Assembly (NCBI RefSeq): GCF_030816475.1
Contig: NZ_JAUSXF010000001.1
Coordinates: 1,302,001-1,366,000, forward strand
Length of the DNA stretch: 64,000 nucleotides
DNA from: Arthrobacter pascens
GTDB taxonomy: Bacteria > Actinomycetota > Actinomycetes > Actinomycetales > Micrococcaceae
Reading direction: 5' to 3'
This document shows positions 1 through 64,000 of this stretch, in pieces. Positions within the stretch are counted from its first letter, which is position 1; each line of letters begins with the position of its first letter. Below the pieces are notes generated by a model, which was not told the origin of the DNA, ran no database searches, and was given only the letters and a program-made list of their open reading frames with translations. Made by a program: the position numbers and the translations under genes.

Positions 1-1
1 G

Positions 2-1273
2 CAGGAAGATGTTGTCGGTGGCCTGGAACGGCTCCATGGACCGGTAACGGTGGTTCGGCGCTGCGCCGAGCTCACCGAACTGCTTGCGGCGTGTCAGAGT
101 GGACTGGCCCAGGCTGCCGTTGTCGCTGAAGGCTGCGAGCAGCTGACAGCTTCCCTCGTTGACAGGCTCGCCGCGGTAGGCGTTGCCATCATCGCGCTGA
201 CTGATAGCCCGAGTGAGGCGGCAAGGCTGAGGCGCATAGGCGTGGCATCAGCGCTGTCCGGAATCGAATCCGAGGCCCTCGCCGGCCGGATCGCCGAGTC
301 GGTTTCCCAGCTGACCGGATACCGGCCATCCGATTCCGGGGCCGGCCTGGCGGACACAGGTGCGGCGCTCAGGCAGCTGCCGGCCGCCTCATCGGACATT
401 CCTGCTGCTGCCGGATCCGGGAAAATCATTGCCGTCTGGGGTCCGGCCGGATCTCCCGGGCGCACGTTCACCGCAGCGAACATGGCGGGGGAGCTGGCTG
501 CTGAAGGAAAGTCCGTCCTCCTCATTGACGCCGACAGCTATGGAGCCAGTATTGCCGCTGTCCTGGGTCTCCTCGATGAATCTGCGGGCCTGGCCCAGGC
601 CTGCAGACTGGCGGATCAGGGGCTCCTGGACACCGACGCGCTGCTGAGGGTGGCAACGCCCGTGGCCACCAGGCTCGGAACGTTCCGGGTCCTTACCGGT
701 ATCACGCGGGCCGACCGCTGGACCGAGCTCCGCGCCGCTGCGTTGTCGCTTGTGCTGGAGCGTGCCAGGGACATTGCCGATGTCGTCGTGGTGGACACGG
801 GCTTCTGCCTCGAAGCCGATGAAGAGCTCAGCTTCGACACCATGGCGCCGCGGCGAAACGCGGCCACGCTGCGCAGCCTGGAACTCGCGGACATTGTCTA
901 TGCGGTAGGTGCCGCTGACCCGGTGGGTGTTCCGAGGCTGGTCCGTGGCCTGGCCGAACTGCAAACTGCTGTTCCGCACGTTTCCCCGCTGGTTGTCATG
1001 AATAAAGTGCGGGCGGCCGCAGTTGGCAGATCTCCCGAACGCCAATTGCGGGATGCCTGGGACAGGTACGGGCCCTCGGCGGGCATTAAAACGTTCCTGC
1101 CGGCGGATGCTGCTGCTGCCGATGCTGCTTTGCTCAGCGGGTCGTTGCTGCTTGAAACAGCTCCGGATTCGAAGTTGCGACGCGCTATTGCCGATATGGT
1201 TTGTGCACCTGCCCAACGAAGTTCCCGATCCTCTGTCTTTACTTCCACAGCGAGCCGTCGGGTAAAGAGTTAG
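2..1273 (+). CDS. CpaE/MinD-like P-loop ATPase, 5' end outside the window
   Basis: The frame is open to the window edge, so the true start lies upstream; the in-frame GTG at 50 is probably internal. The product is a SIMIBI-class ATPase of the CpaE/MinD type: an N-terminal receiver-like region, then a P-loop at about nt 440-475 and a Walker A'-like VLLIDADS at about 517-540. In Tad systems CpaE helps position the pilus machine at the membrane. The P-loop reads GPAGSPGRT, so the usual lysine before Thr is arginine and the deviant-Walker upstream lysine is absent; ATP hydrolysis may be weak or changed. The rest of the Tad operon is 48 kb away (cpaF at 48901), so a Tad role is family-based inference. 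A different MinD-like function is possible. Confidence 0.72.
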   Translation, partial: QEDVVGGLERLHGPVTVVRRCAELTELLAACQSGLAQAAVVAEGCEQLTASLVDRLAAVGVAIIALTDSPSEAARLRRIGVASALSGIESEALAGRIAESVSQLTGYRPSDSGAGLADTGAALRQLPAASSDIPAAAGSGKIIAVWGPAGSPGRTFTAANMAGELAAEGKSVLLIDADSYGASIAAVLGLLDESAGLAQACRLADQGLLDTDALLRVATPVATRLGTFRVLTGITRADRWTELRAAALSLVLERARDIADVVVVDTGFCLEADEELSFDTMAPRRNAATLRSLELADIVYAVGAADPVGVPRLVRGLAELQTAVPHVSPLVVMNKVRAAAVGRSPERQLRDAWDRYGPSAGIKTFLPADAAAADAALLSGSLLLETAPDSKLRRAIADMVCAPAQRSSRSSVFTSTASRRVKS

Positions 1274-1330
1274 GCTCACCATAAGAGCTGCAAAGGTGCA
1301 GCATCAATCTTGTGATGGAGGCGTTTGTCG

Positions 1331-4300
1331 ATGTCGTCTGGATCCAGCGTGGAGGATCAGCCCCTTTCCATTGGAGACCGTGAAGGTTTCTTCGGGGACT
1401 ACTACCAGCACCTAGCCGAAGAGGACGCCCGGAGCTATCGACAGGAAGTCCTGGCTGCCCGCGCCGAAACCCACCGCGAGGTCGCTGCTGTGCGATTCCC
1501 GGGGCAGGCGAGGGTAGCCGTCGTCAGTGAAGAGGAAAACAGCGTTGTCTACGTTGCGACCGACGACATGCCCTTCCTGGTCGACTCCGTCAACGCCGAA
1601 CTCGTACGGCAAAACGCGGCAATCCACCTGGTGGTCCACCCGCTCTTCGTGGTGACGCGAAACCGCGAAACCGGAGAGCTCGTCAAGGTTGCCAAGGTCC
1701 CGTCGGGCGTAGGCATCTCCAGCGGTGACACCGCAAGCATGCCCAGCGTGTCTCACCTGATCGCCCAGGGAGATAACGCCTCCCACATGGAATCGTGGAT
1801 TGCTGTCGAGATCGGACGCGCATCCGAGGAAGCCCGGACGTCGCTTCTTTCCGGGCTGGAACGTGTACTGGGTGATGTGCGCGCCGCCGTCGAAGACTGG
1901 CCCAAGATGCGGCACAAGGCCCTTCAGATCGCCGAAAGCCTGGACAAGGTGGCCAATCCGGCGCAGATCGCGGAACTGCGGCAGGCGCAGGATCTGCTGC
2001 GCTGGCTCGACGAGGGAAACTTCACGTTCCTGGGCTACCGGGAATACGACCTCGTCAACGTTGACGGCGAGGATGTCCTGGAACCGCGCGACGGCAGCGG
2101 ACTCGGCCTGCTCCGGGCGGCCGACGACTCACACCACATCCAGCACCTGACGGAGGCCGGCAGGAAGAAGGCCAGGGAAAAGCGGGCACTGGTCATCACC
2201 AAGGCGAATTCGCGTTCCACCGTGCACCGCCCCGCCTACCTGGACTACATAGGAGTGAAGAGCTTCGACGCGGCCGGCAACGTCAACGGCGAGCAGCGCT
2301 TCATCGGACTCTTCGCGACCAGCGCCTACGCCGGTTCCGTGAGGAATATCCCCATCGTCCGGGAGAAAGTGGACGCCGTCCTGAGGAGCGCGGGTTTCCC
2401 GCCGGATTCGCACTCCGGAAAGGACCTGCTGGGAATCCTGGAAACATATCCGCGCGATGAACTGTTCCAGATCGAAATTCCGGATCTGGCCGCGACGGCG
2501 ACAGGCATCCAGAAGCTGCAGGAGCGCCGACGGACCCGGCTGTTCCTCAGGCCGGACATCTACGGCAGGTTCATGTCCGCCGTCGTCTATCTTCCCCGCG
2601 ACCGCTACACCACCAACGTCCGGCTCCGGATCGAGGAAGAGCTGCGGGAGACGTTCCAGGCCGTTTCCATTGACTACGAAGCAAGGATGACAGAGTCAGC
2701 GCTTGCCCGTCTGTTCTTCCGCATCCGCCTGCCAAGAGGCGCCGAAGTCAGCCACGTCAACACCGAAGAGCTGGAGAAGCGGCTGGTCCGCGCCACCCGC
2801 TCATGGAGCGAGGGAGTCGCCGAAGTCCTGCGGGAACGGCACATCGACGGTGACCCGAAGGAACTGGCCAGGATCTGGGCGGAGGCATTTCCTGCCGGGT
2901 ACCGGGTGGACTACGAAGTTGAGGACGCGCTGGAGGACATCCTCCGCTTCGAGAAATATGGAGCGGAAGCTGAACGGAAAGCCGGAGCCAAGCAGGAACG
3001 GCCCGGAGTCCACGTCTATCTCCCCGAAGGTGCAGGGGCCACGTTGGAGGAAGACGCACGGGTAAAGCTCTACATGCTGGAGCCCAAGAGCCTCAGCCAG
3101 ATTCTGCCTTTCTTCCACAACCTGGGGCTTGAGGTCCTGGACGAGAGGCCCTTCGAAATAGAGACAGCGGACCGTCGCGATTTCTTCCTCTATGACCTGG
3201 GTCTTAAGTACCCTGCCGGTGTCGATCCGGTGTCCACCGGCCAGCTGCTCGCCGACTCGTTCGGGGCTGGCGTGTCCGGTGCCGCCGAATCTGACGCCTT
3301 TGACAGGCTGGTACTGCGCGAGGGTATGCAATGGCGGCAGATTACGGTCCTGCGGGCCTACGCCCGGTATATGCGCCAAATGGGAAACCCCAACTCCTTT
3401 GAGTTCATGGCCGACACCCTGCTGGCAAACCCGGAAGTCACCAAGGGCCTGAACGCCCTGTTTGCCGCGAGGTTCGATCCTGCGCTGGGCCAGGATGAAC
3501 GCACCAGGGCCCAGAAGACAGTACGCAGCGAACTGGCCGCGGCAATAGAGCAGGTTGCAACGCTCGACGCCGACCGGGTCCTGCGCACGTTCGTCAACCT
3601 GATCGAATCCACGCTTCGCACCAACTACTACCAGTACAAGGCGCACCTGAGTTTCAAGCTTGATCCCGCGCACATCGAAGGGCTGCCTTTCCCCCGGCCG
3701 ATGTTCGAGATCTGGGTCTATTCCCCACGGGTCGAAGGTGTCCACCTTCGCTTCGGCAAGGTGGCCCGCGGCGGCCTCCGCTGGTCGGACCGCCGCGAGG
3801 ATTTCCGGACGGAGATCCTGGGCCTGGTGAAGGCCCAGACAGTAAAGAACGCCGTTATTGTTCCCACCGGAGCGAAGGGCGGCTTCTTCGCGAAGCAGCT
3901 GCCGGACCCTGCGGCGGACCGCGCCGCCTGGATGGCGGAGGGCATCGAAAGCTATAAGACCTTCATCCGCGGGCTGCTGGACTTCACCGACAACCTCGTA
4001 ACCCGGCCCGACGGCGAGACCCTGGTGCCGCCGTCGGACGTTGTCCGGCACGACGACGACGATTCCTACCTCGTCGTGGCAGCGGACAAGGGAACGGCGA
4101 CATTCTCCGACATCGCCAACGGACTGTCCGCAGAGTACGGCTTCTGGCTGGGCGACGCGTTCGCCTCGGGCGGCTCCGTCGGCTACGACCACAAAGCCAT
4201 GGGCATCACGGCCCGCGGGGCGTGGGAATCGGTGAAGCGCCACTTTAGCGAGCTTGACCTGGACACCCAGACGGAGCCGTTCACCGTGGTCGGCGTCGGA

Positions 4301-6184
4301 GATATGTCGGGTGACGTTTTTGGCAACGGAATGCTGCTGTCCCGCCACATCAAGCTGCTCGCCGCCTTCGACCACCGGCACATTTTCCTGGACCCTGCCC
4401 CGGATGAGGCCTCGTCCTTCGATGAGCGGCAGCGGCTGTTCGACCTGCCGAGGTCCTCATGGGACGACTACGACAAATCGCTCATCAGCGAGGGTGGCGG
4501 CGTTTTTGCCCGCCAGGCCAAAGCCATTCCCGTCTCGCCGCAGGTGCGCACCGCGCTCGGTTTGCCTGAGGCAACCACCGAGCTGAGTCCGCCCGAGCTC
4601 CTCCGCGCCATCCTTCTGGCACCGGCAGACCTGCTCTACAACGGCGGGATCGGGACCTACGTCAAAGCAAGCACCGAGTCGAACGCCTCTGTGGGTGACA
4701 AGGCCAACGACGCGATCCGCGTCGACGGCAAGGACCTACGCGTCAAGGTGGTCGGTGAGGGCGGAAACCTGGGCCTGACCCAGCGCGGCCGCATAGAGGC
4801 AGCGCTCCAGGGAGTGATCCTCAACACCGACGCCATCGACAACTCCGCCGGTGTGGACTGCTCTGACCACGAGGTCAACATCAAGATCTTCGTGGACCGG
4901 ATGGTGGCCGCGGGCAAGCTCACGCCGGAAGAACGCCCCGGATTCCTTTCGTCCATGACGGACGAAGTAGGCCGGCTGGTCCTTGAAGACAACGTGGACC
5001 AGAACATCCTGCTCCTCAACGACCGCATGCGCGTTGCCGAGTGGAGCCCCAGCTACGAGCGCCTGATGGACTGGCTGGAAAAGAAAGCGGACCTCAAGCG
5101 CGACCTTGAGGCCCTGCCGACCACGGAGACACTGCGGGAACGGCTGAACCAGGGCCAGGGACTGACTTCTCCGGAACTGTCCGTGCTGGCGGCGTATGCC
5201 AAGATCGAGCTCGCTACGGCGCTGCGCGATAGCGACCTCGCGGATGACCCGTGGTTCCGCAGGACACTGCGGGCCTACTTCCCGCAGCAGCTCCGGGAAC
5301 GCTTCGACGCGGAGCTCGATACCCATCCGCTGCGGCGGGAAATCATTGCCACAGTGGTCGCCAACGACATGGTCAACATGGGTGGGATCACCTTCGCCTT
5401 CCGCACCATGGAGGAGACATCGGCCTCCGAAGTGGCAGTGGCCAGGGCCTTCGTGGCGCTTCGGGAGATCTATGAGCTGGACGCAATGGTGGGTGAGCTT
5501 AACAGCCTTCCCGCGTCGTTCCCGACCGAGCACTGGAGCACCGTCCACCTGGATATCAGGCGCCTCCTGGACCGCGCCGTCCGCTGGCTGCTGGGACAGG
5601 GCAGCGTGTCACGGCCCATTGCCGACATCGTCGCTGAGTTCAAACCGCTCATGGATCCGATGCGCGCCCGCCTGCTTGACTACCTGCGCGGGGACGACCG
5701 CGAACGCGTTGCAGGGTGGCTGGAGAAGGGACGCGAGTGGGGCCTGCCTGAGGGTCTTGCACTACGCTGGGCGGAGCTGTTCGAGAGCTTCGTGCTGCTG
5801 GATATTGCCAAGATCGCGCACCTCCGCAAGGACCCCGTCGAAGAAATATCGGCCGTGTACTACACGGTGTTCAACCGCTTCCACGCGGATTCGCTGCTGG
5901 AGCGGATCAGCAGCCTGCCGCGGCAGGACAGGTGGCAGGCTCTGGCAAGGGCGGCGCTGCGGGACGACCTGTATTCCACCGTCTCAGACATGACGACGGC
6001 GGTGCTCGAGTCGACGCGGCCGGAAGATTCTGCCGAGCAGCGGCTGAGGGCGTGGGAAGGCCAGAACGCAGAGCAGTTGGGCCGGGCCAAGACCATGTTC
6101 GATGAGGTGAATTCGCTCGAGGCCGACGATATGGCTTCACTGTCGGTAGCATTGAGGCTCTTGAGGTCAATCGTCCGGCGCTAG
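1331..6184 (+). CDS. gdh: NAD-specific glutamate dehydrogenase, large (about 180 kDa) type
   Basis: This 1617-residue protein has the length and layout of the giant bacterial NAD-GDH family: a long N-terminal regulatory part with ACT-like regions, a central catalytic dehydrogenase domain (lysine-containing GAKGGFFAKQ, followed by the GVGDMSGDVFGNGML stretch) and a helical C-terminus. It converts glutamate to 2-oxoglutarate and ammonium with NAD, mainly for glutamate catabolism. I chose ATG 1331 because GGAGG at 1317-1321 sits 9 nt upstream; the in-frame TTG at 1325 is only 3 nt from that site. It follows the CpaE-like gene by 57 nt and precedes the histidine kinase by 28 nt, so all three may be co-transcribed. 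In mycobacteria this enzyme class is controlled by GarA; nothing here shows that. Confidence 0.95.
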   Translation: MSSGSSVEDQPLSIGDREGFFGDYYQHLAEEDARSYRQEVLAARAETHREVAAVRFPGQARVAVVSEEENSVVYVATDDMPFLVDSVNAELVRQNAAIHLVVHPLFVVTRNRETGELVKVAKVPSGVGISSGDTASMPSVSHLIAQGDNASHMESWIAVEIGRASEEARTSLLSGLERVLGDVRAAVEDWPKMRHKALQIAESLDKVANPAQIAELRQAQDLLRWLDEGNFTFLGYREYDLVNVDGEDVLEPRDGSGLGLLRAADDSHHIQHLTEAGRKKAREKRALVITKANSRSTVHRPAYLDYIGVKSFDAAGNVNGEQRFIGLFATSAYAGSVRNIPIVREKVDAVLRSAGFPPDSHSGKDLLGILETYPRDELFQIEIPDLAATATGIQKLQERRRTRLFLRPDIYGRFMSAVVYLPRDRYTTNVRLRIEEELRETFQAVSIDYEARMTESALARLFFRIRLPRGAEVSHVNTEELEKRLVRATRSWSEGVAEVLRERHIDGDPKELARIWAEAFPAGYRVDYEVEDALEDILRFEKYGAEAERKAGAKQERPGVHVYLPEGAGATLEEDARVKLYMLEPKSLSQILPFFHNLGLEVLDERPFEIETADRRDFFLYDLGLKYPAGVDPVSTGQLLADSFGAGVSGAAESDAFDRLVLREGMQWRQITVLRAYARYMRQMGNPNSFEFMADTLLANPEVTKGLNALFAARFDPALGQDERTRAQKTVRSELAAAIEQVATLDADRVLRTFVNLIESTLRTNYYQYKAHLSFKLDPAHIEGLPFPRPMFEIWVYSPRVEGVHLRFGKVARGGLRWSDRREDFRTEILGLVKAQTVKNAVIVPTGAKGGFFAKQLPDPAADRAAWMAEGIESYKTFIRGLLDFTDNLVTRPDGETLVPPSDVVRHDDDDSYLVVAADKGTATFSDIANGLSAEYGFWLGDAFASGGSVGYDHKAMGITARGAWESVKRHFSELDLDTQTEPFTVVGVGDMSGDVFGNGMLLSRHIKLLAAFDHRHIFLDPAPDEASSFDERQRLFDLPRSSWDDYDKSLISEGGGVFARQAKAIPVSPQVRTALGLPEATTELSPPELLRAILLAPADLLYNGGIGTYVKASTESNASVGDKANDAIRVDGKDLRVKVVGEGGNLGLTQRGRIEAALQGVILNTDAIDNSAGVDCSDHEVNIKIFVDRMVAAGKLTPEERPGFLSSMTDEVGRLVLEDNVDQNILLLNDRMRVAEWSPSYERLMDWLEKKADLKRDLEALPTTETLRERLNQGQGLTSPELSVLAAYAKIELATALRDSDLADDPWFRRTLRAYFPQQLRERFDAELDTHPLRREIIATVVANDMVNMGGITFAFRTMEETSASEVAVARAFVALREIYELDAMVGELNSLPASFPTEHWSTVHLDIRRLLDRAVRWLLGQGSVSRPIADIVAEFKPLMDPMRARLLDYLRGDDRERVAGWLEKGREWGLPEGLALRWAELFESFVLLDIAKIAHLRKDPVEEISAVYYTVFNRFHADSLLERISSLPRQDRWQALARAALRDDLYSTVSDMTTAVLESTRPEDSAEQRLRAWEGQNAEQLGRAKTMFDEVNSLEADDMASLSVALRLLRSIVRR

Positions 6185-6212
6185 GAATTTCCGCGCCGCA
6201 ACTGGAGGTGCA

Positions 6213-7682
6213 GTGGCAATCTTTACGGACCCCATCAGGGAACATGCTGATTTCGGGCCGGGCGATGCTGAATGGCTGCACCTCCTCGTGGGCGACTGGC
6301 AGATGGTTGCTGATCTTGCCTTTGCCGACCTGGCCTTGTGGTTCCCGCATCCGGACCACGGTTACGTGGCGCTGGCTCACGTCCGGCCCTCGACGACGCA
6401 CACAGTCTTCCACGGAGACTTTGTCGGCGAGGGCATCCGTTCCGATCTGCAGCCCCTGGTGGACAAAGCCTGGGCCAGCCGGTCCATTGAACGCTCCAGT
6501 GAAACCAACTGGAGCAGCGACATGGCACTGAGGGTGGAAGCTGTGCCGATGGTCCGGAACGGCAGGACCCTGGCTGTCGTGACCACCCACATGGACCTGT
6601 CCAGCTCCCGGATGCCATCCCGCCTGGAACTCACGTATCGTCAGTGTGCCTATGACCTGCTCCGCATGGGAACGCTGGGATTGTGGCCCGATTTCGCGTC
6701 GCCCACTGGCTCGCGACGCGGAGCGCCACGTGTGGGGGACGGCCTCATCAGGCTCGATGCGGAGGGCATCGTGCAATATGCCAGCCCCAACGGCGTGTCC
6801 GCCTTTCGACGGCTGGGCGACGGCGAGTCCCTCGAGGGCCGTTCGCTGGCCGAGGTCACGGCGAGCCTGCTCAAGGACCGGCGCATGGTGGATGAGACCT
6901 TGCCGCTGGTGGTGACAGGGCGGATGCCGTGGCGGAGCGAGATCGAATCCCGCGGGGTGAGTCTTTCGCTGCGCGCCATTCCGCTGCGCGATGAGCAGCA
7001 GCGTTTCGGCGCCCTGGTGCTGTGCCGTGACGTCTCGGAACTGCGGCGGCGTGAGATGGAACTCGTCACGAAGGACGCAACCATCCGGGAGATCCACCAC
7101 AGAGTCAAGAACAACCTTCAGACGGTGGCCGCGTTGCTGCGCATGCAGTCCCGCCGAATGGTCAGTGATGAAGCCAAACAAGGCCTGGAACAGGCAATGC
7201 GGCGGGTGGCAACCATTGCCCTGGTCCACGAAACACTTTCACAGGGGCTGGCCCAGAGCGTTGATTTTGATGAGCTCATCGGCCGCCAGTTCCGGCTCTC
7301 GGCCGAAGTAGCATCGCCCTCACAGCAGGTGAAAACTGAGCGGTCCGGGCTCTTCGGTGAGCTGCCCAGCGATTTCGCCACGCCGCTGGCGCTGGTCATC
7401 AACGAACTGGTGACCAACGCCGTCGAGCACGGTCTTGAGGGCCGCACGGGAACGGTATGGCTTCTGGCTGACCGCTCCGAAGGGGAAGATGGCGACGAAC
7501 TCCTGACCGTGACGGTGGCGGATGACGGAGTAGGCCTGCCTGACACACCACATCTGGAAGGGCTGGGGCTGCAGATCGTACGCACACTGGTCACCAGCGA
7601 ACTTGGCGGCTCCATCCAGTGGAAGCCGCGGGAAGGCGGGGGAACGGCAGTACAGATCCGCTTAAGCCTCGCGGCCAAATAG
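6213..7682 (+). CDS. pdtaS: PdtaS-like sensor histidine kinase
   Basis: This 489-residue soluble kinase has a GAF-like N-terminal domain (about 1-150), a PAS-like domain (about 165-280), a HisKA_2 dimerisation domain with the H-box IHHRVKNNLQT (His295 likely phosphorylated) and a HATPase domain with N-box NELVTNAVEHG and G-box VADDGVGLP. This is the PdtaS architecture. In mycobacteria its partner PdtaR is an ANTAR-domain antiterminator, so signals act after transcription starts. No response regulator is in this window. The start is GTG 6213, with GGAGG about 6 nt upstream. There are no membrane segments, so the signal is probably cytosolic. A strong hairpin at 7770-7798 ends the unit. Confidence 0.88.
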   Translation: MAIFTDPIREHADFGPGDAEWLHLLVGDWQMVADLAFADLALWFPHPDHGYVALAHVRPSTTHTVFHGDFVGEGIRSDLQPLVDKAWASRSIERSSETNWSSDMALRVEAVPMVRNGRTLAVVTTHMDLSSSRMPSRLELTYRQCAYDLLRMGTLGLWPDFASPTGSRRGAPRVGDGLIRLDAEGIVQYASPNGVSAFRRLGDGESLEGRSLAEVTASLLKDRRMVDETLPLVVTGRMPWRSEIESRGVSLSLRAIPLRDEQQRFGALVLCRDVSELRRREMELVTKDATIREIHHRVKNNLQTVAALLRMQSRRMVSDEAKQGLEQAMRRVATIALVHETLSQGLAQSVDFDELIGRQFRLSAEVASPSQQVKTERSGLFGELPSDFATPLALVINELVTNAVEHGLEGRTGTVWLLADRSEGEDGDELLTVTVADDGVGLPDTPHLEGLGLQIVRTLVTSELGGSIQWKPREGGGTAVQIRLSLAAK

Positions 7683-7769
7683 TGGTTACAGCGCCCTGCC
7701 GAGGATTTCCGGTATAAAGCGTCCGGCTTGAAACTGCGGTTCTAGGAGTACGGGAAACTTAAAAGGCAA

Positions 7770-7798
7770 TGGCCGCGACCCTTTGGGTCGCGGCCATG
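7770..7798. terminator. Bidirectional terminator hairpin between pdtaS and whiB1
   Basis: A perfect 13-bp stem (ATGGCCGCGACCC and its complement) closes a 3-nt loop TTT. It lies between two converging genes, 87 nt after the kinase stop and 24 nt past the whiB1 stop, and so could serve both. There is no clean U-tract on either strand. Confidence 0.7.
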
Positions 7799-7821
7799 GC
7801 CTGACGTTATTTGACTCTCGG

Positions 7822-8088
7822 TCAGGAGGCGCGGCGTGCGCGCGCTGCGCGGCGCTTCAGTGCGCGACGCTCGTCTTCACTCATTCCGCCCCACACCCCG
7901 GCGTCCTGTCCGGATTCAAGAGCCCACTGAAGACAGGTATCGACAACCGGGCAGCGCCGGCAGACGCTTTTGGCTTCCTCGATCTGGAGTAGGGCAGGGC
8001 CCGTGTTTCCGACCGGGAAAAACAGTTCCGGGTCCTTGTCAAGGCACGCCGCGCGGTTACGCCAATCCATGCTGATCAGTTGCTCCAT
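7822..8088 (-). CDS. whiB1: WhiB1-type iron-sulfur transcriptional regulator
   Basis: An 88-residue WhiB-family protein with the four conserved cysteines (C15, C43, C46, C52) that hold a 4Fe-4S cluster, the GVWGG turn, and a basic C-terminal tail (KRRAARARR) for DNA binding. The core beginning MDWRNRAACLDKDPELFF closely follows mycobacterial WhiB1, an essential NO-sensitive regulator that binds the primary sigma factor. The Met at 8070 is an alternative start and matches the usual WhiB1 N-terminus; neither start has a strong Shine-Dalgarno. The leader holds a CRP-like palindrome and a GC-rich hairpin, listed separately. Confidence 0.93.
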   Translation of the reverse strand: MEQLISMDWRNRAACLDKDPELFFPVGNTGPALLQIEEAKSVCRRCPVVDTCLQWALESGQDAGVWGGMSEDERRALKRRAARARRAS

Positions 8089-8105
8089 TTCTGGGAAGAG
8101 CCCTT

Positions 8106-8121
8106 TGTGAAATTATTCACT
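8106..8121. promoter_or_regulatory. CRP/FNR-like operator upstream of whiB1
   Basis: TGTGA-AATTAT-TCACT matches the CRP consensus TGTGA-N6-TCACA in nine of ten conserved positions. It lies 18 nt upstream of the longer whiB1 start and 36 nt from the shorter one. Mycobacterial whiB1 is known to be controlled by the CRP homologue Rv3676, so the position makes sense, but use of this site is inference. Confidence 0.5.
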
Positions 8122-8138
8122 AGGAGCTACAAAGGAAA

Positions 8139-8155
8139 GGGGCCCGTCGGGCCCC
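8139..8155 (-). promoter_or_regulatory. GC-rich hairpin with T-rich tail in the whiB1 leader
   Basis: On the minus strand GGGGCCC-GAC-GGGCCCC forms a 7-bp stem followed by TTTCCTTTGT. It lies about 50 nt before the whiB1 start and looks like an intrinsic terminator or attenuator. If the promoter is upstream of it, it could reduce read-through into whiB1. Confidence 0.35.
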
Positions 8156-8300
8156 CTTGGTCATCTGAATTAAGCCTGTCATGTTAACGCTGTGTAAACA
8201 AGGGGTAATAAGGCCCGATATCCCTGGAAACCTGAGCGATACATCACATCTGTGCTGATGGCCCCCACTACAGTCCGACTATGTCCGGTAGGGTGCCAGT

Positions 8301-8798
8301 GTGTCAAGACCCCCGCTGAACCCTGAAAACCCGTCGTCCGACCCGTCTGATGACGGCTCCGGGTCCTCCGGAGGGCAGGAACCAGTGACGGCGGCGGACT
8401 CCCGGCGGCCTCGCGCTCTTGCCGTGATAGCCACCATCGTTGCGGCGGAAGCCATAGCCCTGCTGGCCGCCGGATGCTGGTATGCCTACGAGCTGATCAC
8501 TGGCGCGCCCGTGCTGTCGTTTTGGGGCGCTGTCTTCACGCTCGCGCTCTTGCTGGCATTCTCCGTATGGCTTTTTACAGTGGGCCACTTCCTATTCCGC
8601 GGATACCGCTGGACACGGTCGGCCGCCCTGGTTGCCCAGGCGATCGTTCTGACTATCGGATTCCCGACGCTGACCGGCGGGTTGTTATGGGCAGGGCTCG
8701 CCATGGTGGTGCCGGCGCTGACAGCCATCGTGCTGCTCTTCGACAAACGTGTTATTGCTTATGCGTCCCGCACAGGCGGATCATCTCCGGCCTTATGA
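8301..8798 (+). CDS. Small membrane protein of unknown function
   Basis: 165 residues: a polar, Ser/Pro/Gly-rich N-terminus (about 1-35) followed by four predicted membrane helices (about 38-60, 70-95, 108-130, 132-155). No enzyme motif is visible and I do not recognise a named family. The start is GTG 8301, with a purine-rich GGTAGGG upstream. It runs towards the FHA-FtsK gene and its last 40 nt overlap the 3' end of that gene on the other strand, leaving no room for a terminator between them. Confidence 0.7.
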   Translation: MSRPPLNPENPSSDPSDDGSGSSGGQEPVTAADSRRPRALAVIATIVAAEAIALLAAGCWYAYELITGAPVLSFWGAVFTLALLLAFSVWLFTVGHFLFRGYRWTRSAALVAQAIVLTIGFPTLTGGLLWAGLAMVVPALTAIVLLFDKRVIAYASRTGGSSPAL

Positions 8799-11700
8799 TG
8801 CCAGGCTGGCGACGGGCGGCTTGGGACAGCTGACTCGGCCGAGGCGGCGCTTCCGGGCCGGGGCGGAGTCGAGGGGACGAGGCCAGGGGGCACCCAGCCA
8901 AGCTGGACGCTCGTCGACCGGCTTTCTGAGATCAGGACGCTCCGGCCAGGCGGGGGATTTGATTCGACCTCGAACCGAACACCGAAAATATCGCCGTCGG
9001 TGAAGGTACGCGGGGCGATCAGCAATCCGGTCCCCGTGCCCCGGGCGCTCAGCATCAACGGAACACGCTGGACAATGGAGGGGCTGAAAGCGGCAGTCAG
9101 TACAACGTTGAAGCCCATCGTATGGAGGTCTGCGAGGTCCTGGTTCGCGGCCGGCGGAAGCAGATCGGCGTCGTCAACCAAAGCGATCGAACCCGGGTCA
9201 AGCTCACCGGCGGCAGCCCTGCGGCGGACTTCAGACCAGTAGCGGACTGGTTCAGTCGCCCCTTCCGGCAAAAGCCAGGGACCTGCGCCGGCGTTGAGTC
9301 TGGGCAGCAGCTGCAGAAAGTTGGATTTTCCGGAGGAAGGTCCGCCCAAGGCAGCCAGGACTGCGCCTGCCGGCAGCCGGAGACCGACCGGAGTCAGCTC
9401 GTCGCCGCCCACCCCTATATACAGCCGATGGTGCCGTCGGGAGGGCTGGCCGGGCTGCCCCGTGGGGGACCGTTTGGCAGTGCAAAACATTCCGTCCTTC
9501 TGTCCACGGGCCAGCAGTTCCGGGACGGGCACTTTCGCTGGCAATGGCTCGATCCTGAACGGACGCCTGAGGACGCGCACGAGGCCCACGCCCGTAGCAG
9601 AACTGACCTGGCTATCGCTGTGGGAAGGCGTGTAAAACTGGCAGACCGCAACCCTGCCCGCCGAGAGCGCGCCGAAAGCCACGGCCCGCCCCCGCACGCT
9701 GGCGGTCTCAGGCATTCGTGGCCAGGAGATGCGGCTGTCCTCGCTGGATCCGACCGGAAAATAGACACGGTTCGGGATCGACCCGAAGAATCTGGCGGAT
9801 ACCAGTTCGCGCTGTCCCGAAAGGAGCATGGTGAGCCCCGCCTTGCCACCGTCCCGGACAAGATCCTGGACCAGGTCCTCGGCCCAGGCCAGGGGACCGG
9901 AGCGGAAGGCCGAGACCCAGGACCCCCACCCCGTGATCACCACGACAAGAGGCGTTGTGTCATCGGGAAGGGGACGGGTGAGCCGTTCGGACTGCTCCCG
10001 GGCCAGGCGCTCCAGAATGCGTACCGCGCGCCGCAGTTCGTGCAGGCCGGCATGGGCGCCCGTTCTGCCGTGCCCGGCCATGGCGTTGAAGGTGTTGTCG
10101 GCGTCGAGAATGTAGAAATGCGATTCCATGGGGTGGCAGGCGAGAGCATCCACGGCGGACGCCAGGGTCTCGCGGGCACCCGACTCTGATCCTCCGATGA
10201 GTGCAAGGTGTCCATGGCGGGCGGGTGCCCACGCGACAGGAATTGTCCGCTGCTCGTCGGGTAGGTCCATCAGGCCAAGCCGGATCGACCGGCCGCCGAA
10301 GATGCCGTCCTGCTCCGCCGCTGGCAGGCCAGGATATGTCGAGGGCGATTCGCTGCTGGCCGATTCCATCACCTCCCTTTTTGACAGTACGGTCGGAAGC
10401 GGCGCCGCAACCGGCCGCCGGACGGCTCTTCCGCCCATAGCAGTCCACAGCCCGGTCATGGCCGTTACTAGGGGAGCTGCGGCCAGTGCAGGCGTGATGA
10501 GAGCAGGATCTGTTGCAGGATGCGGGCCGCCGGCCGGCGACTCCAGTGCTTCTGTGGCGAGCCTGACCTTGACTCCTACGCATCTGCGTTCAACCGCAGC
10601 GGTGCTGAGTGACGCAGCCTGGAACTCCTGGGGAGCTTCCGTCCCTCGCACAAGGTAGGCCCTCCCAGGTGTGTCCAGGCTGATCCCTGCCGCGGCCTTG
10701 GAATTGATGATGTCCAAGGATTCCATCTCCGACTGCACGCGCAGGGCGATGCTGGTGGTCACGTTCGCGCGGATATCCGCCGTCAGTGCACCCTGCGGGC
10801 GCTGTGTCGCCATGACCAGGTGAACACCCAGGGATCGTCCGATTGCGGCGATTCTCATCAGCTCACGCAGAGCCTCGGGCGCTTGCTCCACGAGCATGCG
10901 GAACTCGTCGATGACCAGGACGAGGTGTGGGAGCGGTGAGTCCTGTCCCGCCTGGGAGGCCCGGTATGACGCCAGGTCAGGTGCCTTGACCGCCGCGAGG
11001 AGTTCCTCCCGGAGCCTGATCTCAGCCCGCAGGGACGCCAGCGAGCGTTCGACTTCGTGGCTTGTCAGATCGGTAAGCATTCCAACACAGTGGGGGAGAG
11101 CCGTTAGCGGTCCCAGCCCGGACCCGCCTTTGAAATCCACAAACAGGAAGTTGACGCGGTCTGGCGGGTAGCAGAGAGCCAGCGCCATGGTCAGGCTGCG
11201 CAGGAGTTCGGACTTGCCGGAGCCGGTGGTGCCGGCGACCAGCAGGTGGGGGCCATCGCTTTGGAGGTCCAGGACCCGTTTTCCCTCAGCGCCCTGTCCA
11301 ATAGGAACAGCGAGACCAGGGCTCAACTGGCTGCCTGCCCATCGTGAAGAGATGTCGGAAGGCGACAGGGAGAGCGTGGCGCCCAAGGAACACGTTGCCG
11401 GAATTGTTGCCTCTGTGTGACCCGGGAGGGCAGCTTCGCGGGCGAACTGACGGCAAAAACGACTGAAGACCTGATCAGGTACAAGATCGGGTACGAAGCG
11501 GATGCATTCCGTTGGCGTGTGCAGCAGCGACCGGTGTTCATCAAGTTCGACGTCGGCCGTCGTCGTCCCGCCGTCGCCTCGCCAGAGGCGGATAACCTGC
11601 CAGTTCTCCCGGAGAGCGCGTGCGATGTTCCCCGAGCCGGGGTCGGGGCCGTCCTCGCCGCCGTCGAGAAGCAGCACAGCATGGTGATAAGACGGCCCGT

Positions 11701-12958
11701 ATCCCCTGAGCACCAATGCCTCCAGGGCCGCGTGGTCGGGCGCGAGAGTGACGCCGGGCAGGTATCGCCCGGCCAGCGGAAGATGTTCCACGGTGCCATG
11801 GACCACCACGAAGGTGTCGTGGCCTCGCGGATAACCGCGCAGTTGCATGAGGACCGACCGGACCAGGCCGTCGATGGCCATACTCGGGCCGCGGACTGTG
11901 GTCAGTGGTTTGGTTGGATCCAGCGTCAGCGGCATCAGCCCGGCAGAGGGGATGGCTTTGTCCGGAGTTGCCGGTTCGAACCGGACATTCGCTTCCTGTA
12001 CGGCTTGGCCCAGCCGGAGCCAGATGCCCTGATCGCTGTCCTCCCGGGCACCCGGACGTTCGAGTGAAAGCCGCCCCGCGATGGCAACGTCAGAAAGCGG
12101 GGGCGCGGACCGTCGTCGTCGTTCCTTGTCCTCCCTGACCGCAGACGCAAGCGCTGCGGCGAACGCCCGGCGCTGCCGGCGCCCTGAAAAGACGGGCACC
12201 ACGATGGAGATCGCCGAGACTGCACTGAACGCCAGGAACATCCACATGCCAGTGAAGACTGCCAACCCGACTCCAAGGACGAGGGGGAGCGCAGCCGTGA
12301 GCAGCAGGACCGAACGGTTTCCTGTATCTACATGGCGGCTGACAACCAGGGGCGTCTGGACACAGCTTCCTGCATCATCCAGGTTGGGGCCGGGTGATTC
12401 CAGGAAAATGAGTGACAAGGATGAGTTCCCGCAGCGGATGGTGGAGGCCGTCGAAACGACGGCCGTTTTTATCCGCTCACCGTCCACTTCTGTCCCGTTG
12501 GCACTGTCGAGATCAACGATCGTGATGGCAGTATCCGTCACAATCAGGCGTGCGTGCTCCCTGGAAAGCTCCGGATCGGGGATGAGGATGTCGGTGCCGC
12601 TCCGCCCGATGCTGTAGGTTCCGCGCCTCAGGGGAACCACAGTTCCTGCGCCGGCGCCACTGTGTACGGCCAAGGCAAGGGTAAAGGCGGACCCGGAGTC
12701 GGTTCGTCCTGACCGGGGAGAGAACCTGGTACCGGCGCCGTCGACGAGGATCGCACCGTGGACCAGGGGTGGTTCGCCGAGCTTCATCGCAGCCATTCGT
12801 AGCCCGTCCACCGCGAGCTGACTGGTTCCGAACCTGGCGGAAATCCCTGCCTCCAGGTCCGCGCCGGACGTCCCGGGCGGGGCATCGATGGTGAGTTCGA
12901 CGGGCGGGCCCTGCAGCCTGGATCCCGGGCTGCCGGCCAAGGTGCAATGCAGTGGCAT
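8759..12958 (-). CDS. FHA domain FtsK/SpoIIIE ATPase, EccC/EssC-like
   Basis: This 1399-residue protein has the EssC/EccC plan of type VII secretion motor ATPases. An FHA domain lies at about 115-160 (SIGRSG, SREHARL, NGTEV), a hydrophobic pair at about 220-260, then three FtsK-like ATPase modules. Module 1 has an intact Walker A (GTTGSGKS, about 576-583) and Walker B (LVLVIDEF). Module 2 has a degenerate loop, GGSESGARE, without the lysine. Module 3 has GGPSSGKSN. I chose ATG 12958 because AGGA lies 8 nt upstream; the ATG at 12973 has no ribosome site. No WXG100, EccB, EccD or EccE gene is nearby, so secretion is inferred from architecture only. A DNA-translocase-like role is less likely. 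Confidence 0.82.
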   Translation of the reverse strand: MPLHCTLAGSPGSRLQGPPVELTIDAPPGTSGADLEAGISARFGTSQLAVDGLRMAAMKLGEPPLVHGAILVDGAGTRFSPRSGRTDSGSAFTLALAVHSGAGAGTVVPLRRGTYSIGRSGTDILIPDPELSREHARLIVTDTAITIVDLDSANGTEVDGERIKTAVVSTASTIRCGNSSLSLIFLESPGPNLDDAGSCVQTPLVVSRHVDTGNRSVLLLTAALPLVLGVGLAVFTGMWMFLAFSAVSAISIVVPVFSGRRQRRAFAAALASAVREDKERRRRSAPPLSDVAIAGRLSLERPGAREDSDQGIWLRLGQAVQEANVRFEPATPDKAIPSAGLMPLTLDPTKPLTTVRGPSMAIDGLVRSVLMQLRGYPRGHDTFVVVHGTVEHLPLAGRYLPGVTLAPDHAALEALVLRGYGPSYHHAVLLLDGGEDGPDPGSGNIARALRENWQVIRLWRGDGGTTTADVELDEHRSLLHTPTECIRFVPDLVPDQVFSRFCRQFAREAALPGHTEATIPATCSLGATLSLSPSDISSRWAGSQLSPGLAVPIGQGAEGKRVLDLQSDGPHLLVAGTTGSGKSELLRSLTMALALCYPPDRVNFLFVDFKGGSGLGPLTALPHCVGMLTDLTSHEVERSLASLRAEIRLREELLAAVKAPDLASYRASQAGQDSPLPHLVLVIDEFRMLVEQAPEALRELMRIAAIGRSLGVHLVMATQRPQGALTADIRANVTTSIALRVQSEMESLDIINSKAAAGISLDTPGRAYLVRGTEAPQEFQAASLSTAAVERRCVGVKVRLATEALESPAGGPHPATDPALITPALAAAPLVTAMTGLWTAMGGRAVRRPVAAPLPTVLSKREVMESASSESPSTYPGLPAAEQDGIFGGRSIRLGLMDLPDEQRTIPVAWAPARHGHLALIGGSESGARETLASAVDALACHPMESHFYILDADNTFNAMAGHGRTGAHAGLHELRRAVRILERLAREQSERLTRPLPDDTTPLVVVITGWGSWVSAFRSGPLAWAEDLVQDLVRDGGKAGLTMLLSGQRELVSARFFGSIPNRVYFPVGSSEDSRISWPRMPETASVRGRAVAFGALSAGRVAVCQFYTPSHSDSQVSSATGVGLVRVLRRPFRIEPLPAKVPVPELLARGQKDGMFCTAKRSPTGQPGQPSRRHHRLYIGVGGDELTPVGLRLPAGAVLAALGGPSSGKSNFLQLLPRLNAGAGPWLLPEGATEPVRYWSEVRRRAAAGELDPGSIALVDDADLLPPAANQDLADLHTMGFNVVLTAAFSPSIVQRVPLMLSARGTGTGLLIAPRTFTDGDIFGVRFEVESNPPPGRSVLISESRSTSVQLGWVPPGLVPSTPPRPGSAASAESAVPSRPSPAWHHKAGDDPPVRDA

Positions 12959-13138
12959 GTCACGAGTCCTCATGGTCAGCGTGAATCCACGCTAGCCATC
13001 GGACGTCCTGGTTGTCCCGGAGCCGTTGCCGCATGTGGATAATTCGCCAGCTCCGCTTCGCCTGTATGTCTGGGGCCCGCGTCCTGCCAGCTAGTATGAA
13101 TGACGATGTCGTGAGTCTATGAGGAAGGACATTCACGC

Positions 13139-13729
13139 GTGATAGTAGTTGCGGACAACGCCGATGTTTCAGCTGAGGCGGTCATCGGTGACGGGTCCAG
13201 AATCTGGCATCTTGCCCAGATACGGGAAGAGGCGCGGCTCGGCATGAACTGCATCATCGGCCGGGGCGCCTACATTGGGACCGGAGTCACGATGGGGGAC
13301 AACTGCAAGGTCCAGAACTATGCCCTGGTTTATGAGCCCGCCCAACTTGAAGACGGAGTCTTCATCGGCCCTGCGGTCGTACTAACGAATGATACTTATC
13401 CCCGCGCCATCACGCCGGAAGGCGGACTGAAAAGCGCGCATGACTGGGTTCCGGTCGGTGTCAACATCAAGCAGGGAGCATCCGTAGGTGCACGGGCGGT
13501 GTGCGTGGCGCCCCTGACAATCGGCCGGTGGGCAACAATCGCGGCCGGCGCTGTCGTGACGAAGGACGTCCCCGATTTTGCGCTCATGGCCGGAGTCCCG
13601 GCGAAGCGCCGCGGCTGGGTCGGAAAAGCCGGATTTCCGCTGACCAGGAGCGGCGGGCAGTGGGTGTGCCCCGAAACCGGTGCAAAGTATGTCGAACACG
13701 ATGAAATTCTTCGAGAGGTAGAGGTATGA
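13139..13729 (+). CDS. WbpD/WlbB-like UDP-sugar N-acetyltransferase
   Basis: A 196-residue left-handed beta-helix (hexapeptide repeat) acetyltransferase, with repeats such as AVIGDGSRIWHLAQI and ASVGARAVCVAPLTIGRWA. It matches WbpD/WlbB enzymes, which N-acetylate the 3-amino group of UDP-GlcNAc(3NH2)A using acetyl-CoA. It starts at GTG 13139 after AGGAAGGA and overlaps the next gene by 4 nt (ATGA). With the following aminotransferase and oxidoreductase it makes a three-step cassette for a di-N-acetylated uronic acid sugar. The UDP-GlcNAc 6-dehydrogenase (WbpA) needed for the uronic form is not in the window, so the exact sugar is uncertain. Confidence 0.85.
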   Translation: MIVVADNADVSAEAVIGDGSRIWHLAQIREEARLGMNCIIGRGAYIGTGVTMGDNCKVQNYALVYEPAQLEDGVFIGPAVVLTNDTYPRAITPEGGLKSAHDWVPVGVNIKQGASVGARAVCVAPLTIGRWATIAAGAVVTKDVPDFALMAGVPAKRRGWVGKAGFPLTRSGGQWVCPETGAKYVEHDEILREVEV

Positions 13730-14817
13730 GCCAGGAATTCATCCCCCCAGCCAAGCCCATTATCGGCGACGACGAGCGCAAGGCCGTCGACGCCGTGCTC
13801 GCAACAGGTCAGCTGGCGCAGGGGACGGAGGTCGCCGCGTTTGAGCAGGAATTCTCTGACGTCCTGCTGGACGGGCGCGCTGCCGTGGCTGTCAACTCCG
13901 GAACGTCCGGCCTCCACCTCGGGCTTCTCGCCGCAGGCATCGGGCCAGGCGATGAGGTCATTGTTCCTTCCTTCACCTTTGCGGCCACAGCCAACTCTGT
14001 CGCACTCACAGGAGCAACGCCGGTCTTCGCGGATATCGAGCTGGAGCATTTCACCCTTGATCCGACGTCGGTCGAATCGAAGATCACCGGGAAGACCGCA
14101 GGCATCATGCCTGTCCACCTCTACGGCCACCCGTTCGACGTTCAGGCTATAGGTGCAGTTGCGTCAAAGCACGGCGTCAAGGTTTTTGAAGATGCGGCGC
14201 AGGCCCACGGCGCCGCCGTCAACGGACGGAAAGTCGGGACATTCGGCGACTTCGCCATGTTCAGCCTGTACCCGACCAAGAACATGACCTCAGGTGAAGG
14301 GGGAATGGTCAGCACGGGCCTCCCGGACGTCGAACGGAAACTCCGCCTGCTCCGGAACCAGGGAATGGAACGCCACTACGAAAACGAACTGGTTGGGTTT
14401 AATGCACGCATGACAAACATCCACGCCGCCATCGGGCGCGTCCAGCTGACCAAGGTGCTGGGCTGGACGAAGACCCGCCAGGAAAACGCCGCCTTCCTGA
14501 CTGAAAACCTTGAGGGCGTCGTTACTCCCGTAGTCGCTGAGGGCTGCGAGCACGTTTATCACCAGTACACGATCCGGGTCGCCGATGACCGGGACGGCTT
14601 CGCCAAGGCCTTGCGGGCAGAGTACAACGTTGGCTGCGGAATTTATTACCCGATTCCAAACCACCGGCTGGCCCCGTTCCAGACAGAGGATGACCTGCCG
14701 GCCACTGATGAGGCGTCCAGGACTGTCCTCTCCCTGCCGGTCCACCCCTCTCTCACCCAGGAAGACCTCGAGCGCATCGTCTCGGCCGTAAATGCCATCG
14801 CAAAGGCAGGAAGCTAA
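13726..14817 (+). CDS. DegT/DnrJ/EryC1-family (WbpE-like) sugar aminotransferase
   Basis: 363 residues of the PLP-dependent DegT/DnrJ family. The Schiff-base lysine lies in SLYPTKNMTSGEGG, and the GTSGLHLGL and VFEDAAQAHGA motifs contact the cofactor. It should transaminate the 3-keto sugar made by the neighbouring WbpB-like enzyme, using glutamate as donor. The 4-nt ATGA overlap with the acetyltransferase and the TAATG junction with the oxidoreductase indicate one transcript with coupled translation. Confidence 0.9.
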   Translation: MSQEFIPPAKPIIGDDERKAVDAVLATGQLAQGTEVAAFEQEFSDVLLDGRAAVAVNSGTSGLHLGLLAAGIGPGDEVIVPSFTFAATANSVALTGATPVFADIELEHFTLDPTSVESKITGKTAGIMPVHLYGHPFDVQAIGAVASKHGVKVFEDAAQAHGAAVNGRKVGTFGDFAMFSLYPTKNMTSGEGGMVSTGLPDVERKLRLLRNQGMERHYENELVGFNARMTNIHAAIGRVQLTKVLGWTKTRQENAAFLTENLEGVVTPVVAEGCEHVYHQYTIRVADDRDGFAKALRAEYNVGCGIYYPIPNHRLAPFQTEDDLPATDEASRTVLSLPVHPSLTQEDLERIVSAVNAIAKAGS

Positions 14818-15833
14818 TGGCGAACTTGCGTGCCGGCCTTGTAGGACTCGGAATGATGGGCCGGCATCACGCCCGGGTCATCCGGGAGCTTGAGGGAGTG
14901 GACCTTGTCGCCGTGGCTGATTCTTTCGGCGACCAGCACGGCGCTGCCGATGGCCTGAAGGTATGCGGCAGTGTCGATGATTTGATCGCCCAGGGGATCG
15001 ACATTGCCGTGGTGGCGGTGCCAACAAACCTCCACGAGGAGGTCGCAATGCAGCTGGCCGCGGCCGGCATCCATTGCCTCGTGGAAAAACCCATCGCTGC
15101 TGATTCGGAGTCGGGCGGCCGGATCGCGGCTGAGTTCGAACGCCGGGGGCTGATTGGTGCCGTCGGCCACATCGAACGGTTCAATCCCGCCCTGCAAAGC
15201 CTCCGGAAACGGCTGGAGTCGGGGGATCTAGGCGATGTCTACCACATTTCCACCCGTCGACAAGGCCCATTCCCGTCTCGAATCGCAGACGTCGGAGTAG
15301 TCAAAGACCTCGCGACGCACGACATCGACCTGACAGCATGGCTGGCTCAAAGTAACTACGTCGACGTGATGGCACACACGACCTCCCGCAGCGGACGCGA
15401 ACACGAAGACATGGTGACTGCGATCGGACACCTGGGCGGCGGCATCGTCACCAACCACATCGTGAACTGGTTGTCTCCCATGAAAGAACGCACTGCGATT
15501 GTCCTGGGTGAACGGGGCGCTTTCGTGGCAGACACCATCTCGGCGGACCTTACGTTCGTAGAGAACGGGACCTTCCAGACCGAGTGGGAATCCATGGCGG
15601 CCTTCCGGGGTGTGTCTGAGGGCTCCAGCACCAGGTTCGCGCTGGCCAAGCGTGAACCGCTGAAAATGGAGCACGAGGCGTTTCGGGATGCGGTACTGGG
15701 CAAGTCCATGAATATCGTCACCATGGCCGAGGGGTTGGAGACGCTGCGTGTGGCAGAAGCCGTTTTGGAGTCTGCCAGGACCGGCGCCGTCGTTACCCTC
15801 CAGGTCCCGGAGAGGGAGCCCCGGAGGCAGTAA
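14817..15833 (+). CDS. Gfo/Idh/MocA oxidoreductase, WbpB-like UDP-sugar 3-dehydrogenase
   Basis: 338 residues with an N-terminal Rossmann NAD fold (GLVGLGMMGRHHARV) and the family EKP motif (HCLVEKPIAAD). WbpB-type enzymes oxidise the C3 hydroxyl of a UDP-sugar to the 3-keto form, the substrate of the aminotransferase upstream. It starts at ATG 14817, sharing one base with the previous stop. After its stop there are 155 nt before glf, containing a clear palindrome, so glf probably has its own promoter. Confidence 0.85.
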   Translation: MANLRAGLVGLGMMGRHHARVIRELEGVDLVAVADSFGDQHGAADGLKVCGSVDDLIAQGIDIAVVAVPTNLHEEVAMQLAAAGIHCLVEKPIAADSESGGRIAAEFERRGLIGAVGHIERFNPALQSLRKRLESGDLGDVYHISTRRQGPFPSRIADVGVVKDLATHDIDLTAWLAQSNYVDVMAHTTSRSGREHEDMVTAIGHLGGGIVTNHIVNWLSPMKERTAIVLGERGAFVADTISADLTFVENGTFQTEWESMAAFRGVSEGSSTRFALAKREPLKMEHEAFRDAVLGKSMNIVTMAEGLETLRVAEAVLESARTGAVVTLQVPEREPRRQ

Positions 15834-15920
15834 ATATCAGCTGTTGGCCTGCACCCGGTTTGTTTGCCGCCGCCGGCCGGCCCCGATGTGGAATGCGGCC
15901 GGCAACCGTCGGGCGGCCAC

Positions 15921-15937
15921 GTCAAGGTAACCTTGAC
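15921..15937. promoter_or_regulatory. 17-bp perfect palindrome upstream of glf
   Basis: GTCAAGGT-A-ACCTTGAC: two perfect 8-bp half-sites around one base, 52 nt before the glf start. The form resembles MerR/SoxR-family operators, which are palindromes within an over-spaced promoter. No regulator gene of that family is in the window. Confidence 0.4.
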
Positions 15938-15943
15938 CAGTAA

Positions 15944-19164
<3,221 letters not shown>

Positions 19165-20034
19165 ATGGCAGGCGAAGGCGACCAGCTGATCAGGCCGGGG
19201 AGCGGCCGTGGTCTCCTGGACGTTTACGGGGACCGGTTCCTTTTGAAGCTGCTGGTACGCAAGGAAATCAAGGTGCGCTACCGGGGCTCAGTACTCGGGC
19301 TCTTGTGGTCCTACGTAAAACCGCTGGTGCAGTTCCTCATCTACTTCGTGGCGCTGGGCATCTTCCTGAACCTTCAGCGCGGAACCCCCAACTATGCGAT
19401 CTACCTTTTTGCGGGCATCGTGCTGGTCAACTTCTTCACGGAGTCGCTGTCCAACGCCACACGGTCGATCGTCGATAACCGCGATCTCATCCGGAAGATC
19501 TATCTGCCCCGTGAGCTTTTCCCGGTGGCCACAGTATGGGTGTCGGCGGCGCATTTTCTGCCGCAACTTCTCGTCCTGATCGGCGCGTGCCTTGTTGTGG
19601 GCTGGGCGCCGTCGATCTTGCAGCTGGCGGCTGTTGTCCTGATATTCCTGATGGTCTCGGTGCTCGCAACGGGGCTGGGCCTGATCTTCGGCGCGGTTAA
19701 CGTCTATTTCCGGGATTCAGAGAACATTGTGGACATGATCGTGATGGTGGTGACGTGGGCTTCGCCGGTCCTCTACGTCTGGTCGATGGTTAAAAGCGTG
19801 ATGGGACCGTGGTTCTGGCTGTATCAGCTGAACCCGATGACAGTCGCCGTCGAAGTCTTCCACTGGGCGTTTTGGGAACCCACGCTCAGAGCGGACCAAC
19901 TTTCGATCGGACCCATTCCCCCTGACCTTCTGACGATCTGGCTTCCGGTCGCCATTCTCATCTCGCTGGTTGTGCTTTTCCTCGGACAGCTGACTTTCCG
20001 CCGCCTCGCCATCCATTTCGCACAGGAGCTCTGA
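19165..20034 (+). CDS. wzm: ABC-2 type polysaccharide exporter permease (Wzm-like)
   Basis: 289 residues with six predicted membrane helices and the ABC-2 family start KLLVRKEIKVRYRGSVLG plus LPRELFPVATV. This is the membrane subunit of Wzm/Wzt-type polysaccharide exporters (O-antigen, teichoic acid, galactan). It begins at the base after the glfT2 stop and is followed 1 nt later by the ATPase gene. The substrate is probably the lipid-linked galactan made by the genes before it. Confidence 0.92.
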   Translation: MAGEGDQLIRPGSGRGLLDVYGDRFLLKLLVRKEIKVRYRGSVLGLLWSYVKPLVQFLIYFVALGIFLNLQRGTPNYAIYLFAGIVLVNFFTESLSNATRSIVDNRDLIRKIYLPRELFPVATVWVSAAHFLPQLLVLIGACLVVGWAPSILQLAAVVLIFLMVSVLATGLGLIFGAVNVYFRDSENIVDMIVMVVTWASPVLYVWSMVKSVMGPWFWLYQLNPMTVAVEVFHWAFWEPTLRADQLSIGPIPPDLLTIWLPVAILISLVVLFLGQLTFRRLAIHFAQEL

Positions 20035-20035
20035 C

Positions 20036-20806
20036 ATGACGCCGCATGGCCATGTAGCCATCAGTTGCATTGACCTCCGGAAGCAGTTCGTCCTGCGCCA
20101 TACCAGATCCCTGAAGGAAGCCCTCGTATGGCTGGTGAAGGGACGTAAAGGGGACCTGTCCAAGAAGTTCCTGGCACTCAAGGATGTCTCCCTTGAAGTA
20201 AAACAGGGGGAAACGGTTGCCCTCCTCGGGCTGAACGGCTCGGGCAAGTCAACGCTCCTGAAACTCATTTCGGGCGTTCTGCAGCCTGACGGCGGGACGG
20301 TCCGCACCCGGGGACGAGTCGCGGGGCTGATTGAGGTGGGTGCCGGATTCCATCACGACCTCAGCGGCCGGGACAACGTGTACCTCAACGGCGCCATTCT
20401 CGGAATGACGGAAAAGCAAATCGACGAAATGTTCGACTCCATCGTTGAGTTTTCCGAGATCGGGGAATTCATTGACACGGAGGTGAAATTCTATTCGTCG
20501 GGCATGTACCTCCGGCTCGCATTCTCGATTGCCGTGCACACGGACCCGGAAGTGTTCCTGATCGATGAAATCCTTGCCGTCGGTGACGAACCGTTCCAGC
20601 GGAAATGCATCGCAAAGATCAAGGAGCTTTCCGCAAAAGGGAAGACGTTGTTCGTCGTCAGTCATGACCTGGATCTTGTTGCGACGGTGTGCGAGCGTGG
20701 CGTGCTCCTGGAACACGGCAACATCATCATGGACGGCGAAGTTCACGAGGTCGTCAGGGAACTGAGGCGGCGTTCCGAACACGCCGAATCCGAGGGCAGT
20801 TTGTGA
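20036..20806 (+). CDS. wzt: ABC polysaccharide exporter ATPase (Wzt-like)
   Basis: 256 residues with Walker A GLNGSGKST, a signature region FYSSGMYLRLAFS, Walker B VFLIDEILAVGD and the switch histidine in VVSHD. The RxxSLKEAL-type N-terminus and GVGAGFHHDLSGRDN stretch are typical of exporters such as Wzt, TagH and RfbE. It lacks the extra C-terminal carbohydrate-binding domain of some Wzt proteins, as is usual when export does not need a modified chain end. Its stop overlaps the next start (GTGA). Confidence 0.93.
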   Translation: MTPHGHVAISCIDLRKQFVLRHTRSLKEALVWLVKGRKGDLSKKFLALKDVSLEVKQGETVALLGLNGSGKSTLLKLISGVLQPDGGTVRTRGRVAGLIEVGAGFHHDLSGRDNVYLNGAILGMTEKQIDEMFDSIVEFSEIGEFIDTEVKFYSSGMYLRLAFSIAVHTDPEVFLIDEILAVGDEPFQRKCIAKIKELSAKGKTLFVVSHDLDLVATVCERGVLLEHGNIIMDGEVHEVVRELRRRSEHAESEGSL

Positions 20807-23022
20807 GCCGTTTGAACAGAAGCCGCAGCTTCCTGTGGCTTGCAGGGACCGTAGGCGTCACGTTGCTGGGATCATTGATCCCGCTAACCACTAACAACAG
20901 GTTCTATTACTACGACGACACCCAGGCCGGGGCTTTCGGAATCTGGTTCGAAATTGGAACCAAGCTCAGTGCCGGCGAGTGGCCGCTCTTCAGCGACACT
21001 GCCTGGGGCGCAGGCAATTACGCTGCAGAGGGCCAATGGGGAATCTGGAATCCTCTCGTCCTCCTGATTGGATGGCTGGCAAGTACGTCCCCCAACATTG
21101 TGGTCTTTTCGACGGTTCTGAAGATCACCTGCCTTTGCGTCCTGGCGGCTGGCACTTTCCTGCTTGCCGGAAGCTACAAAGCAAGGCCGGAATGGGCCGC
21201 CATTGCAGGTGTGGCAGTCACTTTGACCGGCTTCACGGTGTATATCGACGCCGCCTCCTGGGTTACCGGGCTGATGGTGTTCAGCCTGCTTCCCCTTGCC
21301 TGGTTCGGTCTGCGCCGCATGGCGTTCGCTGGCGGTAACCCGATCCTGGCCCTGGTTGCGGCGTACGTGCTGATAACCATCGGCTATGTGCACGGAACGC
21401 TCATGCTGGCTGTCCTTTTCCTCGGCCTCTTCGCAGAGGCATGGCTGACGGCCAGGTCCCGGAACGTGATGTTCCGGCTCCTGCTTGCGGGCATGGTTTG
21501 CGGGTTTATTGCCCTGGCCGTCTATCTGCCGGGTGTCCTTACCGCTCCTGTAACGGCGCGGACCGGTGGAATCGCGAACAGCGGCTTCCTGACCCCTGAC
21601 CTCACTGGACTCGCTACAGTCTGGGTTCCGGGAAGCCTGCCACAGATCACGGGCTGGTGGGGCGGTTTCGCGCCTGTTCCCCTTCTGTATGTGGCATGGT
21701 TCCTGCCAGTACTCGCAATCGTGGACTACGGGCGGATGTGGGCCGGCGGCAAGGAGCTCGCGGCAATCGGCGTTTTCGGGCTGCTGTCGTTAGGCCTGAC
21801 ACTTGCCCCGAGCGACCTTGGGCCGCTCCGTTTCCCCATCCGGCTCATGCCCTACGTCTCGCTGGCATTGCTGCTGGGGGCGGCTGTACTCCTTTCACGG
21901 TACAGAGTTGCCGTCCTGAGCCGGGGACGGCTGGCCGTTACCGCGGCCATCGTCATTTCCGGCCTGTACCTCGCCTGGAGCCAATACCCGTCAATCCGTA
22001 TGGCTGCTGCTTTCGGACTGCTGTCTGTGGCGGGAATTGGCGGGCTGTACTTCCTGCTTTTCTCTCCCCGGGCCGCGCCGCGTCTTAAATCACCCGCGGC
22101 AACGGCCGCCGGCGTCATTCTTGTCAGTCTCGTAGTTGCTGCAGGACAGCACGCTGCATTCAAGGCCTCGCCGCTTCCGGATTACAGGATGCCGGACACC
22201 CCGCAAGCGTATTCCCGTCAACTTCCGGGTGCCGAGGGAGGAACTTTCGTGGTGGGGGATCCGACCAAGCTCGGCTCGCAGATATGGAACGAAACCCTGG
22301 CATCAAATGCCTGGTATCTGAATTCGGCCCAGGTGCAGAACCTGTATTCACCGATCATGTTCGCTAAATATGCTGAAGACCTCTGCATTACGAGCCACGG
22401 ATGGACATGCTCCTCTGCAGGGAGAAAGCTTTTCGAGACGGATCCAGCCACCGGCAAAGTTCTGGCGGATCTCCTATCCCTGGATACGGTCCAGATACTG
22501 CGGGATCCAGCGGCCACGTCGGACGACATCTTTCGCGATGGCCCTCCGGCGGGATGGCACGAAAGCAGCAGGTCAGCTGATGCTGTCGTATGGATGCGTG
22601 ACAGGCCGCTCTTAAATACGGGTCAGGTCGTCTGGGCTTCCGACGGCACCCGCCTCTCGCTGGTCTCCGAGAACAGCCAGGAAGTCGTTCTCCGGGTGGA
22701 CGGACTGGACGGCGGTTCCGGGAAAGCAGTCCTCAGCAGGTTGGCATGGCCGGGGTACAGCGCCCAAGGGGCAAGCCTCGCGGCTCCCCTTCGCGGCTAT
22801 CTTGTTGAACTGGACATACCCGCGAACTCAGTGGGCAAAAGCATCACCCTGCGTTTTGAACCGCCCGCCTGGCCGGCCGTCGTCGGAAGCATCATCATCG
22901 CTATTGTGGTCTCACTGGGCTGGAGCCTTGGCGAACTGGTCCTGTTACGACGCCGTCGTCCAGACAAGGCCTGGGCCGACAGGGCAATGGCAGAGCCAGT
23001 GAAAGCAGTGAGTCCCCAATAA
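20803..23022 (+). CDS. YfhO-like GT-C membrane glycosyltransferase, paralogue 1
   Basis: 739 residues: about a dozen membrane helices (about 10-450), a large extracytoplasmic C-terminal domain, and one last helix at about 690-715. The first loop carries acidic YYYDDTQ, as expected for GT-C enzymes. Sequence and plan match the YfhO superfamily, which transfers sugars from a polyprenyl-phosphate carrier onto cell-wall polymers outside the cell. It is clearly paralogous to the protein at 26735-29050 (shared NYxAEGQWGxWNPLV and RLxWPGYSxxGA motifs). It starts at GTG 20803 through a GTGA overlap with wzt; a strong terminator follows the stop. Confidence 0.78.
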   Translation: MSRLNRSRSFLWLAGTVGVTLLGSLIPLTTNNRFYYYDDTQAGAFGIWFEIGTKLSAGEWPLFSDTAWGAGNYAAEGQWGIWNPLVLLIGWLASTSPNIVVFSTVLKITCLCVLAAGTFLLAGSYKARPEWAAIAGVAVTLTGFTVYIDAASWVTGLMVFSLLPLAWFGLRRMAFAGGNPILALVAAYVLITIGYVHGTLMLAVLFLGLFAEAWLTARSRNVMFRLLLAGMVCGFIALAVYLPGVLTAPVTARTGGIANSGFLTPDLTGLATVWVPGSLPQITGWWGGFAPVPLLYVAWFLPVLAIVDYGRMWAGGKELAAIGVFGLLSLGLTLAPSDLGPLRFPIRLMPYVSLALLLGAAVLLSRYRVAVLSRGRLAVTAAIVISGLYLAWSQYPSIRMAAAFGLLSVAGIGGLYFLLFSPRAAPRLKSPAATAAGVILVSLVVAAGQHAAFKASPLPDYRMPDTPQAYSRQLPGAEGGTFVVGDPTKLGSQIWNETLASNAWYLNSAQVQNLYSPIMFAKYAEDLCITSHGWTCSSAGRKLFETDPATGKVLADLLSLDTVQILRDPAATSDDIFRDGPPAGWHESSRSADAVVWMRDRPLLNTGQVVWASDGTRLSLVSENSQEVVLRVDGLDGGSGKAVLSRLAWPGYSAQGASLAAPLRGYLVELDIPANSVGKSITLRFEPPAWPAVVGSIIIAIVVSLGWSLGELVLLRRRRPDKAWADRAMAEPVKAVSPQ

Positions 23023-23023
23023 A

Positions 23024-23060
23024 AAACGTTCGGAGGGGTACTGTACCCCTCCGAACGTTT
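23024..23060. terminator. Intrinsic terminator after the glycan operon
   Basis: A perfect 17-bp stem (AAACGTTCGGAGGGGTA and its complement) with loop CTG, starting 2 nt after the YfhO-like stop. The complementary arm ends in TTT, and the A-rich left edge gives a T-rich end on the minus strand, so it can end transcription from both sides (the next gene converges). Confidence 0.88.
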
Positions 23061-23097
23061 AGCCCTCACTCTTTTCTGAGGGGTTCGAGCTTTCCGG

Positions 23098-23958
23098 TCA
23101 GACGGTGCTCTCTACCGCGTGCTGGTGGCCCATCCGATGATTCAGCCGAATATAGGCCAGACGCCGGGCATACGCGACCGCAATGGCTCGTGCGTTGCCG
23201 AGAATCACATCGAAACGGCTCAGCAGGGTGGGGTCGTCTTCCCTCAGCCTGTGGTGGAACGAGATCGCCTGGTCTGACTGCTGCCGGGCGAGACGGACGC
23301 TCCACTGGCTTGCGCTGATCCTGAAGGACGCCAGTGATTCCCGAAGTGCCACGAAGTCGCCATGACGGCAGATCCGCGCGAGGGTTGCTTCGTCAATGAG
23401 GTAGGGATGCGTGTTATCCCACCACCCCTCCTTGGCGAGGATGTCCCGCCTGAACAGCGAGCATGCGGGTTCGCCGAAAATGTTTGATCCCGCCCGCACT
23501 GTTGCCCGGATGGCCTGGCGACCGGACACCCTGCCGCTAACGCCTTGCAGCCCGCGTCCCTTGAGGAACAGCCTCCCGTCAGCATCAACCAGGTCACGAA
23601 GTGAAGAGACAATCACTGCGCCGGGATTCGATTCGAGGGCCTCCACCTGGTGGGCGAGTGCATCGCGGGCAATCAGGTCGTCACCGCAAACAAGCTTGAG
23701 GTACTCACCGGTTGCCGCCTGGCTGACGCGATTCCAGTTCGCCTGCGCTCCGCCACCAGTCGGAGTGGGGGACAAGACCCGAACTTTGGGATGATCCGCG
23801 AACCGGGCGATTACCTCCGCCGTTCCGTCGATCGAAGAGTGGTCAGCAATGACCACTTCATAGTCGTCGAAGGACTGGTTCAGGACAGACTCAAGGGTCT
23901 CTTCTATGTACTGGACGTTGTTATACGCCGGAATGACGATTGAGACTTTCGGGCTCAT
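23098..23958 (-). CDS. Family 2 glycosyltransferase
   Basis: 286 residues with a GT-A fold start (VSIVIPAYNNVQYIEETL), the NDP-sugar site HSSIDGT and the metal-binding region LVCGDDLI. The C-terminal part is helical without clear membrane segments, so it is likely a soluble or peripheral transferase adding one sugar to a lipid-linked chain. Its start overlaps the GtrA-like stop by 4 nt (ATGA), making it the last gene of a four-gene minus-strand operon (26582 to 23098). Donor and acceptor cannot be read from sequence. Confidence 0.85.
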   Translation of the reverse strand: MSPKVSIVIPAYNNVQYIEETLESVLNQSFDDYEVVIADHSSIDGTAEVIARFADHPKVRVLSPTPTGGGAQANWNRVSQAATGEYLKLVCGDDLIARDALAHQVEALESNPGAVIVSSLRDLVDADGRLFLKGRGLQGVSGRVSGRQAIRATVRAGSNIFGEPACSLFRRDILAKEGWWDNTHPYLIDEATLARICRHGDFVALRESLASFRISASQWSVRLARQQSDQAISFHHRLREDDPTLLSRFDVILGNARAIAVAYARRLAYIRLNHRMGHQHAVESTV

Positions 23959-24461
23959 GTTGTACTTTCCTCGGTAGCTTTCGTGGGGGAAGCGGCATCA
24001 GGCCGCCTGCGGAAAGAGAAATACTTGTGACCGAAATAATTGATGACAACGGTCACGCAGGTGATGGCGATCTGCGCCGGAATTTTCGGATATCCAAGGA
24101 TTTCGTGTGCCAGCAGGAGTAGCGCCATGTTCGTGAAGAACATTGTGAGATTGACCAGGGTGAAGCGACCCAGGTCGAGCCAGAAGTGGCCCTTGACCCT
24201 GAAGACAAGCTTCCGGTAGATGAAAAACACCGCGATGAGGGAGACGACGAACGCGATACTCAAAACCACTGGCGAGGGAAGGTCCGGGTACAGCCAGGCA
24301 ATGGCGATAAATAAGCCTGTACTGAAGGCAGTGTTGATTCCGCCCACCAGCAGGAACGCCACTCGCTGGTCCTTGATGATTCTCAGCAGCGGTCCGGGGG
24401 GACCGTTGTGGATGCCCTTGACAGCATCCGCTGGGGAATCAGGGTGCTTCGTGGAAGCCAC
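23955..24461 (-). CDS. GtrA/GtcA-family membrane protein
   Basis: 168 residues with four membrane helices (VGGINTAFSTGLFIAIAW, then VVLSIAFVVSLIAVFFIY, and two more) and the family end YFGHKYFSFRR. GtrA/GtcA proteins are thought to flip polyprenyl-phosphate sugars made by a GT2 partner (GtrB/CsbB). I chose GTG 24461 because CGGAG lies about 6 nt upstream; an in-frame ATG at 24536 has no good site and adds a non-family extension. The GT2 at 25527-26582 is the natural partner. Confidence 0.85.
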   Translation of the reverse strand: MASTKHPDSPADAVKGIHNGPPGPLLRIIKDQRVAFLLVGGINTAFSTGLFIAIAWLYPDLPSPVVLSIAFVVSLIAVFFIYRKLVFRVKGHFWLDLGRFTLVNLTMFFTNMALLLLAHEILGYPKIPAQIAITCVTVVINYFGHKYFSFRRRPDAASPTKATEESTT

Positions 24462-24580
24462 ATATTCTCCGAACTTTAAGGCCGATAACCGGCGAACCCC
24501 ACCCTCTAGACTACCGAAGCGGGGCAGGCGCGTCACAACGGGAGGGACGGTACCAGGACGGGACGCCGTTCCGGAGTAAT

Positions 24581-25537
24581 TCAGAGCCGGCCCGAAAGAG
24601 CCAGCCGCTGCACTTCCTGGACCGTGTTGTTAATGCCGACGGCGAGCGGCGTCACAGGGTGTTCGTCCAGTTCAGGCCAAACGACAGAGCGCAACCGGAG
24701 GTCAGGCGCCTGGGCTTTGGCGAACGGCGAGGCGCCAAGGATAATCAGCGGACGGCGCTTGAAGATGGCCCGGCAGGCACCGATAAGATTACCGATCGTA
24801 TCGGCCCGTTGGGAGGCGAGGATCTTCACCACCGTCTCGCCGGGAAGGACATCATCCAGGACGAGGCGGTTGAGTGCGTCCGTTACCAGCCGGCTCGCAT
24901 CGTCCACGAACAGATAATCGCGCAGCGTGTCCAGGGACACATAGACCGAAACGGGCGCACCTGTCAGGTGTGCTTTTGCGAACACCGAGATGAGGCCTTG
25001 GGGCTTCTGGAGATTCTGGCCCGGGCCATAAAGGTTGCTGACCCGGCCGATCAGCGTGCGGACGCCTGTCCTCTTGGCGAACTCCGTGACGGCCGCCTCA
25101 GCACGCAGCTTGGCGAAACCGTAGGGTGCCAGAGGCTGGACGGGGCTGGCTTCAGTGAATGGAGGCGTGCTTGATCCGGCGTACACCCCGCCGGCGGAAG
25201 ACGCGAGGAACATCGAGCCCCTTTGCCCGCCGTCACTGCACAGGACTTCTTCGAATGCCACCAGGGCCTCAGAGAACAACAGGAGTTCGGCTTCCAAATC
25301 GGCCTGCGATGTTCCGGTGACGCCGGCACCAGCGCACCAGGCAATGGTCCACAGACCTGAAGCGGCCGCATCACGCAACCGCTCAGCGCTCCTTCTGAAT
25401 TCCTTGAGGGCAGCTTCGGGGTCGCTCCAGGGGATTTTGCTCGTCAGAACGGGGACATGGCGGGACTGAAGTTCCCTCACGACGGCTCGTCCGAGGAGAC
25501 CGCCGGCACCGATGACCCAAGTGGGTCTAGCCTGCAT
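24581..25537 (-). CDS. NAD-dependent epimerase/dehydratase (extended SDR)
   Basis: 318 residues. The N-terminal Rossmann motif is VIGAGGLLGRAVV; the catalytic SDR tyrosine and lysine appear as YGFAK, preceded by a serine-rich SSAGGVYAGS. This places it with sugar-nucleotide epimerases/dehydratases. It sits between the GtrA and GT2 genes and overlaps the latter by 11 nt, so it probably makes or alters the sugar that the GT2 loads on the lipid carrier. The exact reaction is unknown. Confidence 0.82.
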   Translation of the reverse strand: MQARPTWVIGAGGLLGRAVVRELQSRHVPVLTSKIPWSDPEAALKEFRRSAERLRDAAASGLWTIAWCAGAGVTGTSQADLEAELLLFSEALVAFEEVLCSDGGQRGSMFLASSAGGVYAGSSTPPFTEASPVQPLAPYGFAKLRAEAAVTEFAKRTGVRTLIGRVSNLYGPGQNLQKPQGLISVFAKAHLTGAPVSVYVSLDTLRDYLFVDDASRLVTDALNRLVLDDVLPGETVVKILASQRADTIGNLIGACRAIFKRRPLIILGASPFAKAQAPDLRLRSVVWPELDEHPVTPLAVGINNTVQEVQRLALSGRL

Positions 25538-26582
25538 CAGCCACCGGGCCGGAGGGCGACTGGACAGGCGCCTTCGGGCGGGTCTTACCCAGAGGACCCA
25601 GGGCAGGATCGCTCACAATCAGGTAGGCGGGTTTCCCCATAGCCATGTTCACATTGACGCCCACGTATTCGGCTATTACCCCGAGGGCGAAAAGAATCGC
25701 GCCGGTACTCACCAGGAGGACAACCATCGTCGACGTCCAGCCCTGCTGACCCGCCCCGTGGCCCGTCAGGTATGCAATGACGAAGTAAATGGCCAGTCCG
25801 ATCCCGGCCAACGCGAATATCGCTCCTACGAGACTGACCATCCGAAGACCACGCGTCCCGCTTGAGATCACCATCCGCCAGAAATGCGAGAGCAGCGAGC
25901 GCAGGCGGTAACCGGAGCGGCGGTCCCCTTCTTCGCGAAGCACTACCGGACAGGTCGCCGTCTTATCCGCGATCCAGCCCATTGCAACATCAAGGTAGAC
26001 GCCGTGCCCGGCGTAAGCGGCGACTGAACGGGCTACTTCGCCTGTGACCAGCCGGAAGCTCTGATAGCTCGTTGCGTCGTCGCTGGAGAGCAGGAACCGC
26101 ACGGCACGTTTCGCGCCTCTTGAAGCTACGTTCCGCAGGAAGCCATGGGGTGCCGGGTTGCTGGGCATGGCATAGGTAACGGAAGCGTTCTGCTCCATCG
26201 CGGTGTCCAACAGGTCGCCGATGGCGGCGGGATCGTGCTGGCCGTCCTCGTCCATCGTGACAATCCAGTCGCCTCCGGCAGAGGCCATCCCGGCCAGGGT
26301 GGCCGCATGCTGGCCGAAGTTTCTGCTCAACCAGACACCGCGGACGATATCAATCGAGTGCGTCAGCGACCGGATAACCGAAGCCGAATCGTCCGGGCCA
26401 TGATCGAAAACCAGGAGGACTTCGGAGATTACGTAGTCGTGGCCGCCCTTGCTTGTGGACATCTGCCGGTACGGGAGGAGTTCGTTGACGACGCCAACAA
26501 GGGTCTTCTCGCCTTGGTAAACGGGTATGACCACAGAAATGCGGTGGGGCGTGGAGTCAGTCTCCGGTTGAGCCAGTGTCAT
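25527..26582 (-). CDS. GtrB/CsbB-like polyprenyl-phosphate glycosyltransferase
   Basis: 351 residues: an N-terminal GT2 domain (ISVVIPVYQGEKTL, DWIVTMDEDGQHDP with the DxD-like metal site) and two C-terminal membrane helices (about 270-295 and 305-330). This is the GtrB/CsbB plan, in which a sugar is loaded on undecaprenyl phosphate at the cytosolic face. With the GtrA-like gene and a YfhO-like GT-C enzyme it forms a three-part modification system like CsbB-GtcA-YfhO. ATG 26582 opens just before the family start; the longer frame to 26786 is low-complexity and runs into the divergent gene. Confidence 0.85.
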   Translation of the reverse strand: MTLAQPETDSTPHRISVVIPVYQGEKTLVGVVNELLPYRQMSTSKGGHDYVISEVLLVFDHGPDDSASVIRSLTHSIDIVRGVWLSRNFGQHAATLAGMASAGGDWIVTMDEDGQHDPAAIGDLLDTAMEQNASVTYAMPSNPAPHGFLRNVASRGAKRAVRFLLSSDDATSYQSFRLVTGEVARSVAAYAGHGVYLDVAMGWIADKTATCPVVLREEGDRRSGYRLRSLLSHFWRMVISSGTRGLRMVSLVGAIFALAGIGLAIYFVIAYLTGHGAGQQGWTSTMVVLLVSTGAILFALGVIAEYVGVNVNMAMGKPAYLIVSDPALGPLGKTRPKAPVQSPSGPVADAG

Positions 26583-26734
26583 GTCAGGAGATTCTACCGG
26601 CTCCGACCAGCATTGTTGGTTCCGTAACCCGCTGCCGGGGCCGGACGGGAAGTGCGTGGCCGCTGGTGAAGCCCCGCGAAACTCCCCTCGGGTATTATGA
26701 ACCTGTCCCTCGCGTGCTGTCCTGCGGCGGACGC

Positions 26735-29050
26735 ATGCCCAACGGAACGGATCGTGAATTGCAGCCTGCCCTATCGTCCTCGTCACGCAACAGGAAGTGG
26801 CTACTGCTGACCGCCGGATCGGTTTTGGTGCTGAGCCTGATCCCGTTGATCTTCTACAGCCGTTTTTACTTCCAGGACGATACCGAGAACGGTGCCTACG
26901 GTGTGTGGTACCACCTTGGCGAAAGCCTCTTCCAAGGGAAGGTGCCGGTCCTGAATCCCTCGGTCTGGTCGAGCGGGAACTATATAGCCGAAGGGCAATG
27001 GGGCACCTGGAACCCCCTGGTAATGCTATTCGGCGTGCTCGCCTACCTGAGCCCGAACGCGGTAGTGCTCACCACCGTGTTGAAGGTCGCCATGCTGATC
27101 GTTGCGGGCATGGGGACTTTCGTCCTCGCCCGAAGCTATTCAGTGGCACCGGAATGGGCCTTTATTGCCGGGATCGCCGTGCCGCTGAACGGTTTCACGA
27201 CGTACTTCGACGCACCGTCCTGGGTGACGGGAGCGCTGGTCTGGGCCATCTTCCCGTTCCTCTGGGCCGAATTGCGCAAACTCATGAGCGGCAAGCGAAA
27301 CCCGTTCTGGGCCTTCATTACCGGGTACTTGATCGTGACTGTCGGTTACGTCGCCGGAACGGTGGCGATTGGCTTCATCCTCCTCGCTGTCGGTGTTGAG
27401 GCGTTGATCCGCAGGGCATGGCGGCCAGCAGTCAGGATTGCGGCAACAGGTGTGTCCATCGGGCTTGTCGCCGTCGTCGTCTTCCTTCCGGGGGTCCTGA
27501 CAGCTGCCGTCACGACCCGCGGAACCACAGGCATCTGGAACGACGACTACATGAGCATCGATTTTACGAGCTTGCTCATGGCTCCCATCGCCACCGCCTA
27601 TCCGCAGCTTCTCTCGTGGTGGTGGTCAGGCACGGCGTCAACGAGCCCAGCTGCCTATATCGCCTGGTTCCTGCCGGCCATCGCCTTCATCAGTTGGAGC
27701 GCATTCAAGAAACTGTCACCTGAACTGCGGGATCTGTTTTTCTTCCTTGCAGCCTCGGCCGCCTTCGTCCTGCTGCCGACGACGATCGGCCCGTTGCGCT
27801 ATCCCGCCCGCTTTATGCCGTACGTGGCCATGGCTTCAGTTCTCTTTGTGGTTGTTGCGCTGGCCCGTGCGAGACGGGGATCGATCAGCCGTCCGTCGCT
27901 CTACCTGGCGCTTGGCCTGGTTGCACTTGGGGCATACCTGGCCTGGGCGCAGGTACCCGCGCGCTTCTTCACGATCACGGTGTGTGCTGTCCTCGTCAGT
28001 GTGGCGCTTTCAGCAATGTGGTGGCTCCTGAACCACCCTGAAGTCAAGAAGCATCCGTGGAACAAGCTTGGGCTCAGGGCACTCTCGTTGCTCGCGATCG
28101 GCGTGCTGCTTGCGACGACGGCTACTACCCTCCTCCAGCACCGCACGTCGGCCCGAAGCGGCCTGTCCATTGCAAACCAGCCCGCAGACGTGTCGACCTA
28201 CAAGGGCGTGCTCCAGGGCGTCCAAAATGACACCATAGTCGTCGGTGACCCGTTGGACTACCCACAGGAGAAAAAGACCTGGGAGCAGACGCTGATGGCT
28301 AATGCCTGGTACCTCAGTGACGCCAACGTCCTGAACCGTTACCAGTTGGTCGGATTTTCCAAGCTCAACGACCTGCTCTGCCTCCGTTATCTGGGAGGAA
28401 CATGCCCCGAACTCATCGACAAGCTTTTTGATCGCCGCGCCGAGACCGGGTTGTTGCTCGTTGACGAACTTCACATAGACAACATCCAGATCCTCAAGGA
28501 GTCATTTAACAAGCCGCAGGTGGCTATGGCTTCCAACAACTATGTGTCCCGCGACGAGGAAGTCGAGATTCCGAAGGTTCCGGAGGGATGGCACGTCGCT
28601 GCAGAGACAGACGGCACAATCCTGTGGAGCCGGAATGTGCCCTTGGGACCGGCTGGAGGCGTGACGTGGACTGATTCGGGAACCAAGCTCAGCGAAGTAT
28701 CCCGCGACGACACCAAGGTTGTGCTGAAAGTTGATGACGTCCCCGAAAACGGCGGACGTGCGGCACTTAGCAGGCTTCCATGGCCCGGATACAGTGTGGA
28801 AGGCGCTCAAATGCTGCAGCGCCCGGTGGGCGGGTACCTGCTTGGCCTGAAAATCCCTGCCGATGCCAAGGGGAAGCTGATCACCATCAGCTTCGAACCG
28901 CCCGGGTGGAGGATCGGCATCCCTCTTTGGGGGGCATCGGTTGCGGGAATGCTCATCTGGAGTCTGCTCGCCGTACGACGACGGCGGTCCGTTGGCCCGC
29001 TGCGGCGGGAACCTGAATACGACGCGGCGCAACAGCCCGCACCGGTGTAG
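26735..29050 (+). CDS. YfhO-like GT-C membrane glycosyltransferase, paralogue 2
   Basis: About 771 residues with the same plan as the 20803-23022 protein: multiple membrane helices, an acidic first-loop motif (YFQDDTENG), a large extracytoplasmic domain and a final helix near 735-755. Shared stretches include NYIAEGQWGTWNPLV and RLPWPGYSVEGA. It probably transfers a sugar from the lipid carrier to a surface polymer. The start is uncertain: ATG 26735 precedes a short polar leader, but the frame is open to 26576 and no strong ribosome site is seen. It is divergent from the GtrB-like gene, with about 150 nt between. Confidence 0.78.
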   Translation: MPNGTDRELQPALSSSSRNRKWLLLTAGSVLVLSLIPLIFYSRFYFQDDTENGAYGVWYHLGESLFQGKVPVLNPSVWSSGNYIAEGQWGTWNPLVMLFGVLAYLSPNAVVLTTVLKVAMLIVAGMGTFVLARSYSVAPEWAFIAGIAVPLNGFTTYFDAPSWVTGALVWAIFPFLWAELRKLMSGKRNPFWAFITGYLIVTVGYVAGTVAIGFILLAVGVEALIRRAWRPAVRIAATGVSIGLVAVVVFLPGVLTAAVTTRGTTGIWNDDYMSIDFTSLLMAPIATAYPQLLSWWWSGTASTSPAAYIAWFLPAIAFISWSAFKKLSPELRDLFFFLAASAAFVLLPTTIGPLRYPARFMPYVAMASVLFVVVALARARRGSISRPSLYLALGLVALGAYLAWAQVPARFFTITVCAVLVSVALSAMWWLLNHPEVKKHPWNKLGLRALSLLAIGVLLATTATTLLQHRTSARSGLSIANQPADVSTYKGVLQGVQNDTIVVGDPLDYPQEKKTWEQTLMANAWYLSDANVLNRYQLVGFSKLNDLLCLRYLGGTCPELIDKLFDRRAETGLLLVDELHIDNIQILKESFNKPQVAMASNNYVSRDEEVEIPKVPEGWHVAAETDGTILWSRNVPLGPAGGVTWTDSGTKLSEVSRDDTKVVLKVDDVPENGGRAALSRLPWPGYSVEGAQMLQRPVGGYLLGLKIPADAKGKLITISFEPPGWRIGIPLWGASVAGMLIWSLLAVRRRRSVGPLRREPEYDAAQQPAPV

Positions 29051-29161
29051 GGCGGAATAATGGAGGCCCGTACGTCTTGATCTCACCGTCGCCTGGCTAA
29101 CTGCTTGCGGCCACCAGGTTGCATACATGCCTGAGTTGGTGGAGCGTTTGGAGGATATTAG

Positions 29162-31117
29162 TTGAAAGTGAAACTTCCTGCGCCGATTGCCGAGGCCAGC
29201 AGCCGGTTCAAGCAATGGGTCTGCGTCAACGATCGGGCCGCACGCGTGATCACACTAGTGGTCTTCGCCGTCCTCATCCTGCTCGGGATCACGACATCGT
29301 CTGTCGGCATTGCGGACCTCCGGCAAGACCCATCCAACCCCCTGGGGTGGCAATTCGGTATATCGAGGCCGATCCGGTCGGACGAGATCTATGCCTATTC
29401 AGCTATTGTGATCTCCATCCTCGCTACGCATGGCGCGCCGAGCCTGAGCCCGCTTGCCGCTCGTGCCGATCTGATCCACAGGTTTCCGACCGATGGCTTC
29501 TTCGAGCAATTCGTATTTTTCGATTCCACCATGCTTCGTGCCTCCGGGATCATTCCTGAGAGTATGCTCTTCGCGGCGCATTGGTGGCTGCCTTCGCTGA
29601 TCCTGCTCCTGGCGCTGCCGACATGGTTCCATCAGCTTGGGCGCTCCCGCCGGTACGGGTGGTTTGCAGCGATCCTGATTGTATTGTCGCCGTCGAGCGC
29701 GTGGTGGTCTTTGATGCCGGTGGCTCTCATCGCCTACACACTGGGTGGCTGTGTGCTCATGATCGCCGCCTTCCAGCGCTTCGCACGCGGGCAACGCGTT
29801 CTTCCTGTTGCGATGGGAGTCGCCGGCGGAATCCTGATCGCAGGTCTTCCCACTTTCTATGCGCCGTGGTCCCTGATGCTTGGCCTTCCCGTTCTCGGCG
29901 CCTCCACTTTGTGGATTTTGCTTCAAAGCGGCGCCTGGGGACCTCGCCTGAAAGCCATCCTCGTCACCGGGGGAACGGCAGCGGTCTTTGGAACGGGCAC
30001 GCTGGTCGAGAACAGGGAGGGACTCCAGGCCCTCTTGGGGACCGTCTATCCGGGCTTACGCCGGGTGGAAGCGGATCCCCAACCGTTCGGCCGCATCTTC
30101 GGCGCACCGGCCCTCGGGCAGCTGCAGTACAGCGAGCCCATCGGTGTCAACGCCAGTGAGCTCTCTTCATCGTTCACAGTCTTCTTCATATGGATGCTGG
30201 TCCTGATGCTGGCCGCACCGTGGCGGCTGAAGTTTCGGGAAAACATCGCCGAATGGACATTCGGAGCCTGGTCGGCGTTGTGGATCGTGTGGATCAGCAT
30301 GGACCTTGGCGTTTCCACGCGGATCATTCCATTGCTGAACCTCGTCACCCCGCCCCGGGCGGCCCAAGTCATCGGCGTGCTCGCCGTCATACTCGTTTGC
30401 CTTCTGCTGAGCCGTTGGTCGCCGCCTGTCTCTTGGCGGGTACCTCTGCTGGCCGGAGCCGCCTGCGCCCTACCGACGGGCTACGCGGCCTCGCTTCTGA
30501 AAGCCTCGGATTTGCCGGCCATTTCCTCAGGTCTCATCGTTCTCGTCTCGGGAACGGTGGGCCTAATGGTTGCCGTCATAACGAAGTATCCCCAACGTTC
30601 CTGGCCCATGATAATCTGTGCCGTCTTCGCTGCGCTGCCCGTGGCCCGTGCAAATCCTATGCTCGCAGGGCTCGGAGATCTGCGCGCATCGGAGACAGCA
30701 AAGACCGTGGCTGCACAGGCCCCTGCGGCGAGAGCAGGTGGAAAGCTCTGGGCAGCAGACAACCCCGGGGTGAACACCCTGCTCCTCGCCAATGGCATGC
30801 CCTCGCTCTCGGGACTCCAGCGTTCCGGGCCAGACGCGGCCGCTTGGCAGAAGTTGGATCCGCAGTCTGCATTGTCAGATAAGTGGAACCGCGGGGGTGG
30901 CTACATCTTCTTCAGCTGGACTCCTGGCCAACCGACGACAATCGGCAGTAACGATTTCGATGCCGTCCTGGTGGGCATTGATCCCTGTACTTTGAAGACC
31001 GCCTGGCCAAACCTGGATAAGATCGTCGCTTCGATTCCCCTTAACGCCCCGTGCCTCGGTCTGGATTCAGAGGTGCAATGGCAGGGGAGACCGGCCTACA
31101 TTTATGCCGTCAGCTGA
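29162..31117 (+). CDS. Multi-spanning membrane protein, probable GT-C glycosyltransferase
   Basis: 651 residues with roughly twelve membrane helices. An acidic/arginine loop follows the first helix (SRPIRSDEIYAYS), and a soluble C-terminal part lies at about 520-650. The layout is like GT-C transferases and resembles proteins annotated only as domains of unknown function in actinobacterial glycan clusters. The start is TTG 29162, with GGAGG 7 nt upstream. It follows the second YfhO-like gene by 111 nt and may be co-transcribed. Substrate unknown. Confidence 0.65.
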   Translation: MKVKLPAPIAEASSRFKQWVCVNDRAARVITLVVFAVLILLGITTSSVGIADLRQDPSNPLGWQFGISRPIRSDEIYAYSAIVISILATHGAPSLSPLAARADLIHRFPTDGFFEQFVFFDSTMLRASGIIPESMLFAAHWWLPSLILLLALPTWFHQLGRSRRYGWFAAILIVLSPSSAWWSLMPVALIAYTLGGCVLMIAAFQRFARGQRVLPVAMGVAGGILIAGLPTFYAPWSLMLGLPVLGASTLWILLQSGAWGPRLKAILVTGGTAAVFGTGTLVENREGLQALLGTVYPGLRRVEADPQPFGRIFGAPALGQLQYSEPIGVNASELSSSFTVFFIWMLVLMLAAPWRLKFRENIAEWTFGAWSALWIVWISMDLGVSTRIIPLLNLVTPPRAAQVIGVLAVILVCLLLSRWSPPVSWRVPLLAGAACALPTGYAASLLKASDLPAISSGLIVLVSGTVGLMVAVITKYPQRSWPMIICAVFAALPVARANPMLAGLGDLRASETAKTVAAQAPAARAGGKLWAADNPGVNTLLLANGMPSLSGLQRSGPDAAAWQKLDPQSALSDKWNRGGGYIFFSWTPGQPTTIGSNDFDAVLVGIDPCTLKTAWPNLDKIVASIPLNAPCLGLDSEVQWQGRPAYIYAVS

Positions 31118-31141
31118 GGCCGGCCACCGTGCGCGTGTGGA

Positions 31142-32011
31142 TCAACGACCGTCTTCCAGGAGCCCCAGCAGATACGTTCCGTAGCCGCTCTTGCGAAGGG
31201 GCTCCGCACGCTGGCGAAGTTCGTCGTCACTGAGGAACCCAAGTCGCCAGGCGATCTCCTCAGGAGCCCCGATCTTCAGGCCCTGGCGGTTCTCTGTCGT
31301 GCGGACAAAATTGGACGCGTCGTTAAGGTCGTTGAAAGTTCCCGTGTCCAGCCATGCCGTTCCGCGGGGGAGGATCTCAACCTGAAGCTTTCCTTTTTCC
31401 AGATATGTCCGGTTGACGTCCGTGATCTCCAGCTCGCCGCGAGGGGAAGGCTTGAGGTTCCGCGCAATGTCAACGACGTCGTTGTCGTAGAAGTACAGCC
31501 CGGGGACGGCATAGTGGCTCTTGGGTTTCTCGGGCTTCTCCTCAAGGGAGATGGCTTTGCCGCTGGCGTCGAACTCCACCACACCGTACGATTTCGGGTC
31601 GGCAACCCAATAGCCGAAGACCGCGCCGCCGTCGATGTCCTCAAAACGACGAAGCTGGGTTCCCATACCCTGCCCGTAAAAAATGTTATCGCCCAGGACC
31701 AGCGCCACAGGCTCGCTGCCAATGTGGTCCGCTCCCAGGACGAATGCCTGGGCCAGACCATCCGGAGATGGTTGCTGGAGGTAGCTGAGGCTGACGCCGA
31801 ACTGCGAGCCGTCCCCCAGAAGGCGCTGGAACTGCTCGGCGTCGTGGGGTGTGGTGATGATCAGGATGTCCCGGATGCCAGCCAGAATAAGCGTGGAGAG
31901 CGGGTAGTAGATCATTGGCTTATCGAAAACCGGCATCAGCTGCTTGCTGACACCAAGGGTGATCGGATGGAGCCTTGAGCCGGTACCGCCGGCCAGAATG
32001 ATTCCGCGCAT
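31142..32011 (-). CDS. rmlA: Glucose-1-phosphate thymidylyltransferase
   Basis: 289 residues beginning [16 protein letters not shown], the nucleotide-binding signature of RmlA, with [16 protein letters not shown] and the catalytic-site region [11 protein letters not shown]. It makes dTDP-glucose from glucose-1-phosphate and dTTP, the first step to dTDP-L-rhamnose. I chose ATG 32011 by family length; ATG 32020 (three residues longer) is possible, as AGGAAAG lies nearby. It is divergent from rmlB with only 57 nt between, so the two promoters overlap. Confidence 0.95.
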
Positions 32012-32032
32012 GTAACCCATCTTTCCTGCTGA

Positions 32033-33067
<1,035 letters not shown>

Positions 33068-33069
33068 GC

Positions 33070-34473
33070 GTGGAGTTCCAAAAGAAGCTCGCTGCCACGG
33101 AAACACCGATCCCGGGCATGCTGCTTTTCGATCTCCCTGTTCATGGTGATAACCGGGGCTGGTTCAAGGAAAACTGGCAGCGGGAGAAGATGATGGCGCT
33201 GGGGCTGCCTGACTTCAGCCCCGTACAGAACAACATCTCATTCAACGATAAAGCCGGCACGACACGGGGAATCCACGCGGAACCCTGGGACAAGTTCGTG
33301 TCAGTTGCAACGGGCCGCATCTTTGGCGCCTGGGTGGATCTTCGTGAGGGTCCCACTTTCGGCTCCGTATTCACTGCCGAGCTGGATGCGGGAAAGGCGA
33401 TTTTCATTCCGCGGGGTGTGGCCAACTCGTACCAGACCCTCGAGGACAATACGTCGTACGTTTACCTGGTCAATGACCATTGGTCTCCCGACGCGGAATA
33501 TACTTTTCTGAATCTCGCCGACGAAACCGTGAACATCGCCTGGCCGATTCCGCTCGAGCAGGCGGAAGTGTCAGACAAGGACCTGGCGCATCCCCGCCTG
33601 GCCGACGTCACTCCGATGGCACCCAGGAAGATCCTTGTGTTGGGTGCCGATGGACAGCTTGGGAAGGCTCTTCGCGCTGAGTATTCGGACGATGCCAGTG
33701 TCGAGTTTGCGGATCGAAACACCTTTGACCTCCTCGATCCTGCTTCCTTCCGGACCCGCCATTGGCGGAAATACTCCACGATTATCAATGCCGCAGCCTT
33801 CACCGCTGTTGATGCTGCTGAGACGTCCGAAGGACGGCAGGCGGCGTGGGCGCTTAATGTCACCGCAGTTGCTGAGCTGGCAAGAATTGCCCTTGAAGCG
33901 GGCATAGTCCTGGTGCATGTCTCCAGCGACTACGTCTTCGACGGCTCCCGCGCGTCGCATGATGAGGCCGAAGGATTTACGCCGCTGGGTGTCTATGCGC
34001 AGACCAAGGCAGCGGGTGACGCCGTTGTGAGCGTGGTTCCCCGGCATTATGTCATCCGCACCAGCTGGGTCATCGGTGACGGTCCGAACTTTGTCCGTAC
34101 GATGGCGTCACTCGCGGAAAAGGGTGTTTCGCCCACGGTTGTCAACGACCAGGTAGGCCGTCTGACCTTCGCAGAGGACCTGGCGGCCGGGATCAAGCAT
34201 CTCCTGGACGTCGAGGCACCCTATGGCACCTACAATCTCACGAACGACGGCGATCCCCAGTCCTGGGCTGATATTGCTGCTGAGGTTTTTGAATTGTCGG
34301 GAAGGGCCCGTAGCAGTGTCACAGGCGTCTCCACGTCGGAGTACTTTCGCGGAAAGACGGCCGCGCCCCGGCCCTCGAACAGCGTGCTTGACCTCGCTAA
34401 GATCACCGACACCGGGTTCCGCCCCCAACTGGCGGCAACGCGCCTCAAGAACTACTTGGAGAACAGCAAGTAG
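33070..34473 (+). CDS. Fused dTDP-4-dehydrorhamnose 3,5-epimerase / reductase (RmlC-RmlD)
   Basis: 467 residues in one frame. Residues about 1-180 are an RmlC cupin (DNRGWFKENWQ, QNNISFNDKAGTTRGIH with the catalytic histidine region, IPRGVANSYQTL). Residues about 190-467 are RmlD, with the NAD(P) motif KILVLGADGQLGKAL, VHVSSDYVFDG, and YAQTKAAGD bearing the Tyr-Lys pair. Together these complete dTDP-L-rhamnose. The start is GTG 33070, 2 nt after the rmlB stop; the frame is open further back but only inside rmlB. A strong terminator follows. Confidence 0.93.
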   Translation: MEFQKKLAATETPIPGMLLFDLPVHGDNRGWFKENWQREKMMALGLPDFSPVQNNISFNDKAGTTRGIHAEPWDKFVSVATGRIFGAWVDLREGPTFGSVFTAELDAGKAIFIPRGVANSYQTLEDNTSYVYLVNDHWSPDAEYTFLNLADETVNIAWPIPLEQAEVSDKDLAHPRLADVTPMAPRKILVLGADGQLGKALRAEYSDDASVEFADRNTFDLLDPASFRTRHWRKYSTIINAAAFTAVDAAETSEGRQAAWALNVTAVAELARIALEAGIVLVHVSSDYVFDGSRASHDEAEGFTPLGVYAQTKAAGDAVVSVVPRHYVIRTSWVIGDGPNFVRTMASLAEKGVSPTVVNDQVGRLTFAEDLAAGIKHLLDVEAPYGTYNLTNDGDPQSWADIAAEVFELSGRARSSVTGVSTSEYFRGKTAAPRPSNSVLDLAKITDTGFRPQLAATRLKNYLENSK

Positions 34474-34507
34474 AGCGCAGCCACGGCGGGGGACGCCCTC
34501 AAAGTGA

Positions 34508-34546
34508 GAAAGGTGGTCCGCCCGGAATCCGGGCGGACCACCTTTC
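34508..34546. terminator. Intrinsic terminator after rmlCD, shared with the converging gene
   Basis: A perfect 18-bp stem (GAAAGGTGGTCCGCCCGG and complement) around AAT, with TTTC at the right edge. It sits between the rmlCD stop and the stop of the converging GT2 gene, only 2 nt from the latter. Confidence 0.88.
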
Positions 34547-34548
34547 TT

Positions 34549-35526
34549 TCAGCGGCCTGTCCTGCCGTGGTGTCTAATGTGGGGGAGACTGGGCGACGAG
34601 GGACTGGACTGTATGTCGAGCTGCAGCGCGCTAATCAATAACTGAGTGCCAAGCATCAACGGCAACGCGGCCAGCATGACGGTGGCAGCAGTTGCTACTG
34701 TACTGGCCAGAATCTGGAAGCAGACCCAGATACTGATGGCTGTACCCAGCCCGAACAGGATGATTCCCAAGAAGAGCATGAGCGCAACAGGAGAGAAGGA
34801 CCAGAGGACGTACCGGTACCAGATCCTCTTCCAAAACCCTGTCCCAAGCATATGCAGGAGTTCAGGCACAACTTTCGTCAACCTGATACTGGATACTTCG
34901 TCACCATAAACCGCGGGGATGGGAACGTCCACAGCGGGTACCTGCAGGATATTCAGGTTCAGGAGCATATCGTTCTCGAAGCTGTAGCGCTTTGAGATGG
35001 AATCCAAGGGTAAGCGCCGGAGAATCTCGGTTCGCACGGCCGTATAACCGTTCTGCGGGTCAAAGAGATGCCAATAACCGGATGCAAGTTTGGTCATGAA
35101 GGAAAGCAGGATGTTTCCAAAAATGCGGTACTTGGGCATGCCGGAGAACGATCCAGCAGAGAAGAACCGGTTTGCTTTGGCAAATCCATAGCCGTCGTCC
35201 ACTACCTTTTCCAATAGATCGGGAAGGTAGGCGGGATCCATCTGGGCATCGCCGGCCATGACTACATTGACATCCGCTCCCAGCTCCATTGCTTTGCGAT
35301 GACCGGTGATGATGGCACCTCCAACGCCTTGGTTGACTTCGTGACGAATGAGTTCCACGCGTGAGTCTCCGGCTGCACGAACAGCGTCGGACGTGTTGTC
35401 CGGGCTGCAGTCATCCACGATGACAATGTGGTCCACGTAGTCGGGCATTGTTTCAATGACACGCCCGATCATTCGTTCCTCTTGATAAGCAGGAACCACA
35501 GCCGCGATCCGGGCGCCGTTATACAT
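34549..35526 (-). CDS. Family 2 glycosyltransferase, dolichol-phosphate-mannose-synthase-like
   Basis: 325 residues. The GT2 domain starts IAAVVPAYQEERMIGRVI, with VIVDDCSPDNT and the metal site VMAGDAQMDP. Two membrane helices follow near the C-terminus (about 228-285). It likely loads a sugar onto polyprenyl phosphate. It overlaps the GtrA-like gene by 8 nt, and the DUF2142 gene follows upstream in the same operon: synthase, flippase and GT-C transferase together. Confidence 0.87.
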   Translation of the reverse strand: MYNGARIAAVVPAYQEERMIGRVIETMPDYVDHIVIVDDCSPDNTSDAVRAAGDSRVELIRHEVNQGVGGAIITGHRKAMELGADVNVVMAGDAQMDPAYLPDLLEKVVDDGYGFAKANRFFSAGSFSGMPKYRIFGNILLSFMTKLASGYWHLFDPQNGYTAVRTEILRRLPLDSISKRYSFENDMLLNLNILQVPAVDVPIPAVYGDEVSSIRLTKVVPELLHMLGTGFWKRIWYRYVLWSFSPVALMLFLGIILFGLGTAISIWVCFQILASTVATAATVMLAALPLMLGTQLLISALQLDIQSSPSSPSLPHIRHHGRTGR

Positions 35527-36022
35527 TGTTGACGAAATCCTTTCGATTATCCTCTACGCCGGGTTTGGTCAATGGGGGCCGTTTGCCTCCGAAAACCCAA
35601 TGCCTGTAGAGGAAGTAATTCCATAAAGTGGTGGCAGCAGTCGAGACCACTTTTGCGCCGCCATACCCCAGGCCGGTGAGGGACAAAAGCTGAACAATAA
35701 TGACAGTCGCTATCGTATTGGCGGCGACCAGGATGGCATAACGGACCAAACTTACATGCGTCCGGTGGCCGGATTTGAACGCAAACAGCTTTTGCACAGT
35801 GAAGCTGAACGCGAAGCTCAGCAGGAAGGCCGTGGCAGACGCCAGGGCCAGATTCCATCGGAACGCTTCACGGAATAGAACCAGGAGCCCGAAATCAACC
35901 AGAAAAGAGAGCCCGCCAAACAAAAGGTACCTGAAGGCACTGTTTCTTGTGGCCGTCAGTACGAGCTGCTTAAATGTACGTTCTTTAGTGCTCCCGACGG
36001 CCTCGTGATTATGCAAGGTCAT
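35519..36022 (-). CDS. GtrA-family membrane protein, second copy
   Basis: 167 residues with four predicted membrane helices (FRYLLFGGLSFLVDFGLLVL onwards) and the family end LWNYFLYRHWVFGG. It is likely the flippase for the lipid-linked sugar made by the adjacent GT2 protein. It overlaps both neighbours (8 nt with the GT2 gene, 4 nt with the DUF2142 gene), indicating translational coupling. It is only distantly similar to the first GtrA-like protein at 23955, so it is not a recent copy. Confidence 0.87.
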   Translation of the reverse strand: MTLHNHEAVGSTKERTFKQLVLTATRNSAFRYLLFGGLSFLVDFGLLVLFREAFRWNLALASATAFLLSFAFSFTVQKLFAFKSGHRTHVSLVRYAILVAANTIATVIIVQLLSLTGLGYGGAKVVSTAATTLWNYFLYRHWVFGGKRPPLTKPGVEDNRKDFVNNV

Positions 36023-37641
36023 AAGTCCTGTCTGATGGAATCATGACGGGAAGCCGTGGTCGCGCCTGAGGTGGGTTCCTCATTGGAGGCCCCGGAGGTG
36101 GGTTCCTCATTGGAGGCTGCGGATTCCCGGGGCGGCAATTCATCTGTATTGATGTGCCGCCGCAGGAGAAGAGCGCCGAGTGCAGTTACCACTGTGAAGA
36201 TGGCCACCACGGCTAGAGTACCGAGTGGGGGCTGCCACTGGGGGTCAACGACCATCTCAATCCAGCGGACATCGAGGGCAAGACCTGTCGTGTATCTTCG
36301 GAGCACCCAAACGAACGTGGACACCTGGGCAACAAATACCATTCCGAGAACAATGGCGAGGGCTTTGCGACCGCCCGGCGGGATAGGATTGGTGGCCGAT
36401 CTGTCTATCGCGACGCCAGCAAGAAGCATGAATGGTACGAAAACAGCGAGGACATATCGTCCCTGCCAGACAATTCCCTGTTGATTGATTATCTGGGCTT
36501 GGAGTATCACAGGCAACGCTACTAGGGAGAGCGACAACAGCAGGGCAGCGGTACGCGCGCGTCCACGCGTGAAGAACAAAACGCCCATTGAAACCGCGAA
36601 GATCATCCCCATCCAAAAGGAAATCACTGCAACAGGGGCATTCAGTTCCAGCCATCCGAACTGTCCGATCCAGCCGATCATGTAGGTAAAAGTCCTGTCG
36701 AGCATGATTTCAGCGCCGTCGGCAGGACTCATGCCCGCGCCTTCAAACGGCTTGCTGCTCAAACTGTCGTGACGAAGAATCCACATGATGGCCATGACGG
36801 AAGAGAGACCTATGAATGCCGCACCAGCCAAGACAGCGGGGTTGGTGACGAGCCGCCGCAACTGGGCGCTGGTGGCGGTGATGGCCACGGCCACGACAAC
36901 CACCAAAAGCCATAGCAACGAAAGCGCTTTCGTGTTGGCCAGGAGGGCGGCCGCAGCGGTAGTGACCAGGATAGGTACCACCGGAAGCCTGTCCGAAGTG
37001 GTCCTCTCCAGCAGCAATAGGAGGTTTGCGGCTATCGCCGCAGTCGTTGCATATTCAAGACTGTTGGGGTTGACTGCCCCATTGAGGAACAGGACCATGG
37101 GGGTAATCGCGACCGAAAGTGTCACGAGCGCCCATTTGCGACGGGCCAACAGGCTGACGGCGCCAAAAGCTGACGCGAGGAAAAGACAGCTCAGGAAGGC
37201 GCTGCATATCCGCATCACGTAGAAGGCTTTGAGCCCGGAGGTGGTCAGCGACGGCCAACCGATGATTGCATAGTAAACGGGGTTGTACAGGCCCGCGGTT
37301 GTGACCGCTGTGACCATTTCATCTGAATTGCCACCCAGCTCTGAAGCGCAGCGGGGGGTCTTGTCGACTTCCCTCGCGAAACATGACATGTCATTGACTT
37401 GCGCGATGTAGCGCGGGACTTCCACAGCAAGGAGCGGCCCGTCCGTTCCCGTTTGCGTCCCCAGGAGCTGTCCCCGGGCGACGGCCGCTGCCTTGATGGA
37501 ATGAGCGGGCTCATCCGGAACGGCACCAACGGGGGAAGCGAGAACCCACGAGAGGCTTAGGCCGAACAAGATCAGGAACGACGGCAAAAACCAAGATCGG
37601 CCTATGGCCCGGCGGAATCGGGCTATCCGGGCAGCGATCAC
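36019..37641 (-). CDS. DUF2142 family membrane protein, probable GT-C glycosyltransferase
   Basis: 540 residues: an N-terminal helix, then the first-loop motif VGAVPDEPAHSIKAAAVARG typical of DUF2142 proteins, and about ten more helices. The acidic-loop motif matches other GT-C enzymes, which transfer polyprenyl-linked sugars outside the membrane. The cytosolic C-terminus carries a perfect tandem repeat of a nine-residue unit (EEPTSGASN, twice). It is the first gene of the 37641-34549 operon. No specific sugar can be assigned. Confidence 0.82.
   Translation of the reverse strand: MIAARIARFRRAIGRSWFLPSFLILFGLSLSWVLASPVGAVPDEPAHSIKAAAVARGQLLGTQTGTDGPLLAVEVPRYIAQVNDMSCFAREVDKTPRCASELGGNSDEMVTAVTTAGLYNPVYYAIIGWPSLTTSGLKAFYVMRICSAFLSCLFLASAFGAVSLLARRKWALVTLSVAITPMVLFLNGAVNPNSLEYATTAAIAANLLLLLERTTSDRLPVVPILVTTAAAALLANTKALSLLWLLVVVVAVAITATSAQLRRLVTNPAVLAGAAFIGLSSVMAIMWILRHDSLSSKPFEGAGMSPADGAEIMLDRTFTYMIGWIGQFGWLELNAPVAVISFWMGMIFAVSMGVLFFTRGRARTAALLLSLSLVALPVILQAQIINQQGIVWQGRYVLAVFVPFMLLAGVAIDRSATNPIPPGGRKALAIVLGMVFVAQVSTFVWVLRRYTTGLALDVRWIEMVVDPQWQPPLGTLAVVAIFTVVTALGALLLRRHINTDELPPRESAASNEEPTSGASNEEPTSGATTASRHDSIRQDL
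36068..36117 (-). repeat. Two-copy 27-bp in-frame tandem repeat
   Basis: The 23-base segment 36068-36090 recurs identically at 36095-36117 (27-bp period). It encodes two EEPTSGASN-type units in the C-terminal tail of the DUF2142 protein. The period is a multiple of three, so copy-number changes keep the frame. Confidence 0.85.
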
Positions 37642-37830
37642 TGAAGAAGCCTCCTGTTGGTTTGCGTCTCGAGCCGGAAGGCCCTGAGTGGATTCACCCG
37701 GTTTGCAAGTCTACAACAGACAAAAGCCACTTCATCCTGTCGGTCCTGACGCCGTTGGCGCACCGCGGCCCGGTGGAAGACGGCTACCTTCTGCAAAGGC
37801 ACCCGTCTTCTACCGTGGTGGGGTCTTAGG

Positions 37831-40431
37831 CTACGGCCACCTGGCAGACCCGGCGATGGTCAACGGGGTCCAGCCGGAGCCGATCGTCATCGGTGTCCGC
37901 CACGTCCCGGCAACAATCGGATAGTAAGCAAGGGTGCCGTCTTTGAACCTGACGGTGAGACCTGTCGTGCCCGCTCCCAGGAATCCCGGATTCACTGTTG
38001 CGGCATCAACCGAGTTCCAGCCGCTGCCCACTACTTTGCGGTCCTCGCTGAGGAAGTTGGACGCTCCATCGGTGCGGTAGAGCAGAAGTTGACCGTCCGA
38101 CCGCCGTGCCAGGAGGTCTTGGTTGCCATCGCCGTCGAAGTCAATCATGGTGATATCGAGGCCGCTCCATCCCCAGCCAATGGCGACCTGGGTGTTGAGA
38201 GTGTCGCCGCTCCCGCGGGGCAGGTAAAACAGGTCGCCGTTCGTTGCTTTGGCCACGATGGCCGGTCTCTGGTCGCTTTTGTTCCAGGGGCCCACGGTCA
38301 AGGTCTTATCCTGGAGCCCGATAGCAAGTCTTACCGGGGCTGCATACCCTCCACCGGTAAGGCCCTTGTAGAGGGTCAGACTGCCGTCCTTCCACTGGGC
38401 TAGAAGGTCCGGCTTCCCGTCCCGGTCCCAGTCCGTATTGAACAAGGCCTGGAGGTTCGTCCAGCCAGTCCCGGTCGTCCGGCCCGACAAAAGCGAGCCA
38501 GCGTCGGCGGGATAGAGAAGAAGGGTTCCTTCTGCAGTCACGGCCAGGGTGTCAGCGGGTGTGGCCCAGGGAAGCGGCCCCGTCTGGTCACCGGAGCCAA
38601 GGATCAAGAGTGGGCTCCATCCTGTTCCGATCGTGGTCGGATTTCCCCATGACCCGCTTTTGACTGGGAAATACTGCAAGGCGCCGCCGTCCCGTCGGAC
38701 GACAAGACCCTCTGATCCGGATCCGTTAAAGCCGTTGCTGAGCGACACTGCGGTGATGGCCTTCCATCCTGTGCCCACTACGGTCCGTGACTCGGCAATG
38801 AACGAACCTGCACCGTTTGAGCGGTAGAGCTTCATTTCGCCGGCGCCGGTTTGGGCCAGGATGTCTTGCTTACCGTCACCGTCGAAGTCGAGCATGGTGA
38901 TGTTGATGTTTCCCCAACCAGTGCCGGAAACGGTGCCGGATTGCAACCCGTCTCCCGACCTCCCGTAGTAGACCAGATCTCCTGAAGGTTTCCGTGCCAT
39001 TACGCCGGGAAGTGAATCGGTGGACCGCCAGGCACCAAGAGTGATGAGGTCGCCCTGAAATCCCTGGCCAACCCGGATGGGAGCAGAGAACCCTCCTGTG
39101 GCAGTGCCCTTGTACACGAGGAGGTCACCGTTGTTCCACTGCGAAAAGATATCGCGGATGCCGTCACCGTCCCAGTCGGTCACGGTAGCGGACCGAAGAT
39201 TTGTCCAGCCCGTGCCTATGGTTTTTGGTGCCATGAGGCCGCCCGCGCCGTTGGAGGCGTAATTCAGCAGGTTGCCCGAAGCGTCCGCGGCCAGAACATC
39301 AGCGTCTGACTTGATTGAGGGCCCGCTTGGCCAAAAGTCGCCTACCGTTGCGAATTCTTTGAGTTGGGCCGGAGTGCCATTCCACACGTTCGAGTCCCCT
39401 GCGAACGGCCCTGTGCTGCTGTATTGCCAGATGCTGTAGGTGCCCCAGCTCGAGGGAACAGGTCCGGCGTCGTTCGTTGCCGATCCCGGGTAGGAAGCCA
39501 CCCATAACGGATAGTCGCCAAAGCCGGCAGGATCACCCAGGCACTGCCTCCACCAGCTGGTGTTGGTGTAGATGACAGGCAAGCGCCCGGTCAGTGACTG
39601 CATGGTGCTGCCGAAGTCTCGGACCCAGGACGCCAGCTGGGACGGTGACATGTCATAACAGGTGTTGCCGAAATAGAATCCGTTGATGGTTCTGCCCGCA
39701 TAGGGATTGAACTCAAAGTCGAGCACGGGCGGCATCGTGTAACCGTCAGGGGACCAACCACCGCCGTTCTGGACGAAGAAGCGGGCCTGGTCCGAGCCTG
39801 AGGATCCGTTGGGGATTGCAAAGTGATAGGCGCCGCGGATCATTCCTACGTTACGGGATCCCTGATACTGGGAATTGAAAGAGTCGCTGGTGAAGTAGCT
39901 TCCTTCTGTGGCTTTGACGTAGGCGAATCTGGCCCCCATGTTCCACTGTTGTTGCCAGTCGACGCTGGGCTGATGGCCGCTCACGTCGAGTCCCTGGACA
40001 CCAAAGGTGGGCATCCACGTACCTTGGGTTGCGGTGGATTCCGTCGTGGATTTCCTCAAGGGGTCAGAAGGAGCGGAGGCTGTCACCCGGGCGGAGCGCT
40101 GGCCCATTTCTGCTCCGCCGGTTCCGACGGCATCGGCCATCGATTCCTTGGTTGGCCTTGAGGCTGGCGCAGTAGTTGCTGCAGCGGTTGACGGCTGCGC
40201 AGCGGGCGGTGTTGGAGCAACAGTCGCCGGCGCGGATGCCCCCGGAGCCGAGGAGGAGGGCTGTGGAACCGGATCCACGGTGGCCGCCGGGGTGGGTGCA
40301 GGCGTCGGACTGGGTTCCACAGCAAAAGTCATTTCTGACAGCCCGGGCCCGGAGACAAGGGCCGCAGCCAAAGCGGCTGTCCCCAGGACTCGCAGAAGGG
40401 GACGATGGCTGATTAACGGGTTCCGCTTCAT
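37831..40431 (-). CDS. Secreted GH25 lysozyme with C-terminal FG-GAP/VCBS repeats
   Basis: 866 residues: signal peptide (about 1-38, hydrophobic core VLGTAALAAALVSG), a Pro/Ala/Thr-rich linker (40-140), a GH25 muramidase domain (about 145-350; GLDVSGHQPSVDW, AYVKATEGSYF, and VLDFEF with the catalytic Asp-x-Glu), then repeated FG-GAP-type blades to the end (DWDGDGIRDIFSQW, DFDGDGKQDILAQ, DFDGDGNQDLLAR calcium-type motifs). It should cleave peptidoglycan outside the cell and may bind glycan through the propeller. I chose ATG 40431 because CGGAG lies about 7 nt upstream. The repeat region is paralogous to the proteins at 46895 and 40746. Confidence 0.9.
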   Translation of the reverse strand: MKRNPLISHRPLLRVLGTAALAAALVSGPGLSEMTFAVEPSPTPAPTPAATVDPVPQPSSSAPGASAPATVAPTPPAAQPSTAAATTAPASRPTKESMADAVGTGGAEMGQRSARVTASAPSDPLRKSTTESTATQGTWMPTFGVQGLDVSGHQPSVDWQQQWNMGARFAYVKATEGSYFTSDSFNSQYQGSRNVGMIRGAYHFAIPNGSSGSDQARFFVQNGGGWSPDGYTMPPVLDFEFNPYAGRTINGFYFGNTCYDMSPSQLASWVRDFGSTMQSLTGRLPVIYTNTSWWRQCLGDPAGFGDYPLWVASYPGSATNDAGPVPSSWGTYSIWQYSSTGPFAGDSNVWNGTPAQLKEFATVGDFWPSGPSIKSDADVLAADASGNLLNYASNGAGGLMAPKTIGTGWTNLRSATVTDWDGDGIRDIFSQWNNGDLLVYKGTATGGFSAPIRVGQGFQGDLITLGAWRSTDSLPGVMARKPSGDLVYYGRSGDGLQSGTVSGTGWGNINITMLDFDGDGKQDILAQTGAGEMKLYRSNGAGSFIAESRTVVGTGWKAITAVSLSNGFNGSGSEGLVVRRDGGALQYFPVKSGSWGNPTTIGTGWSPLLILGSGDQTGPLPWATPADTLAVTAEGTLLLYPADAGSLLSGRTTGTGWTNLQALFNTDWDRDGKPDLLAQWKDGSLTLYKGLTGGGYAAPVRLAIGLQDKTLTVGPWNKSDQRPAIVAKATNGDLFYLPRGSGDTLNTQVAIGWGWSGLDITMIDFDGDGNQDLLARRSDGQLLLYRTDGASNFLSEDRKVVGSGWNSVDAATVNPGFLGAGTTGLTVRFKDGTLAYYPIVAGTWRTPMTIGSGWTPLTIAGSARWP

Positions 40432-40745
40432 TTTGGCTCCGGTGACAATGTGCGCTCCCCAGCGCAACATCAAGGGTTGCAGTTCCAGTGAAATCCGGCG
40501 AGGAGACACCGAACTGGGTTGTCGAGACTTAACGCGCTCACACTAACACTGGAGTAGCTGGTGAAACCAGTGATTCTATTGTTACTCAAGTGAAAGATGC
40601 GCCACTGTTATCCGTGCTGTGCGCCATCAGCTAAAGAGCCCGCGCGAAAGGTGTTGAGCGTTCTGTGGTACGTTCCGGGTACGCGGGTTCAGCCTTGCAG
40701 CCTGAACCCGCGCAGGGGACCGAGGGAGTCGACGCGAAAACGGGG
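40432..40745. other. Intergenic region between two secreted-protein genes
   Basis: This 314-bp stretch lies between two minus-strand genes. It holds a hairpin at 40682-40712, probably ending transcription of the upstream FG-GAP gene, and must hold the promoter of the lysozyme gene. I see no open reading frame worth calling and no convincing -35/-10 pair. Confidence 0.5.
40682..40712 (-). terminator. Hairpin downstream of the 40746 gene
   Basis: CGCGGGTTCAG pairs perfectly with CTGAACCCGCG across a 9-nt loop, 34 nt after the stop of the preceding minus-strand gene. There is no U-tract, so efficiency is uncertain. Confidence 0.5.
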
Positions 40746-43700
40746 TTAGGGGATCAGATATCCTTTCCAGCCCGAACCGATTTGCTTCTGGGGCAGCCAC
40801 CCTGCCGCGCCGTTGCCCGGGTAGAGCAATAGCTTCCCTGACGAATCGCGCGCCACAACGTCAACCTTTCCGTCGCCGTCGAAATCACCGGGACCCGTGA
40901 TGGCATTCAAGGCATTCCAGCCGGTACCGACCTGTTGCCGGGGGAGCCACCCGCCGCTTCCATTGCCGGGGTATAGCCAAAGGATTCCATCGGAATCGCG
41001 CGCCAGTACGTCGTTCCTGCCGTCACCGTTGAAGTCTCCCGGGCTGAAGATGAGCGTCATGACGTTCCAGAGGCTGCCCACTTGAAGGCGGTTCAGGAAA
41101 CCTCCATTACCGTTGCCCGGGTAAAGCCATAGGGCGCCGCCGGTGTCCCGCGCCAGGATGTCTGCCTTGCCGTCTCCATCGAAGTCGCCAGGGGCGAAAA
41201 TCACTGACATTCCGTTCCATGTCCCGCCACTCTTGACCCGGGGCTGCCAGCCACCTGCGCCGTTGCCCGGGTAGAGCCACAATTCTCCTGCGGTATCCCG
41301 TGCCAGCAGATCGCTACGACCGTCGCCGGTCAAGTCCGGAGTCGGGACGATAGCAGACATGCCGTTCCAGCCAGTGCCGGCTTGTATCCGGGTCAAGAAA
41401 CCGCCCGATCCAGTGCCGGGATAAATCCACAGAGTACCCCCGTTGTCCCGGGCGACAATGTCGGCCTTGGAGTCGCTGTTGAAGTCCTTCCAGAGTCCGG
41501 AAACTGACGGCGTGACTGTGTAGGCCTGGCTTCCCACGGGTGAGGAATTGTTTGAAGCATCAATGGCGAAGTACTTCAGGGTCATCGTGGCAATGAGCGT
41601 GATAGGCGCCGTGTACTTCATGCTGCTGCTGGTGGGCGCGGAACCGTTGGTTGTGTAGTAGATGGTTGACGGCTCACTAGCCGTCAGGGTGATCTGCTGT
41701 CCGGACGCGTAGGCCCCGGCGGGCGGCGAGACAACCAATCCGGGAGGCGTGGCGTCAAGCACATAGGACTGATTACCCACAAGGGAGGCATTGTTTGATG
41801 CGTCAATTGCGAAGTATTTCAAGGTCATTGTGGCCGAAAGGGTAATGGGCGCCGTGTACTTCGTACTGGCGGCTGTGGGAGTTGAACCGTCGGTCGTGTA
41901 ATAGATTGACGCGGGTTCATTAGCCGTCAGTGTTATGCCCGTGCCCGGCCCGTATGTTCCGGACTGTGGTGAGACCGTCACCAGAGGCGGCGCGGTGTCA
42001 GCGGCCTGGACAATGAAGTTACGTGTAACGACAGTCTTGTTTCCGGCGACGTCCGATGCCTCAACATCAACGTGGTGCTGACCGTTCGCAAGCCCGCTAT
42101 AAGCTTTCGGAGTGGTGCAGGCAGTCAGTGCGTTGCCATCAAGACTGCAGCGAAACCCGGCAATGTCAGGAGATACCGACGAGAACTCGACGGAAGTCGA
42201 ATCGGCCACGGTCGCACCTTCCGCCGGTGACATGATGGTGACTGCCGGAGCGGTCAGATCGACAGTGACGTTGACTGCGGCGGCCTGGCCCACGTTCCCG
42301 GCCTGATCGACGGCTTTCACGCGAAGGGTCGCGGGCCCCTCTTTAGTGAGGGTGAGGGGCTGGCCGGAGGCGCAGGCCACGAAACTGGAGTCCAGCGTCG
42401 AATCAACAGAGCAGCGGAGTGAACTCCCTGGTTCCGATGTCGCCCCAAGTACCGGATTGCCATTGACGACTTGGGCTGCCGTTGGCGCCGTAATGGCCGG
42501 AAGTGCGGGGGGTGCGGTGTCTACGCGGAAATCGCGGGTCACTGCGACGCCGGGGACGGTGCGGGCTGCGAAGGAATAGGAGCCGTCAGCCAGTGGCGAG
42601 GCGGGCGCGTAACTTCCGGACGTGCAATCCTGCCAAACAGGAGCCAGACCTGCGGCCGTTAGGCTGCATTCAAGCTGGCCACCTGCCGGGGCGGTTGCGA
42701 CCGTGAAGGTTGGAGTCGGGTCGTTGGTGAACCCGGGATCTGCGGCCTGCGTACCATCCGCGGCTGTGGGACCGGTCAGGATCTGTGCGGCGGCGTCCGA
42801 CAAAAGGTAAAGCTTTCCCTGTCCTGCAGGTTGAGTAGCGTCCAACTGGCCGGAGTCTTCCATGACCAGTAGTTTTCCGGCTTTCACGCCGAGGCCGCTG
42901 ACCATGCTGAAACCGATTGCCCACTGCGATTCCGTGACACCCGTCTGCAGATTTACGCGGGAAACTGTGTCGGCGCCGGCGTTAGCCGCTGAGGTTCCTC
43001 CAGCAGTTCCGGTGTAGAGCATCTTGGTGGCCATGTCGAAATGGACTCTTGTTGGCCTCCCCACGTTATAGGAGGAGTGGGGGACATAGTCGGTAAGGAT
43101 TCCGTCGGCTGGAGCGGTAAAGGTGGTCAGCCCCGTGGCCTCGGCGACAAAGACGATGACTCTTCCCTGGCTATCAAACGTAGTAGCCGCAAGACTCAGT
43201 GAACTTGAGCTGACCGACGCAATTGATTCAAGACTTGGTTGTCCCGTTGCCGGTTTCGTGATTTTGATGATCGACCGGGCCCTGCCGAAAGACACGTAAA
43301 TATTGTTGTCAGGGCCAGCGCTCGCAGCGTTGGGCCTAAGATCGCCACCGAGAACAGTAAGCTGGTCGAGGTATTCGAACTTACCAACTGCCGGGTTCCA
43401 CTGTGCGCGAATCAGCTCCGAGCTTCCTGGAGCTGCGTCCGGAATGAAAACGAGTTCATCTCCGCTTCCCGGCGCGCTGGGTGTTGGGTCGAGTAAAGCA
43501 GGGCTGCCTGCCAGCGTCGGCCCTTTCCCGTGATCCGGCAAGGAGCCCCCGAGACAGGTTTTCGCAACCGGATCTGTTGAGTTCAGCGGGTGCTCGATCC
43601 TGCCAGTCGTGCTTCCCGAGGCCTCGAGAATGCGACAGAAACCTGCCTTGGCATCGGAGACCCAAATTCTGCCGAGTGGATCCAGGATCGAACCTGCAGG

Positions 43701-43871
43701 CCTGGTCAGGCCAACGGCCAACGTTTGGCGGGGCTGGTCTGCAGCCGCAGGCACAGAAGAAAACACCCCGGTCAGCATAGCCAGAGCCATGGCAACCGAA
43801 GCAATAATTGCCGTAGTCCGAGGCCGCTGAAATCGCCAATCAGTGCCGCTCGGCGAGCGGTATTCCTTCAT
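40746..43871 (-). CDS. Large secreted protein with beta-propeller, Ig-like, chitobiase-C-type and FG-GAP repeats
   Basis: 1041 residues with an N-terminal signal (hydrophobic IIASVAMALAMLTGVFSS). Domain order: an NHL-like propeller (about 50-340), Ig-like modules (about 360-610), two chitobiase/hexosaminidase C-terminal-type modules (IYYTTDGSTPTAASTKYTAP and a second copy, about 620-780), then five FG-GAP blades (DFNSDSKADIVARDN and similar, LWLYPGNG repeats, about 790-1041). No catalytic domain is visible; it looks like a surface or matrix adhesin or carbohydrate-binding scaffold. The start ATG 43871 opens directly before the signal peptide; the longer frame to 44093 has no signal character. 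Confidence 0.85.
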   Translation of the reverse strand: MKEYRSPSGTDWRFQRPRTTAIIASVAMALAMLTGVFSSVPAAADQPRQTLAVGLTRPAGSILDPLGRIWVSDAKAGFCRILEASGSTTGRIEHPLNSTDPVAKTCLGGSLPDHGKGPTLAGSPALLDPTPSAPGSGDELVFIPDAAPGSSELIRAQWNPAVGKFEYLDQLTVLGGDLRPNAASAGPDNNIYVSFGRARSIIKITKPATGQPSLESIASVSSSSLSLAATTFDSQGRVIVFVAEATGLTTFTAPADGILTDYVPHSSYNVGRPTRVHFDMATKMLYTGTAGGTSAANAGADTVSRVNLQTGVTESQWAIGFSMVSGLGVKAGKLLVMEDSGQLDATQPAGQGKLYLLSDAAAQILTGPTAADGTQAADPGFTNDPTPTFTVATAPAGGQLECSLTAAGLAPVWQDCTSGSYAPASPLADGSYSFAARTVPGVAVTRDFRVDTAPPALPAITAPTAAQVVNGNPVLGATSEPGSSLRCSVDSTLDSSFVACASGQPLTLTKEGPATLRVKAVDQAGNVGQAAAVNVTVDLTAPAVTIMSPAEGATVADSTSVEFSSVSPDIAGFRCSLDGNALTACTTPKAYSGLANGQHHVDVEASDVAGNKTVVTRNFIVQAADTAPPLVTVSPQSGTYGPGTGITLTANEPASIYYTTDGSTPTAASTKYTAPITLSATMTLKYFAIDASNNASLVGNQSYVLDATPPGLVVSPPAGAYASGQQITLTASEPSTIYYTTNGSAPTSSSMKYTAPITLIATMTLKYFAIDASNNSSPVGSQAYTVTPSVSGLWKDFNSDSKADIVARDNGGTLWIYPGTGSGGFLTRIQAGTGWNGMSAIVPTPDLTGDGRSDLLARDTAGELWLYPGNGAGGWQPRVKSGGTWNGMSVIFAPGDFDGDGKADILARDTGGALWLYPGNGNGGFLNRLQVGSLWNVMTLIFSPGDFNGDGRNDVLARDSDGILWLYPGNGSGGWLPRQQVGTGWNALNAITGPGDFDGDGKVDVVARDSSGKLLLYPGNGAAGWLPQKQIGSGWKGYLIP

Positions 43872-44005
43872 GGGCTGAATGCTAGACCGCTGAGGAGCCC
43901 AGTTGAACAAGTAGGAGTACTCGTAAAAACCTTCTATCGATACTTGTTTGCGGGCTTTCGTTGACCCTTTTATGGCGGCGGCCGAAGATGGAAGAGGAGG
44001 CTGGA

Positions 44006-44734
44006 ATGAAAAAATTTGTGGTGATGGGGACAATGGCGGTTCTCCTCGTGGCCTGCTCTCCGGGCACTCCTTTCCTGCAGCCGGCAAGCACACCCGGGTC
44101 GGCAGAAACCGAGCATGATCCCAGTGAACCGGCCCAACGGTATTCCTTCTTCTGCACGAGTCTGGATAGTTCGCCCGACGTTCAGCTTTCCAGCCTCGAA
44201 GAGGTGTGGGCAGCGAGCAACTACTTGCGCATGAAGTCGTGCAAGGTCAGGTACGTCGGTTCGCAACCCTTCCAGCCCACGGCGGAGGAATCGGCCGCCA
44301 TTGAGATTGCGAACCCGGGAGGCGTTCAGGCTTCGGATGGGCTCGGTCCCTACTTGGCCGCCGTCGAGCTCTGCACTCGGGTAAGCGACGAAACCGCTCC
44401 GGGCGGCTTTGCTGACAGCAGGAAGGCTATTCTCCAGGCTGCTGTCCGGATTTGTCCGGAAGGCCCACAAGGAAAAATCATCCAGGCGTGGGCCGAGGGC
44501 AGGCGGGTAGGCGACGGTCCGCATGTCGTGGGTGACGCCATGGCACCGGGAAAGTTTGTTCTGATGAAGCCCGTCGGGACTGTTGAAGCTCAAGAATGCG
44601 CGTGGACTGTGGCCGGCGCTGACGGACAGGTTCGTGACCGGAACAGCTCGGTTGTGGCGCTGAATGAAGTGACTCTCCAACGCGGAGAAATATTTACTAG
44701 TGACAAATGCGGAATTTGGGGGAAGATTGACTAA
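44006..44734 (+). CDS. Putative lipoprotein, paralogue A
   Basis: 242 residues with a lipoprotein signal: KKF start, hydrophobic VVMGTMAVLLVAC and lipobox LVAC (Cys17 expected to be lipidated). The mature part holds a module LSSLEEVWAASNYLRMKSC followed by KVRYVGS and a later LCTR, shared with the next gene. The C-terminal 90 residues are extra in this copy. ATG 44006 has GAGGAGG upstream. Function unknown; I do not recognise the family. Confidence 0.8.
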   Translation: MKKFVVMGTMAVLLVACSPGTPFLQPASTPGSAETEHDPSEPAQRYSFFCTSLDSSPDVQLSSLEEVWAASNYLRMKSCKVRYVGSQPFQPTAEESAAIEIANPGGVQASDGLGPYLAAVELCTRVSDETAPGGFADSRKAILQAAVRICPEGPQGKIIQAWAEGRRVGDGPHVVGDAMAPGKFVLMKPVGTVEAQECAWTVAGADGQVRDRNSSVVALNEVTLQRGEIFTSDKCGIWGKID

Positions 44735-44804
44735 CTCGGCTTTACTGCCGAATTGAATGTGCATGCGGAGCTGGGGAGCATCCCGTTAAGTTGGGGGCTC
44801 CACT

Positions 44805-45338
44805 GTGGATATCCGCAGGCGTACTATTTTCCAGCTGGCTCTTGCCTCGGTAGTGCTGACCGGCTGTTCGACAGCGAATTCTCTTGAACCCGTCCCGCCG
44901 CCAGCTTCGGCCGGATTGGCCACCTCGGCCGCTAACCACACTCCGCCCGAGAAGCCAGAGCCAGTCGTTCGATATCAGTTCCGCTGTTCCGATCTGGACG
45001 GTTCAGGAACGGGCACGCTCACAAGCCTAGAGGAAGTGTGGGCCTCCACGAGGTATATGCGCATAGCGGATTGCGAGGTCGCCTACGTGGGCGCTGGTGC
45101 CCACGCCCTCACGGCAGACGAGGAATCCGCTGTGCAAGTTGCCATCGAGGCGGGCGCGCCCTCAGACGATAAGTGCGCCTTGTTCCTGCGCATTTTGAAG
45201 GCGTGTACCCGCACGAATCCGAGTGAACTGGACAAGCGTTTGTCAGCGATAGGAGTTCCGGTGATCAAGGGCGCGCTGGCCTTTGCCCCTTCAGCGCCAC
45301 AGGCAGTCGTATTGGAAAGGTGGCTCCAGACGGCCTGA
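44805..45338 (+). CDS. Putative lipoprotein, paralogue B
   Basis: 177 residues with a lipoprotein signal and lipobox LTGC (Cys21). It shares the module of its neighbour: LTSLEEVWASTRYMRIADC, EVAYVGA, LTADEESAVQVA, then ACTRT. It starts at GTG 44805 after a G-rich stretch, 70 nt after paralogue A, probably the same transcript. The pair looks like a tandem duplication that then diverged. Function unknown. Confidence 0.78.
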   Translation: MDIRRRTIFQLALASVVLTGCSTANSLEPVPPPASAGLATSAANHTPPEKPEPVVRYQFRCSDLDGSGTGTLTSLEEVWASTRYMRIADCEVAYVGAGAHALTADEESAVQVAIEAGAPSDDKCALFLRILKACTRTNPSELDKRLSAIGVPVIKGALAFAPSAPQAVVLERWLQTA

Positions 45339-45354
45339 TCAGCCGGAAAGATGC

Positions 45355-46701
45355 CTAGCCCAGCATGGCGTTCATAGCATTGATCACTGTGGCTTCCACA
45401 CCGTTGCTTCCGCCCTTGAAGTGCGCCGGATACCCGTAGATAGTCATCGATCCGCCAGCGATGCCGGGGAAGTCCGGATCCCACCCACCTTCGTAGCTCC
45501 CAAAGGGCATGTAGGGGGGCAGGAACTCATTACTCGGAATGTAGCAGCACAGTTCATTGGCGTAGCCGCCCATGATGAGACCATTTGCCCCGCCTTGCCC
45601 GGCTCGGAAGTAGGCGGCGTAGCCGCTCACCAGCTCTCCTCCAATCATGGCTATCTTCAGCTGGGGACTGCCCGACAATTTCCACACTTGGAAGGGTGAA
45701 GGGACGGATGTTGGGAGGCTGTTGCTGTCGATTCGTGCAATCATTCCCTGCGCATGTCGCTGGTACCAGGGTGGCTGCCCTGCAGGATTGCCGAGCCTGG
45801 CCACAAACGCTGAGCGGACGTTGACGAGGTTCGCCGGGCTCAGGCTGATGTCGAGGGGGAGCTGTACTTCCTGATACATGGTCACCACGGGTCCGGTTAC
45901 TGTTCTGCCCACGCCGGTGATTGCAGAAGTCACCGTGGCTCCCAAGGCATTCCCTTGCTGGTCCCGCAGCGCCCAGCCGCGGGCTCCGATTGGATCCTGA
46001 TCACCTGCTGCTCCCTGAAGAAAGAGGGCGAAGCAGCCCGCCGTCTGATTTTCGACATAGTTACAGGCAGCGGCAGGAAAGTCGCCATCGAACAAGGTAC
46101 GCAACCCGGCGCTTACCGGGTGACACCCGTAACTGAAAATGACAGCTCGCGGTACTCCGGTGCTGCGACGGGCTACAAGTACCGGGACTGCCGTCTCGGT
46201 GTATGGGAGTCCGACCCTGTTGACCGCAAAATTCTGGCTGGCTACTTTGTAATCAAGGGTGACAGCGGTCCGTTGAGCAGCCAGCGCGGTCTGGGCCAGT
46301 GCCACGATCTTGTCCTCCAGCGCAGCCGTGTAATCCCTTATCAACATGAGATCGGATAAGCCATAGGAGATGTGAGGCTGTAGCGAGTCGATCAGGGTGG
46401 GGCCATTGTGTGTGTGCGTTGCCTGGAGGAGTATGTCGCTGCTCTGCCACCCGGCCAGGGCCAGAATTCTGGACCGGATCCTCTGATGCATCGCGCGGGG
46501 GAACCCCAGGATGTCGGCGGTCAATATCAGATTCGGCCATATGTCATCCCAGAGGACGATAGCCCTGGCATACAGGGGCTGGTAGGGCGTGCTGCTGGTC
46601 GCAATTCGTCCTCCATCGACTGTGCCGTAGCCAGCCATGTAGGGATTGGTGCTGAGAGTCGGCGTGATGTCGACCTTGGCTGTTGAAACACTGAACGCCA
46701 T
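45355..46701 (-). CDS. Neutral/alkaline ceramidase-family protein
   Basis: 448 residues matching the N-terminal domain family of neutral non-lysosomal ceramidases: start FSVSTAKVDITPTLSTNPYMAGYG, zinc-ligand stretches LQATHTHNGP and SYGCHPVSAG, LQGAAGDQDP, and a late GGELVSGYA with the expected Glu. It lacks the C-terminal Ig-like domain of full ceramidases. These enzymes hydrolyse amide bonds in ceramide-like lipids, and many bacterial members have unknown substrates. No signal peptide is seen from ATG 46701 or upstream in the frame, which is odd for a family that is usually secreted. Confidence 0.72.
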   Translation of the reverse strand: MAFSVSTAKVDITPTLSTNPYMAGYGTVDGGRIATSSTPYQPLYARAIVLWDDIWPNLILTADILGFPRAMHQRIRSRILALAGWQSSDILLQATHTHNGPTLIDSLQPHISYGLSDLMLIRDYTAALEDKIVALAQTALAAQRTAVTLDYKVASQNFAVNRVGLPYTETAVPVLVARRSTGVPRAVIFSYGCHPVSAGLRTLFDGDFPAAACNYVENQTAGCFALFLQGAAGDQDPIGARGWALRDQQGNALGATVTSAITGVGRTVTGPVVTMYQEVQLPLDISLSPANLVNVRSAFVARLGNPAGQPPWYQRHAQGMIARIDSNSLPTSVPSPFQVWKLSGSPQLKIAMIGGELVSGYAAYFRAGQGGANGLIMGGYANELCCYIPSNEFLPPYMPFGSYEGGWDPDFPGIAGGSMTIYGYPAHFKGGSNGVEATVINAMNAMLG

Positions 46702-46894
46702 ATCAAGATCGCTCCCTGTGTGGCGCTCCGATCCCGGTGGACGTCTGTCCCTCTGCTCAGGATCAGGATCCAAGATGCGCAACGCTGGCCGGTACGTGAA
46801 ATATGCTTCATTAGACCACGCAGGTAGCCCCACACTGGTAAATGGCTGGGAGGAAGGCTGAACGTTTGCACACCGCAGACTGAAGCCCGCAGAG

Positions 46895-48553
46895 TTACGA
46901 GCCTGGTGAGCCGAATAAAATGAAGCCCTTCCAACCGCGGCCCACTACAGTCGGAGTCGCCCACACGAGGTTGTCTCCCATCGCATAGTAGCGAAGGTCG
47001 CCCTCCGGCGTCCGCCCCATGATTCCGGTCGTGTTCGCACCGGAAAAACCCGTCGTGGGCAGGAATCCCGTCATGTCATTCCATCCGCTCCCGATGATTT
47101 TCCAGGGTTCATTAATCAACGTGCCATCACCGTTGGATCGATAGAGACTCAGGGCGCCGCTGGGGGTCTGAGCGACGATATCCGTCCGAGCGTCCTTATC
47201 GAGGTCACTCATCGCAATATCGAGGCCGGTCCAGCCGATCCCGATTTGTGTTCCTTCCGAGATGGAGCTGCCGCCCAAGTTCAGGAAACGAAAAAGCCTG
47301 CCTTGGTCGTCGTAGCCAAGAAGAGCCGGAAAGCGGTCGGAGTTGGCCCAGGACCCGACGGTCAGGGTCCAGTCTTTCCACTCGGAGCCCAGGCTTATTG
47401 GGCTGCTAAAGCCGCCGCCTTTGGCTCCGGCATACATGCTCAGACGACCATCCGACCAATGGGCCACAAGGTCCTGAACGCCGTCAACGTTCCAATCTGT
47501 CACGAAGCCAGCGCGAAGACCTGCCCAGCCGGTTCCGATCTGCTCCCCGTTGACCAGGCTCCCCGACCCCGTCGATCTGTAACGTAGGAGTTCGAAGTTC
47601 GGGTTTACGGCGATGATATCCGCCGGACTGAGTTCCGCGGAGGGTTCTGATGGGAGCGCGGCACCACTGATCAGTGCGGTGCTGTGCCACGCGTTTCCGA
47701 CGCGACTAACTGAACCCCAGGCCCCCTTGTTGACGGGGTAGTAGAGGACTTCTCCGGCTCCGGTGCGGGCTATGACACCAGTAGTTCCTGCGCCAGCAAG
47801 CCCTTGGATGGAGCTGACGTGCGTCATCACGTTCCACCCGGATCCGATCACGGGGCGCGGTTCGTCGATGAAGTCACTTCTGCCGCTGGAACGGAAGAGG
47901 AGCATGGTGCCGCTGGCGTCCCGGGCAGCGATGTCCTGATTTCCATCGCCGTCAAAGTCAATCTGGCTAATTCGATAGCCGCTAAATCCTTGGCCCACCT
48001 GCCGACCTGAACCCAGCCTTGCCCCGCTGATGTTGGGGTAATAGGACAGTGCGCCCGCTTTGTCTTTAGCCAGGATCCCCGGGTACGGGTCAGCGTTGTT
48101 CCACCTGCCGACCGTTATTGATATCTCCTGCCATCCGGTCCCCACTTCGACCGGGAGACCGAAACCGGCATTGTCAGTCCCCGGATGGACCTTGAGGCGG
48201 CCATCGCTCCATTGCGACAGGATGTCCTGCAAACCGTCGGCGTTCCAGTCCACCACGTAAAGGGACTTGGCATTGGTCCAACCCGATCCGAGGGTCTCCG
48301 GAAAGCCCAGATGCCCTGCACCATCCGCATGGAAGACATTAAGTTGCCCGGCGGAATCAACGGTCACAACATCAGCGGCGGACTTGATAGGGGGATCAGA
48401 GGCTTCAGTAATGATGGTGGCGGGAATTGAGCCGAGGGACGGATTGGACACTGCTGGCGTCAAGGGAACGATAAGAATGCCCATCGCGACGGCGGCAACG
48501 CTGTGGTGCCAGATATCTGGAAGCGTACGGGGGATTCGGCTCTTCAGATTCAT
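46895..48553 (-). CDS. Secreted FG-GAP/VCBS repeat protein
   Basis: 552 residues: a signal-peptide-like N-terminus (RIPRTLPDIWHHSVAAVAMG, hydrophobic to about 40), then FG-GAP-type blades throughout (DWNADGLQDILSQWSDGRL, DFDGDGNQDIAARD, DWNVDGVQDLVAHWSDGRL). It is paralogous to the repeat half of the GH25 protein (both have GSGWTN...DWxxDGxxDIxSQW blocks) but has no lysozyme domain. I chose ATG 48553 because GGCGGA lies close upstream; ATG 48571 is the alternative. Role unknown, probably surface or carbohydrate binding. Confidence 0.78.
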   Translation of the reverse strand: MNLKSRIPRTLPDIWHHSVAAVAMGILIVPLTPAVSNPSLGSIPATIITEASDPPIKSAADVVTVDSAGQLNVFHADGAGHLGFPETLGSGWTNAKSLYVVDWNADGLQDILSQWSDGRLKVHPGTDNAGFGLPVEVGTGWQEISITVGRWNNADPYPGILAKDKAGALSYYPNISGARLGSGRQVGQGFSGYRISQIDFDGDGNQDIAARDASGTMLLFRSSGRSDFIDEPRPVIGSGWNVMTHVSSIQGLAGAGTTGVIARTGAGEVLYYPVNKGAWGSVSRVGNAWHSTALISGAALPSEPSAELSPADIIAVNPNFELLRYRSTGSGSLVNGEQIGTGWAGLRAGFVTDWNVDGVQDLVAHWSDGRLSMYAGAKGGGFSSPISLGSEWKDWTLTVGSWANSDRFPALLGYDDQGRLFRFLNLGGSSISEGTQIGIGWTGLDIAMSDLDKDARTDIVAQTPSGALSLYRSNGDGTLINEPWKIIGSGWNDMTGFLPTTGFSGANTTGIMGRTPEGDLRYYAMGDNLVWATPTVVGRGWKGFILFGSPGS

Positions 48554-48900
48554 GATTTCCGCCTGCTTCATTGCGGCCACGCACCCCACAGCACGTGGCG
48601 ATGTCTGCGGCGGCGAAATCCACTCACACTCTTCCCCAGCCAAGAGTTTCAGAGCCGCTCGCGCTAGATCTTCACGATAGCACCGGGCCGCAGCTGTAAC
48701 CATTGATCCCCGTGCCTGACTCACGTGCACCTCTCAAATGTTGACGACTCAGCAGGAGCCGGCCCATAGGCCCGAATACGCCGCCTTTTTCAGAGTTTGT
48801 CCACAGCCCGCTCATATGACTTGGCAGCGTGTGGTAGCTCCTCTAGCTTTAAGCCAGTTGCACTGCCTCGGTCGGGGGCGGCAGTTGTATTGGGGAACTC
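48554..48900. other. Divergent intergenic region before cpaF
   Basis: 347 bp between the FG-GAP gene (minus) and cpaF (plus). It should hold both promoters. The FG-GAP frame stays open back to 48730, but its translation there has no signal-peptide character. GGGGA sits 5 nt before the cpaF ATG. No repeat or structure stands out. Confidence 0.5.
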
Positions 48901-50124
48901 ATGGACGCTGTGCGAATCGTGGAGGACGAAGTCCGCGAGCTGATCCGTCGTCGGGGTCTGGACCCGTTGCGGCAGGCGAGTGAGGTGCGCCGTTTGGTTG
49001 AGGCAGCCGTCACTGATTATGACGAGCGGGCGCTGATGGGGCCGCTGCCGCCAATTGGTCCTTTGGAGGCGGCCCGGAGGTTTGTTTTTGACGCAGTTGC
49101 GGGCTTTGGCGTCCTCCAGCCGCTGTTGGACGATCCTTCCATCGAGGAAGTCTGGCTGAACTCACCCGACGAAATTTACGTGGCCCGGAACGGGGAATCC
49201 GAGCTGACCTCCCTAAGCCTCACGGATCAACAGGTACGCGATCTGGTGGAACGCATGCTGAAGAGCTCCGGCCGCCGCCTCGATATGTCATCGCCGTTTG
49301 TGGATGCGGCGTTGCCCGATGGCTCGCGGCTGCACGTGGTCATCCCGGACATAACCCGCCGTCACTGGGCCGTCAATATCCGCAAATTCGTCGTCAAGGC
49401 GAGCCGGCTGGAACACCTGGTGGAGCTGGGCACGCTGACGCCACAGTCCGCCCGGTTCCTTGGGGCAGCTGTAGCAAGCGGGCTGAATATCCTGGTCTCA
49501 GGGGCTACCCAGGCGGGCAAGACTACAATGCTCAACTGCCTCGCAGCCAGCATCGGCAGCCGCGAACGGGTTATCACCGTCGAGGAGATCTTTGAACTCC
49601 AGTTTCCATTGCGCGATGTGGTCGGTTTGCAATGCCGCCAGCCCAACCTTGAGGGAGAAGGCGAGATACCGCTTCGCAGACTGGTCAAAGAAGCGTTACG
49701 GATGCGGCCAGACCGGCTCGTGGTGGGCGAGGTCAGGGAAGCCGAGAGCCTTGACATGCTGATCGCCTTGAACTCTGGCCTCCCCGGGATGTGCACCGTC
49801 CACGCGAACTCGGCGCACGACGCCGTGACCAAGATCTGCACGCTTCCACTGCTCGCGGGGGAAAATATCTCAAGTGCCTTTGTGGTGCCAACCGTGGCCT
49901 CCTGCATCGACCTGGTGGTGCACTGCAACCGACAGGCCAACGGCCGCCGGCAGGTGACTGAGATCCTGTCCCTGGGCCGGCGGGTGGAGAACGGCATCAT
50001 TGAATCATCGATGGTGTTCGCCATGGCGGAAGGGCAGCTGCAGCCCCGGGCGAGCTCGATGCCCTCAGCGGAGAAGTTCGCACGCGCAGGTTTCGACGTC
50101 GCGGCGCTGCTGGAGCCGCGCTAA
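48901..50124 (+). CDS. cpaF: Tad pilus assembly ATPase CpaF/TadA
   Basis: 407 residues of the type II/IV secretion ATPase family. Walker A is SGATQAGKTTMLN (about 199-211), followed by an Asp box VITVEEIFELQF, Walker B RMRPDRLVVGEVREAE and a His box CTVHANSAHDA. It powers assembly of Tad/Flp pili. GGGGA precedes ATG 48901. Its stop shares one base with the tadB start (TAATG), so cpaF-tadB-tadC form a tightly coupled operon. Confidence 0.94.
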   Translation: MDAVRIVEDEVRELIRRRGLDPLRQASEVRRLVEAAVTDYDERALMGPLPPIGPLEAARRFVFDAVAGFGVLQPLLDDPSIEEVWLNSPDEIYVARNGESELTSLSLTDQQVRDLVERMLKSSGRRLDMSSPFVDAALPDGSRLHVVIPDITRRHWAVNIRKFVVKASRLEHLVELGTLTPQSARFLGAAVASGLNILVSGATQAGKTTMLNCLAASIGSRERVITVEEIFELQFPLRDVVGLQCRQPNLEGEGEIPLRRLVKEALRMRPDRLVVGEVREAESLDMLIALNSGLPGMCTVHANSAHDAVTKICTLPLLAGENISSAFVVPTVASCIDLVVHCNRQANGRRQVTEILSLGRRVENGIIESSMVFAMAEGQLQPRASSMPSAEKFARAGFDVAALLEPR

Positions 50125-50978
50125 TGTCGGCTTTGGCCGGGGTACTCGCCGGAACCGGATTGTTTCTCATCTGGTGGTCCTGCTGGGAGCACCCCGAGCC
50201 CGTGAAAAGGCCTCCGAAGGTCAACCGGCTGGGAGACCTGCTCGCCTCGGCGGGAATAGAAAGAGTGACCGGAAGCGGCCTGATAGCCACCTGCCTCGGA
50301 CTGGGCATCTTTGTGGCACTCGTCTTCTTTACAATCAGCCGGTCCTGGCCGATCTCTGCATGCTTCGGTCTCTTCGCTGCCTGGCTTCCCTTGAGTGCCG
50401 TGCGGTGGAGGGCCAAGAAAAGGACCGCAGTACTTCGCCAGCTGTGGCCTGACGTTGTTGATCACCTTCGGTCTGCTATCCGGGCAGGATTGTCCTTGCC
50501 CGAAGCCCTCATCCAACTGGGTGAGAAGGGTCCAGAGGAGCTTAGGCATGTATTCCGTGACTTCGGTGCTGACTATCGGGCCGGAGGACAGTTTGACGCG
50601 TCCCTGAACCAGCTCAAGGACAGGCTGGCGGATCCGGTGGCGGACAGGATCGTCGAAGCACTGCGGCTGACTCGTGAAGTGGGCGGCTCGGACCTTGGCA
50701 AACTGCTCGGAACCCTTGCTGAGTTTCTTCGTGAAAATGCCAGGACCCGAAGCGAACTTGAGGCCCGGCAGTCGTGGACAGTCAACGCAGCCAAGCTTGC
50801 TGTAGCTGCTCCTTGGATCGTCATGCTCCTTCTTGCAAGCCGGCCCGAGGCGGTCCAGGCATACAACACGCCTGTGGGCGCAGGCGTGCTGCTGGGCGGA
50901 CTGGTGGTGTCACTCATCTGCTACTCCATCATGCTGCGGATCGGCGCTCTTCCCCAGGACGAGAGAGTGCTCCGATGA
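50124..50978 (+). CDS. tadB: Tad pilus inner-membrane platform protein TadB
   Basis: 284 residues with a T2SF domain (RQLWPDVVDHLRSAIRAGLS and FRDFGADYRAGG) and membrane helices at about 3-20, 55-90, 225-245 and 255-275. With TadC it forms the inner-membrane platform on which CpaF acts. It starts at ATG 50124 and its stop overlaps the tadC start (ATGA). It appears intact, unlike tadC. Confidence 0.92.
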   Translation: MSALAGVLAGTGLFLIWWSCWEHPEPVKRPPKVNRLGDLLASAGIERVTGSGLIATCLGLGIFVALVFFTISRSWPISACFGLFAAWLPLSAVRWRAKKRTAVLRQLWPDVVDHLRSAIRAGLSLPEALIQLGEKGPEELRHVFRDFGADYRAGGQFDASLNQLKDRLADPVADRIVEALRLTREVGGSDLGKLLGTLAEFLRENARTRSELEARQSWTVNAAKLAVAAPWIVMLLLASRPEAVQAYNTPVGAGVLLGGLVVSLICYSIMLRIGALPQDERVLR

Positions 50979-51859
50979 CAGGAACTTCTGCTGCCATCGT
51001 TTGCGGCATAGTTCTGGGAGCAGGTCTCTGGTTGCTGCTGTTCAGGATTCCCTTTATGCGCCCCACCACTTTCACGGAGCGCATTGAACCGCAGCTGAAG
51101 TCCCAAAACTTGGAGTCCAGGCTCCTGCAGTCCGGAGAACAGAACGTCACCCCGTTTGGCCCGCTGGAACGGATTGCGCGCCCTTTGCTCCGCGACGGCA
51201 GGACAGCGCTGGGCAGGCTCAACCTAGGTTCCAAGGCGCTCTCCCGCAGGCTTGCGCAAGCGGGCATCGCCAAGTCGCCGATTGATTTCCGGGCCGAACA
51301 GCTCCTGTGGGCTGCTGCAGGATTTGCTGTCTCACTGGCGGCTGTCGTGACGGGTGCTGTGGCCGGGAGATTCAGTCCGTTCATGGCTGTGGTGGGGGTC
51401 CTGGGAACTGCCCTGGCAGGCTTCATGTTCCGTGATTACTGGCTTGGGGTCCAGATCCGCAGGCGGGAATCCCGGATGATGGCCGAGTTCCCCAGCCTTG
51501 CCGAACTCATGGCGCTGGCAGTCGGGGCTGGCGAAAGCGCGACGGGCGCCTTGGACCGGGTCTGTCGCAGTGCGCATGGGGAACTGTCCAAAGAGTTTTC
51601 CAAGATCCTCACCGAAACCAGGGCCGGAATACCGCTGGTGGAAGCGCTCCAGGAATTTTCCGCCCGGACAAATCTGGGCCCGCTAGTTCGGTTTGTTGAC
51701 GGCATCATCGTGGCAGTGGAACGGGGCACGCCCCTGGCCGAGGTACTGAGGGCCCAGGCACAGGACGTCCGGGACACCGCCAAGCGGGATCTCATGGAAT
51801 CAGCAGGCAAGAAGGAAATTGGCATGATGGTGCCGGTGGTGAATTGTTACCTGTTCTAA
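50975..51859 (+). pseudogene. tadC: tadC 5' part, interrupted by the integrated element
   Basis: 294 codons plus stop. The first 287 are normal TadC: two N-terminal helices, a T2SF domain (MAEFPSLAELMALAVGAGE, RAQAQDVRDTAKRDLMES) and KKEIGMMVP. Codons 288-294 (VVNCYLF, then stop) come from element DNA. The genuine last helix is found in frame at 60821-60898; joining the two gives a 312-codon tadC. The truncated protein lacks its final membrane helix, so the platform is probably not functional while the element is in place. Partial function cannot be excluded. Confidence 0.9.
51828..51835 (+). other. attL core (left junction)
   Basis: TGGTGCCG is shared with 60813-60820. Reading on, the two junctions agree at 12 of 13 bases (TGGTGCCG, then G or C, then TGGT), so the crossover may lie in the 8-bp core or the adjacent TGGT. 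Short shared cores are normal for serine integrases. Confidence 0.8.
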
Positions 51860-51927
51860 ATTTTGGGCGCTTGACTGTCGGTCACGGTCGCTAAGCTGAC
51901 TTGAACCACCAACGAGAATAGGACCCG

Positions 51928-52581
51928 ATGACCGCGACCATTTGCGCCTGGTGCAAGGCACACTCCAACATGACCTTGACGTCACCTCCAACGGAAGGGA
52001 GTGCCGGAGGGAATCTCAAGTGGGCAATGGCTGCTTTTTCCTGCAATCAGTGCCACAAAATGAGCGTAGGGACCACTCTCATAACCGCAAATACCGGTGT
52101 CCCTACCAACTCCACAACGCGCTGGTGGGATGACAAAAGCATCCACTGGACGCCGGAGTCAGTCGGGGGCCGCGATTTCCCCGACGTGCCGCCGCACATT
52201 GCGGCCGCCGCCGATGAGGCGTTCCGTGACCGGAGTATTGGCACACTGCGGTCTGCGATCCTCATGGCGCGTTCCGTTATTGAGGCAACATGCAAGGACA
52301 AGGGCGTCATCAAGGGCCAGCTTGCCGCCAAGATCGACGAGATGAGCAAGCAGGGCCTAATTCGGTCATTCACCCAGGACGCGGCCCACGAGCTTAGGTT
52401 CCTCGGGAACGATATGGCCCACGGAGACTTTGTTGACCCAGTGGACGCTGATGACGCGGACGCTGTGCTGGACGTCATGGCGGAGATCCTCAACGAGGTT
52501 TACCAGGGGCCAGCCAGGGCGGGCCGTATGAAAGCCAAACGTGAGGCAAACAAGCAGGAGACCGGGGCAGGGACGCCTTGA
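51928..52581 (+). CDS. DUF4145 domain protein with zinc-ribbon N-terminus
   Basis: 217 residues. The N-terminus holds two CxxC pairs (C6/C9 and C39/C42), likely a zinc ribbon. The C-terminal half is a helical DUF4145 domain (LRSAILMARSVIEATC, then FLGNDMAHGDF with the typical H-G). DUF4145 domains occur in restriction and other defence-related proteins; the biochemical role is unknown. AGGA lies about 6 nt before ATG 51928. The stop overlaps the next start (TTGA), so the two are translated together. It is the first gene inside attL and in line with cpaF-tadB-tadC transcription. Confidence 0.85.
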   Translation: MTATICAWCKAHSNMTLTSPPTEGSAGGNLKWAMAAFSCNQCHKMSVGTTLITANTGVPTNSTTRWWDDKSIHWTPESVGGRDFPDVPPHIAAAADEAFRDRSIGTLRSAILMARSVIEATCKDKGVIKGQLAAKIDEMSKQGLIRSFTQDAAHELRFLGNDMAHGDFVDPVDADDADAVLDVMAEILNEVYQGPARAGRMKAKREANKQETGAGTP

Positions 52582-53483
52582 AAATCTTCATCAGCTGGTC
52601 CGGCGAGGAAAGCCAGCAGGTTGCACGCGCGCTGAAAGCGTTCTTGAAAAAGTTACTCCAGGCTACTGAGCCCTGGATGAGCGAAGTGGACATACAGCCT
52701 GGAACTCGATGGTCCGAACGCATCGCGTCTGAACTCCAACTGTCGCAGTTCGGAATCATCTGTGTCACGCCTGAAAACCGTTCCTCAGAATGGATTAATT
52801 TTGAGGCTGGCGCCCTCTCCATAGCCATGGGCGACTTGGACCGGAAAGTGGTCCCGCTGCTGATTGGTTTTGAGGAACGCGGGGACCTGCACCGGGGACC
52901 GCTGGGGCTTTTCAACGCTGTCCGATTCATGGAGGACGACGTATGGAAACTCGTTCTCACCCTCAACGGCGAACTGGAGGTCGGTCTCGACGGAAACGAC
53001 CTCCGGGAACTGTTCGACGTATTTTGGCCGAAACTGGAGGTCGAGGTTGCCAAGCTCCAAGAGCTCGCCGGAACTCCAAAGCTACCCAAGAAAAGCCAGT
53101 CTGAGCTTACTCAGGAGATATTGGATACAGTTCTTGAGATCCAGCGTCAGCTGCAACTGCAATCCAAAGGTGACGAAAGCATCCCTCTGGCCGCGCTCCT
53201 TGCGGCCGCCGGGCCTACTTGGCCAACAGCAAGCCCCACACAGCGAGTGTCGGACAGGTATGTGGTGTCTGAGCGGCGACCGGACAAAGCGTTGACCACT
53301 CGGGAGAGGGAAATTGCGAGACTGGCACAATCTGGGATGAGTATCCGCGAGATAGCACAGCTACTGACGTTATCGAGCCGAACCGTTGAGGGTCACCTGT
53401 ACCAGATTTTCGCCAAACTTGGCATTACATCATTCAGTGACTTACCCACCGACCGTGAATCTGGATCCGACAAGGACGCGTGA
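52578..53483 (+). CDS. TIR-domain protein fused to a LuxR-type DNA-binding domain
   Basis: 301 residues. Residues about 1-150 form a TIR-like domain: the opening strand MKIFISWSGEE, VDIQPGTRWSERI, ICVTPENRSSEWINFEAGAL. The WxxxE pattern places Glu76 as the candidate NADase glutamate. A linker follows (about 165-235), then a GerE/LuxR helix-turn-helix at about 239-287 (LTTREREIARLAQSGMSIRE, SSRTVEGHLYQIFAKLGI). Bacterial TIR proteins often act in anti-phage defence by NAD depletion or signalling; a LuxR tail would add DNA binding or self-regulation. The start is TTG 52578, coupled to the DUF4145 gene. A pure regulator role is the alternative. Confidence 0.85.
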   Translation: MKIFISWSGEESQQVARALKAFLKKLLQATEPWMSEVDIQPGTRWSERIASELQLSQFGIICVTPENRSSEWINFEAGALSIAMGDLDRKVVPLLIGFEERGDLHRGPLGLFNAVRFMEDDVWKLVLTLNGELEVGLDGNDLRELFDVFWPKLEVEVAKLQELAGTPKLPKKSQSELTQEILDTVLEIQRQLQLQSKGDESIPLAALLAAAGPTWPTASPTQRVSDRYVVSERRPDKALTTREREIARLAQSGMSIREIAQLLTLSSRTVEGHLYQIFAKLGITSFSDLPTDRESGSDKDA

Positions 53484-53494
53484 TTCCTCCGGGT

Positions 53495-53785
53495 TCATAT
53501 TGTGCGTTTTGAGGACGGCCGCACACGCGGCGTCGCTGCAAACCGTTGGCGCAGTTCGTCCAGACTGTTGCTGCCCTTAGTAGGGGTTGCGGTGGCCATG
53601 ACGCGGCCCAGGTCCTTGAGCGTGGAGAGGTAGGCCGCGGATAGGCGAGTAGAGGGGTCCGCTCCGGCGGCGTCCATCTGTCCGGCCAGGGTGCGTACCA
53701 GTTCCACGAGGGCCGTGTGGCGGCCGTTGAGGATGCTCCCGGCCGCGGTGATGGTCGCCTCGACGGCGTCCAGGTGCTTACTCAT
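53495..53785 (-). CDS. Small phage-type protein, possibly terminase small-subunit-like
   Basis: 96 residues, mostly helical (HLDAVEATITAAGSIL, ALVELVRTLAGQMDAAG, LSAAYLSTLKDLGRVM). Proteins of this size and pattern sit next to capsid genes in actinobacterial phages and are often labelled terminase small subunit; the match is from memory and weak. If right, it could direct packaging of element DNA by a helper phage. It is the last gene of the minus-strand set and converges on the TIR gene, with 11 nt between the stops. Confidence 0.5.
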   Translation of the reverse strand: MSKHLDAVEATITAAGSILNGRHTALVELVRTLAGQMDAAGADPSTRLSAAYLSTLKDLGRVMATATPTKGSNSLDELRQRFAATPRVRPSSKRTI

Positions 53786-53924
53786 TTGCTTGCTCCTTGT
53801 GGGTGAAAAAGTGCGGGGGGAGGGAAACCACTCTCACGGTGGAGTGGCCCGCCGTTTCAAACGTGGCGATCCGAACCCCCTACCCCTCACGGTGCCCCGC
53901 GGGGGCGTGTGGGGGGGGTACGGG

Positions 53925-53959
53925 AGCGCCCGCCAGCGGGTGGGGTGCTGGCGGGCGCT
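53925..53959. terminator. Strong hairpin after the capsid gene
   Basis: A perfect 13-bp stem (AGCGCCCGCCAGC and its complement) with a 9-nt loop, followed on the plus strand by TTCTTG. It lies about 120 nt beyond the capsid stop and 140 nt before the small terminase-like gene, and could separate the two transcripts. The remaining 293-bp gap (53786-54078) shows no gene. Confidence 0.55.
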
Positions 53960-54078
53960 TTCTTGTTCCCTGGTGGCGCTGGCGGGCGTTGACGCCGGGC
54001 TAGAAGATGTTCCCCGACTGGTCCCGCCATCCGTCCGCGCTCTCAACACGGTGCGGTTGACGCCGCCGTGGCGGGGGC

Positions 54079-55224
54079 TTAGACGGTGACGAACGTTCCC
54101 TTGAGGACGGCGGAGGGCCTGCGGCATTCGAGAGAGAACCTTCCCTCGGTCCGCGCCTGCACCTGGTTGCGGGTGAATGCGTCGCCGGGCGTTCCCCATT
54201 CGGTAACAATTCCGGCGTCGCGGCCGATGACGGCGGCGCCCTCGCCCAGCAGGTAGTAGGAGTTGGCGGCCAGTGAGTTGGACAGGGCAACGGGTACGCC
54301 CCACGCCTTCCGTGTTTCGGCGTTGATGGCGCTGCCGGTGTCGAACTCGCCGGAGGCGTTCCGCTTGATCGTCAGCGCCTCCCAGTCCGCCGGGTTGAGG
54401 ATGAACTGGACCGGAACCTCCCCAGCCGTTTCCAGCTTGGTGAGGGCCTTACGGAGTTCCACCAGTTTGTCCGTGTTGCCCGCGGTGGACGTGAACGTCT
54501 GAATGCCGGATGTGTTGGCCAGGCCGGTGAGGTTGTCCCCGGTGCCGTTGCCGCTGAGGACCTGGGTTTCCAGGGCGGTGAGGACGGACTGGGTAAGCTC
54601 CTGGCCCACCCAAGTCTGGAGGGCCTCCCCATCCGAGAGGACAAACTTGTCCATAAGTTCGCTGAGCGTCGCAATGACGGACAGCTTGCCGTCCTTTTTG
54701 ACCAGGGACAGGACGGACGTGGGCTTGACGGCGCCGTTGGAGACAACGGCCGCGTTCTCGGTCCTGACGGACTGGGCCAGGTAAGAGTAGGCGGCGGGCC
54801 GCTCCACGCTGGGGATGGCCTCCAGGAACGACCGGAGCGGGCGTCCCAGGGTTACCGGAGTCGTGTCAATCAGAGGCGTGCCCACCACAACGGACCCGTT
54901 GGTGACCAGGGCCTTGGCGCCCTCCGGGGTGGTGCCTTTCATGGCGTATGTCAATGTGATGGCATGGGCCTTGGAGCCAAGGTCAAGGTACTGGGTGCCG
55001 TCGCCGGATTCACCCATCGGTCCCGCTGCCTCGGCAATGGCCTGGGTGAGGGACTTCTGGCCGCCTACGCGGGCAATGCTGGCGTCATAGCCCTTGATTT
55101 CAGCGTGGAGGCCCTCAACCTGGGTAACCTCCTGGTCCGTGAGGTCCCGGCCGCCGGACTTGGCGGCGTCAATGATGGCCTGGGCGGACTTGAGGGCGGC
55201 GGCACGCTTTACGTGAATGGACAT
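54079..55224 (-). CDS. HK97-fold phage major capsid protein
   Basis: 381 residues in the gp5-type pattern: a helical N-terminal region (about 1-75, RAAALKSAQAIIDAAKSGG and AEIKGYDASIARVGG) that may act as a scaffold domain, then the capsid fold with PVTLGRPLRSFLEAI, LSELMDKFVLSDGEALQTWV, FILNPADWEALTIKR, PVALSNSLAANSYYLLG and the C-terminal TEGRFSLECRRPSAVLKGTFV. It should form the shell of a small capsid. No protease or portal gene is next to it, so it must rely on helper proteins or self-assemble. It has its own 269-bp upstream gap and so may be separately expressed. Confidence 0.9.
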   Translation of the reverse strand: MSIHVKRAAALKSAQAIIDAAKSGGRDLTDQEVTQVEGLHAEIKGYDASIARVGGQKSLTQAIAEAAGPMGESGDGTQYLDLGSKAHAITLTYAMKGTTPEGAKALVTNGSVVVGTPLIDTTPVTLGRPLRSFLEAIPSVERPAAYSYLAQSVRTENAAVVSNGAVKPTSVLSLVKKDGKLSVIATLSELMDKFVLSDGEALQTWVGQELTQSVLTALETQVLSGNGTGDNLTGLANTSGIQTFTSTAGNTDKLVELRKALTKLETAGEVPVQFILNPADWEALTIKRNASGEFDTGSAINAETRKAWGVPVALSNSLAANSYYLLGEGAAVIGRDAGIVTEWGTPGDAFTRNQVQARTEGRFSLECRRPSAVLKGTFVTV

Positions 55225-55453
55225 TGTTTGCTCGTTTCGATGAGTGCTGAGGCGCCGCGGTCCACGCGGGACGGGCTGGCGCCGATGAGGGGTGACGCGG
55301 TGGTGAGCGGGCGGGCTGGTTACCGCTGGCGTCTGCCTGGTGCGTCATGAAACGAGACGGGTTCCGGGAGCTACTTACTCGCTGGTTACCGGGTTGCCCC
55401 GGCCTCCACAGCTTTAGCGTGCTCCGCTATGTGGCCTCAGTAGAGAGGATAGC

Positions 55454-55487
55454 CCGCGGGCCGGACAATTAACAGCCAGGCCCGCGG
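55454..55487 (-). terminator. Hairpin between small gene and capsid gene
   Basis: CCGCGGGCC (55454-55462) pairs with GGCCCGCGG (55479-55487) across a 16-nt loop, just past the stop of the 55494-55775 gene on the minus strand. There is no U-tract; it may end or slow transcription before the capsid gene. Confidence 0.4.
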
Positions 55488-55493
55488 CGCGTC

Positions 55494-55775
55494 CTAGGGT
55501 TGCGTTTCCAGTTGATAGAGGCGCTCCAGGACGACGTCCACCCGGGGCGTCAGGACGCTGACCAGGACCACACGTCCGCCCGCGTAGTGCGGGGCCTCCA
55601 GCCCGCGCTCCATGAGGAGGTCCTGTTCATCACAGGCCAGCGCGTGGAACACGTCCTCTGTGGTGCGGCTCCACTCCGGCGCCTCCCGCCGCTTGGTGAT
55701 TTCGATCCGGGAGACTTCGGCTCCGGTGGAGACGGCGAGACGGTGACCGGCAGGCGTGAATCGCTTAGCGCCCAT
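55494..55775 (-). CDS. Hypothetical element protein, 93 residues
   Basis: The sequence begins MGAKRFTPAGHRLAVST and continues with EVSRIEITKRREAPEW, FHALACDEQDLLMERGL and a C-terminal VVLVSVLTPRVDVVLERLYQ. No known domain is recognised. I chose ATG 55775 because the upstream gene stops one base before it (TGA-G-ATG), giving coupled translation; the frame runs on to 55817. It is the last of three coupled small genes before the capsid gene. Confidence 0.65.
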   Translation of the reverse strand: MGAKRFTPAGHRLAVSTGAEVSRIEITKRREAPEWSRTTEDVFHALACDEQDLLMERGLEAPHYAGGRVVLVSVLTPRVDVVLERLYQLETQP

Positions 55776-55776
55776 C

Positions 55777-56115
55777 TCAGAGGTCCCGGGGTCCGAGTTC
55801 GCGGCGGAGGGCCTCATAACGGGACTGGGCTACCCCATGGCGCTGCCGGGCCATAAGGTCAGCGGCCAGACACAACAGCGCCTCCGTGAACGGGTCCGCG
55901 GTCTGGTGGCCCAGGATCTTCTCCACGGCCTCGCCCATGGTCATGCCGTCCATGAGGCCGGAGGCGGCCAAATTCTCCATGTATTCGGCGCCGATGATCT
56001 GGACAACCCGTGTGTCCCCCTCCACCAGGGCGGTGACCGCCCGGACGGCCAGGGCGTGCTTGTCCGCCGGGATGGCGTTGTTGATGAGGGGAAATACTTC
56101 GTTGGGGGTGTTCAT
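55777..56115 (-). CDS. Hypothetical element protein, 112 residues
   Basis: A mostly helical acidic protein (ALAVRAVTALVEGDTRVVQI, MTMGEAVEKILGHQTADPF, CLAADLMARQRHGVAQSRY). No family recognised. Its ATG overlaps the stop of the upstream gene (ATGA), and its own stop is one base before the next start, so all three small genes are coupled. Confidence 0.68.
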   Translation of the reverse strand: MNTPNEVFPLINNAIPADKHALAVRAVTALVEGDTRVVQIIGAEYMENLAASGLMDGMTMGEAVEKILGHQTADPFTEALLCLAADLMARQRHGVAQSRYEALRRELGPRDL

Positions 56116-56438
56116 TTTGTGTTCCCGCTTTCGATTTTGAGGGTTGCCTCTGCGATTAGGTGCTGTAGGCCCTTGGTGCCCATGCCGCCCGTTTCCTCAT
56201 CCAGGGCGCCAACGTGGAGTCCGAGAATACGGCCGAGTCCGAGAATGAGGCCCGTTGCGGCGGCGTCGTCCCCGGAGTCGTTGGCGGCCTGGAGGATGTT
56301 GTCCAGGACCGCGGCAACTCCCAGGCGGTCCTCCGCCCGGAATGCGAGTCCCAGGCGGGCCGCGTGGATGAGGTCCACGTGGCGGATTTTTACGGCCTCC
56401 GTGAACGTATTGGGTTGGCGGTTAGGAGTTGTTGTCAT
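56112..56438 (-). CDS. Hypothetical element protein, 108 residues
   Basis: Helical protein with a polar N-terminus (TTTPNRQPNTFTEAV), then IRHVDLIHAARLGLAFRAED and GLILGLGRILGLHVGALDEE. No family recognised. It is the first of three coupled genes and begins about 50 nt beyond the GGTGACCG array, so its promoter probably lies next to or within that array. Confidence 0.66.
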   Translation of the reverse strand: MTTTPNRQPNTFTEAVKIRHVDLIHAARLGLAFRAEDRLGVAAVLDNILQAANDSGDDAAATGLILGLGRILGLHVGALDEETGGMGTKGLQHLIAEATLKIESGNTK

Positions 56439-56488
56439 GGTGTCCTCCGTGGGTGTGTGTGGGGGTTGTTTTGTCGTCTGTGGTCCGC

Positions 56489-56699
56489 GGTGACCGGGAC
56501 GCCGCTCCTATAGGGAGGAGGAGCGGCGGTCACCTGCCAGGGATTACCGGGTGCCGGGGGTGACCGGAGGGGCGCGGTCACCCTGCATCCCTGTATTGGC
56601 GCGGATTTTAGGGTGGGTGACCGGAGGTGACCGGAACGGGCGCGGTCACCTTTTTTGGACCCGTCCGGAGGGTAGGTGACCGCGGGGGGAGCGGTCACC
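56489..56699. repeat. Nine GGTGACCG motifs arranged as hairpins; candidate replication origin
   Basis: Exact 8-mers on the plus strand start at 56489, 56559, 56616, 56626 and 56675; exact complements start at 56527, 56575, 56643 and 56692. They pair into successive inverted repeats with identical 8-bp stems; three of the loops are only 8-9 nt. The array fills the gap between the primase-polymerase stop and the next gene. Repeats of this kind beside a replication gene suggest iterons or an origin. One hairpin is followed by six Ts on the plus strand, but no plus-strand gene ends there. Confidence 0.75.
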
Positions 56700-58765
56700 T
56701 AAACCAGCCCCTCAAGGGAGTCCTGCATGGGCATCCCGTGGCGGTCCCGGCGGGCCTTGATGGCGGCGTCCAGGACGTTGTTTGAGGCGGTGATCCCGGA
56801 CCCGGAGAGGGCGGCCCGCAACGTTTTGCGGCCGGTGTCCAGCGGGAGGTCCTCCTGGTCCATGAACGCCACCACCGCCGCCTCCTTGTGCCGGAACGCG
56901 GCCGCGGCTCCGGCGCCCTCTACCTTGTGCCGGAGCGGATCCTGGAGGCGCTCAAAGATGAGTGTTTTCTCCGTGATGGGCATCCGGGCCGCTTCACAGT
57001 CCAGGCGGAAAGTTTTGTCCTGGACTACGGTGGAGAGCCTCCACACGGCGTCCACGTCACCGCTCTTGGCGGACCCGCCGCGCTGGCCTTTCGTTTCGTC
57101 CTTGCCGGAGTGGTCCAGCCGGACCAGGGAAACGCCGCGCTGTTTGAGCTTGAGGCCGGTGTGCCTGTAGAAGTTGAGCCAGGTGTCATTCTCGTTTTCC
57201 AGGCCCTCCACGGCGCGGGAGACGGTGTCTACCACCACCACCTCAGACCGGTAAGTGTCCAGGGCCGCCATGAGTTCCAAGGATCCGCGCTCAGTGTCCA
57301 GCGCGGCCATGGACGGGAATGACAGGTAGTCAAGCCGCCCCAGGTCCGCCGCCTGGTATCCCATGGCCTTGAGCCGGGGGATGACGTCCGCGTCAATGTC
57401 GTTCTCAAAGTCCACGTAGAGGACCCGCCGGGGCGCTGGCACTGTGCCCAGGACTTCCCGGCCGGAGGCGACGGCGGCGGCTATCTCCAGCATGAGGAGG
57501 GACTTTCCCATCTTGGGCGGGGAGTACAGCGCCACCAGCCGCCGGGCCGGGAGGATCGGCTCCACAATCCACTCCTGGACGATGGGACGGTCCCAACGAT
57601 CCGCCCAGTTCACCACCGGGAGGACCCGCTCCACCACGCCCTGGACGTCCGCCACGGCCGGGGCCGCCTCGGCTACGGGGGCAAGGACCGCGAGCGCCAC
57701 CGGCCGGTCCTCCGGCATGATGAGGCCCTCCAGTTGGGCGAGCGGATCCGCGCAAGGATCCGCGGTGGCCACGGACCGGGCGGCGGCGATACTCACGGCG
57801 CCGTCCTGGAGGCGGTCCCATTCCGCGGCGGCCTCCTCCGGCGTACGGTCTCCGTCCACGGCGTCCAGGAACTCGGACCGGACCACGCCCAGGGCCTCCA
57901 GCGCCCCGTTGTGGCCCTCCGCCGCCAGGTGGCAAACACCCATCGCGGCATCCATGGCCGCGTCATGCCTGGAGCGTTGCCCCAACGCGAGCGCCGCGGC
58001 GTAACCCTGGGCGGCGTGGGCCATCCGGCGGCAAGATTCCCCGGCCCCGCGGTCCGCCAGCCAGGCGTTGACGGCGGCGGCGTCCAGTGCGGCGGCTGTG
58101 ACGTGTTGCTCAGTCGCGCCGGACGTGAGGCCGTCAATCCACGGTTGGGGCAGGGGTACCAGGTCCGCCGGGGAGGGGACGCCGCTGGCGCGGATGACGC
58201 CGTCCGGCCCGGTCCAGCGGTAGGTCCCGCCGTTGGGGTGGATCGACGGCCACACCACGGCGTAGCGGTGCCTGGTCTGGATGACCTCTATCCCGTTGCC
58301 CAGGTCCCCGGGCCACCGGAGTCCCTCCGGCACGCAATAGAGGCGGATCCCGGACACGCCGTCCGCCCTGGACCCGGTCCGCCACGTTTCCGGCAACGGC
58401 CCATAGGCGTCCTGGAGGGCGGCAAGGGTCCCGCCGCCGTCCTTGCCGTCATAGTGGTCCACGTCGATCCCGATAACGCCCGGGGGCAGACGGAGGGCTA
58501 TGTTTCCGTCCGGGAACTGTTCGGACCAGTCATAGACGTCCGAGTAGCTGGGCCACGCCCCGTCCCGTCCCGTGTACCCGGCGGGCACGGGCTTTTTCTG
58601 GCGGGCCGGGATGGGCAGGACACCCAGCCACCCGGCGTCCCGGTACAGGTCGAACGCCTCCCCGTAAACGGCGCCTCCGCTGGGTAAACTCTGGGGAGGT
58701 AAAGCTTGGACGCCTTGCTGGTGAATCGCCCCGGATCCCCCACCGGGGCTTTTCTCTGCCCTCAC
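56699..58765 (-). CDS. Primase-polymerase fused to a RepA/KaiC-type helicase ATPase
   Basis: 688 residues. The N-terminal half is a bifunctional primase/polymerase (about 35-230): VLPIPARQKKPV, then GVIGIDVDHYD with the metal-binding D101xD103, and the YAVVWPSIHPNGGTYRW region. The C-terminal half is a RecA-like ATPase: Walker A YSPPKMGKSLLM (about 407-418), VLYVDFEND, Walker B EVVVVDTVSRA, then LVRLDHSGKD. This is a self-contained replication initiator of the kind found in plasmids, satellites and prophages. I chose GTG 58765 because it overlaps the upstream stop (GTGA); the frame is open to 58834. Confidence 0.88.
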   Translation of the reverse strand: MRAEKSPGGGSGAIHQQGVQALPPQSLPSGGAVYGEAFDLYRDAGWLGVLPIPARQKKPVPAGYTGRDGAWPSYSDVYDWSEQFPDGNIALRLPPGVIGIDVDHYDGKDGGGTLAALQDAYGPLPETWRTGSRADGVSGIRLYCVPEGLRWPGDLGNGIEVIQTRHRYAVVWPSIHPNGGTYRWTGPDGVIRASGVPSPADLVPLPQPWIDGLTSGATEQHVTAAALDAAAVNAWLADRGAGESCRRMAHAAQGYAAALALGQRSRHDAAMDAAMGVCHLAAEGHNGALEALGVVRSEFLDAVDGDRTPEEAAAEWDRLQDGAVSIAAARSVATADPCADPLAQLEGLIMPEDRPVALAVLAPVAEAAPAVADVQGVVERVLPVVNWADRWDRPIVQEWIVEPILPARRLVALYSPPKMGKSLLMLEIAAAVASGREVLGTVPAPRRVLYVDFENDIDADVIPRLKAMGYQAADLGRLDYLSFPSMAALDTERGSLELMAALDTYRSEVVVVDTVSRAVEGLENENDTWLNFYRHTGLKLKQRGVSLVRLDHSGKDETKGQRGGSAKSGDVDAVWRLSTVVQDKTFRLDCEAARMPITEKTLIFERLQDPLRHKVEGAGAAAAFRHKEAAVVAFMDQEDLPLDTGRKTLRAALSGSGITASNNVLDAAIKARRDRHGMPMQDSLEGLV

Positions 58766-58974
58766 GCTGATCCACCGCCCGGGCGGAGCAGGACGGCGAT
58801 ACGTTCGGACTGTTCCGGGCTGAGCGGCGGCCACGTCTCAACCAGGCGGCGGACGTGCTCCTGGAGGGTGAGCGCCTTGAGGTCCCGCTGGAGTTCCGTG
58901 TGGTCGCCGTTGGGGTGGTGGCGCTTGGCGGCGGCCACCTTGGCCTTGGCTGTGGTGATATCTTTCCGCGACAT
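58762..58974 (-). CDS. Hypothetical 70-residue element protein
   Basis: A basic, helical protein (DITTAKAKVAAAKRHHPNGD, ALTLQEHVRRLVETWPPLS, EQSERIAVLLRPGG). Proteins of this pattern recur near recombinases of actinobacterial mobile elements, but no function is known to me. Its stop overlaps the primase-polymerase start, so it leads that operon. The likely ribosome site (AAAGGG, 8 nt before ATG) lies inside a hairpin. Confidence 0.7.
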   Translation of the reverse strand: MSRKDITTAKAKVAAAKRHHPNGDHTELQRDLKALTLQEHVRRLVETWPPLSPEQSERIAVLLRPGGGSA

Positions 58975-58980
58975 AGAAAG

Positions 58981-59024
58981 AGCCCTTTCGGGGATGCAAA
59001 AATCTGCACCTCACCGGAAGGGCT
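58981..59024 (-). promoter_or_regulatory. Hairpin hiding the ribosome site of the replication operon
   Basis: On the minus strand AGCCCTTCCGG pairs with CCGAAAGGGCT (one mismatch) around a 22-nt loop that itself contains TGCA...TGCA. The right arm includes AAAGGG, the only ribosome site for ATG 58974, and CTTTCT follows. It could block translation or end transcription. Confidence 0.5.
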
Positions 59025-59104
59025 CGGTCTAACTCTGTCGCTAACGGGCCTGACAGCCAACCCGCCCGATGTTCTGGGCTATTGCTTGGGACTCTAGCAT
59101 CTGC

Positions 59105-59404
59105 TCAGCCCCCAAGCATGTAGGTTGCCGTGTGGCGTGTCCTGTCGGCCTCCACCTCATCCAGGAGGGCAAGCACCTTGACCCAGGAGCCGCGCAAGTC
59201 CAGTCGGCGGCCCGCCGCCAGACAGGACAGGCACGTGACCGCCAGCGGATGGTCCAGCGGATTATCACCCTCAAAGTCCCCGGCCGTCATGTGATAGCGG
59301 CCCACGGACTTCCGGACCGTTGCCACCGTGTGCTTGCTGGGGCATTGGAGGACCACCATTCCGTCCAGGTTGTCCACCTGGATCCCCTTACTTTTGCGGC
59401 TCAT
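59105..59404 (-). CDS. Hypothetical 99-residue element protein
   Basis: The sequence includes VDNLDGMVVLQCPSKHTVAT, then HPLAVTCLSCLAAGRRLDL, and a helical end VKVLALLDEVEADRTRHTAT. A lone cysteine (C22) and a CLSC pair could bind metal. Its start overlaps the integrase stop by 4 nt (ATGA), so it is co-translated with the integrase and might be a helper such as an excision factor; this is inference only. Confidence 0.65.
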   Translation of the reverse strand: MSRKSKGIQVDNLDGMVVLQCPSKHTVATVRKSVGRYHMTAGDFEGDNPLDHPLAVTCLSCLAAGRRLDLRGSWVKVLALLDEVEADRTRHTATYMLGG

Positions 59405-60780
59405 GCTGCCTGTCCTTTCGGTTCAATCCGGATCTGGTCCGGCGTGAACCGGATCCCCTTACCTGCCTTTTCCACGGTGACGTCCATGAGGGCGCGGATA
59501 ATCTGCCGCTTGTTCTCAAGGGGGAGGGCAGCCCACTGTTCCGGGACGTTCGCCGCCCCCGCGATGGCAGCCATCGGGTTGAGCGTCTCGTGGGCGCCAA
59601 TGGCCCCCTCCACCGTGGCCAGGTCCGCGCCCAGCTTGCCCGCCTGTTCCCGGACCGCGGCGGCGGACAGGAGCCCGTCCGCCAGCATCGCCGCGAGGGC
59701 GTCACGGCGTTCACGTAGCTCCACGGCCCGCGCTCGCAGGGCGCGGAGGTCATCGGACCGGGAGAACAGGCGGGCCGCGTCCGGCCGGGACAGGATGCCC
59801 ATGACCACGTCCTCCACCACGCCGTCCACCAGATCCATACGGCGGGTGATGTGGTAGCCGAAGCACCGGTACACCATGTTGTTGACCTTGCCTTTGCCCA
59901 TGGGGGAGGCGTACATCTTGTCACCGCAGACGGAACAGACGCATATTCCCGATAGCAGGTACTTAGTGTTGAGATCCTGGGGTGCGGTCCGGCGACGCGG
60001 GTCCGTCAGTTTCTCCTCAAGGCGGCGGTGGGTTTCCTCGTCCAGGATGGCGTCCCATTCCCCGGACCCCATGTCCTCGCCGTTGTATATCCGGCGGCCT
60101 GCCATGCGCGGGTTGATAAGGAGCCGCCGGACCTGGGTGACACCCCACGCACCGCCAGCCGTGGTGGTGTAGCCCAGGCCGTTCCACTGTTTGGCAACGG
60201 AGGCGACGGTGGCGCCCTCAAGGATGCTCACGGCGCCCTCCCGGATCAGCCGGGCCTCATCCTCCACCACAAAGACCCCGGACTCCCCGCGGTCATATCC
60301 GAACGGGCGGCGTGACCAGTAGGCGTTACCCTCCGACGCGCGTTTCCTGTTGGCGGTCCGCTGACGGTTTCCCTTGTGCTGGACCTCCATGGCGGCAATG
60401 GCGGCCAGGATGGTTGCCACGGCAATGCCGGTAGGGTCGCCCAGGTCGATGGAGACGCCATGCACGGACGCTATGTTCACGTTCCGCGCCTTACCGGCGT
60501 CGATGACGCGGGTAAGGTCCGCGATGGAACGAGTGAGGCGGTCCAGGTGCCACACCACCAGGGCGTCCACCTGCCCGCGCTCAATGTCACCCACCAGTTG
60601 CTCAAAGCTGGGCCGGTTCTTGCCGCTGGACGCACTGATGGAGTTGTCCCGGTAGACCTTGGCCACCTCCCAGCCCTTGGCCTCCGCTATTAGACGGCAA
60701 TCCCGCTCTTGACGTTCAATCGCGGCACCCTCGCCGGTCTTGTCCTCGCTCTGCCTCACATACACCGCTACGCGTTTCAT
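59401..60780 (-). CDS. int: Large serine recombinase (integrase)
   Basis: 459 residues. The N-terminal resolvase domain (1-150) has VYVRQSED with catalytic Ser11 and HLDRLTRSIADLTRVIDAG carrying the conserved Arg residues. A recombinase domain follows (RPFGYDRG, GYTTTAGGAWGVTQVRRLL, NPRMAG), then a zinc ribbon (CVCSVCGDKMY, then YRCFGYH) and a coiled-coil C-terminus (LRALRARAVELRERRDALAA). This family joins short attP and attB sites directionally and needs a separate directionality factor to excise. ATG 60780 opens straight into the catalytic domain; the frame extends past the attR core only by chance. The start is 32 bp from the attR core. Confidence 0.95.
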   Translation of the reverse strand: MKRVAVYVRQSEDKTGEGAAIERQERDCRLIAEAKGWEVAKVYRDNSISASSGKNRPSFEQLVGDIERGQVDALVVWHLDRLTRSIADLTRVIDAGKARNVNIASVHGVSIDLGDPTGIAVATILAAIAAMEVQHKGNRQRTANRKRASEGNAYWSRRPFGYDRGESGVFVVEDEARLIREGAVSILEGATVASVAKQWNGLGYTTTAGGAWGVTQVRRLLINPRMAGRRIYNGEDMGSGEWDAILDEETHRRLEEKLTDPRRRTAPQDLNTKYLLSGICVCSVCGDKMYASPMGKGKVNNMVYRCFGYHITRRMDLVDGVVEDVVMGILSRPDAARLFSRSDDLRALRARAVELRERRDALAAMLADGLLSAAAVREQAGKLGADLATVEGAIGAHETLNPMAAIAGAANVPEQWAALPLENKRQIIRALMDVTVEKAGKGIRFTPDQIRIEPKGQAA

Positions 60781-60812
60781 GAGTCCACAGTAAGGGGTAA
60801 AGGTCACCATTG

Positions 60813-60820
60813 TGGTGCCG
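60813..60820 (+). other. attR core (right junction)
   Basis: TGGTGCCG, identical to 51828-51835. To its left is element DNA (GGTAAAGGTCACCA at 60796-60809). To its right the genuine tadC frame resumes with codons for LVFGVLPLTVVFAVFPG. Confidence 0.8.
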
Positions 60821-60898
60821 CTGGTATTCGGTGTCCTTCCGCTGACAGTTGTCTTTGCGGTGTTTCCCGGTATTGCGGCCATCAGCCTGGGCCTCTAG
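60821..60898 (+). pseudogene. tadC: tadC 3' remnant encoding the last membrane helix
   Basis: 26 codons including the stop: LVFGVLPLTVVFAVFPG then IAAISLGL. This is the typical C-terminal helix of TadC and continues in frame from codon 287 of the left part after removal of the element. It has no start or ribosome site of its own and is silent while separated. Confidence 0.9.
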
Positions 60899-60968
60899 TG
60901 GGTCCCCGTGTAACGATCCGGCTCCGGACAATTGAAAAAGAAACGCTGGCCGGCGGCCGGTATTCCGC

Positions 60969-61013
60969 GGCACATAGAGAACTGGCACATAGGGAACTGG
61001 AACATCAAGAAAT
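60969..61013 (+). repeat. 15-bp tandem repeat in the pilin leader
   Basis: GGCACATAGAGAACT, GGCACATAGGGAACT and the weaker GGAACATCAAGAAAT lie end to end, finishing 10 nt before the pilin ATG. The third unit has drifted. Role unknown; it may affect the leader RNA. Confidence 0.6.
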
Positions 61014-61022
61014 GGGACGAAA

Positions 61023-61289
61023 ATGAATAATCTGGGAATTCGGCGTCGCCTATTGATCCTGCTCATCATGGCAGCCCTCTGGACCTCGGCCACAGCCAGT
61101 GCGTGGAGTACCGCGAAGGGGCTGCCACTTCCGGATGGTCCGGCAGAGGACCACCCGGAGCGTGGTGATGTCCCGGGCTGGGTAATGATCACCCTCATGT
61201 CAGCTGTCTTGGTCGCAGCTTTGCTCGCGCTTGCCGGCCCGGCACTCGAAACGATGTTCAACCAGGCCATGGACAAGGTCGGAAAGTAG
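61023..61289 (+). CDS. Small Flp/pilin-like protein of the Tad system
   Basis: 88 residues: an N-terminal hydrophobic segment (RRLLILLIMAALWTSATA), a polar middle, then GDVPGWVMITLMSAVLVAALLALAGP, the hydrophobic helix typical of actinobacterial Flp-like pilins, ending with TMFNQAMDKV. It probably forms the pilus fibre after processing. It lies 124 nt after the tadC remnant. In the present state transcription from the cpaF promoter must cross the 9-kb element, so expression would need a local promoter. Confidence 0.75.
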   Translation: MNNLGIRRRLLILLIMAALWTSATASAWSTAKGLPLPDGPAEDHPERGDVPGWVMITLMSAVLVAALLALAGPALETMFNQAMDKVGK

Positions 61290-61292
61290 GCC

Positions 61293-61709
61293 ATGCGACG
61301 GCAGGGCCGGTCCGGACACGCAAGGAGGGCCGGCCGGCCAATGGATGAACGCGGCTCCGCGGTAGTGGACTTCGTGATGGTGGGCGGCCTGCTCACCATG
61401 TTTTTCCTGGCCATTATCCAGCTCGCCCTGGTCCTGCACGTCCGGAACACCCTGATCGACGCCGCTGCTTCAGGGGCGCGGTATGGAACTCTCGCGGACC
61501 GCGGGGCAACGGATGCTGCGGAACGGGCGGCGGACCTGATCGTAACCGCACTGAATGCTGACTTCGCCCAGGACATCACCACCTCGGAAGTGACCTTTCA
61601 GGGGCTCAGAACACTGGAAGTGACGATCAGGGCCCCCATACCCGTGATTGGCCTCATCGGACCCCGGGAGATGCTGGAGGTCAAGGGACATGCTGCAATC
61701 CAGCCCTGA
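61293..61709 (+). CDS. tadE: TadE-family minor pseudopilin
   Basis: 138 residues with the TadE signature DERGSAVVDFVMVGGLLTMF (a Glu-containing leader junction followed by a hydrophobic helix) and an extracytoplasmic C-terminus (ITTSEVTFQGLRTLEVTI). TadE proteins are cleaved by a prepilin peptidase and help pilus assembly. ATG 61293 is 3 nt after the pilin stop; the ATG at 61341 (MDERGSAVV) is a possible shorter start. Confidence 0.85.
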   Translation: MRRQGRSGHARRAGRPMDERGSAVVDFVMVGGLLTMFFLAIIQLALVLHVRNTLIDAAASGARYGTLADRGATDAAERAADLIVTALNADFAQDITTSEVTFQGLRTLEVTIRAPIPVIGLIGPREMLEVKGHAAIQP

Positions 61710-62241
61710 ACCCAGGGGACAATCCCTGCCGGCCCTCCTGCACGAAAGGTTGGGGGAAGCGCTATGCCGTGGCTCCGGCGGCCCGCCTTCGAAAACCTGC
61801 CCGTCCACGAACCCCCGTCAGCTTCCCGAACCCGAACAGGGGAGTGCGGTGGTCGAATTTACATTCCTGGCATTGCTCCTGATGGTCCCGCTCGTGTACT
61901 TCATCATCACGTTGGGGCAAATCCAAGGTGGAGCCTTTGCCGTGACGGGCGCGGCTGACCAGGCCGCCAAGGTTTACGTGGGCCAGCCCGACGCCCGTTC
62001 AGCCCAAACGGCGGCGGAGCAGGCAGCCCTCATTGCCTTGGCGGACTACGGCCACAACGCGTCGGAAGCCCGGGTTTCAACCAGCTGTGACCAAGCCGAC
62101 TGCCGGGCCGCGGGATCGGCCGTTACTGTCACCGTGCATCTGACCGTGAGCCTGCCCTTCGTCCCTTTCAGCGACGACTTCCGGCTCAACGTCAGCGAAG
62201 TCGAGGCATCCTCCACGCAATTGGTCGGGAGGTTCCGCTGA
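61690..62241 (+). CDS. TadE/TadF-like pseudopilin
   Basis: 183 residues from ATG 61690, which overlaps the tadE end. The core is EQGSAVVEFTFLALLLMVPL (leader junction plus helix) and an extracytoplasmic part with two cysteines (STSCDQADCRAAG). The first 60 residues are low-complexity and may not be translated. In a different frame an ATG at 61764 has a better ribosome site (GGGGGAAGC) and opens with MPWLRRPAFENLP, but it would need a frameshift to reach the helix. The start is therefore uncertain. Confidence 0.75.
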   Translation: MLQSSPEPRGQSLPALLHERLGEALCRGSGGPPSKTCPSTNPRQLPEPEQGSAVVEFTFLALLLMVPLVYFIITLGQIQGGAFAVTGAADQAAKVYVGQPDARSAQTAAEQAALIALADYGHNASEARVSTSCDQADCRAAGSAVTVTVHLTVSLPFVPFSDDFRLNVSEVEASSTQLVGRFR

Positions 62242-62312
62242 CACCCGGACAAACCGGCCAACAGGCCGACAAACAGACTGCCGCAAGCACCGCTGGACAC
62301 CCAGTCATACGC

Positions 62313-62744
62313 ATGGACGAAGATGGCCAGATGATCGTCCTCATCATCGGCTATGTGCTGCTGGCACTCCTCGTGACCACCCTGGTTGTGGGCATCTCCA
62401 GCGTCTACCTCGAACACAAGCGGCTTCTGTCGTTGGCTGACGCTGCATCGCTCGCGGCCGCCGGCAGCTACACCCTGGGGGATGTCGACACTGCGAGAGG
62501 AAGCCCATCCGCCAGCCTTGACTCCGAACGTGTCAGGAATGTCGCCAACGACTTCATCACCAGGACACCTGCCTCCCGGCGGTTCGATGACCTGGCCGTC
62601 ACCTCCGGGACGGGCACGCCGGACGGTTCCACCGCCGTCGTGGTCCTGCGAGCAGCGGTCCACCCGCCGGTGGTGAACTTCCTTGTTCCGGACGGGATCA
62701 GCATCGAGGCAACCTCCACCGCCCGGTCCAGGCTCACCCGATGA
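62313..62744 (+). CDS. TadG-related pilus assembly protein
   Basis: 143 residues starting DEDGQMIVLIIGYVLLALLV, the TadE/TadG-type hydrophobic leader, followed by YLEHKRLLSLADAASLAAAG, the pattern of the Flp-assembly TadG N-terminal family, and an extracytoplasmic beta-rich end. It is the last Tad gene, 57 nt before prfB. Confidence 0.8.
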   Translation: MDEDGQMIVLIIGYVLLALLVTTLVVGISSVYLEHKRLLSLADAASLAAAGSYTLGDVDTARGSPSASLDSERVRNVANDFITRTPASRRFDDLAVTSGTGTPDGSTAVVVLRAAVHPPVVNFLVPDGISIEATSTARSRLTR

Positions 62745-62801
62745 CCTGGAAAGGCCATGGGGTCCGGGGGCCCGCGCCGGATGGCGTAGGGTTAAATAAC
62801 C

Positions 62802-63917
62802 ATGGCCAATATTGATTTTTCCGCAGAAATCCGCGCTCTTCGCGCCACCTACGCCTCCATCGAGCGAGTCTCCGATGTTGAGGCGCTGAAGGAAGACATC
62901 GCCGAGCTGAGCGAGCGGGCGGGGGAGCCGGACCTGTGGGACGACCCCGCGAAGGCCCAAAAAATCACCTCAAGGCTGTCACACCGGCAGTCTGAGCTGG
63001 AGCGGCTGAACACGCTGGCGTCGCGCATCGATGACCTGGAGGTCCTGGTCGAGCTTGGCCAGGATGAGGATGACGCCGATTCGATGGGGGAGGCCGCCAG
63101 CGAGCTTGAGTCCATCAGGAAATCCCTCAAGGAACTGGAAGTCGTGACCCTGCTGTCCGGGGAGTACGACGAACGTGAGGCCGTGGTTTCGATCCGGGCA
63201 GGAGCAGGCGGCGTGGATGCGGCAGACTTTGCCGAAATGCTGATGCGCATGTATCTGCGCTGGGCCGAACGGCACGGTTACCCCACCACCGTGATGGATA
63301 CCTCCTACGCGGAAGAGGCGGGCCTCAAGTCGGCCACGTTCGAAGTCAAGGCACCGTACGCTTTCGGTACACTCAGCGTCGAGGCGGGAACGCACCGCCT
63401 CGTGAGGATCAGCCCCTTTGACAACCAGGGCCGCCGCCAGACGTCGTTCGCGGCTGTCGAGGTAATCCCGCTGATCGAACAGACTGACTCCATCGAGATC
63501 CCCGACAACGAAATCCGCGTTGATGTCTTCAGGTCATCGGGACCAGGCGGCCAGTCGGTCAACACCACGGACTCAGCTGTCCGGCTCACCCATATCCCTA
63601 CGGGCACGGTGGTCTCCATGCAGAACGAAAAGTCCCAGCTGCAGAACCGTGCGGCTGCCATGCGCGTGCTGCAGTCCCGCCTCCTGCTCTTGAAAAAGGA
63701 GCAGGAGGACGCCGAAAAGAAGGCATTTGCCGGCGACGTCAAGGCCTCTTGGGGCGACCAGATGCGGTCCTACGTCCTCAACCCGTACCAGATGGTCAAG
63801 GACCTGCGCACCGATCACGAAGTGGGTAATACCTCGGCAGTGTTCGACGGCGAGATAGACGACTTCATCGACGCCGGCATCCGCTGGCGGACCGATAACC
63901 GGAACGCTGAGAAGTAG
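62802..63917 (+). CDS. prfB: Peptide chain release factor 2
   Basis: 371 residues with the codon-recognition tripeptide SPF ([12 protein letters not shown]), reading UGA and UAA, and the catalytic GGQ loop ([17 protein letters not shown]) that triggers peptide release. The N-terminal coiled coil and C-terminal end are complete. The frame is continuous: there is no in-frame UGA near codon 25 like the programmed frameshift of E. coli prfB. ATG 62802 opens with [14 protein letters not shown]. Confidence 0.97.
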
Positions 63918-63926
63918 GCCGGACCT

Positions 63927-63941
63927 GCCTACCCGGTAGGC
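63927..63941. terminator. Small hairpin after prfB
   Basis: GCCTAC-CCG-GTAGGC, a 6-bp stem 10 nt after the prfB stop. It is weak and lacks a U-tract. At the window edge TATAGT (63994-63999) could be the -10 box of the next unit. Confidence 0.3.
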
Positions 63942-64000
63942 CTGATCGCGCGACACGCCCGGCGAACCCTCCCAGCCAGGCGAAAAGACTGCGTATAGTC

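Follow-up and report, generated by a model that had tools for sequence, protein, structure and literature searches.

A probable capsid-encoding phage satellite inserted in the pilus gene tadC of an Arthrobacter-type host

Among the described phage satellites, SaPIs make their shells from helper capsid protein and are not known to have a major capsid protein (MCP) of their own, while P4-like satellites bring size-determination and polarity genes. P4 itself encodes the alpha protein, a primase-helicase with a C-terminal origin-binding part, and a cargo hotspot with defence genes. Such P4 hotspots have been described (PMC9122126). In one published account, cf-PICIs have genes for the MCP, protease, portal and connectors as well as for the two terminase subunits, SaPIs obtain smaller shells via scaffolding proteins and in some cases redirect packaging with a small terminase of their own, P4 redirects P2 capsid assembly with the scaffold Sid, and the Mulch and Flayer satellites encode TerL, portal and scaffold and are presented as having no replication gene (PMC10690885). 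PICMI are reported to carry no capsid-remodelling genes (PMC10803314). In Mycobacterium, candidate PICIs, including phiRv1 and phiRv2, have been defined by the presence of an integrase and a major capsid gene; their satellite status was proposed, with helper induction and packaging described there as not yet demonstrated (PMC10654092). phiRv1 (9.3 kb) has a serine integrase, phiRv2 (10.8 kb) has a tyrosine integrase, and in the mycobacterial phiBN42_1 the prohead protease is encoded by a gene of its own (PMC3986857). Finally, a capsid match was called unexpected by the authors of a study on the replication and conjugation of the Streptomyces plasmid pWTY27 (PMC3583192).

The current study concerns a serine-integrase element of Arthrobacter pascens that occupies positions 51828-60820 (8985 bp) of the window, the 64,000-nucleotide stretch of DNA that was analyzed, and interrupts the pilus gene tadC. 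It is probably a capsid-encoding phage satellite, which brings its own MCP, its own replication and perhaps its own packaging specificity and borrows the rest. A sequence-only reading had proposed such an own-capsid, borrowed-rest satellite, and this proposal gains support from the grouping of the capsid with those of other mini-elements and from close kin in which no other head or tail genes were found. Particle formation and transfer by a helper would follow from this interpretation.

Both an integrase and an MCP, the two genes by which mycobacterial candidate PICIs were defined (PMC10654092), are present in the Arthrobacter element. It differs from the mycobacterial elements as described in its site (tadC) and its Arthrobacter-like host, and no protease gene was found, unlike in phiBN42_1. 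Three mycobacterial loci (L060, L066 and L068) fall within the same capsid clade, the capsids of phiRv1 and phiRv2 not being among the rows of the tree. The sequence-only reading had suggested that the gene combination may be undescribed. The kind is in fact known from the mycobacterial integrase and capsid elements (PMC10654092), whereas no description of the capsid lineage shared by these mini-elements was found in the literature searched. Like cf-PICIs as reported, the element encodes its own MCP and would depend on helper tails, but only the MCP and perhaps a small terminase (TerS) were found here, as opposed to a set with portal, protease, connectors and TerL. It would resemble some SaPIs in a putative small terminase of its own (22.9 bits against a cut-off of 27) and a motor supplied by the helper, but differs in bringing its own MCP instead of using helper capsid protein. 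A primase-helicase and a cargo slot with defence-like genes recall P4, but no Sid-like scaffold gene was recognized. Iterons, a PrimPol gene and a capsid gene from within this clade are common to the element and pWTY27, but the latter is a plasmid with Tra proteins. The MCP of the element might count as a capsid-remodelling gene of the kind that PICMI are reported to lack, and the element differs from Mulch and Flayer as described in having a PrimPol-helicase and no detected TerL or portal.

The 5′ part of host tadC (50975..51859, plus strand) runs into the element and stops after a few element-supplied codons, while the severed 3′ end lies at 60813..60898 (plus strand). Both copies of the 8-bp core TGGTGCCG said by the sequence-only reading to bound the element are present, on the attL side at 51828..51835 and on the attR side at 60813..60820, but the 8-mer itself is uninformative. 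The window contains 11 copies of it (8 on the plus and 3 on the minus strand), and it was therefore rejected as proof of an element. The element is considered real because the tadC reading frame is uninterrupted again once the flanks are joined in silico. Of 61 genomes from the genus, 55 have an intact tadC. The gene is broken near the same codon in four (the window's own, G296, G319 and G345), and in the other two (G342 and G317) it is in fragments or was not recovered in full. The identical codon (~286) has been hit by eight insertions: those of the window, L052, L026, L036, L037, L023, L114 (genome G296) and L115 (genome G319), with L023 visible from one side only due to a contig end. The six complete MCP-bearing tadC insertions measure 8.46, 8.75, 8.96, 8.99, 9.30 and ~9.55 kb, the last (L115) by arithmetic, and cargo differs among the six of the eight insertions that were compared. 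Since L114 has no detected capsid and the L115 capsid is unlike that of the other tadC elements, the link between capsid and integration module is not strict. A similar gene set is also found next to tyrosine integrases, which are unrelated, and L064 has one close to a tadC that is intact.

Profile searches bore out the genes listed by the sequence-only reading, with matches to a serine integrase, PrimPol with AAA_25, a PF05065 capsid, TIR_2 with a LuxR HTH, and DUF4145. That reading had missed a TerS-like gene with a sub-threshold match. Its report of intact frames was likewise confirmed, as no internal stops were found in the seven element genes compared. Apart from the cargo pair, all genes of the element lie on the minus strand. 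The large serine integrase (59401..60780; Pfam match; start MKRVAVYVRQS) is 48-89% identical to those of six same-site relatives. The small gene p99 (59105..59404) has 43% identity in L064, and the conserved p70 (58762..58974) has homologues in L026, L032, L036, L037, L056 and L064. Further along are p108 (56112..56438; 63% in L023, dN/dS 0.55, no match in L052 at E 1e-3), the overlapping p112 (55777..56115; 86% in L052 and 76% in L023, dN/dS 0.21-0.35, 15 homologues) and p107 (55494..55775; 77% in both L052 and L023, dN/dS 0.18), the start of which was chosen because its homologues begin MGAKRF. None of the small genes has a confident Pfam or PHROGs match. The HK97-type MCP gene (54079..55224; 381 aa; PF05065 E 1.3e-21) is flanked by two conserved non-coding stretches, also on the minus strand. 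Its capsid is 88% identical to that of L052, which is located in Arthrobacter sp. ISL-85. The leader upstream (55225..55493) shares 187 of 239 aligned bases with L052 and 229 of 264 with L023 and lacks Rfam matches at E values up to 1; an Rfam search of the element returned nothing. The block after the gene (53922..54078; 135 of 156 aligned bases shared with L052) contains a strong hairpin (53915-53975, fold z -4.43) and is a candidate terminator or packaging site. Values of dN/dS are mostly 0.1-0.35 (MCP 0.21-0.30, integrase 0.11-0.17, primase against L023 0.155, TerS-like gene 0.25), and the genes of the element are under purifying selection across three hosts.

The element may also encode a small terminase, judging from a 96-aa, predicted all-helical product (53495..53785, minus strand; family A4, 20 rows). 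Its Terminase_6 match (E 1.3e-4, 22.9 bits) lies below the 27-bit Pfam cut-off, and profile comparison of family A4 with phage TerS (hhalign) gave 21% probability at E 0.001. The protein model has confident helices (mean pLDDT 81) and no Foldseek match at E 0.001, which speaks neither for nor against TerS. Homologues are located downstream of the MCP gene in L052 and L032; in L023 the contig ends 75 bases after the MCP gene, so this region is out of reach. TerS above the Pfam cut-off, with no detected TerL, occurs in four relatives (L056, L104, L070 and L060), and none was recognized with our own profiles or Pfam in 29 of the 36 clade elements.

Replication is presumably the task of a protein with PrimPol and AAA_25 helicase profile matches (56699..58834, minus strand; start codon uncertain). 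The hairpin-repeat array noted by the sequence-only reading is indeed present after its gene (56486..56700), with four copies of GGTGACCG in hairpin-forming units with CGGTCACC, the latter occurring in 8 copies, both strands counted, within 300 bp. None of 200 base shuffles reached this level of repeats. Across relatives, wherever the C-terminal helicase half of Rep is swapped, the repeat array is swapped as well, which suggests that the array is the replication origin. Downstream arrays were not found in L033, L037 and L067. A related 6.8-kb element in Rhodococcus is a circular head-to-tail dimer.

Diverging from these genes is a cargo pair on the plus strand. The first gene (51928..52581) encodes a DUF4145 protein (Pfam E 2.7e-16) with a weak PADLOC match to PD-T7-4 (E 7.4e-6), and the second (52578..53483) a TIR protein with a C-terminal LuxR-type HTH, residues 1-200 of which match PADLOC TIR-TM (E 1.3e-53). 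The pair is probably swappable cargo for defence against competing phages. Defence-like genes occupy cargo slots, and this also suits an alternative in which the MCP is itself an anti-phage weapon, co-assembling with the incoming capsid to spoil or resize it while the element moves by other means. The MCP is often the sole virion gene found, and one of the same clade is carried by pWTY27, a plasmid with TraA/TraB. We nonetheless consider this unlikely, as the TerS beside the MCP in several relatives and the portal or fused protease in others point to packaging, identities below 40% to the listed phage capsids make mixed shells less likely, and the 8.5-9.6 kb size of the six insertions fits a packaging limit.

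The other genes of a virion were not detected. As the sequence-only reading had stated, the element has no recognizable portal, large terminase, tail or lysis gene: between positions 48001 and 63000 of the window, profiles built from 8 actinophages match the MCP only, with no match to TerL, portal, protease, neck or tail at E 1e-3, and Pfam and PHROGs found no lysis family among ten element proteins. Among the 36 clade members, profiles detected an integrase in 34, a protease in 6, a tape measure in 3, a portal in 2, and TerL and neck or major tail in none. The rows for L104 and L105 were added by hand from a separate profile search, and 13 full-phage loci, chosen because they possess a portal along with further head genes, serve as a check on the profiles and provide no independent rate. 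A very weak protease-profile match in L104 (E 0.0015) was not counted, nor was a tape-measure match in L023 (5984-7447), ~5 kb outside the element. The latter adjoins ORFs (7432-9122) that we took, from the ORF reading, for a cell-division ftsE/ftsX pair. At the whole-genome level, the portal profile matched 0 of 15 element-holding genomes (one of them, G289, with only a fragment) versus 5 of 5 genomes with full prophages. The host genome yielded no portal with either PF04860 or the actinophage profile, so a resident helper is not in sight. Genome G198 has a weak PF04860 match elsewhere (30.6 bits, below the cut-off).

The capsid tree separates these elements from phages. Its 68 rows comprise 37 MCPs of mini-elements or plasmids and 31 of sampled phages; 36 of the former group together in a single clade (support 100/100), and all of the latter fall outside it. 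The next neighbor of the window's group is L054, the protease of which is fused to the MCP. L041 (end branch 2.19) and L115 (3.95) lie outside the clade, and a single clade of all 38 was not rejected by the AU test (p 0.236). An earlier tree gave a mini-element clade of 34 rows (SH-aLRT 97) with L041, L076 and L101 outside. L101 (Microvirga), labelled as a protease-bearing mini-element, grouped with proteobacterial phages, and its portal may have been missed. Seven loci had been dropped as repeats of earlier places (L051, L053, L059, L065, L071, L079 and L081); the earlier tree omitted L095 (short) and loci with no MCP row at E 1e-10 (e.g. L029, L094 and L102), the 68-row tree omitted L076, L078, L084, L086-L092, L098, L101 and L103 (for the most part phages of proteobacteria, short contigs or loci with ambiguous surroundings), and the L105 capsid was trimmed by its first 60 residues. 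Searches of viral contigs returned two matches (33-34%), both on short contigs (L021 and L022).

These results bear upon the scenario in which the element arose by deletion from, or is what decay has left of, a single ordinary HK97-type prophage. Its capsid is HK97-type with HK97-type actinophages as best phage matches, decayed relatives exist (G289 has a capsid fragment containing a stop), and one or two further head genes are retained by some members of the clade, meaning that gene loss occurs in the lineage. Even so, we regard this origin as highly improbable because of the separate capsid clade, the purifying selection on intact frames across three hosts, and the failure to detect remnants in its nearest relatives. 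The sequence-only reading had named portal, terminase and tail remnants in close relatives as the evidence for such an origin, but profiles detected none of portal, TerL, protease, neck and tail within the element in L052, L024 or, up to its contig end, L023. TerL was detected in no member of the clade, and when five of its capsids were searched, every phage record matched was below 60% identity, the best being 29-37% among the matches listed. Least probable of all is an integrative plasmid-like element with a domesticated, encapsulin-like compartment protein, as might be imagined from the self-replication module, plasmid relatives and single shell gene, since the Pfam matches are to phage capsid families (PF05065 and, weakly, another) with none to encapsulin families at E 0.05, a profile built from the MCPs of 15 elements hits HK97 capsid chains, among them 3qpr with its delta domain, and no dedicated enzyme cargo gene was recognized beside the capsid gene.

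For the favored capsid-encoding satellite, a plausible cycle can be outlined. The serine integrase would insert and excise the element at tadC codon ~286, with excision presumably triggered by a helper, and the PrimPol-helicase would copy it from the array just downstream of its own gene, recognized by the C-terminal half of Rep. By supplying an HK97-type MCP and a small-terminase-like protein, the element could have its DNA selected and packed into shells built of its own kind of capsid, while an infecting HK97-type siphovirus would provide the portal, the prohead protease and the large terminase along with neck and tail. Several observations weigh against a satellite. A foreign MCP would have to work with the portal and protease of the helper even though phage capsids are at most 37% identical to the five clade capsids searched, among the matches listed, and to this can be added the weak TerS support, the helper-less host genome, the L114 and L115 capsids, and the L054 fusion. 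Given this fusion and the one or two additional virion genes of distant clade members, the element may have lost genes from an ancestor that was itself a somewhat richer element.

On a broader scale, there is perhaps an even chance that these elements constitute an old, separate actinobacterial lineage of “capsid-swap” satellites, whose MCP split once from phage capsids and was then passed among mini-elements and a conjugative plasmid, with single virion parts carried and the packaging motor always supplied by the helper. Its hosts, with the odds similarly balanced, would include at least Arthrobacter, Streptomyces, Rhodococcus, Gordonia, mycobacteria, Leucobacter and Pseudonocardia. The parts carried, which we would put no higher and no lower, would be MCP alone, MCP and TerS, or MCP with the addition of protease, portal or tape measure. 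The capsid-making satellites in the literature searched, as described there, carry whole head and packaging genes; this lineage seems to contribute a single shell protein and, at the most, an address for packaging, and to rely on borrowed portal, protease and motor. If true, it would show how far a virion can be divided between two genomes and would set a direct test, the exchange of the capsid protein alone. It would also provide context for phiRv1/phiRv2-like elements, long classed as prophage-like remnants, and mark a defence-gene cargo slot in Arthrobacter-type soil bacteria.

The genome that holds the window (4.68 Mb in two contigs) carries an 8985-bp element at 51828-60820, which splits the Tad-pilus gene tadC. 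Once the flanks of the element are joined, the tadC frame can be read through to the normal C-terminus of TadC, and the insertion exchanges the last ~25 TadC residues for a few coded by the element (window 51836-51859 and 60813-60898). The order of parts, read from the integrase end, begins with a large serine integrase, followed by two small genes, the gene for a replication protein with PrimPol and AAA_25 domains, an array of hairpin repeats and three small genes packed tightly together. Next come a non-coding leader (55225-55493) that is conserved in three elements and had no match in an Rfam search, the HK97 major capsid protein (MCP) gene, a non-coding block (53922-54078) that is conserved and contains a long, strong hairpin and, beside the block, a 96-aa gene resembling the terminase small subunit (TerS). 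A DUF4145 gene and a TIR plus LuxR-HTH gene lie together on the strand opposite to the rest. Between the window and L052, a complete close relative recovered from Arthrobacter sp. ISL-85 in a scan of GTDB species genomes, the block is 86.5% identical (135/156) versus 69% at MCP synonymous sites, and it could be a packaging site or terminator.

The sequence-only reading described a capsid-encoding, satellite-like element in which no portal, large terminase (TerL), tail or lysis gene could be seen, and this observation was right. Ten profiles derived from eight annotated actinophages (TerS, TerL, portal, protease, MCP, adaptor, stopper, tail terminator, major tail and tape measure) were compared with window 48001-63000 at E 1e-3, where MCP was the sole match and the other nine were silent; in five full prophages from the same family, the same profiles recovered 8 to 10 of the ten genes apiece. 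Capsid matches occur in 39 of 295 Micrococcaceae genomes, and 20 stretches around the better matches were taken for inspection. Fourteen, including one truncated by its contig start (L034), encode an MCP with no adjoining portal, TerL, neck or tail gene within the stretch examined, the remainder being five full prophages and one broken fragment. Over whole genomes, the portal profile was positive in 5/5 genomes with full prophages and in 0/15 with MCP-only elements or the fragment; PF04860 gave one sub-threshold match in the latter. The GTDB scan yielded 53 named loci (7 at places already in the set), with kin beyond Arthrobacter in Streptomyces, Rhodococcus, Gordonia, Mycolicibacterium, Leucobacter, Pseudonocardia, Propionibacterium and others. 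Genome G236 has two distinct capsid mini-elements, L024 and L025, of which one carries a serine integrase and the other a tyrosine integrase.

In a maximum-likelihood tree of 68 MCPs, ahead of which 13 rows were left out, a single group (support 100/100) holds 36 of the 37 MCPs from mini-elements or plasmids; outside it fall all 31 phage MCPs as well as L041, a single mini-element MCP whose branch is very long. The phage MCPs include some drawn from among the best phage matches of five clade members, for which identities were 26-37% among the matches listed and every matched record was below 60%. As the tree is unrooted and sampling began from the window element, the single lineage holds relative to the phages sampled. 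By profiles within the stretch examined, the 36 clade elements include 34 with an integrase (the other two, L034 and L061, are truncated by contig ends), 2 with a portal, 6 with a protease and 3 with a tape measure, while TerL, adaptor, stopper, tail terminator and major tail protein were found in none; values for L104 and L105 were added by hand from a separate scan. In 13 actinobacterial loci chosen because they are full phages, the same profiles found TerL in 12 and portal in all.

Virion gene sets are graded within the clade. L055 and L056 encode a portal and also a protease-MCP fusion (by Pfam for L055); the protease is similarly joined to MCP in L054, L060 and L066, and is a separate gene in L062. 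A tape-measure protein follows MCP in L057 (11825-13951) and L058 (11178-14147) by Pfam, and in L063 (11165-14503) by profile match. No other tail gene was found in these three, which may be satellites that determine the length of the tail in addition to the capsid. Since L054, with its joined protease, is the nearest neighbor of the window group in the MCP tree, the window element may have lost its protease. TerS scored above the Pfam cut-off in L056, L104, L070 and L060, with no TerL found beside any, and the TerS-like family A4 (members in the window, L052 and L032) scored just under it. In L056, a single frame is matched by the phage TerS profile (4e-6) as well as by that of A4 (2e-4), thereby bridging the two; direct profile comparison of A4 with phage TerS reached 21% probability, and a fold search with the window protein gave no match at E 0.001. 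In total, 7/36 clade elements have a recognized TerS or TerS-like gene.

Eight insertions occupy the same tadC codon (window, L052, L026, L036, L037, L114, L115 and L023, the last seen from one side only). Among 61 genomes of the genus, tadC was whole in 55, interrupted at that site in 4 (G345, locus L116, being the ISL-85 element again) and, in the other 2, either in fragments or not found at full length. Lengths of the six complete insertions with an MCP range over 8.46-9.55 kb (the upper value calculated from coordinates); L114, ~11.6 kb by the same calculation, had no capsid found. The cargo adjoining the far end differs among the six insertions inspected: DUF4145 and TIR in the window, a pair with DUF6932 in L052, the PADLOC candidate pair PDC-M02A/B in L036, an Mrr-type endonuclease in L037, DUF3800 in L026 and an MmeI-type restriction enzyme in L115. 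The latter (genome G319) has a related integrase at the same site and an HK97 capsid unlike the others.

Two capsid matches came from a plasmid collection. L104, the 13.6-kb Rhodococcus pyridinivorans plasmid NZ_CP096036, consists of two copies of a 6.8-kb integrase-TerS-MCP element joined head to tail (the halves are 99.8% identical), although this dimer is possibly an assembly artefact; one of its MCP copies is annotated as two pieces. L105 is the Streptomyces plasmid pWTY27, which has transfer genes; its authors described the capsid match as unexpected (PMC3583192). Both capsids fall inside the clade, and therefore related elements can exist as circles.

Among the window, L052 and L023, no broken frames were found in the genes compared, and Nei-Gojobori dN/dS was 0.21-0.30 for MCP, 0.11-0.17 for the integrase, 0.21-0.35 and 0.18 for the small genes p112 and p107, 0.25 for the TerS-like gene (window-L052 only) and 0.55 for the small gene p108 (window-L023 only). 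The primase gave 0.155 for window-L023 and 0.66-0.70 in pairs with L052, because half of the L052 protein is unrelated: the common PrimPol half is 68-95% identical to the window per 40-residue block, whereas the L052 helicase half differs from residue ~395 on (12-36%). Just downstream of the replication gene, CGGTCACC is repeated 8-9 times in the window and in L023, and L052 has AGTGCCCC repeats in its place. Breaks in the window-L052 DNA alignment agree with this protein comparison, as alignment extends over the integrase, the PrimPol half, the stretch from p112 to MCP and the TerS stretch, but not over the integrase-primase interval, the helicase half plus array, or the cargo. Of 10 replication genes, 7 have a conspicuous repeated 8-mer downstream (reached by ≤2/200 base shuffles) and none has one upstream. 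Given that the helicase half and the downstream repeats change together and that such 8-mers stand out downstream, we read the array as a putative origin, to which the replication protein would bind through its C-terminal half.

A putative helper-dependent satellite, which would build its own capsid and take the rest from a helper, is the best reading, as first proposed, and the evidence from the family now goes well beyond that proposal. In PMC10654092, mycobacterial candidate PICIs are defined by integrase and MCP, some add helicase, terminase or scaffold genes, and phiRv1 and phiRv2 are counted among them. PMC3986857 lists an element from mycobacteria that combines an integrase, an excisionase, a primase, a protease and an MCP, and PMC10023795 states that many small (<15 kb) actinobacterial prophage elements could be satellites. 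In the titles, abstract starts and passages of the open-licence literature, nothing was found that describes mini-element capsids as one lineage or reports elements of this type from Arthrobacter. Like the mycobacterial candidates, the window element has an integrase and MCP; cf-PICIs, in contrast, bring genes for a complete head and for both terminase subunits (PMC10690885), whereas the window element has only MCP by profiles, along with a sub-cut-off TerS-like gene. Since integrase-MCP elements are known from mycobacteria and cf-PICIs are richer, we therefore call this a kind of element already known, of which the present one is a new variant.
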